IMG/VR virus record: IMGVR_UViG_3300032516_000167
Location: 1 to 26,498 of that record
Reading direction: 5' to 3' (one strand)
Length of the DNA stretch: 26,498 nucleotides
Source of the DNA: a virus
The position numbers and the translations under genes are program-made. Below the pieces are notes generated by a model. The model had not been told where the DNA came from and did not search any database. It was given only the letters and a program-made list of their open reading frames with translations. Below, piece after piece: positions 1 through 26,498 of the stretch; positions within the stretch are counted from its first letter, which is position 1, and each line of letters starts with the position of its first letter.

Positions 1-2144
1 GCGCCGATGGGCGTGACCTTGGTCTCGCCAACCGGAAGGGGCTCAGGCGCGGGCTCAGGCGGGGCCTTAGCAGGCTCAATGACCTGCGGGGTGATCTCCG
101 TAGCCTTGCCGGCCGGAACAGGCTGTGTGCGCTCCTGCGCGGCCGCAGCTTCGGTTTGGGCTTGAGCCTGCTGGCGGCGGGCCAAGACAGCCTCAGGCGT
201 CAGCATCGCGGCGTTCGTCGGCGCGTTTGGTGACACCTCCGCCGGCGCGCCCGTGACCATTGCCTCGGGCAGGCCTGGGCGGCCAGGGACAGGCGGGATC
301 TGCTGGCCGCCGCGCGTCCGCATGTCCGTCGGAGACCCGGTCGTCGCCGTCGGCTCGCCGACAGCGCGCACCAGGCCCGTTGGCTCGATGCCAGCGGGGG
401 GCGGCGCGCCGCCGGCGCCGGGGGTCGTTTCCCAGTTTGGAGTCAGTTCCTCGCCGGCCAGCGTTGGCGGCGGCGGCCGGCCGCCACGAGGTTGAGGGAT
501 CCCCTCAAACCCTTCACCCATCGTCGGCGGAACTTCTGGACCTTTGGGCACCGGCGCTTCGCGCTTTGCCTGCCGTTCAGCCAACCACTTGACGAAGCGC
601 GGCCCCGCCAGGTTGTAGAGTCCAGAACCCGCCCAGATGCCTGCCGTGGCGGGAAGGCTCACATTGGCCGCGCCGGCGCCGGCGATGAGTTGGCCCGCAC
701 GGTAGACCATCCCCCGCTCTGCCGTCAGCGAACTGGGCATCTCCTTGAGGATCTCCTGCCCCAGGCGCGCGTAGTCCCCGACCTCGCCGGCATCTCCCCG
801 GGCCATCCGGTTCTTCTTGGCCAGCGTGTTCGTGACAACGGACTTCAGCGCCGCGGGCGGGAAGTCTCCGTTCGGAAAACGTGACAGTAGGGGTTGCAGG
901 GTCTTGCTGATGGCATAGGACTTGCGCGCAGCAAGCAGCGCAGGCATGTCACCTTCTGGGGCATGTTCTGCCAGCGCATCGTCCAGTTGCTTCACCACCC
1001 GGTCGAGCGCATTGGCAAGGTCGCCTTTGGCTCCTCGTGCAGCGCGCTCCTGCGTCTGGATCTCGGTACGCAGTTTGCGCAACGTGGTCCCCGGCACAAC
1101 CCCACCGTTCTGGTCGGCTGCGGTCTTCAGATCAGCCGCCCATGACGCGACGACGCCCTGCACGTCTGGCGTGTCGTGGCGGGCTGCGCGGGCCAGATCC
1201 CCGAAGGTCTCATAGGGCACGTCCGTGCGGGCAGCAATCTCTCCGATGCGGGCGCCCGCAGCGTCCTGCAGATTGGCAAACGTATCGGAATCCAGAACGG
1301 TAGCGTCTGTGTTTGGGTCGATCAGTTTCGAGAGCCGCTTGCTGAAACCTTCACGACGGGCCTTGTTCAACGACGCGCCGCCGGCCAGGGGGACAGCTTC
1401 AGCGCCTTCGCCCAGCAGTTTCAGGAACCGGTTGCCGATGCCGGCATTGCCAGCCAACTGATGCGGGCTGACCGGGATGCCAGCTTCGGTTGCAGCCTGC
1501 ACATGCTTCAGGTTTGTCTTGCTGAGTTCGGGCAGCACGATATCGCCGGTCTTCTCGGCAGCGCGCCGGCCGACATCGCTGACGGCTTGCAGCGCTGGGG
1601 CCATGCCGCCCTCGGGGCCGAAATGCCGGACACCAGCCAACCCCGCCACCGCCGGCAACTGTTCCATCACCGGGTTGACGTACTGTTCGAGCAGTTGCTG
1701 CCCGTACTGCGACGGGGGCTGGTAGGTGACCTTGCTGAGTCTATTGGCGACGACCCCCTCCCCGCTAGTGAGTGGCGGAAGTTCTGCGTTTTTCGGGACG
1801 TTGCGTGACTGGCGGTCGATCATCGTCGTTACGCGACCCGTCAGTTCCCCGGCCCCCGTTGCCAGCGCTTCGAGTCCCCCGGCAGCAATTCCAGGCAGGA
1901 AGTTGGTGATGCCCGTGGCGACACTCAGCGCGGCCTGTACTGCACCTTCGACCTTCTGCCCGACGTTGAACTCGGGCGGGGGCGTCGGCGATGTCCGCGC
2001 GCCAGGCGCAACGGGAACCTGCCAGCCCGTGCCGGGCAAGCCGGGTTTCACACGGACAGCGGGGGCAGCGACTGGCGCGGTCGAGACGACATCCCAGTCG
2101 GATACCGGCTTCTCCTCGACGACATCCCACTCGGAAGCGGCCAT
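1..2144 (-). CDS. Very large virion protein, partial at left edge
   Basis: From ATG at 2144 the frame is open to the left edge with no stop in the codons I translated and spot-checked, giving at least 714 residues. An AGGTG site lies upstream. The N-terminus has two 11-residue units with WDVV (residues 4-14 and 15-25). A helical body follows from about residue 160 to 480, with LKHVQAATEAGIPVSPHQLA, GVVPGTTLRKLRTEIQTQER and LAARKSYAISKTLQPLL, a pattern I have seen in ejection and DNA-transfer proteins of phages. From about residue 520 it is Pro/Ala/Glu-rich and disordered. The C-terminus, where a lytic transglycosylase is sometimes found, lies outside the window. Confidence 0.8.
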   Translation of the reverse strand, partial: MAASEWDVVEEKPVSDWDVVSTAPVAAPAVRVKPGLPGTGWQVPVAPGARTSPTPPPEFNVGQKVEGAVQAALSVATGITNFLPGIAAGGLEALATGAGELTGRVTTMIDRQSRNVPKNAELPPLTSGEGVVANRLSKVTYQPPSQYGQQLLEQYVNPVMEQLPAVAGLAGVRHFGPEGGMAPALQAVSDVGRRAAEKTGDIVLPELSKTNLKHVQAATEAGIPVSPHQLAGNAGIGNRFLKLLGEGAEAVPLAGGASLNKARREGFSKRLSKLIDPNTDATVLDSDTFANLQDAAGARIGEIAARTDVPYETFGDLARAARHDTPDVQGVVASWAADLKTAADQNGGVVPGTTLRKLRTEIQTQERAARGAKGDLANALDRVVKQLDDALAEHAPEGDMPALLAARKSYAISKTLQPLLSRFPNGDFPPAALKSVVTNTLAKKNRMARGDAGEVGDYARLGQEILKEMPSSLTAERGMVYRAGQLIAGAGAANVSLPATAGIWAGSGLYNLAGPRFVKWLAERQAKREAPVPKGPEVPPTMGEGFEGIPQPRGGRPPPPTLAGEELTPNWETTPGAGGAPPPAGIEPTGLVRAVGEPTATTGSPTDMRTRGGQQIPPVPGRPGLPEAMVTGAPAEVSPNAPTNAAMLTPEAVLARRQQAQAQTEAAAAQERTQPVPAGKATEITPQVIEPAKAPPEPAPEPLPVGETKVTPIG
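2070..2135 (-). repeat. Two 33-base tandem units at start of the 714-aa CDS
   Basis: Residues 4-14 (SEWDVVEEKPV) and 15-25 (SDWDVVSTAPV) repeat. The first 18 bases of both DNA units differ at one position (TCCGAGTGGGAT versus TCCGACTGGGAT, then GTCGTC). Phage virion proteins with WDVV starts exist; the role is unknown. Confidence 0.8.
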
Positions 2145-4459
2145 TACTGCACCTGTACTGGTTGCCCGTTCTTCAGCGTCCAGCGTTGCTTATTCCCAAA
2201 CGTCGTGACCTGATTCTCCTTGAGTTGAGCGAGCGCGGCGGGCGGCAGTGCTACCGACGCAGCAGCGGCGGGCGCGGGCGCAGATACGGCGTTCAGCGCT
2301 GTGCCGACAGGGCCGGCCCTCGCGCGCTCTCGCTTGAGTGCAGCGATGTCACTGGTGGCACGCTCCACGGCAGATTCAAAGGGCTTGCGCTGTTCACTGT
2401 TCAGCGAGGGGGAAACACCGGCCAGATTCTTCTGTGCTTCGGCCAGACGTTGATTGGCCGCGGCGGTCTCATCATCGAGAATCCGGACCGACTCACTGTT
2501 TCTGTTCGCCTGATCACTCGGCGAGACACGCGACTCCGGTGCCGCGCGAGCCGCTGCGGCCGCGCCGGATTGCACTGGGCCTGTGGGCGCCGGCGGCGCC
2601 AGACGGCCCGGAATAAGGTCATCGACCACCGTGCGAGACTTCGGGGACAGCAGGTTCGGGTAGCCTGTAGTGGTCCCCATCCCGCGCTTCCACTGATCGT
2701 CAAGCGCGTCGATACGGGAGGCCAACAGATCGGCAGCAGTAGCCAGCGCCCCTTTCTGTGCTGCTGGCGACAGGTTGGAATTGAACTTTTCTTGCCAGTT
2801 GCGAGCTTCGATCTCCGACGCACCGACCTGACGGAACACGCGCATCAGTTCGTCACCAACAGCCGTCCGAGCAAGATCGACGTTGTTGACCCTTGGGTCT
2901 CCAAGTTCGCTGGCGACTGTATTTAGGACAGCGTTGACCTTCTTGATATCGTTGTTCTTCTGCGCCTCGAAGAGATCCTGCAAGGAAGCCAAGTGACCGA
3001 TGGCTGTGTTGATGGCAGTGACGTTGCGCGCGGCGACGCCAGACGTGAAGTCCTTGCGGACCCCTAGCTTCGTCGTGTAGTCTTGCTGGTTGTAGCCCGC
3101 GTCGAACTGCGCAACAGCGGCGGTGATTGCTTCACGCCTTCCGTTTCTGACGCTGACGTTCTCCATTTTCGACCGCCCTTCCACGATAGACCGTACTGTG
3201 GTCTGGTCTTGGGGCTCGAGCGTGGCAAGAAACTCTTGCCCGGTCTTCGTGAAGTCAGCCCCCGGCAGCAGTACCCCACCGCTCGCAGCCTTTGGCGGTG
3301 TCTTCCACAGTACGTCAGCGCGTGCCTTGAGAACGTCGATGTTCGCCCGGGTAGCTTCATCTTGCAGCGCGGTCGTGCGCTTCGGGGCGCCTGGGAAGAC
3401 GCCCATGTCTTGCATCTTCAGGGCGGCATCCGCATCCGTCATACCGTTCTCGACCGCGTACCGATGAATGGCCGTCATCTTCGCCGTTGTCTGATCCATC
3501 TTCAAACCGGCGCCCCGCGTTGTGGCGATAGCCCGCAGTCGATCAAGGTTGGCGTCGTTCTCAGCCTTTGTTTCCTTGCTGCCAGCAGCCAGCTTGGCGG
3601 CCAGTCCCGGGTGCCCGAACGCCGTATCGAGAGTGGACATGTGCCGCATACGCTCGATGGCCTGCTGGATGCTGATCGGAACGATCTTGCCCTCTACGCT
3701 GCCGTCATCGGTCATTGGGGCGTCATAGTGCAGGTTCTGTCCGTCGGGGCCGATCTGGTCTGTGACGACCCGAACGATAGGAAGCATTTGATCGGGGTCG
3801 CCTTCAGCCCCGTTCTGCGCCAGCGCGGGAACGGCGTCGACGATGCTCTTGGAAACGATGTTGCCGCCATGCGCGCTGGGCTGACCGATGCCGCGCTTGA
3901 GTTCTGGTGTCATCAGCACGTTGAGCGACCGCAGGGCCAACGGCATGTTGTTCGATGAAAGCGCGGTGTTCGCGTCCTTGATGGCCTGTGGAACTTGCGC
4001 CCACTCTTCGTCCTTCATCCCCGTCATGGCTGCGCGCATCCGGGCCAGATCAGCCCCCGATACCTGATTGATCTGAATATCACCGTTGAGCAGCCGTGCT
4101 GCCATATCCCTCTGCTGTTGCCGCCAACCCTGCGCGATCTTGAGCGCCTGCGCATGTCTGGAGCCCAGTTCAGGAGTGAGCGTGCCGCCACCGGCTTCAA
4201 GCATAGCGGCTTCTTTTTCCACATCCTCCAACTCCGCCGACGCGGCCTTCATCCCGAACTCGACGTTGGCACGCTCGTTGGCTTCTCCGGTAGTCTTCTC
4301 GAGGAACGTCTGGTGCCGTTGGGCGGCCGCATCCTGCGCCTGCTGCCGGCGATCGGCGATGTCTGTCCGCCGACGTGCGTCCGCCTCGGCGTCGGCCTTC
4401 AAGCCCATGCCGAAGCCGGACTCGATCCCCTGTACCGCTGCGTTGTAGATGCCGGCCAT
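2144..4459 (-). CDS. Large internal virion protein
   Basis: This 771-aa protein has a GAGG ribosome site that overlaps the previous stop. The N-terminal 20 residues are Gly/Ala-rich, then about 22-88 is a charged coiled coil (AEADARRRTDIADRRQQAQD). The middle is predominantly helical, with polar segments. The last residues LKENQVTTFGNKQRW and LKNGQPVQV match a C-terminal pattern I have seen in other phage internal virion proteins. No lysozyme, transglycosylase or protease motif is visible. The stop TAA shares one base with the next ATG (TAATG). It is likely a core protein ejected early in infection. Confidence 0.75.
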   Translation of the reverse strand: MAGIYNAAVQGIESGFGMGLKADAEADARRRTDIADRRQQAQDAAAQRHQTFLEKTTGEANERANVEFGMKAASAELEDVEKEAAMLEAGGGTLTPELGSRHAQALKIAQGWRQQQRDMAARLLNGDIQINQVSGADLARMRAAMTGMKDEEWAQVPQAIKDANTALSSNNMPLALRSLNVLMTPELKRGIGQPSAHGGNIVSKSIVDAVPALAQNGAEGDPDQMLPIVRVVTDQIGPDGQNLHYDAPMTDDGSVEGKIVPISIQQAIERMRHMSTLDTAFGHPGLAAKLAAGSKETKAENDANLDRLRAIATTRGAGLKMDQTTAKMTAIHRYAVENGMTDADAALKMQDMGVFPGAPKRTTALQDEATRANIDVLKARADVLWKTPPKAASGGVLLPGADFTKTGQEFLATLEPQDQTTVRSIVEGRSKMENVSVRNGRREAITAAVAQFDAGYNQQDYTTKLGVRKDFTSGVAARNVTAINTAIGHLASLQDLFEAQKNNDIKKVNAVLNTVASELGDPRVNNVDLARTAVGDELMRVFRQVGASEIEARNWQEKFNSNLSPAAQKGALATAADLLASRIDALDDQWKRGMGTTTGYPNLLSPKSRTVVDDLIPGRLAPPAPTGPVQSGAAAAARAAPESRVSPSDQANRNSESVRILDDETAAANQRLAEAQKNLAGVSPSLNSEQRKPFESAVERATSDIAALKRERARAGPVGTALNAVSAPAPAAAASVALPPAALAQLKENQVTTFGNKQRWTLKNGQPVQVQ

Positions 4460-4468
4460 GTTGGTTCC

Positions 4469-4786
4469 TCAGTGGCTGAACAGGCCGCCGGCCAGCGCAC
4501 CGAGCGCACCGCCGATCAGGGCGCCGATCGGGCCGCCAGCGGTGCCGTAGCTGGCGCCCATCGCCATGCCGCCCATCGCGCCCAGCGTCGAGCCCAACTG
4601 GATCTTGCCCTGCTTCTCGGCCTGCGCGTTCTGCTCGTTCGCGATCTTGCGCTTGTTTTCTTGTTCGGCCGCACTGCCCAGTTCGAGCATCGCCTGCCGC
4701 TTCTGGTCAGTGCCGTAGCTGGCCAGCGATGCGCCGATGCCGTAGCCTTCACCGCCGAAGCCACCTCGAGGTGCGAAGTTGGGCAT
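4469..4786 (-). CDS. Glycine-zipper ejection-type protein
   Basis: This 105-aa protein is read from ATG at 4786, one base after the previous stop with GGAGG nine bases upstream. A longer reading from 4831 would overlap the preceding gene. Residues 1-20 are Gly-rich, residues 27-62 a charged helix (QKRQAMLELGSAAEQENKRK) that reads as coiled coil, and residues 65-103 a Gly/Ala/Met hydrophobic segment (STLGAMGGMAMGASYGT, then PIGALIGGALGALAGG). The GxxxG spacing is a glycine zipper, a membrane-inserting pattern. In podoviruses such small proteins help form the DNA ejection channel, so that role is likely but inferred. Confidence 0.75.
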   Translation of the reverse strand: MPNFAPRGGFGGEGYGIGASLASYGTDQKRQAMLELGSAAEQENKRKIANEQNAQAEKQGKIQLGSTLGAMGGMAMGASYGTAGGPIGALIGGALGALAGGLFSH

Positions 4787-4787
4787 G

Positions 4788-5324
4788 TCAGCCTCCCATG
4801 TTCTGACCAGCGATCGGGGCGGGATTCCCAAGGATCGAGGACTGCCGGTTCCTTGTGATCAGACCCGCCATGTTCTGCGCACCCACGTCGGCGAGTGATT
4901 TGCTCAGGCCATAGGACTTCTGCTGCGCCTGCTGCTGCTCGGGGGTCAACGTGACACCCAGGCCCGCCAGGTGGCGCGCTGTAGCCCCTTGCTGCGCATT
5001 GAACGAGTCGTTGACGTTAGTGCTGGCCTGTGCCATCGCTGTCGTCGCCACGGCGGGATCCGTGGCGTACTTGATCAACTGGTTCTCGATCGGCACGAAG
5101 GTGCTGACGTAGGTCGCCCACTGGTCGCGTGTGAGCGCCGCGTAGGTGTCGCCGGCGTAGGTCTTCGACGACGTGTTGACGCCGTAGATGTTGTTCGTGC
5201 CTTCGGGCTGCGAACTCTTTTTGCCGAAAGCACTGGGGATGATCGCGCCAGTCAACCCCTTCAGGACGTTATTGCTGCCACCGCCAGCGACTGCTGGCGT
5301 GACATAGGAGAGAGGATCGACCAT
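4788..5324 (-). CDS. Putative internal virion (ejection) protein
   Basis: This 178-aa protein is preceded by AGGAGG and starts one base after the previous stop (GGAGGCTGACATG). Residues 1-60 are Gly/Ser/Asn-rich and flexible. Residues about 63-160 are helical (LTRDQWATYVSTFVPIENQL, then AMAQASTNVNDSFNAQQG, then LTPEQQQAQQKSYGLSK). The helical pattern with YxxxxxPxxxxL and a following FxAQQ resembles the upstream gene, so the pair may be diverged duplicates. It has no catalytic motif. Likely packaged in the capsid and ejected. Confidence 0.7.
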   Translation of the reverse strand: MVDPLSYVTPAVAGGGSNNVLKGLTGAIIPSAFGKKSSQPEGTNNIYGVNTSSKTYAGDTYAALTRDQWATYVSTFVPIENQLIKYATDPAVATTAMAQASTNVNDSFNAQQGATARHLAGLGVTLTPEQQQAQQKSYGLSKSLADVGAQNMAGLITRNRQSSILGNPAPIAGQNMGG

Positions 5325-5325
5325 G

Positions 5326-5991
5326 TCAGCCTCCTGCCCAAGCAGACGGGTTGTTCACCCGAGACCCATCGGGACCGGTGTAGCCTCCCGGAACCGAGCC
5401 AAAACCTGTGGGCGCTGATGGCTGGCCTAAAGCCTTGAACCCCTGCTGCATCCCATAGCCGGCGAACTGCGCTCCCAAGCCAACCTGAGTCGCCCGAGTC
5501 TGCGCCGCTATCGATGCGTCCGACGCTGCCTGCGCGCCACTCATCGACGCCTGCTCGGCCAACTGGTTGCCGACCTGCACGCGCTCGCCGCGGCCCGTCG
5601 CCATGAGAGAGGCGAGTCCCTTGGTGTAGGCGTCATCGACCTGCTGGTCAGCCATCGTGATGCCCAGTCCGCGAGACTTGGCTTTGTCTTCGCCGACCCC
5701 CGTGGCAGCCATGTCGAAGCTGCCGGATCCAGGCATCGCGCCAGCATTGGTGCGAGCGGACTCCACCTTCTTCTGCGCAGCGTCGAACGCGATCGCGTTG
5801 TCGGTGGTCGCGCGTCCGGTGGCGCCGAGACGCTCTTGGGAACCCGGCTTGCCCATCGACTGAATCTGCTCCGACAAGCGCTGCTGGACGGGAAGCCAGC
5901 GCTGCTTGTAGTCCGCCATGAGGTTCATGGCGTGCTCGACCTGAGCTCGCTGTTGCGGGGTCTCCGCGATCTGCCCTTTTCCGCCACTCAT
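5326..5991 (-). CDS. Putative internal virion (ejection) protein, helical
   Basis: The 221 residues are read from ATG at 5991 (MSGGKGQIAETP), which overlaps the preceding stop as ATGA and has GAGGG nine bases upstream. The frame is open further upstream but there it lies inside the previous gene. The sequence is mostly helical and Ala/Gln/Met-rich: EHAMNLMADYKQRWLPVQQRL (about 19-39), then AIAFDAAQKKVESARTNAG, and a Gly/Ala region QAASDASIAAQTRATQVGLG. It has no signal peptide. Position and composition match internal core proteins of podoviruses that are ejected with DNA. It shows weak similarity to the next gene. Confidence 0.7.
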   Translation of the reverse strand: MSGGKGQIAETPQQRAQVEHAMNLMADYKQRWLPVQQRLSEQIQSMGKPGSQERLGATGRATTDNAIAFDAAQKKVESARTNAGAMPGSGSFDMAATGVGEDKAKSRGLGITMADQQVDDAYTKGLASLMATGRGERVQVGNQLAEQASMSGAQAASDASIAAQTRATQVGLGAQFAGYGMQQGFKALGQPSAPTGFGSVPGGYTGPDGSRVNNPSAWAGG

Positions 5992-6377
5992 CGTGTCGCC
6001 CTCACGAACTCGTCCGATCCGCGACGGTGCCATGCTGGCCTGAGCCGTCGTCCCCAACCTCTGCGCCTTGACTGGAAGGCAATTTGGCTGGCGCCCAGAT
6101 CGAACGCGATGTGATCGAGTTCGGCGTCCTGCCTCTCGTATGCGCCGTGCCTGAAGGCCACGCCTAGCCACACGAAAAGCTCAAGAGCGTCCCCGTGGTA
6201 GCGGAGGTCGAAGACGAGCATCCCGTCCTCGCACGCCACGCACATTACTTGCTCTGCGGCGCATTTTGCCTCAAGTTCCCTGATTTCGGAAGCGGTCGCG
6301 ATGCCGGGGCGCAGATTGGCGCAGGCGTGCCCGATGAAGCGCGGCTCCTCGATGGTGAATGCGGTGTTGGAGATCAC
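5988..6377 (-). CDS. Putative internal virion protein, GNAT-like pattern
   Basis: This 129-aa protein starts at GTG (6377), seven bases after the preceding stop, without a clear ribosome site. Its middle (EDGMLVFDLRYHGDALELFV) is beta. The C-terminal half has an acidic helix ELDHIAFDLGASQIAFQSRR and GWGRRLRPAW, resembling the phage internal virion proteins that look like acyltransferases (T7 gp13 type); no acetyl-CoA motif is complete. The end overlaps the next gene as ATGA. The first gene of the ejection block, it may chaperone or be packaged with the others. Alternative: an unrelated small conserved phage protein. Confidence 0.65.
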   Translation of the reverse strand: MISNTAFTIEEPRFIGHACANLRPGIATASEIRELEAKCAAEQVMCVACEDGMLVFDLRYHGDALELFVWLGVAFRHGAYERQDAELDHIAFDLGASQIAFQSRRRGWGRRLRPAWHRRGSDEFVRATR

Positions 6378-6384
6378 GGTTCAA

Positions 6385-7224
6385 TCACGCATACGAACGG
6401 GGGGTGAAAGATCCGCTGTATTTCTGCGTTCCCTTGCAGATAGCAACTTCACCAAATAGAGCAGATATGCGACAGGTTCTAAAAGATGAATTCCCTATTG
6501 TCATAGCTCTGGTGGCCTGTAAGTCGACGGCAGTAGAGTTTGAACTTTCCTGGTTACCGTTGACAAACTGAAGTAAATTCCCCGTGGTGGCGGGTGAAGA
6601 CCACGCTAAACTGTAGTCTGTCGTGTCAACGATCGACGCCCCCGTATCTCCGATAACAGATGTTCCGTTAAACCAAGAAATATGGTGTGGAACGGGACTG
6701 TTTATTCCGCAAGCGTGCGGCGTGCTAACACTGGGTCTAAAATCTACAACCGAGTTAAAGTGCGTTGTTTGGAGCCCGTTAGTATGCAGAAAAACTTCCA
6801 CCGTCCACGGAGCTGTGCCAAATCCAAACACTGCATCTGACGCCGCGGTTAAGAATACGTCATCGTTAGGGAAGTCCATACAGGGGTGTCCGTGAAACAG
6901 AAGCAGCGATCCCCCTACAGCCATTATCGGTTGAAAATTGGCAGTAGCTTGAGTTGCATCCTTTCCACTGCCTGATTGGTCATACCACGTTACTACGGCC
7001 AGCCCCTCCCCACCGGTAATCAAGGAGTGCAATGTGCTGGTATCACACCACCCATTAGCGTCAAAACCTACGTTCGTTTCAGTATTGGTTGAAGTATTCC
7101 GAACCTTCACACAAAAGCCAGCATAATCAGACTTGCGCTTACGCATGCTGTAGAGAGACGTTGGCCAAAACGGGTCTAAGTACCCCGCAGTGGCACCTAC
7201 GAACATATACGGATCGATAATCAC
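6385..7224 (-). CDS. Tail protein with arabinofuranosidase B/LamG-like domain
   Basis: This 279-aa protein has the pattern of the catalytic-domain family of alpha-L-arabinofuranosidase B: YSMRKRKSDYAGFCVKVRN (24-42), FDANGWCDTSTLHSLITGG, then VVTWYDQSGSGKDATQATAN (78-97). Phages often use this concanavalin-like fold on tail tips. I cannot place the enzyme's catalytic acids with confidence, and binding rather than cleavage is more likely. The C-terminal half (FGFGTAPWTVEVFLHT, SALFGEVAICKG) completes a jelly-roll. The gene is AT-richer than most of the window (27/60 G+C in the line at 6481). It is probably the distal receptor-binding protein. It overlaps the gene before it by ATGA. Confidence 0.75.
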   Translation of the reverse strand: MIIDPYMFVGATAGYLDPFWPTSLYSMRKRKSDYAGFCVKVRNTSTNTETNVGFDANGWCDTSTLHSLITGGEGLAVVTWYDQSGSGKDATQATANFQPIMAVGGSLLLFHGHPCMDFPNDDVFLTAASDAVFGFGTAPWTVEVFLHTNGLQTTHFNSVVDFRPSVSTPHACGINSPVPHHISWFNGTSVIGDTGASIVDTTDYSLAWSSPATTGNLLQFVNGNQESSNSTAVDLQATRAMTIGNSSFRTCRISALFGEVAICKGTQKYSGSFTPRSYA

Positions 7225-7904
7225 GGCTTGGTCCCTATCAACGTGACCTTGAGACCGGCACCCGCAATAGTCGATCCGACGGCATCGATGTCGACGGTTA
7301 TCTCTGCATCATCCGCAATCGCTGAATCGCTGATAACTGGAGGCGTGGCTGCGGTCACCGTCGTCTTTTCCGACGCGTCGAAGGTCAGCTTCGTCGATAT
7401 CACGGAAGTTCCACTCTCATTGACGTCCACTGTCAGCAGCGTGCCGCCGGTAGGCGCTGTCGTAACTGAAGCCCGAACCGCGGTGAGCGTAAAAGCGTAG
7501 GGCGCACGAAAGGTGACCTTCGCCACGCCGGTCGTCAGCGCGGTCGTCTCATCGCTGCACGCCACCTGAATCAATACGGGTTCTACGGCATCTGGGGGTG
7601 TAGACGCCCATGTCGTTCCGTTCGACGTGAGCACATTTCCCGTCGTGCCCGGTGCCACGAAAGTGGGCGTTCCAGTTGCGTTGCCCAGCATCACGTTGTT
7701 GGCGGTGAGCGTAGCCAGACCCGTACCGCCGTGAATGACCGGCAGCAGCCCGGTAACGCCGGCGCTCAGGTCTACGATTCCAGCGAGGTCAGCGATAGCA
7801 CGCGTCGTTGTCTGGATGGTCAGACCACTCGCCGTCTGAACAGGGACACTCTCGTCGCCATTGAGGCCGCCGCTCTGTGTCGGTAATCCGTGAATGGTCG
7901 GCAT
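7221..7904 (-). CDS. Tail fibre/tip protein with beta-sandwich C-terminus
   Basis: This 227-aa protein has an N-terminal stalk (PVQTASGLTIQTTTRAIADL) with the VIHGGTGLATLTANNVMLGN motif (about 55-74) typical of phage fibres, and TGNVLTSNGTTWAS. Residues about 110-225 form a beta domain, LIQVACSDETTALTTGVAKV and VRASVTTAPTGGTLLTVDVN, then ITVDIDAVG and GLKVTLIG. I recognise this domain from many phage tail proteins, where it is thought to be a receptor-facing or trimer domain. The start follows a GAGCCTGACATG junction, one base after the previous stop, and the end overlaps the next ATG. Confidence 0.8.
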   Translation of the reverse strand: MPTIHGLPTQSGGLNGDESVPVQTASGLTIQTTTRAIADLAGIVDLSAGVTGLLPVIHGGTGLATLTANNVMLGNATGTPTFVAPGTTGNVLTSNGTTWASTPPDAVEPVLIQVACSDETTALTTGVAKVTFRAPYAFTLTAVRASVTTAPTGGTLLTVDVNESGTSVISTKLTFDASEKTTVTAATPPVISDSAIADDAEITVDIDAVGSTIAGAGLKVTLIGTKP

Positions 7905-7905
7905 G

Positions 7906-8355
7906 TCAGGCTCCGGTGAAGATTTCGCGGCCGGCGTCTGTCAAGAATACCCGGCCTGTATCGTCGTATAGCATCCCATCAAGATCAGTCGGAACTGTTG
8001 CCGCAATCAGCGGGTTTCCGAGTACGCCATCCGGGTAGGTTATCGTGATGTTGGCCCCGGCCTGCAGCGTGCGGACGATAAGTGCTGCGCCGCTGTGCAC
8101 GACCAGACCATCTCCCCCCGCCATCAGTGCTGTCAACGCCGCATTCGCAGCTTCAGGAGCCGGTATGGCGGCGATCTGCGCTTGCAACGCGGCAAGAATT
8201 GCCGCTGTGGTGCTGGACGTCCCGCTGCTTGTAGACAGCGAGTTGATCAGCCCCTCGATGATCTCGATTCGACGCCGCGTGTTGATGACCGCGGACTGAA
8301 GCGCCCGCAAATCGACCTGATTCGGCGTGGTGATCGAAGGGGCACCGAGGCTCAT
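7906..8355 (-). CDS. Tail fibre-type protein, coiled coil plus beta tail
   Basis: This 149-aa protein has a helical N-terminal third (residues 13-42, DLRALQSAVINTRRRIEIIE) that reads as a coiled coil. A low-complexity Ser/Thr/Ala stretch follows. A beta segment then carries LQAGANITITYPDGVLGNPLIAA (about 96-118), a motif common in phage tail fibres and needle/tip proteins. It ends YDDTGRVFLTDAGREIFTGA. A GGAG site precedes the ATG, which overlaps the upstream TGA. Likely a short tail-fibre or fibre-connector subunit; no enzyme motif. Confidence 0.75.
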   Translation of the reverse strand: MSLGAPSITTPNQVDLRALQSAVINTRRRIEIIEGLINSLSTSSGTSSTTAAILAALQAQIAAIPAPEAANAALTALMAGGDGLVVHSGAALIVRTLQAGANITITYPDGVLGNPLIAATVPTDLDGMLYDDTGRVFLTDAGREIFTGA

Positions 8356-10694
8356 GCCAACTCCGTGACGTCCTCGGCCGCCTGTGTACTGCGCACCGTT
8401 GAAGTGCCCATGAATTCGAGTTCAAACTCGGTGTAACTGTCCGCTTCCCTCAGCGTGAACTCAGTCTCGCCAGCGATCAGTACCTCATCCAACTGTACGC
8501 CATCCCCGTACACACGCAACAGCAGGTTGTCGTAGTCTCCTGCTCGAACTTGGGCCATCTGGAACCACGCCGGACGCTCAAGCAACCACAGCTTGCTGCG
8601 ATACCTGTAGGTCATCAGTACTGTTGGATTGCCCTCGAACAACGCGATCGTGTGCCCATTGACTGTCGGTTGCGAACTCGGGCTGTGGGCGAGCGAAGGG
8701 TCGTCCGGCTCATTGTTCTCGTCGAGCACCAGGTACATCTTGTCTTCGATCGGATCCACGTAGGCCGCGCAGGCGTGAAACGCCATCGTCACGATGCCGA
8801 ACCCGTTCGCCTTCATGTCGATGGCGTAGCACCCTCTGTTCGATCCGAAGTTCCAGAAGAGGAAGTAGATGTCGTTATACGAGACGGACCTCATGCTGCT
8901 GGGGCCCAGCGCCTGCCACTGCTCGCGGGTGAACACGCTTTCGGTCAGGTTCTTCACCTGGCCGACGCCTTGCACCGCCATGAGACCATCGGGCCCTGCG
9001 AACACGACACCGATGTTGGCCAGGTACGCGAAGCTGTTCTTGCTCGACGCAGCTTGCGGGATCTCGAACTTGCTCATGCTGTACGCCGCAGGGTCTGTGC
9101 CGCTGGCGATATACACGAAACTTTTCGTTCCGATAACGACGGTCGTGTCGACGTTACCTATACCGATGATGTCGGTGTCGGTAGTGAGCCGATTTCCGAT
9201 TGGCCACGCGTGCGGATTGTTCTGCGAGGACAGGCAAAGTTGATTCTTGCTGAAGCCTGCCATCACACCGTTCGGCAGCGCCAGGATGCCGCGCAGATCA
9301 TCTGGCGGCAGCGTCCAGTCGGCCGACTGCAGCACTTCACCCAACTGTGCGTCTTTGAGCGCGTCAACGTAGTCTGCAGTCGACAGCGCGATCTCTGCAA
9401 CGAAGAGGAACGCGGTTCCGGTGTTGCCCGTCGCAGCGCGGTAGATCCGTTTCGTCACGATGCCATACGAACTATCTATGCCAGAAGGCAGCGAAGACGC
9501 CGTGGTGACTGTGACGCTCACCCCATCCACACGCACAACGGTATCGCTAGGGAGGCTCGGGCCGCTCTCCTCGCCGATGTCGTTGACATAGGTGTAGACG
9601 TAGCTGGTCGCAATCGTGGCCGGCACGTAGCTCGACGCCCCGCCGGCTTGGACATGGATGTTGTCGTAGTAGGTGATGTACTGGGTTGCCGCGTCATCCG
9701 GGATGGCATTCGCTACGCCGCAGTAATCGCCGCGCGCAGCGCTCACTGTCACTGTCAGGGTCTGGAGCTGCCCGCTGCCTTGGTACAGCGCAACCGTGAT
9801 CGTCTGCGTGCTGTCGCTGTTGATCACCGCCTGAATCGTCATCGTGTACCAGACAGCAGCGCTTAGTGATACCGCCGGCGCGGACGCTGAAACCGAAACC
9901 CCGTACAGGCAATCCCAAGCCGTCGTTGTCAAGATCGACAATACGCCTTGGTGGACCCTCACTGCAACCCCGGCGCCTGCCACTGACGCGCCAACAATGA
10001 GTGACGCCTGCTTCACGTCTGTCGAGCCACCGAACATGAAGTCCGTGCTGGCTTGCAGTATTTGAGATGCGCCTACCCCGAAGTTCCGATACGCATAGGG
10101 GCCTTGGTTCGGGTTGTGAACCTCGTCATAGCTGAGACGGTAGCTTGGTGCGGGGTTTCCGACCCCTGCGTCTTGCGCCGCTTCTGAGTACAACCCACCG
10201 CCTGTCGCGAAGGCGGAAGTAACCCAGTTAGATGCTAGCTGGTTCCCCTCGTCAACTGGTGGATTGATAGAGAACGACGTCGGTGTCGGGTCGAGTCCTG
10301 GCACAGCTCCCGGCACGTCTTGTGGACTCGGTACGCCCAGCGGCCGCGTGATGACCGGATACGCCGAACTGCCGCTGGATGTCGCCAGGGAATAGTTCGT
10401 GAAGCGCGGCACATCCATGCCCGTGATGTACGTCCGGTACGTCGTGTCTCCCGGGATCGCGCCGCGAGCATAGTTCAGGTCGCTGTCCGACGACAACCAG
10501 ACATCGTGCAGCAGGAAGATCGACTGGACGGGCCCCGTGCGCGAGAGCGCGAGCACGTTCGAGAACTGACGCCACGCAGTGAGGTCACCCGTCAGCAGGC
10601 GGCAGTTCACAGCCTCCTGCGCAGCGTTGTCCGGCAGGGCGCGCGGGGTGAGCCGGGGGGCTTCACCGCGGAAGGAGTCGATGGCTCGTTTCAT
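8352..10694 (-). CDS. Tail-nozzle-like protein with jelly-roll insertion
   Basis: This 780-aa protein looks like the nozzle/DNA-stabilisation proteins of podoviruses (T7 gp12 and P22 gp10 type). The N-terminus MKRAIDSFRGEAPRLTPRAL and residues about 360-700 contain YVYTYVNDIGEESGPSLPSD, LPNGVMAGFSKNQLCLSSQN and VVIGTKSFVYIASGTDPA, the repeated blades of a propeller-like tail tip. Residues about 145-350 form a beta-rich insert (VWYTMTIQAVI, YYDNIHVQ), jelly-roll/LamG-like, not needed for the nozzle. It may be a carbohydrate-binding domain. The C-terminus is LEFMGTSTVRSTQAAEDVTEL-like. It shares ATGA overlaps with both neighbours. Confidence 0.8.
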   Translation of the reverse strand: MKRAIDSFRGEAPRLTPRALPDNAAQEAVNCRLLTGDLTAWRQFSNVLALSRTGPVQSIFLLHDVWLSSDSDLNYARGAIPGDTTYRTYITGMDVPRFTNYSLATSSGSSAYPVITRPLGVPSPQDVPGAVPGLDPTPTSFSINPPVDEGNQLASNWVTSAFATGGGLYSEAAQDAGVGNPAPSYRLSYDEVHNPNQGPYAYRNFGVGASQILQASTDFMFGGSTDVKQASLIVGASVAGAGVAVRVHQGVLSILTTTAWDCLYGVSVSASAPAVSLSAAVWYTMTIQAVINSDSTQTITVALYQGSGQLQTLTVTVSAARGDYCGVANAIPDDAATQYITYYDNIHVQAGGASSYVPATIATSYVYTYVNDIGEESGPSLPSDTVVRVDGVSVTVTTASSLPSGIDSSYGIVTKRIYRAATGNTGTAFLFVAEIALSTADYVDALKDAQLGEVLQSADWTLPPDDLRGILALPNGVMAGFSKNQLCLSSQNNPHAWPIGNRLTTDTDIIGIGNVDTTVVIGTKSFVYIASGTDPAAYSMSKFEIPQAASSKNSFAYLANIGVVFAGPDGLMAVQGVGQVKNLTESVFTREQWQALGPSSMRSVSYNDIYFLFWNFGSNRGCYAIDMKANGFGIVTMAFHACAAYVDPIEDKMYLVLDENNEPDDPSLAHSPSSQPTVNGHTIALFEGNPTVLMTYRYRSKLWLLERPAWFQMAQVRAGDYDNLLLRVYGDGVQLDEVLIAGETEFTLREADSYTEFELEFMGTSTVRSTQAAEDVTELA

Positions 10695-11893
10695 GGTCGG
10701 CAGATTCCGTAGTTTGCTACCGTGGTGTCACTTCCGCCTACACCGATAGCCGCGTAGTTACCTAAATTATCGCCATCCCAGTCTATAAAGTAGGAGGGCA
10801 TCGATACGTTACTTCCCGTAGCCGACCACGTAATTCCATCAGCAGAATTGAAATTGTGGGTTCCGCCGACGTCAGTTAAAAGGAACATCCCCTGCAAGAA
10901 ACGCACACGCCGCCACACAGTACCCGGCGCATATACGGTATTTGAGTAGTGCCATGAAGCCCCGCCATCGATTGAATATGCAACTCTAGTGTCAGTAGCA
11001 AACGGGACTGCTACCCAAATTCCGTTACCGTATGCTATTGTAGAACAAGTGATGAACGGTAATGCTCCGCTAGCAGACCAAGTTACGCCATCGTTATTAC
11101 TTACTGCTGTATCAGCAGAACTATCACCTCTAGCAGCAATAAACTTACCGCTGCCATTCGAGCCTACTACTGTCCAACTCCCGCTTGCCGGGAGGGTTCG
11201 AGCAGTAAACGTTCCGCTCGTGGTTGTGTAACACGTAGCGCTGACAAAACTAGACATAAAAACAAAGTTACTAACCCCACCGTATGCCCCCTGCACAAGG
11301 ATGTGTGGGTTTCCAATCTTAGTCCATGTTTTCCCGTCTGTAGATTTCCATCCATCGATTGCGTTCATCCCGGCGAGCCACACTCCATTACCGTATGCCA
11401 TCGATAGTGGGCGGAACCCGTACCCAGACTCGGAGCCGAATGCTGTAGACGACTCGTTCCAAGTAACGCCTCCATCACCGGACCAGACTGCACACGGATG
11501 CGCCGCGGACTGGATTATTCCTCCAGCTACGAATAGCCCGTTACCGTATGCCATACAGTTAAGGCTCTCTGCATTAGGTATGACGGTTGCCGCCCACACA
11601 GGACCGCGTGAGCACACAAACAAAACCGGGGGGATATTTACTTGAGCGATAGTGATGACGTTGGCCTTTTCTCCCGTACCTCGGGAGACACTGAACGCGG
11701 GACTCGTCACGATGTTCACGACACGCACGTTGCGGTCGCCAAGATCGACGCCCTCGTCCTGCCACTGCAAGTACAGCGGGAAGGCCGCCGCGGGCTCGGG
11801 CAGACGTGCAACAGGCACGATCGCGTACTCCGTGCTGTAGTCTGGCGCAGGCCCGGATGGCGCGATCTCGTTGCCGTCGTGCAGGATGTTCAT
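10691..11893 (-). CDS. Tail module fused to Asp-box beta-propeller
   Basis: This 400-aa protein has two parts. Residues about 20-84 are a third copy of the small tail module (EYAIVPVARLPEPAAAFPLY, then RVVNIVTSPAF, then RGTGEKANVITI). Residues about 100-400 carry five Asp-box-like motifs: SGDGGVTW (138), STDGKTW (184), SNNDGVTW (265), SIDGGASW (307) and SADGITW (350). Three AYGNG strands (about 115, 167, 288) alternate with them. This is the BNR/sialidase-type beta-propeller layout. No sialidase catalytic arginine triad can be assigned, so it is more likely a binding propeller than an enzyme. The propeller DNA is AT-richer than the module (28/60 G+C in the line at 10801). The stop overlaps the next start as ATGA. 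Confidence 0.8.
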   Translation of the reverse strand: MNILHDGNEIAPSGPAPDYSTEYAIVPVARLPEPAAAFPLYLQWQDEGVDLGDRNVRVVNIVTSPAFSVSRGTGEKANVITIAQVNIPPVLFVCSRGPVWAATVIPNAESLNCMAYGNGLFVAGGIIQSAAHPCAVWSGDGGVTWNESSTAFGSESGYGFRPLSMAYGNGVWLAGMNAIDGWKSTDGKTWTKIGNPHILVQGAYGGVSNFVFMSSFVSATCYTTTSGTFTARTLPASGSWTVVGSNGSGKFIAARGDSSADTAVSNNDGVTWSASGALPFITCSTIAYGNGIWVAVPFATDTRVAYSIDGGASWHYSNTVYAPGTVWRRVRFLQGMFLLTDVGGTHNFNSADGITWSATGSNVSMPSYFIDWDGDNLGNYAAIGVGGSDTTVANYGICRP

Positions 11894-11896
11894 AGG

Positions 11897-12115
11897 TTAC
11901 GACGACCAGTAATCATCCGATACGCGTATGGTTTCCTCGACGTATGCGATCGACACCGGCCGCATCTCGACCGTGATCACGTTCGCCTGCTCACCCGTAC
12001 CCCTCGAGCAGACGAAGCCTGCCCCCGTGAAGTTGATCACGCGAACCGGTATCGGGGGGAAGGTTGCTGCAGATGCGACCGGGAATCCCGCAATGGGAAC
12101 GATCGCGTAGGTCAC
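11897..12115 (-). CDS. Stand-alone small tail module (copy B, shortened)
   Basis: This 72-aa protein starts with GTG at 12115, three bases after the preceding stop, with no clear Shine-Dalgarno. MTYAIVPIAGFP opens the same module as in its two neighbours. The roughly 13-residue LYLQWQDEGVDLG segment of the 400-aa copy is missing. It continues RVINFTGAGFVCSRGTGEQA (30-49) and NVITVEM. A tail of about 20 residues (SIAYVEETIRVSDDYWSS) is unique to this copy. The deletion suggests divergence after duplication. A structural role as tail connector is inferred from context. Confidence 0.65.
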   Translation of the reverse strand: MTYAIVPIAGFPVASAATFPPIPVRVINFTGAGFVCSRGTGEQANVITVEMRPVSIAYVEETIRVSDDYWSS

Positions 12116-12118
12116 GAC

Positions 12119-12319
12119 TCAGCCCAAGGTGATCGTGATCGTGTTGTCGTCCACCCCGGAACCGCCGCGGACCAGCGTGAAGCCGGCGCCCACGAAGTTG
12201 ATCGTGTCCGCATTCGGCGCGCCCAAATCCACTCCGTTCCACTGGAACTGGATGTAGTTCGGGAAGTCCTCTGTGAGCGGCGGGGGAAAGCCCAGGACGG
12301 GGGTGACGCCGTAAGTCAT
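12119..12319 (-). CDS. Stand-alone small tail module (copy C)
   Basis: This 66-aa protein has one of the stronger ribosome sites here (GGGGAGGT). It is a compact beta-rich module: MTYGVTPVLGFPPP, then QFQWNGVDLGAPNADTINF (28-46), VGAGFTLVRG and a final NTITITLG. The GVDLG...INFVGAGF...TITI pattern is common in phage tail-fibre modules. It aligns with the next small protein and with the N-terminus of the 400-aa protein, making three adjacent copies. It probably folds as an independent attachment or trimerisation unit, which is inference. Confidence 0.7.
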   Translation of the reverse strand: MTYGVTPVLGFPPPLTEDFPNYIQFQWNGVDLGAPNADTINFVGAGFTLVRGGSGVDDNTITITLG

Positions 12320-12321
12320 CG

Positions 12322-12975
12322 CTACCTCCCCAAGACGAAGGCCCGCGGCCTGACGCGCTGCGACCCGCTGTTGTAGTTGCGTGCGACCTCAGCCTTGCCG
12401 TTGCTGATCGCGGAGTTCCAGATCGACTCGTAGTGCATCGACATCTTCTGGTCGGTCCACGGCTCGCCGGGCATCCGCAGAAGGTGCATCAGCGCGCCGG
12501 CCTCGATGCCGGTACTGTACTTCTTCAGCGGCTCGGACGGTATCTGCGCGACGCTATCCTTCGGCTGAAGAACCGCCGTCACCCTGAGCGTGTATATCTT
12601 GTCGGGGATCTGGAAGAGCGAGAACTGCCCCTCGGGGATATAGGAGTACTTGCTCGGGCGCGACGTGGGGACATTGGGGTTCCACGTTGTCGGGTCTGTC
12701 GGGTAGATTGAGAACTGGTCCGGCACGGTGCCCGAGGTATCCGTTCCACCCATCGCGGCAATCGCGATGATCTCCGTGTAGGTGTCGCTGCCCAAGCTGT
12801 AGGTCTGCTGCCCCGCTACGGTGGCTCCAGGGATGTTCACGCGCAGCCAGCGGGTCTCGGCACACCAGTCGCGCATCGCCTTCACGTAGGCCCGTCTGAG
12901 TGTCGTGCTGGGGCATCGGCGCGCAACAAGGGCGACAGGCGCCAGTTGGTCGAAGACGTTGACTTGGCTGGTCAC
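12322..12975 (-). CDS. Second tail-adaptor/tubular-tail-like protein (GTG start)
   Basis: This 217-aa protein is read from GTG at 12975, which overlaps the preceding stop as GTGA with a GGGGG stretch upstream. The frame stays open much further upstream (an ATG at 13551), but that part lies inside the previous gene. Comparison with family N-termini of the FDQLAPVALVARRCPSTTLR type supports the GTG. The body has a helix with AYVKAMRDWCAETRWL, then beta segments (YSLGSDTYTEIIAIAAM) and a C-terminal helical bundle (MHYESIWNSAISNG). This is the pattern of a tail tubular protein A-like adaptor that extends the portal. Two consecutive adaptor-type genes suggest a two-ring neck. Confidence 0.8.
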   Translation of the reverse strand: MTSQVNVFDQLAPVALVARRCPSTTLRRAYVKAMRDWCAETRWLRVNIPGATVAGQQTYSLGSDTYTEIIAIAAMGGTDTSGTVPDQFSIYPTDPTTWNPNVPTSRPSKYSYIPEGQFSLFQIPDKIYTLRVTAVLQPKDSVAQIPSEPLKKYSTGIEAGALMHLLRMPGEPWTDQKMSMHYESIWNSAISNGKAEVARNYNSGSQRVRPRAFVLGR

Positions 12976-13619
12976 GTGACCCCCGGTGTCTGCGACAGCT
13001 TGGGCGCCACCGCGACCTGCGCCTGGCTCTTCAGGCCGAGCGACATGCGCCAGTCGTTCATGTAGCCGGCGTACTTCGTCAGATCCTGCCTCTTGCTGTT
13101 CTTGCCGTAGCACTTGGCCAGCACGAAGTTTGTCAGCGAGCTCTGGTATGAATCTGGCACCGGCAGAGTCTCGCCACTTGACCCCGTGAGTTCGAGCGGT
13201 ACTGCACCGTAGGTGATTCGGACACTCCCCGTGCCGTCGTTGGGCGGGAACACGTAGTAGCGCCGCGGCGTGCGTGGATCCGCCGCATAGTTCTCGACGT
13301 CGACCTCTTGCGTGGCCGCCGGCCAGAAGCGGTTCTCCTGCTGCAGGATCGACAGGTCGCACGGTGTGACCGCGCGGCCGCTGACTTCGTTGTCGGTGAC
13401 GTCGATCAGCGCAATGCCGCCGTCCGGCAGTTCCTGCGCAATGCCGACCACGAGGGGGAAGAAGCCCTGCACCGAGTACATGTCCGGCTTCAGGAACGCC
13501 GTGGCACGTAGCGCCTCGTTGAGATAGCCCACCAGGTCCGAGTGTGACCACGTACTCCGTGCCACGTCGAGCAGCGTGGTGCTCACGCTGTCGAAGATGG
13601 TCTCGGTGGTGATCGCCAT
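12972..13619 (-). CDS. Phage head-tail adaptor-like protein
   Basis: This 215-aa protein resembles a phage tail-adaptor family (DUF6682-like). A helical N-terminus contains the pattern SHSDLVGYLNEALRATAFLK (25-44), followed by a beta-rich middle (ITYGAVPLELTG) and a helical C-terminus with PDSYQSSLTNFVLAKCYGK. Such proteins dock on the portal as a ring, like T7 gp11 and P22 gp4. The stop TGA overlaps the GTG of the next gene (GTGA). The ribosome site is weak, so coupling to the preceding gene is likely. Confidence 0.8.
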   Translation of the reverse strand: MAITTETIFDSVSTTLLDVARSTWSHSDLVGYLNEALRATAFLKPDMYSVQGFFPLVVGIAQELPDGGIALIDVTDNEVSGRAVTPCDLSILQQENRFWPAATQEVDVENYAADPRTPRRYYVFPPNDGTGSVRITYGAVPLELTGSSGETLPVPDSYQSSLTNFVLAKCYGKNSKRQDLTKYAGYMNDWRMSLGLKSQAQVAVAPKLSQTPGVT

Positions 13620-13620
13620 G

Positions 13621-14031
13621 TCACACCAGGCTGTGATCCATCTTCAGCGCACCGTGCTCTTGCGCCAGTTTGCGCAACTGCACGCGGACGGCATTGCCGT
13701 GGGTGCTCGGATCGATGGCTGTACCGTACTCGCTGGCCGCGAAGGCAATCAGTTCTTCCTTCGTCGCCGCAGCGATGTCGAAGGGTTTGATCCGCGAACT
13801 GTCCACGACAGGACGATCCGAGCCGCGGTATTCCGACTTCAGGTACGTCAAGCGATCGGCGTGCGATGCCGACAGTACGCCGTGGTACGGTCGATACTTC
13901 GGATGCACCCGCAACAGCGGCATGTTCGGCACAAGACGGCCGTCCTCGATGTTGATGAGAAAAGGAATCTTCTTGTCCTGCTGCGGACGGGTGTGCTGCG
14001 ACAGGGCTGTTTCTTGCGCTTCGTTGATCAT
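13621..14031 (-). CDS. Hypothetical protein with SAP/LEM-like C-terminal helices
   Basis: This 136-aa protein has a GGAG site upstream of ATG. Its first 85 residues are mixed and unrecognised (IPFLINIEDGRLVPNMPLL). Residues about 88-125 (TKEELIAFAASEYG, then AVRVQLRKLAQEHG) resemble two short helices of the SAP/HeH/LEM type often found in phage head-completion and DNA-end proteins. That resemblance is from pattern only. Position between capsid and adaptor genes suggests a head-completion role. Its TGA is one base from the next ATG. Confidence 0.65.
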   Translation of the reverse strand: MINEAQETALSQHTRPQQDKKIPFLINIEDGRLVPNMPLLRVHPKYRPYHGVLSASHADRLTYLKSEYRGSDRPVVDSSRIKPFDIAAATKEELIAFAASEYGTAIDPSTHGNAVRVQLRKLAQEHGALKMDHSLV

Positions 14032-14055
14032 CGGTTTCTCCGGGGTGATCAGGGG

Positions 14056-14196
14056 CTACTTCTTGCCGAACGGCGGGGCTTTCTTGCCCTTCATCTGGCC
14101 TTTGTCGAAAGCCTCTTCCTTCTTCGAGCCTTCCTTGCCAGCCTTCTTCGGCTCCTTGTCCTTGCCGGACTTCTCGAAAGGGTTCTTGGTCGCCAT
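14056..14196 (-). CDS. 46-aa lysine-rich peptide
   Basis: This very small gene runs from ATG at 14196 to TAG at 14056, with a good AGGAG site eight or nine bases upstream. The product starts MATKNPFEKSGKDKEPKKAG and contains about sixteen lysines in 46 residues balanced by a few Glu/Asp, so it is strongly basic and disordered; it ends PPFGKK. It follows directly after the second hairpin and is 24 bases before the next gene. A role binding DNA or acidic virion surfaces is suggested only by charge. Similar Lys-rich peptides next to capsid genes occur in other phages with unknown function. Confidence 0.6.
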   Translation of the reverse strand: MATKNPFEKSGKDKEPKKAGKEGSKKEEAFDKGQMKGKKAPPFGKK

Positions 14197-14223
14197 AGGA
14201 TTCTCCTGCGTAGCGAGTTGAAA

Positions 14224-14247
14224 ACCGGCGCCAGGGAAGGCGCCGGT
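14224..14247 (-). terminator. GC-rich stem with T run, likely intrinsic terminator
   Basis: Bases 14224-14232 (ACCGGCGCC) pair perfectly with 14239-14247 (GGCGCCGGT) around a 6-base loop. On the minus strand the second arm runs into TTTT and then CAACTC. This is a classic, if short-tailed, Rho-independent terminator shape. It lies in the 71-base gap between the 67-aa gene and the 46-aa gene and would end, or partly end, the capsid transcript. Confidence 0.7.
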
Positions 14248-14267
14248 GCTCTCTTGCTACCTGGCGG

Positions 14268-14471
14268 TTACGCCCCGGTCGGGACTGCGTCGGTCGGGCC
14301 CATGGCCCGCTTGCCGCCGCCCTTCGGGCCACCAGCGGACTGGTTGGTCGAGATGGGCGAGTGGGGATACCGAGCCTTGGCCTTGCCGCCGGCCTTCGAT
14401 TGCTCGCTCGTGATGGTGTCCGGCGGCGACTTCACGTCCATGCCGGGGCCGTAGGGGGAACTGGTCTTCAT
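14268..14471 (-). CDS. Small disordered Gly/Lys/Pro-rich protein
   Basis: This 67-aa protein is read from the ATG at 14471, which has GGAG eight bases upstream; an upstream ATG at 14495 lacks one and lies next to the capsid hairpin. The sequence is low complexity: MKTSSPYGPGMDVKSPPD at the start, then Lys/Gly/Ala-rich (SAGGPKGGGKRAMGP). It has no membrane segment, fold or catalytic motif. It sits between two hairpins immediately after the capsid gene, so its expression may depend on read-through. Similar tiny proteins follow coat genes in other phages, with unknown roles; a decoration or capsid-associated peptide is conceivable. Confidence 0.55.
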   Translation of the reverse strand: MKTSSPYGPGMDVKSPPDTITSEQSKAGGKAKARYPHSPISTNQSAGGPKGGGKRAMGPTDAVPTGA

Positions 14472-14499
14472 GTGAACTCTCCGGTGAATGGTCAAAGAC

Positions 14500-14523
14500 G
14501 GATGGGGGCAAGAGCCCCCATCC
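14500..14523 (-). terminator. Perfect hairpin after capsid gene, possible terminator
   Basis: Bases 14500-14509 (GGATGGGGGC) pair perfectly with 14514-14523 (GCCCCCATCC) around a 4-base loop. On the minus strand the stem is followed by GTCTTTG, a short T run, so it is a weak intrinsic terminator, an attenuator or a 3'-end stabiliser of capsid mRNA. It starts nine bases past the capsid stop codon. The longer reading of the next small gene would begin just beyond it, which favours that gene's internal start. Confidence 0.65.
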
Positions 14524-14531
14524 TACTCCGA

Positions 14532-15458
14532 TCAGGCCTTCCTGACGACGGCGGTGCCGACGTACTTCGGGCCGATGACCTCGAAGCCGAAGACCATCAA
14601 GCCGCGGACGATGTACCCGAAGTCGTTCGGGTTGTTGATCATCTCGCACTCGACGATCTGCGACGCGAACGTCAGGCCGGCGCTGTGCCCGAACATGACA
14701 TAGCTCGCGGGCCCGGGACTGGTCTGCGACAGCAGGTTGCGCGACTGGTAGATCGTGAACCTGTCGATCTCGCCGACCTTGCCGTTGCGCAGGATCGAAA
14801 CCCCGTCGCCAGCAAGAGAAGCGATGCGCAGATCGGACTTCTTGATCAGTGCCACGAACCAGGGCGGCACGACCATCCAGCGGCCTTCGTCGCTGACGTT
14901 CTGCTCGTCCATGACCGTACCGCAGTCGACGACGAACTCGACCACAGTGGTCTTGCTCACCGACACAGGGGTCGTGGAGTCGCCAAGATCGATCGTGGAG
15001 TCCACGCCGGCAAATGGGCCTTGATTGTCCGCAGACACGTCGGCCGGGATCGTCTGGAGGACGTCCTGGTCGGCGGCGATGCGCAACTGAATCGACCCGT
15101 CGTTGGCGAAGATGTCCGCCATGTCGAGGTCCGACTGCCGCATGTCGACGGTGGACAGTGCCACCGCAAACGACTTGGCCTGGTCGATCGCCAGCGTCAC
15201 CGAGTTGCTTGTCGGGTACTGCGCACCCAGGCCGGCACCGATGATGTAGTTGCTGACGGTCACGTCAGGGATGGTGCGGATCTTGACCTGCGCGCCGTAG
15301 CCCGCGATCTCGCCCTCATAGTCCGTACTGGCGATCTCGCCGAACACGGTCGTCTTGTAGAACTTCTCGACCAGCTTGCCCGAATACAGTTCGGGGTTGA
15401 AGTTGGTCAGGCCTGCCGGACCATAGTCGGGAAGGCCTGATGCGATGGGAACGCCCAT
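14532..15458 (-). CDS. Major capsid protein (P22 coat-like)
   Basis: This 308-aa protein is preceded by one of the strongest ribosome sites in the window (AAGGAGAT, seven bases from ATG), as expected for the most abundant virion protein. Features point to the P22 gp5-like coat family with an HK97 fold. They are an N-terminal region with SGKLVEKFYKTTVFGEIAS (26-44), a central domain of strands, and the conserved GRWMVVPPWFVALI segment (about residues 195-208) followed by GKVGEIDRFTIYQSRNLL. The position after the scaffold and before the connector genes agrees. The length is at the short end for this family. A perfect hairpin follows nine bases after the stop. Confidence 0.9.
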   Translation of the reverse strand: MGVPIASGLPDYGPAGLTNFNPELYSGKLVEKFYKTTVFGEIASTDYEGEIAGYGAQVKIRTIPDVTVSNYIIGAGLGAQYPTSNSVTLAIDQAKSFAVALSTVDMRQSDLDMADIFANDGSIQLRIAADQDVLQTIPADVSADNQGPFAGVDSTIDLGDSTTPVSVSKTTVVEFVVDCGTVMDEQNVSDEGRWMVVPPWFVALIKKSDLRIASLAGDGVSILRNGKVGEIDRFTIYQSRNLLSQTSPGPASYVMFGHSAGLTFASQIVECEMINNPNDFGYIVRGLMVFGFEVIGPKYVGTAVVRKA

Positions 15459-15482
15459 GTGATATCTCCTTGGAAGGCGTTA

Positions 15483-15496
15483 CCCCCTACCGGGGG
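15483..15496 (-). other. Small hairpin at scaffold stop, before capsid start
   Basis: CCCCC (15483-15487) and GGGGG (15492-15496) form a short GC stem overlapping the scaffold stop codon, about 25-39 bases before the capsid ATG. It may influence coupling or ribosome loading on the capsid gene, but it is short and could be chance. Confidence 0.25.
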
Positions 15497-16431
15497 GCGC
15501 GGAGCTTCAGCCGGGCCTCGAATTGCACGCGCTCGTTGTCCGTAACCTTCCTGAGAGCCGCACGTTTGTAGAAGTCCTTGATCTCTGCCGATGTCGGCAC
15601 GGACAGACCTTCTGCACTCTGGGGGGCTGATGGCGGCTCGCCGCCATTCGCTCCAGTACCGTTCGGTGTCAGCGGGGGTGGCTGTGGTGTCTTCGCCTTC
15701 AAGTACGCCCGGAACATGTTGGCCACCTTCACGGCATCCAGCTTTCCGACGTGCGTATCGAGAAGTGCTTGGCGCTCCACGCCGGTCGATTCGTCTTCCT
15801 CTGCCAACCACGCTTTCCAGTCGTCGCTCGCGTCGATCACCTCGTAGTTCGGGACATGCTCCGCGAGCTTGTCCGTGAACTTCTCCTTGCGCTCCTTGGC
15901 CTGTTGCACTTGGCTTGTCTTGGCAGCCTCTCGCAGCGGCTTGATTTCCGCTTCAACGGCTTCCGAGATGGCCTTGCGCACCGTGGTCAGGTTTGCAGTG
16001 GCAATCGCTGTAGCTTCTTCCTCGCCCAGCACCGCGATCTGCTCGGGCGTGAAGAACTGCCCCAGGTCGATCGTGCCGCCGGTCGGCTGCGTAGCCTGCA
16101 GGGCTTGAATCTGCCCCTGCAACTCAAGAATCTGCTGACGAAATCCTTCGGCATCGGCCTTGCGGCCGTCGCGTTCCGCCCTGAGCACTCCTGCCGTTAC
16201 GTCGAAGCGCTGCTTCCAGTAGGCGGGATCACTCTCTCGGGGGTCTGCTGCCGGGGGTTTCGGCTCAACAGGGTTCGCATTCCCTGCGCTCGATTCAATC
16301 GGCGGCGCGTTCGGGTCTGCTGGATCGGTCTTCGGTTCGTTCCGGGCTTCGATGTGCGCCTTGATGGCGTTGGACACTTTCAGTACGGCGCGAGGAAGGC
16401 GCGTTTCATTCAGGGCTGGTGTAGCCTGCAT
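15487..16431 (-). CDS. Putative scaffolding/head-assembly protein
   Basis: This 314-aa protein lies directly upstream of the major capsid gene. It has a disordered Pro/Asn/Glu-rich N-terminal part (about residues 30-68). The signature SDPAYWKQRFDVTAGVLRAE (67-86) leads into a predicted coiled coil to about 113. A helical C-terminal half with LREAAKTSQVQQAKERKE follows, and the protein ends in a basic helix (FEARLKLRAPR). A central coiled coil and a basic C-terminal helix next to the coat gene are what P22-type scaffolds look like; in P22 the basic helix-turn-helix binds coat. The start is supported by GGAG eight bases upstream. Confidence 0.8.
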   Translation of the reverse strand: MQATPALNETRLPRAVLKVSNAIKAHIEARNEPKTDPADPNAPPIESSAGNANPVEPKPPAADPRESDPAYWKQRFDVTAGVLRAERDGRKADAEGFRQQILELQGQIQALQATQPTGGTIDLGQFFTPEQIAVLGEEEATAIATANLTTVRKAISEAVEAEIKPLREAAKTSQVQQAKERKEKFTDKLAEHVPNYEVIDASDDWKAWLAEEDESTGVERQALLDTHVGKLDAVKVANMFRAYLKAKTPQPPPLTPNGTGANGGEPPSAPQSAEGLSVPTSAEIKDFYKRAALRKVTDNERVQFEARLKLRAPR

Positions 16432-16449
16432 TTAGGTCTCCACGATCCA

Positions 16450-16468
16450 AGTCCGCCTATTGGCGACT
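16450..16468 (-). other. Hairpin in scaffold leader
   Basis: The 74-base gap before the scaffold gene contains AGTCCGCC and GGCGACT arms around TATT, a 7-bp stem with one bulge. On the minus strand no T run follows, so it is not an intrinsic terminator. It could be an mRNA processing or stabilising element for the scaffold-capsid message. Confidence 0.35.
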
Positions 16469-16505
16469 GGGGTTCGCACAGGATGCAGGGACTGCGATTC
16501 CCGAG

Positions 16506-16763
16506 TTACGCAGCCAGCCGGGACGACGGGTGGGCCGTTTGCTGGTTGCGGGCAAGCCTTTCCTGGGCTTCGACGATATCAGCGATGATTTCACTGACTT
16601 CCAGCGCTCTGCCTTGATTCCGGTAAACCTCTTCACCGGTCACTCGACGCAGCGCAGCATCGCGTTCTGCCAGTCTGGCTTTCAACATATCGAGCAGTAA
16701 CCGGCCGTCTGGTGACTTTGAGAGCCGGGCCAGAAAACCTAGTTGTATGCTGCTCAACTGCAT
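16506..16763 (-). CDS. Small helical phage protein upstream of scaffold
   Basis: This 85-aa protein is all-helical by composition. It matches a pattern I have seen in small podovirus proteins encoded just before the scaffold: LxxLSKSPDGRLLLDML (about residues 12-27), AERDAALRRVTGEEV (32-46) and NQGRALEVSEIIADI (49-63). The function in that family is not established; assembly or head-related is a guess. There is no good Shine-Dalgarno before the ATG. It begins 34 bases after the preceding stop and ends 74 bases before the scaffold start. Confidence 0.75.
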   Translation of the reverse strand: MQLSSIQLGFLARLSKSPDGRLLLDMLKARLAERDAALRRVTGEEVYRNQGRALEVSEIIADIVEAQERLARNQQTAHPSSRLAA

Positions 16764-16797
16764 AGTGGGCAGTGTACCCTGTAAGTAAGCGCTTGCG

Positions 16798-17760
16798 TCA
16801 ATCTTCTAGCAGCAGGCGCGCTGCAAGCGCTGCTGCGCGAGCCTGGTTGGTAGACTTCAAACTCGCCTTGGCGATCGCCGCTTGCGTGTCCCGTGTTGCT
16901 CGGATCTCGTCCAGCATTTCACGTGTTTGCACGGTGGCCTCCCGCATATCCTTGGCCGCCGATTGCATGTTCTTCACGGCATCCGCCAGCGAAGCACGTA
17001 GCGCAACAGCCTCAGCGTCCTCGACGGCAGCGGGTTCAACTTCAGCCTCTGCCGCCGACGCCTTTTCGACTTCTACTGGTGCGTCTTCCTCGAGCGCAGG
17101 AGTAGGTTCTACCGCGGTTGGGCGGCGGTAGCCTACCGTCGGCATCGTGGTTTCTATCGGCGCAGCTTCCGCCTCAACCTCTGGCGCATCGAACACCCTC
17201 GCAGCTAGGCTCAGGCCCCGTGCGAGTTTTGCCGTGCTGGGCGGCCCCGGTGGGGGCGCGTCCGGCATGTTCGTGATGTCTTCCGGTAGTGGGTCTTCCG
17301 GCCCCTTCTCGTTGACTGCCTTGAAGCGGACGTTCCGGTTCGCGAGGTACTTCGGATCGAGCAGATCCTCGGTGGTGGCCGCGTCTACGCCGCCTGTAGC
17401 CGTCTGCGCGTCGTGCAGCGAGAAGCTCTCACCAACCTGCTCTACAGAAGCGGCTGACGTGGCATCCTGCCCGTCGATCAGCGCGATAGACTCATCTTGC
17501 GCAGAAGAGAATGCCGCGCTCGCGGTCTGTTCATCGACAAGCGCAACAGACTCAGCTTCGACAGCCGAGAAGATTGCGGTTACTGTCTGGCCATCCGATA
17601 GCGCAAGGGTTTCGTCGTTACTCGCTGCAAAGGTCGCAACTGCAGCCTGATCGTCCGTGAGCGATACGGATTCAGTGACGTATGAATCCGCTGTGACGGG
17701 CAGCCAAACAGCCTTCCATACGGGCTTCCAGATATCCTTCCAGTTACGGCCGATGATCAC
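16798..17760 (-). CDS. Repeat-containing fibre/connector-like protein
   Basis: This 320-aa protein starts at GTG with a GGAG site nine bases upstream. Four parts are visible. A tryptophan ladder places Trp at residues 7, 11, 15 and 19 in NWKDIWKPVWKAVW. Four to five imperfect 20-residue repeats span residues 30-124, each beginning with an acidic residue followed by a hydrophobic/Ser/Asp core such as ESVALVDEQTASAAF. A Pro/Glu/Ala-rich linker covers about 150-245. A C-terminal helix (about 250-320, AVKNMQSAAKDMREATVQTR) reads as a coiled coil. WK-rich N-termini of this kind occur in other phage tail or fibre proteins, so a fibre or connector role is plausible. No catalytic residues are seen. 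It closes the accessory cassette before the capsid genes. Confidence 0.7.
   Translation of the reverse strand: MIIGRNWKDIWKPVWKAVWLPVTADSYVTESVSLTDDQAAVATFAASNDETLALSDGQTVTAIFSAVEAESVALVDEQTASAAFSSAQDESIALIDGQDATSAASVEQVGESFSLHDAQTATGGVDAATTEDLLDPKYLANRNVRFKAVNEKGPEDPLPEDITNMPDAPPPGPPSTAKLARGLSLAARVFDAPEVEAEAAPIETTMPTVGYRRPTAVEPTPALEEDAPVEVEKASAAEAEVEPAAVEDAEAVALRASLADAVKNMQSAAKDMREATVQTREMLDEIRATRDTQAAIAKASLKSTNQARAAALAARLLLED
17389..17673 (-). repeat. Five imperfect 20-residue repeats within a CDS
   Basis: Residues 30-124 of the 320-aa protein contain units starting at 30, 50, 70, 90 and 111, the last one shortened. Each has the pattern E-[ST]-x-[AS]-L-x-D-x-Q followed by Thr/Ala/Phe. The DNA copies have diverged but keep the 60-base period for the first three units. 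Confidence 0.75.
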
Positions 17761-17763
17761 GGC

Positions 17764-19509
17764 TCAGACTCCGAATTCCGTGCCTGGCTGGCCGTCGCCG
17801 GTGATCGTTACATCGTTGATCTTCTGGATGTTCGCGTCCACGATTCCAGTAGTGACGGCGATCGTCATATCCGCGAAGTTTGCTGGGAATGTTTGCGTCA
17901 GCGCGTAGCCGGTCTTGCCGACGTTCCAGTCGCCCTTGCCGTTGAGGGCCGCCGCATTGACCGACGCAGCCGTGATGACATTGTTCCCGATCGACGCCAC
18001 GGCGATACCCGCAGCCGCAGTGATGTTCGTCGGCGTTGCGAGTCCGTTCTGGATCTTGGTGACTGCATCTGCCTTCACGGCCGCCGCGTTGAGGGCGTCA
18101 GCGGCGATGCTCGTTGCAGTGATCCCATTCGCCGCTACGGTGGCAACACTGCCCGTCAGGTTACCCGTGAAGGTGGTCGTCAGAGCCGTGGTGACTGTCG
18201 TCGCGGCATTCGTGCCTGCGATGAAGTGCCCACCAGTAGCGCCCGGCACGGCGTCAATGAATAGCGCCTTGCCGATGCTCGATGCGGCCGTGAAGTCGCC
18301 AGCAACAGCATCCTGCCAAATGGTCTTGGGAGTGACGACTTGCGTCTTGCCAAGGGTCGGCGTACCTGTCCGCTGATCGTCTATGGCGACCATCCCCCGG
18401 ACCTGGACGTTGCCGTCGGCGCCCGTCAGGGTCACCGTGCCGCCGCTCACTGCGTCGATGCTGATCGTCGTCGCGCTGGTGATGCCGCTGATCGAGATGC
18501 CGCCAGACCATCGGCGGAAGCTGATGTTCACCGTCCCCGCCGGCACCGCAAAGGCCGGCGCGGACGTGCCCGCTACGATGCTGGCGCAATCGATGAAGTC
18601 ATAGTTTCCAGCAGCGCCAAGAGTCAGCGTGCCTACGAACTCGCAGTGATTGAAGTTCGCTGGAGGTACTGTTGCGGTCGCTCCGAACTCGCAATCTATG
18701 AAATACGGGAAGCTCGTTGCACTGGTGCTGGTGCTTGTCCCCGTGACGTTGATGCAGTTGCTGAAAACCGAGTTGCTGATGTTCTGCGCGGCCAGCGCGA
18801 GCTTCCAGCCGAAGCCGTCGAACACGTACCCGTCAACTGTGGCGCTCAGGGTTGCGGTAACGCCGGCCTGAACCCAGAACCTGCGCAGGCCCGTGTTACC
18901 GGCGACGGATAGCGCGGCGGCCATCGTGCTGACGGGGTTCGTCATGATGCCGTCAACGTAGATCGTAGTGTTCGTGTTCGCAACGCTGCCGATCCACACC
19001 GCGCCGTGCATGTACTTGCCGCGCTCGTTCGTCAGGTTCGTTGCGGTCGTGGTCGTCGTGACAGTCGGGATCACAGCCCCGGTGTGCGTCACGGCAGCGA
19101 GAGTCACCAGTCCGCTGCCAACGCTCAGTTGCGACGTGCCCGTACCTGCCGTGATGAGGGACGCATTCGTAGTGCAGGCGGTGTCTGGCAGTGCAGAGAA
19201 CCCCGCGTTGGTGGCCGCCACGACCTCGTAGACGTCGCCCACGTCATCCATGCCTGAGACGGCAGCCCGCCAGGCCATCGGGCCCACGACATTGACATCA
19301 GTCGCGCCAAGCGCAAACTTGTAGAACCCGCTGGCTATCTCCGTGGCTGTGAGTGCTCCAGCAGCTGGATTCTTGAACGCAGCGCCATCGCCTGTCTCCC
19401 AGATCGTGATGACGGGAACTACGCTGATCTTCGGCGTGAAGTGATCCGTGGACGAAATCGCTCGGAAGACGACCGTCTTGGCTACACCAGCGGGGATTCG
19501 TTCGGGCAC
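17764..19509 (-). CDS. Large beta-helix-like, fibre-type protein
   Basis: This 581-aa protein starts at GTG with a strong AGGAG site nine bases upstream, ten bases after the previous stop. Residues 1-90 form a small beta domain (FRAISSTDHFTPKISVVPVI). Residues about 150-370 show rungs of short Thr/Ser/Val strands with FSNCINVTG, YFIDCEFG, FNHCEFVG and DFIDCASI, a parallel beta-helix pattern. Residues about 440-560 are Ala/Thr/Asn-rich, with recurrent NxITA/IAAD units such as NGITATSIAADALNAAAV, typical of phage fibre shafts or trimerisation stalks. The protein ends in DVTITGDGQPGTEFGV. No enzymatic site is seen. Together with the 486-aa protein upstream it suggests a two-component fibre or spike system. 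Confidence 0.75.
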   Translation of the reverse strand: MPERIPAGVAKTVVFRAISSTDHFTPKISVVPVITIWETGDGAAFKNPAAGALTATEIASGFYKFALGATDVNVVGPMAWRAAVSGMDDVGDVYEVVAATNAGFSALPDTACTTNASLITAGTGTSQLSVGSGLVTLAAVTHTGAVIPTVTTTTTATNLTNERGKYMHGAVWIGSVANTNTTIYVDGIMTNPVSTMAAALSVAGNTGLRRFWVQAGVTATLSATVDGYVFDGFGWKLALAAQNISNSVFSNCINVTGTSTSTSATSFPYFIDCEFGATATVPPANFNHCEFVGTLTLGAAGNYDFIDCASIVAGTSAPAFAVPAGTVNISFRRWSGGISISGITSATTISIDAVSGGTVTLTGADGNVQVRGMVAIDDQRTGTPTLGKTQVVTPKTIWQDAVAGDFTAASSIGKALFIDAVPGATGGHFIAGTNAATTVTTALTTTFTGNLTGSVATVAANGITATSIAADALNAAAVKADAVTKIQNGLATPTNITAAAGIAVASIGNNVITAASVNAAALNGKGDWNVGKTGYALTQTFPANFADMTIAVTTGIVDANIQKINDVTITGDGQPGTEFGV

Positions 19510-19518
19510 TTCGCTCTC

Positions 19519-19734
19519 CTATCCCATGTACGACAAGCCAGCAGGCTGGATTGCCCGAGTTTGACCGCTTCCCATAGCGCCTAGCCCAGCCGGCAGTGTC
19601 GCCGTGGTGATCGTGCTGCCGGCTGGAGCAGCCGCCACCGTCTCGTTGACGAACCCAGCACCCGGAATCAGGTTCTGCTTCGTCTCCGATTCGTTGACGA
19701 ACCCAACGCCAGGGATCAGGTTCTGCGCAGCCAT
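19519..19734 (-). CDS. Small protein with tandem 16-residue repeat
   Basis: This 71-aa protein begins right after the stop of the beta-helix gene (TAAATG). Residues 4-19 and 20-32 repeat the unit QNLIPGxGFVNE. The rest is Ala/Gly/Thr-rich (TTATLPAGLGAMG) and ends with QPAGLSYMG. It has no membrane segment or catalytic motif. Low-complexity repeat peptides between two beta-helix proteins could serve as fibre connectors or linkers, which is inference. The repeat and the gapless packing argue for a real gene. Confidence 0.65.
   Translation of the reverse strand: MAAQNLIPGVGFVNESETKQNLIPGAGFVNETVAAAPAGSTITTATLPAGLGAMGSGQTRAIQPAGLSYMG
19639..19725 (-). repeat. Tandem 16-residue repeat within the 71-aa CDS
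   Basis: Residues 4-19 and 20-32 repeat QNLIPGxGFVNE with a 48-base period. The two DNA copies share most bases, including CAGAACCTGAT at each start and GTTCGTCAACGA within each, so the duplication is fairly recent. Confidence 0.8.
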
Positions 19735-21195
19735 TTAGCTCACGCTGATCTTCGGATCGACGTAGATCGGGTTCGTTGCGCCTGCCGCATACAAACCTAG
19801 TCCAACACGGCAACGAATGTACCCAATCGAGTCGCATGACACGGTTGCGGTTAGCGTATTCGTCTCGGTCTCAGTTACGCCCGTCCACGCTTCGGAAGTG
19901 TCCGTTCTTCCTGTTCCAGTAGCAGTTGGATCACGGTGGATGGTTCCACTGACAATCGGACAGTCGTCGTCAACCTCAACCTGCGAGTGCGGAGAATTGG
20001 CAACCCGTGTCGTCCCGGTAGCCCCAGGCTCGCCCATGTACTCCACTTCCATCCACACCTCACCTTTGTTCAAGGCTGAGGCCCGAGTGGTTGCGATCTT
20101 CAACGCCACGGTCTTCGATCCGGTGCTTGGAACAAACACGCTGATCCACGGTGTATAGAGCGGGAAGTATTGAGTGACCGCCGCACTCGGACTCATCTTC
20201 AGCGAGTAGGACGTATCCGTACCGTCATCCTGCTCGCCTTGCGCTCCTCCGGTGGTCAGGTAGACATCCTGGTCATCCTCGACTACGCCGAAGAAGTTCT
20301 CCCTGTAGTAGTTCAGGATGTTTGCCGTACCGGCCCCTGGGTTTGCGTTGACGGCATCGCAGGCCATGAACTCAGCTTCGCATGTATTAGTGGAAGTACC
20401 TGTTACTGGAGTCGCAATGACGCAGTTGTGCATCGCGTAAGTCAGCAGTCCTGTGAGTGCCTGGCTAACTACGTTAGTAGAGGCCGACCAGTCGCACGAA
20501 AAACACTCGACAACTGCCTTGCATAGAGCCGTTGGAACGAACAAAGTCGTAGGAGCAGTTCCCGCTGTCGTGCAGTTCACGAATGTCTTCCGTCCTCCGG
20601 TTACGTTTAGCGCCTGCCCAGTCGCTCCGAATGTGAACGTACAGTTGGTGAAAATAAACCTGTTGCCGAAATTACCCGCAGTTCCCCCGAGTGTTATTAA
20701 AGCCAGCCCACTCGTTGAGTTTGTGTGAAGCGTACAGTGCGCGAATTCGATCTGCTGAAACGGAGCACCTCCTACAATAATGTCAGCACTGGAACTGCTG
20801 GCCCCTGCTCCAGCCTGTATCGTGATGCCGTGGATGAAAGCCCGCGCATCACCACTACTGGATGCGTTAATAGTAAAAGCAGTATTCCCACCGGTCGTTT
20901 CGCTTGCTCCGGTAGTCAGTGTCCCGACAGTAGTTCCCATTGCTGCGGGATTAGACCAAGCAGCATCTCCCCCATCCACGCAAAGAACCAGCACTGCGCC
21001 TGCTGTAGACCCTTCTGGAAAAGTCCAGGTTATCGCACCCCCTACGTTTGCAGCGTGGGTGTTGTGAACGTAGAAAATGTCCCCGGAACCTACGGTTACT
21101 GCGGCCACGACAGCATTTACCGACTCTGCTGCATTGGCCCATGATGATCCGCTGTCGTTTCCTGCTGTCCCCGCCCTGACGTAATACGCAGTCAT
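19735..21195 (-). CDS. Beta-helix-like, fibre-type virion protein
   Basis: This 486-aa protein is dominated by Thr/Ser/Gly/Asn-rich short strands (TNCTFTFG, FVNCTTAGT, MHNCVIATP) with regularly placed Asn-Cys pairs. This is the pattern of a right-handed parallel beta-helix. The N-terminus YYVRAGTAGNDSGSSWANA resembles the entry region of pectate-lyase-like phage proteins. A C-terminal beta-sandwich follows (about residues 345-486), ending in IYVDPKISVS. No catalytic residues of a depolymerase can be assigned. The coding DNA is AT-richer than the neighbours: the line starting at 20641 has 26/60 G+C. It overlaps the upstream gene by ATGA and abuts the next ATG. It could be a tail spike, a head fibre or another receptor-binding protein. 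Confidence 0.75.
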   Translation of the reverse strand: MTAYYVRAGTAGNDSGSSWANAAESVNAVVAAVTVGSGDIFYVHNTHAANVGGAITWTFPEGSTAGAVLVLCVDGGDAAWSNPAAMGTTVGTLTTGASETTGGNTAFTINASSSGDARAFIHGITIQAGAGASSSSADIIVGGAPFQQIEFAHCTLHTNSTSGLALITLGGTAGNFGNRFIFTNCTFTFGATGQALNVTGGRKTFVNCTTAGTAPTTLFVPTALCKAVVECFSCDWSASTNVVSQALTGLLTYAMHNCVIATPVTGTSTNTCEAEFMACDAVNANPGAGTANILNYYRENFFGVVEDDQDVYLTTGGAQGEQDDGTDTSYSLKMSPSAAVTQYFPLYTPWISVFVPSTGSKTVALKIATTRASALNKGEVWMEVEYMGEPGATGTTRVANSPHSQVEVDDDCPIVSGTIHRDPTATGTGRTDTSEAWTGVTETETNTLTATVSCDSIGYIRCRVGLGLYAAGATNPIYVDPKISVS

Positions 21196-21404
21196 CCAAC
21201 CACCGAGATAGCCTCGGCCTCCGCAAGTTCGTAGATCAGATATTCACCCCGTGCCGTGCGCTCAGTTGTCTCGTCAACAGTATTCGGCACCCAGGCGCGG
21301 CGGGTGTGGACTTCGCCGTTGCTGGTCGTGAAGCGGAACAGGTACTTAATCGTGCTGCCGCTCACACGGGCCTCCAGCGTCTCAGCGTTCGTAATAGTGC
21401 TCAT
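21192..21404 (-). CDS. Hypothetical 70-aa protein
   Basis: This is a very small, acidic, beta-rich protein. Strands are suggested around residues 9-40 (ARVSGSTIKYLFRFTTSNG and RRAWVPN), followed by a short helix with Glu/Ala (YLIYELAEAEAI). It is bounded on both sides by 4-base ATGA overlaps, so it is locked into the operon and unlikely to be a chance frame. No characterised family is recognised. A small adaptor or cap for the adjacent beta-helix protein is conceivable but unsupported by any motif. Confidence 0.7.
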   Translation of the reverse strand: MSTITNAETLEARVSGSTIKYLFRFTTSNGEVHTRRAWVPNTVDETTERTARGEYLIYELAEAEAISVVG

Positions 21405-21688
21405 AGGTCAGACTGCCCTGAAACTGCCAGCCAACGGTCCTTCGCCGGGATCAGCGTCGAAGTGACGAAGCTGTTCCATTGAGCGGTGTTAAGGCTTCGG
21501 CCATAGGCGGCATTGAATGAGAGGCGCACCTGATCGCTCGTCAGGTTTCCGAGTTGGATCTGGTTCCACACCCACCAGACGAGGCGGCAGAATTCCAGTT
21601 TCTCACCGCGCTTGTACGTCTTCTGCACGCGCAACCAGAACCGGGCCGCGAACTCGGCGGAAGTCTGGTGATTGAGAGTGAGGGCCAT
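21401..21688 (-). CDS. Hypothetical 95-aa helical protein
   Basis: This is a short protein, mostly helical by composition, with aromatic-rich stretches (FARFWLRVQKTYKRG-like and RLVWWVWNQIQLG at about residues 40-52). A downstream region resembles an EF-hand-like or helix-loop-helix segment (LTSDQVRLSFNAAYGRSLN). No catalytic motif is visible. The start ATG immediately follows the previous TAA, and its own TGA overlaps the next ATG (ATGA), so it is probably expressed by translational coupling. I do not recognise a characterised family. Its place between a membrane protein and beta-helix proteins suggests an accessory virion or assembly role, which is inference only. Confidence 0.7.
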   Translation of the reverse strand: MALTLNHQTSAEFAARFWLRVQKTYKRGEKLEFCRLVWWVWNQIQLGNLTSDQVRLSFNAAYGRSLNTAQWNSFVTSTLIPAKDRWLAVSGQSDL

Positions 21689-22072
21689 TTAGTGCGAGTC
21701 GTGTTGGCGCTCTGTGGTCTTCACGCGCCCTCGGTAGTAGATCGTGTGCCAGGGCATCCAGAATGAATGCTGCCGGCGCACGGGATCGAACTGTTCAAGC
21801 AACGACGCATCGCCCAGGTGGCTCACCCACGCCACATGAGGGACCGGCAGGAACCCGAGAAACCTCTGCCCATCAGCGTTGCGAACCAGCAGATAGCCAC
21901 CGTGCAGATACCAGCGCGGCAGCGCATACGTCCAGCAGTTCCCATGCGTTGCGTCGGGGAACACCTTGTCTCCGAGCACGGAAATCCAGGTCGTGAACGC
22001 CATCAGCCACATCGCGGCGCACCAGAATACGAAGCCGACGGAGGCCAGCACGATGTGAACCAGCTTTCTCAT
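21689..22072 (-). CDS. Small one-TM membrane protein, function unknown
   Basis: This protein has 127 residues with one strongly hydrophobic segment near the N-terminus (about residues 4-33, rich in Val/Ala/Phe/Trp) after a short basic MRK start, so it is an N-terminal membrane anchor or uncleaved signal. The remaining 95 residues are rich in Trp, His, Tyr and Gly (for example ALPRWYLHGGYLLVR) and should form a soluble domain on one side of the membrane. I recognise similar small phage proteins encoded near packaging genes, but none with a firm function. It lacks features of a holin (no second TM) or endolysin. It begins 22 bases after the preceding stop with only a weak ribosome site, and its stop codon directly abuts the next ATG (TAAATG). 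Confidence 0.75.
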   Translation of the reverse strand: MRKLVHIVLASVGFVFWCAAMWLMAFTTWISVLGDKVFPDATHGNCWTYALPRWYLHGGYLLVRNADGQRFLGFLPVPHVAWVSHLGDASLLEQFDPVRRQHSFWMPWHTIYYRGRVKTTERQHDSH

Positions 22073-22094
22073 GTTGCTGCGGGAGTACCGCGTA

Positions 22095-22703
22095 CTACGC
22101 CGCCGTCAGGGTGTAAACCACAGTCAGGGTATCCAGATTGGCGACAGTCTTCGCTCCGCCTGTGAAATCTCCAGCCGAGAACAATATGCCCGTAGTATCG
22201 TCCTTCGTGGCGCTGCCTCCGTTGTTGATGAAGCAACCGTCGACATTCCCGCCGGAAGTGATAGCGAAGGCCTGCGTCGGGCTGGTGCTGACTTGGCTCG
22301 CTGCTGCGCCCATTGTCACTGCCTTGCGGTCTCCGGTATACGCCGGCGCGTTTGCACCGCCTCGTTCAGTCCAGCCAGCGTGGGAAGCCTGCGTATTTGC
22401 GGCCAGAACGGTTCCTGCGCCCTTGAGCCCCATGCGGATCGTCTGCGTATAGCCGCTGCCCTTCAGGTACTTGTCAAGCAGATCGTCCTTCCCGACGTTC
22501 GTAACCAGATTCTCGAACGTCTCGGACGGACTGACCTCGAACTGCAGAGCGCGCATGGCTTCTGTCAGACGGTCTTCTTCCGCTCTGTCGCCGGCCATTG
22601 TGGCTGCGTTACGTGCCTCCCACAGGGGCATGAATTCAGCCAGCCTTTCGGGGATAGGCCGCAGATGCGATACCGTGTACTCACCTCGGACTTGCTTGTT
22701 CAT
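22095..22703 (-). CDS. Putative phage virion protein with C-terminal beta domain
   Basis: This 202-aa protein belongs to a recognisable family of uncharacterised phage structural proteins. The N-terminal half is helical (about residues 14-55). It is followed by the hallmark stretch FENLVTNVGKDDLLDKYLKG (63-82) and then TQASHAGWTE (104-113). The last 70 residues read as a beta-sandwich, with GILFSAGDF (172-180) and a final strand pair near VANLDTLTVVYTL. In relatives known to me such proteins usually sit near capsid or tail genes, and a decoration or fibre-attachment role is an inference. An AGGA ribosome site nine bases upstream overlaps the portal stop. The gene opens the accessory cassette between portal and scaffold. 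Confidence 0.8.
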   Translation of the reverse strand: MNKQVRGEYTVSHLRPIPERLAEFMPLWEARNAATMAGDRAEEDRLTEAMRALQFEVSPSETFENLVTNVGKDDLLDKYLKGSGYTQTIRMGLKGAGTVLAANTQASHAGWTERGGANAPAYTGDRKAVTMGAAASQVSTSPTQAFAITSGGNVDGCFINNGGSATKDDTTGILFSAGDFTGGAKTVANLDTLTVVYTLTAA

Positions 22704-22711
22704 GGCGTTTC

Positions 22712-24940
22712 CTACTCTGTTTCAGCACCAGCGAGTTCGCCGGTATCGCTGTAGTTGAACTTGACCTTCTTCTTGTTCTGCGCCTGGGTGGCAAGCGCTG
22801 CGGCGACGGCTTCCTTGACGATCTGGGAAAGGATGGTGGTCTGCGCGGCCTTGTCGCCTTCCGACGCTTTGGTTTGCAACCTCATCACCTCGCGCTGCGT
22901 CTCGTTGGTCAGTTTGGCATTGGCGAGTTCCTTCTCGTGCTGCATCTTCGCCTGCTCGACGCCCTGCTGCATCTGGATCATCTGCTGCTGCGACTGCGCC
23001 ATCGCTTGCTGCTGGGCGTCGATGACGTCGTCTGACGGCACGACCTCGTCTACCGGCAGTTCCATCGATGCGGCCGTCTCACGCAACAGCGCGGCACGGT
23101 ACTTGGCGGTGATGATCTGCGCGTCGATCGGGTTGGCCGTCATGGTCAGGAACTGGATTCGGCGCTGCTGCGCGCTCTCGCGGATCAGGATCGCGGCCGC
23201 ACCGCGCGGCACGACGATGTTGTCACCCTTGATGCTCTCGTCCGGGTTGTAGAGCATCTCGTTCGTGAAGGTGTCGCCGATGGTGGGCGCGATCACGTTG
23301 ATGTCGATGTTGCCGATCGCGCGACGAAGCCCCTTGGCGGCGTTGTTCATCAGCATGGACAGGCCGGTGGCCGTGTCCGCGCTGCCGCCGGCGCGCTCGT
23401 TGCCGTAGGTGTAGCGCGGGATGCCGGTGGAGTCATCCGCCCTGATCTCCCACCGCTCCAGCGTCGCCATCAGCTTCTCGCTGTTGTCGTTGGGCTGGAA
23501 GAAGCCGATGCCCGGGTTTACTCCCTGTGTCGGGTCTGACTTCAACTGCCAGAGTTTCCACGGGAACATCTCCATCGACTGCTCGCCGTCCGCGAAGCGG
23601 TCCGCGTGCACCCAGACTTGCGGCCCGGAGGCTATCGCCAGGTTGTCTGCAAGGGCGCAGGCGATCGCGTTGCACATCTGCTGGGGGGTAGCCGCCAGAT
23701 CGGGGATTGAGCGCCCCCAGAAGGCTCCGGGGATCTCGTCGTAGCAGGCCTTGCGGTAGGGTCGCTGGCGCAGGGGGTCGGAGTTGATCGCAGCGTAGAG
23801 CACGTAGTGGCCGCACAGCAGCACATTGCACTCATACTCACGGGTTTCCTCGATGTCACCAGCGACGCCCCACGACATGAGTTTCCACCCCGGCACGCTG
23901 CCCCAGTAGTTCAGCGCGTCGATCACCCCCGGGGGCGACAACCACATGTAGAGCGTCTCTTGCTCGAGCCGCTGTCGCTCGCTCTCGGTCCACAGCCAGC
24001 CCTCGAGGTGTCCGTTGGTGTAGTCCCTCAATGCCGAATCGATCTGCTCGTCCTGATAGTTGGGCAAGCCCTTCAGGTTATACAGCTCGTCGCGGCGGAA
24101 GCGAATCCGCTCGATGAAGTCGCCCTGCTGCGGTGACTTGCTCACCGGCGCGGGATAGATGTCGAAAGGACTCACCCGCTCCCACGTCTGCTGCGGATCG
24201 TTCGACACGACCGGCTTGAACCCCGCGCCCCACTTGAGCGTGCGGTGCCGGGTGTAGATCGGCCCCTTGAGGATGGCTGCCGGGTATGTCACGAAGTCCT
24301 CGACGAAGGAATCCATCGCGTGCTCATAGTTGCCTTCGTCCAGCCGGTCGGCAATCTGCCGCTCCATGCGCTTCGCGCGCTTCTCGGCCACCTTGGTGAG
24401 CGTCGTCTCAGCCTCGTCGCGCAGTTTTTCGCCGATCTGTACCGTCAGTTCGTGGAACTCGTCCCGGGACATCACCGCGCCGCTCTGGCCGGCTTGCACG
24501 AGGGCTTGCTGCGCCTCGTTGATGGCCTTGTTGACGACAGCCACCTTGATCGATTTGGGCAGATCCGGGATCGGCGTCGGGTCGACGCCCCAAGGCTGCT
24601 CGCCGACGGGCAGCACGATCTCGCGTATCCACGCCGAGGCCGCGCGGCACTTGACTTCCGTCAGCGGGTGCCAGACGATGTTCATGCCACCGTTGCCGGC
24701 CTGCATGGTCGAGACCTGTGCCGCACTGTAGACCCCGCGCCTGGCGCGCAAGTCACTCAGCATCTTGACATCGATGCGGACCTTGGCGAGCTTGTTGCGC
24801 TGCCAGGCCCGCTTGACGTGGCCTGCAAGCGCCGTCTCGATCACCTCCGGTGTCAGATCCCGGGCTTCCGGAATAGCCGCCTTGTCTCGCTCCAGCGTCT
24901 GCTGGAGACCCAACTGTCTGACTAGGGGATTAGCTGGCAT
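22712..24940 (-). CDS. Phage portal protein
   Basis: The portal forms the dodecameric ring at one capsid vertex through which DNA enters and leaves. The assignment rests on its position directly after the terminase, its size (742 aa, typical of large podovirus portals) and its content. A mixed alpha/beta core (about residues 90-600) contains a stretch with IPGAFWGRSIPDL and a long segment ending in NNAAKGLRRAIGN, both typical of portal wing/stem regions. A Gln/Ala/Lys-rich C-terminal helical stretch (about residues 650-720), probably coiled coil, suggests a barrel or a terminase/internal-core contact. The start at 24940 has no clear Shine-Dalgarno. The stop TAG overlaps the AGGA used by the next gene. 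The overall match to portals is strong; the subfamily is not certain. Confidence 0.9.
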   Translation of the reverse strand: MPANPLVRQLGLQQTLERDKAAIPEARDLTPEVIETALAGHVKRAWQRNKLAKVRIDVKMLSDLRARRGVYSAAQVSTMQAGNGGMNIVWHPLTEVKCRAASAWIREIVLPVGEQPWGVDPTPIPDLPKSIKVAVVNKAINEAQQALVQAGQSGAVMSRDEFHELTVQIGEKLRDEAETTLTKVAEKRAKRMERQIADRLDEGNYEHAMDSFVEDFVTYPAAILKGPIYTRHRTLKWGAGFKPVVSNDPQQTWERVSPFDIYPAPVSKSPQQGDFIERIRFRRDELYNLKGLPNYQDEQIDSALRDYTNGHLEGWLWTESERQRLEQETLYMWLSPPGVIDALNYWGSVPGWKLMSWGVAGDIEETREYECNVLLCGHYVLYAAINSDPLRQRPYRKACYDEIPGAFWGRSIPDLAATPQQMCNAIACALADNLAIASGPQVWVHADRFADGEQSMEMFPWKLWQLKSDPTQGVNPGIGFFQPNDNSEKLMATLERWEIRADDSTGIPRYTYGNERAGGSADTATGLSMLMNNAAKGLRRAIGNIDINVIAPTIGDTFTNEMLYNPDESIKGDNIVVPRGAAAILIRESAQQRRIQFLTMTANPIDAQIITAKYRAALLRETAASMELPVDEVVPSDDVIDAQQQAMAQSQQQMIQMQQGVEQAKMQHEKELANAKLTNETQREVMRLQTKASEGDKAAQTTILSQIVKEAVAAALATQAQNKKKVKFNYSDTGELAGAETE

Positions 24941-24979
24941 GGCGCGGATTATGCAACGGTAACGAAGTGAGTGGCTACA

Positions 24980-26476
24980 TTACCTACTCCATACGACTGT
25001 TCGGCGCGTCACGGGGCGCACCTTCGCGGTGACGATCTTCCTGTCGATCAGTTCGGGGACGAAGCTCAACGCGAGGCTGTCTGCTTTGTCAGGACTCTTT
25101 CCTCCATTTTTTTTCTGATCTTTTTTTGACTGAAGCTGGATCTGGAAGGTTCCGCTGTATCCGTAGTCCAGGCTTGTGAGCTGGTCTGTCAGGTCGTCAT
25201 CATCGGGGACTTGACCGTGCTCGAGAAACTCGCGCATCTTGCCCCAGCATTCTGACCGCTGGTTGAAGTACTGCTTGGAGTCTTTGGCCGGCTGTCCCCA
25301 CTGTACAGCAATCAGTGGCGGAAGTCCCGGCATTCTTCGCAGCGACGAGTCCAGATCAGCCCCGTTGCCGATGGCGTCATATGCGATGCAGGCGATTGGC
25401 GCCTCTTTGCGCACGATCTCGAAGACCCGGCTGGCGAGGTCCGGGCCGTCGAACCCCGACAAGGACACCTGAAAGTGCACCTTGAGGCCTTGCCGCAGCG
25501 TGATGACGCTGGAGTCGTCGCCGAACCGCGCAGGATCGACCGACAGGATCTTCTGGTAGGCGTGGTAGAGCGTGGGGTCCAGCCGGCGCCGCCGGGCCTG
25601 GTTCACGAGTTCCGGGCTGATGAAGTTGCTGAAACCGGCGCGCGGGAACATCCCCTTGACGTGCACCCGCACGAAGTCGCCGTCCTCGCCGTACTGCGCA
25701 ATCCAGTCCGCGATCAGGGCCTTGTTCGTGAAGCGGACGGTGCGGCCGTCGACGCGGGAGACGACATTGCGCCGCGGCTGGCTGCAGTTCTTGAAGAAGC
25801 GGCCGCTGGTGCGCGTCGGGTTGCCGTAGCGCAGCCAGAATATCTGCGTCTTGCCGTCGGTCAGCGCGCCATCCGTGCCTTCCCAGATGGGGTCATCGAT
25901 CGCCGAGGCCTCGTCGAAGATGATGAGCATGCGCTTGCCCTGGTTGTGCAAGCCGTTGAACGCCTCGGCGTTGTGCTTGCTCCAGGGTATCGCGTCGATG
26001 CGCCAGGTCTTCTCGCGGTCGGGGTCGTCCTTGATGTAGAGCGCCGTCGCCGTCAGGGTGAACATCTGGCGGCCGATGAAGAGTTGGTACCACTTGCCCA
26101 GTTCGGCCCAGGTCTTCGTGCGAAGCTGGGTGTCCGTGTTCGCCGTGACGACTCCACGGGTATCGGCATGCGTGCTGATGGCCCACAGGCAGACCCACGC
26201 CACCAGGGCCGACTTCCCGACCCCGCGGCCCGCGGTGGTGTCCTCCTCGACGACACAGCCCTCGACGCCACCGGCCTTGATGCGCTCGCCCAGGCGGATG
26301 AGCTGCTCGGCCTGCCACTGCTCGGGGCCTTCCATGCCCTCGAGCATGCCCTCGCCCCACGGGAATGCCCACTCCACGAAGCCCAGCGGGTCGTCCTCGT
26401 AGTCGGCGAGTTCATCCATGAAGTCGCTGACCTTGGGGTGGATCTTGGAGGTGTCGCGCAGGGTCCGTATGTGCAC
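24980..26476 (-). CDS. terL: Phage terminase large subunit (start uncertain)
   Basis: This is the ATP-driven DNA-packaging motor and nuclease that docks on the portal and cuts concatemeric DNA. The 498 residues show a Walker A motif GRGVGKS (83-89) and a Walker B/catalytic pair in LIIFDEAS (184-191). A C-terminal RNase H-like nuclease follows, with candidate metal-binding acidic residues in SVDPARFGDD (Asp314), AYDAIGNG (Asp367) and SPDKADSLAL (Asp463, Asp466). The length and motif order match standalone large terminases. The annotated start is GTG with a GAGGG stretch about 10 bases upstream. However, the frame stays open to the right edge of the window (22 more bases), so the true start may lie outside. 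The stop is followed by 39 bases and then the portal gene. A small terminase gene would be expected upstream, beyond the window. Confidence 0.95.
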   Translation of the reverse strand: MHIRTLRDTSKIHPKVSDFMDELADYEDDPLGFVEWAFPWGEGMLEGMEGPEQWQAEQLIRLGERIKAGGVEGCVVEEDTTAGRGVGKSALVAWVCLWAISTHADTRGVVTANTDTQLRTKTWAELGKWYQLFIGRQMFTLTATALYIKDDPDREKTWRIDAIPWSKHNAEAFNGLHNQGKRMLIIFDEASAIDDPIWEGTDGALTDGKTQIFWLRYGNPTRTSGRFFKNCSQPRRNVVSRVDGRTVRFTNKALIADWIAQYGEDGDFVRVHVKGMFPRAGFSNFISPELVNQARRRRLDPTLYHAYQKILSVDPARFGDDSSVITLRQGLKVHFQVSLSGFDGPDLASRVFEIVRKEAPIACIAYDAIGNGADLDSSLRRMPGLPPLIAVQWGQPAKDSKQYFNQRSECWGKMREFLEHGQVPDDDDLTDQLTSLDYGYSGTFQIQLQSKKDQKKNGGKSPDKADSLALSFVPELIDRKIVTAKVRPVTRRTVVWSR

Positions 26477-26498
26477 CGGTATCTTTCCCTCGTTGGCC

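Follow-up and report, generated by a model that had tools for sequence, protein, structure and literature searches.

Results

The window, a 26,498-nucleotide stretch of viral DNA, carries eight minus-strand ORFs of 202, 127, 95, 70, 486, 71, 581, and 320 aa (c202 to c320, after their lengths) that occupy 22703-16798; all other features given below lie on the same strand. The left border of the site is the gene for a 742-aa portal protein (22712-24940; phrog_332, E 5e-55, and SU10_portal Pfam above cut-off), and the right border is g85, a conserved 85-aa gene (16506-16763) seen at 42 loci, where its distance to the scaffold is near constant. A putative 314-aa scaffold (15487-16431), assigned from its position, its charge, and phrog_13678 (unknown function), and the major coat protein (14532-15458; phrog_267, E 1e-46; PDB 8e16 major capsid protein) complete the module. 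The earlier note had described an eight-gene block between portal and scaffold; it is found at the stated positions within the head module, closely packed on one strand, except that the block does not adjoin the scaffold because g85 intervenes. The tight junctions it had described are likewise present, with 4-bp ATGA-type overlaps at 95/70 and 70/486, zero gaps at 127/95 and 486/71, and 3-22 bp at the remaining cassette junctions. A promoter and terminator scan of the region gave no excess over shuffles, on which ground an own promoter within the block was rejected; a tRNA element was also rejected. GC3 is 0.57-0.79 across the cassette, lowest in c486 (0.57), versus 0.86-0.87 in portal and coat. 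We note that GC3 is lowered in g85 (0.59) and the scaffold (0.72) too, and base composition therefore argues only weakly for a recent transfer.

The first gene, c202 (22095-22703), encodes a virion-type protein with an N-terminal alpha/beta domain and a C-terminal beta domain (residues ∼89-201). The beta domain had been proposed beforehand, and the AlphaFold model bears it out, with a beta-rich C-terminal half (pLDDT 86). Residues 61-201 align to positions 46-190 of the 192 in phrog_8123 (E 1.5e-13), covering most of the model; a KPP25-type member matches the same family at E 8e-62, and there are 187 c202 relatives in IMG/VR. Two KPP25-type podophage virion structures, PDB 26la and 44nx, for which we found no title or paper, contain a c202 homologue deposited as 'Structural protein' together with structural proteins of 620 and 147 aa. 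The homologue is absent from the capsid (26de/44ny) and portal/neck (26fb) entries. In F116, LKA5, and KPP25, the c202-family gene lies in the tail module, directly behind the head-closure Hc3 gene, and Rollin carries one at the corresponding place. Because these relatives in cultured podophages belong to the tail module, the head-module position of c202 may be a poor guide to the destination of its product.

The next three genes are small. c127 (21689-22072) has one N-terminal hydrophobic, TM-like segment; it gave no match in phage, Pfam, PHROG, or PADLOC searches and is represented in IMG/VR only by a near-identical sister fragment. c95 (21401-21688) and c70 (21192-21404), the latter overlapping its neighbours by 4 bp at both ends, are small orphans. 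None of the three gives a clue to function, which counts against reading the whole block as a virion appendage. c486 (19735-21195) reads as a probable right-handed beta-helix start, carrying YYVRAGTAGNDSG..W, followed by a C-terminal beta domain; it is 28% identical to a protein in the L032 interval and has a C-terminal relative in L088. The peptide c71 (19519-19734), the tandem-repeat peptide of the earlier note, contains two copies of a short motif, NLIPGxGFVNE (NLIPGVGFVNES / NLIPGAGFVNET); Tandem Repeats Finder returned no DNA repeat.

c581 (17764-19509) combines an N-terminal domain, a central beta-helix, and a conserved C-terminal domain of ∼70 aa that is common to other phages (relatives L089-L103). 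In the AF2 model, residues ∼210-375 (about 18385-18882) form the beta-helix with local pLDDT mostly ∼60-90, and the remainder is poor. The suggestion of two beta-helix-like proteins in the block is thus backed by structure prediction for c581 and by the amino acid sequence for c486. Tailspikes and 7-7-1 tail fibres appear among the best Foldseek matches of the c581 helix, which are weak (E>0.3), and no head-fibre match is among those listed for c202 and c581. The last protein, c320 (16798-17760), has an N-terminal Trp ladder, NWKDIWKPVWKAVW, four ∼20-aa repeats, and a C-terminal coiled coil ending RAAALAARLLLED; by sequence comparison, this coiled-coil tail (16801-17013) is conserved in distal cassette proteins. 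Phage-collection searches with c486, c581, c320, and c127 gave no matches, scans with c486, the c581 N-terminus, the c581 alignment, and c127 recovered almost only near-identical fragments, and no Pfam family was matched among the cassette proteins.

The portal-g85 interval in related phages

The same interval, taken from the portal to the next conserved gene, was compared in 37 de-duplicated relatives, where it ranges from 33 bp to 9.2 kb. The portal had been expected to be followed almost directly by the scaffold; this baseline describes about a third of the relatives (13/37 with <100 bp) and fails for the other 24, with 21/37 at ≥1 kb. The portal-to-g85 distance has a standard deviation of 2636 bp, and the corresponding values of seven further intervals nearby are 14-509 bp; it is the most variable of the measured module intervals, and its variability is not due to chance. 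On the portal tree, at least seven gains or losses are required, five of them forced by well-supported branches, and sister pairs show the contrast directly (33 bp in L084 against 2.5 kb in L024; 35 bp in L052 against 339 bp in L036). Among named phages, the portal of BcepIL02, KPP25-type CRPAP1904, and Rollin runs essentially straight into the next conserved gene, and HMO-2011, CRP-3, phiM6, and ctYwJ313 carry 2-4 kb in the portal-side interval.

The content of the slot varies as much as its length. Of 255 interval proteins, 125 are without a homologue in other intervals. c202 is retained in the closest relatives (L009-L011, L105, L054) and the c71-c581-c320 order in the near-identical L089, and most relatives have other genes. 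The block thus does not seem to move as one conserved unit, which the earlier note had asked to be looked for, and that reading was dropped. The note's fibre-like unit is supported as an extra, co-directional set in the head module, variably present among relatives and mostly replaced by unrelated genes. Other occupants include six PKD domains in L024, G8 with a CEMIP beta-helix in L032, DUF285 with the tail-fibre family phrog_9370 in L105, PASTA-like repeats, recognized by eye, in L016, L077, and L183, and in CRP-3 a protein with endolysin-family similarity.

Genes like c202, c581, and c320 recur together in long-tailed phages, where they lie in the head/connector region, between head genes and head-tail connectors; genes for ordinary tail fibres do not usually occupy this place. 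L091 has c581, then a Trp-ladder protein, then head-tail-connector-like genes; L110 has c202 between an HK97-type portal and a head-tail adaptor; and in L123, c202 and a repeat protein precede Hc1, the tail terminator, and the tape measure.

An alignment of portal C-termini revealed a peptide, KKKVKFNYSDTGELAGAETE (22715-22774), present in phages with a c320-type distal protein. Of 37 phages, 12 have the last ∼20 portal residues as well as the distal coiled coil and 23 have neither, and L183 and L184 agree with this co-occurrence; it amounts to only 3-4 independent pairs and is not significant. The correlation of motif and occupancy is confounded by descent. When the distal C-terminal tail motif was tested by a leave-one-out profile, the window/L105 pair and L021 were clear, L077 and L022 weak, and an unseen member, L076, was gained; L016/L018, L066, L073, and L078 were not recovered. 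The motif is accordingly supported in part of the set and weak overall.

Discussion

We consider it likely that the interval serves as a virion-appendage locus for host contact, accessory and exchangeable, and forms a hot spot between the portal and g85-scaffold-coat. The slot in close relatives is empty or holds unrelated genes, and for this reason it gives the impression of a site for rapid changes in virus-host contact, and not of a basic part of the particle. Here, the eight genes probably build surface fibres that grip bacteria. Different phages of the group would place different sets of fibre- or adhesin-type proteins in the hot spot, and the late operon of this phage would make c202, its small partner proteins, the beta-rich, fibre- or spike-like c486 and c581, and the repeat/coiled-coil c320. 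We infer that these products enter the virion, most likely as an appendage near the portal vertex, whether on the neck, on the head close to the portal, or on the nozzle underneath. The appendage may let the particle bind host surface glycans or proteins reversibly and in a strain-specific way, ahead of any engagement by the conventional tail proteins.

Where such an appendage would sit is the point at which the readings part. The earlier note had favoured head- or portal-attached over tail fibres, and the evidence divides. It is quite possible, if short of an even chance, that these are ordinary tail fibre or spike genes in an odd place, with products that attach beneath the portal, to nozzle or adaptor, like the c202-type complex of KPP25-type phages, and a site that only permits insertion in the late operon. 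The solved c202 homologue with its 620- and 147-aa companions, apart from the capsid and portal entries, the c202-family genes behind Hc3, the c581-like genes behind the g780 gene, in the tail module, in podoviruses L093/L096/L097, and the faint tailspike and tail-fibre matches of the c581 helix all point that way. However, conventional tail genes are already in the window, and in long-tailed L091, L100, L110, and L123 such genes precede the connectors or tail terminator instead of following the tape measure. Alternatively, the products could be genuine fibres of the head or portal vertex, as in crAss001 or Andhra, in which c320 docks via the C-terminal coiled coil and perhaps uses the portal peptide as its partner. 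Such fibres would suit the recurrence among head/connector genes of long-tailed phages, the peptide/coiled-coil pairing, and a gene position between portal and coat, outside the tail module, as in known head-fibre genes. We regard this arrangement as rather unlikely, since the independent pairs are few, the solved c202 relative is not in a capsid entry, and the portal C-terminus should, by analogy with P22-type portals, face the capsid interior. Its stronger form, in which a portal C-terminal docking peptide recruits the conserved coiled coil of an interchangeable distal protein, making the slot a plug-in system for portal-anchored adhesins with a conserved anchor and swapped front parts, seems to us distinctly improbable.

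A moron-like cargo site, whose products would serve superinfection exclusion or surface modification, or be ejected, and so act on the host cell and not on the virion, would account for the accessory, variable, and dispensable content, the TM-like segment of c127, and the endolysin similarity in CRP-3. Tightly packed same-strand late genes, a c202 family member that is a solved virion protein, and the repeated fibre/adhesin architecture speak against it and make it a poor candidate; so does the lack of PADLOC matches, by which defence or counter-defence cargo was rejected as well.

If the appendage-locus reading is correct, a common environmental podovirus group varies host contact through a hypervariable head-module slot besides its tail fibres, and many orphan proteins of environmental phage genomes (phrog_8123 and its neighbours) would gain a role. 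Closely related empty-site phages would then serve as natural controls, and a head- or neck-proximal fibre function could be tested by comparing or deleting one locus.

Known systems offer partial parallels. The crAss001 head fibres gp21 and gp29 are numbered between portal gp20 and MCP gp32, do not occur in all relatives, and have been proposed to bind host or mucus (PMC10172136). The cassette is alike in its variably present, fibre-like genes between portal and coat; no sequence relation is seen, and whereas capsid binding in crAss fibres falls to short segments at the N-terminus, it is the C-terminal part that is conserved in the distal cassette protein. Picovirus-type head fibres are accessory as well: Andhra gp13 fibres stand only around the portal vertex (PMC9710869), and phi29 gp8.5 is described as non-essential, with its Goe1 homologue deleted (PMC9710869, PMC5977234). 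These, however, are single fibre genes and not a multigene exchangeable block between portal and scaffold. The KPP25/F116-type phrog_8123 protein (26la, 44nx) is homologous to c202 and belongs to the structural proteins of the virion, alongside large ones, but it is without the ∼60-residue N-terminal part of c202, and its gene follows the head-closure gene in the tail module rather than lying between portal and scaffold. The large hypothetical proteins HMO-2011 gp49 and CRP-3 gp36 are single genes with no homology to the window proteins, endolysin-like in part in CRP-3, yet they occupy the genomic site of the cassette, with variable size and content and small ORFs adjoining.

A Hot Spot of Gene Gain and Loss behind the Portal

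The window, a 26.5-kb virus record, carries its genes on the minus strand in the order terminase, portal (phrog_332; SU10_portal), eight-gene block, conserved 85-aa gene (g85), putative scaffold, coat (phrog_267), SU10-type adaptor, phrog_511 protein, and two Ala-rich proteins. The nearest portals in deposited phages, at 24-32% identity, are those of HMO-2011-type marine phages and Rhizobium/Sinorhizobium podophages, and at least 80 closer portal relatives are found in IMG/VR. The two long Ala-rich proteins (2144-4459 and 3-2144) have the look of internal (ejected) virion proteins; neither has a family match or a relative among the loci compared.

All eight ORFs of the block (16798-22703, minus strand) are present and tightly joined, with spacings of -4, -4, 0, 0, 3, 9, and 22 bp. 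The earlier note had held that scaffold normally comes straight after the portal, which is true of only part of the group: in 13 of 37 de-duplicated relatives (window included) the portal-to-g85 interval is shorter than 100 bp, but in the other 24 it is longer, reaching 9207 bp. Its length has a standard deviation of 2636 bp, versus 14-509 bp for other neighboring intervals in the same genomes. A portal tree built without the variable C-terminus requires at least seven changes between empty (<100 bp) and occupied sites, five of them forced by well-supported branches, and close sister pairs are unlike in interval length (33 bp in L084 versus 2532 bp in L024; 35 bp in L052 versus 339 bp in L036). 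The site is therefore a hot spot of gene gain and loss. The cassette observation is real and beyond chance, and the locus is most likely one for exchangeable appendages, of a kind already known although its details are new.

The occupants are hypervariable: 125 of the 255 interval proteins, eight of which are the window's, match no other interval protein. Recognizable domains are often of adhesin or fiber type, including six PKD domains (L024), G8 with a CEMIP β-helix (L032), DUF285 with the tail-fiber family phrog_9370 (L105), and, judged by eye, PASTA-like repeats after a Trp ladder (L016, L077, and L183); 5 of the 10 large occupants scanned gave no notable Pfam match. HMO-2011-type isolates have another, different large protein at the site. 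In the Roseobacter phage CRP-3, the occupant gp36 (L005 12984-16862, 1292 aa) has an N-terminus resembling endolysin families, which suggests, from sequence, an enzyme-bearing appendage or an ejected protein. In the window, the 486- and 581-aa proteins (c486 and c581) are fiber-like in composition, with low charge and abundant Ser/Thr/Gly/Ala. The predicted structure of c581 has a β-helix at residues ∼210-375, the rest of the model being of low confidence, and its structural matches, tailspikes and the 7-7-1 tail fiber among them, are all weak. In the last, 320-aa product (c320), a Trp ladder is accompanied by four repeats of ∼20 aa and by a coiled coil.

Many occupied-site portals end in a KKIKYxYDxxGxLxGAExE-like motif (window 22715-22774), found in none of 16 empty-site portals. 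The distal gene products of these phages share, behind variable N-terminal parts, a similar coiled-coil tail (..NxRRAxxIAxRLLLED; window 16801-17013), which a leave-one-out profile test backs in part of the set only. As coded by eye, motif and tail are both present in 12 of 37 phages, both absent in 23, and discordant in 2; neither occurs in empty-site phages. Among occupied sites alone Fisher's p is 9e-5, but just 3-4 phylogenetically independent contrasts are available, so the association is not established. Two later loci are concordant: L183 combines the motif with a Trp-ladder/PASTA-like protein that bears the tail, and L184 has no motif and an empty site. Linked exchange could also yield the co-occurrence, because the site is bordered by the portal end on one side and by the distal gene on the other. 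In P22-type portals the C-terminus points toward the capsid interior, which, by analogy, counts against a simple external dock. Binning had assigned the L183 and L184 contigs, which carry the same portal family, to metagenome-assembled genomes of Verrucomicrobiota and Chromatiaceae, possibly a host hint or a binning error.

Where the Proposed Appendage May Sit

The earlier note raised the cassette as a possible head- or portal-attached fiber complex rather than an ordinary tail fiber; evidence now leans both ways. The 202-aa protein (c202), a phrog_8123 member with 187 IMG/VR relatives, has a good predicted structure with an N-terminal α/β and a C-terminal β domain, and its predicted viral fold neighbors include tail fiber and minor tail proteins. 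A profile search of PDB sequences matched a single chain of 171 aa, 26la_U ("Structural protein"; E = 1.7e-4). Over the aligned part, this chain is identical to a protein encoded by the Pseudomonas podophages KPP25 and CRPAP1904. Entries 26la and 44nx also contain the 620-aa structural protein of the same phage, with the 147-aa one present in 44nx as well; the coat of the KPP25-type phage is in 26de/44ny, and 26fb contains the portal together with the 219-aa and 398-aa proteins. This grouping agrees with gene order, a c202-family gene lying directly behind head-closure Hc3 in KPP25, F116, and LKA5. Entry contents and gene position together suggest an appendage complex that includes the c202 relative, probably on the tail side. 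PDB 26de, 26fb, 26gp, 26la, 44nx, and 44ny match L181 sequences and seem to be KPP25-type podophage virion structures, giving phrog_8123 and phrog_3758 a structural home.

The one structural homologue of c202 leans toward the tail side, and gene neighborhoods in long-tailed phages lean toward the head/neck side. In long-tailed L110 and L123, c202 lies either in the gap between HK97-type portal and head-tail adaptor or ahead of the genes for Hc1, tail terminator, and tape measure. By-eye annotation places c581 (55% identity) in L091 before a Trp-ladder protein and apparent head-tail connector genes, and β-helix-like and c581-like proteins in L100 between head genes and an apparent tail terminator. 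In podoviruses L093, L096, and L097, c581-like proteins are found behind the tail-module gene g780. The modules therefore recur in head/neck and tail contexts alike, and attachment close to the neck would be compatible with either.

In the most likely mechanism, the cassette would be expressed with portal and scaffold by late transcription, and its products would form an accessory appendage that sits on or close to the portal vertex and provides reversible, strain-specific surface binding. Precedents are fibers encoded between portal and coat in crAss001 (PMC10172136) and fibers around the portal vertex in Andhra (PMC9710869). Phage 7-7-1 contacts flagella via capsid fibers (PMC12796354), and the φ29 head fiber is termed nonessential, and its homologue in Goe1 has been deleted (PMC5977234).

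In the window's tail module, three adjacent genes (g400, g72, and g66; 10691-12319) match one and the same stretch of ∼60 aa in related loci (e.g., L183 10169-10351), and their products therefore apparently have one common N-terminal domain, like fibers on one anchor.
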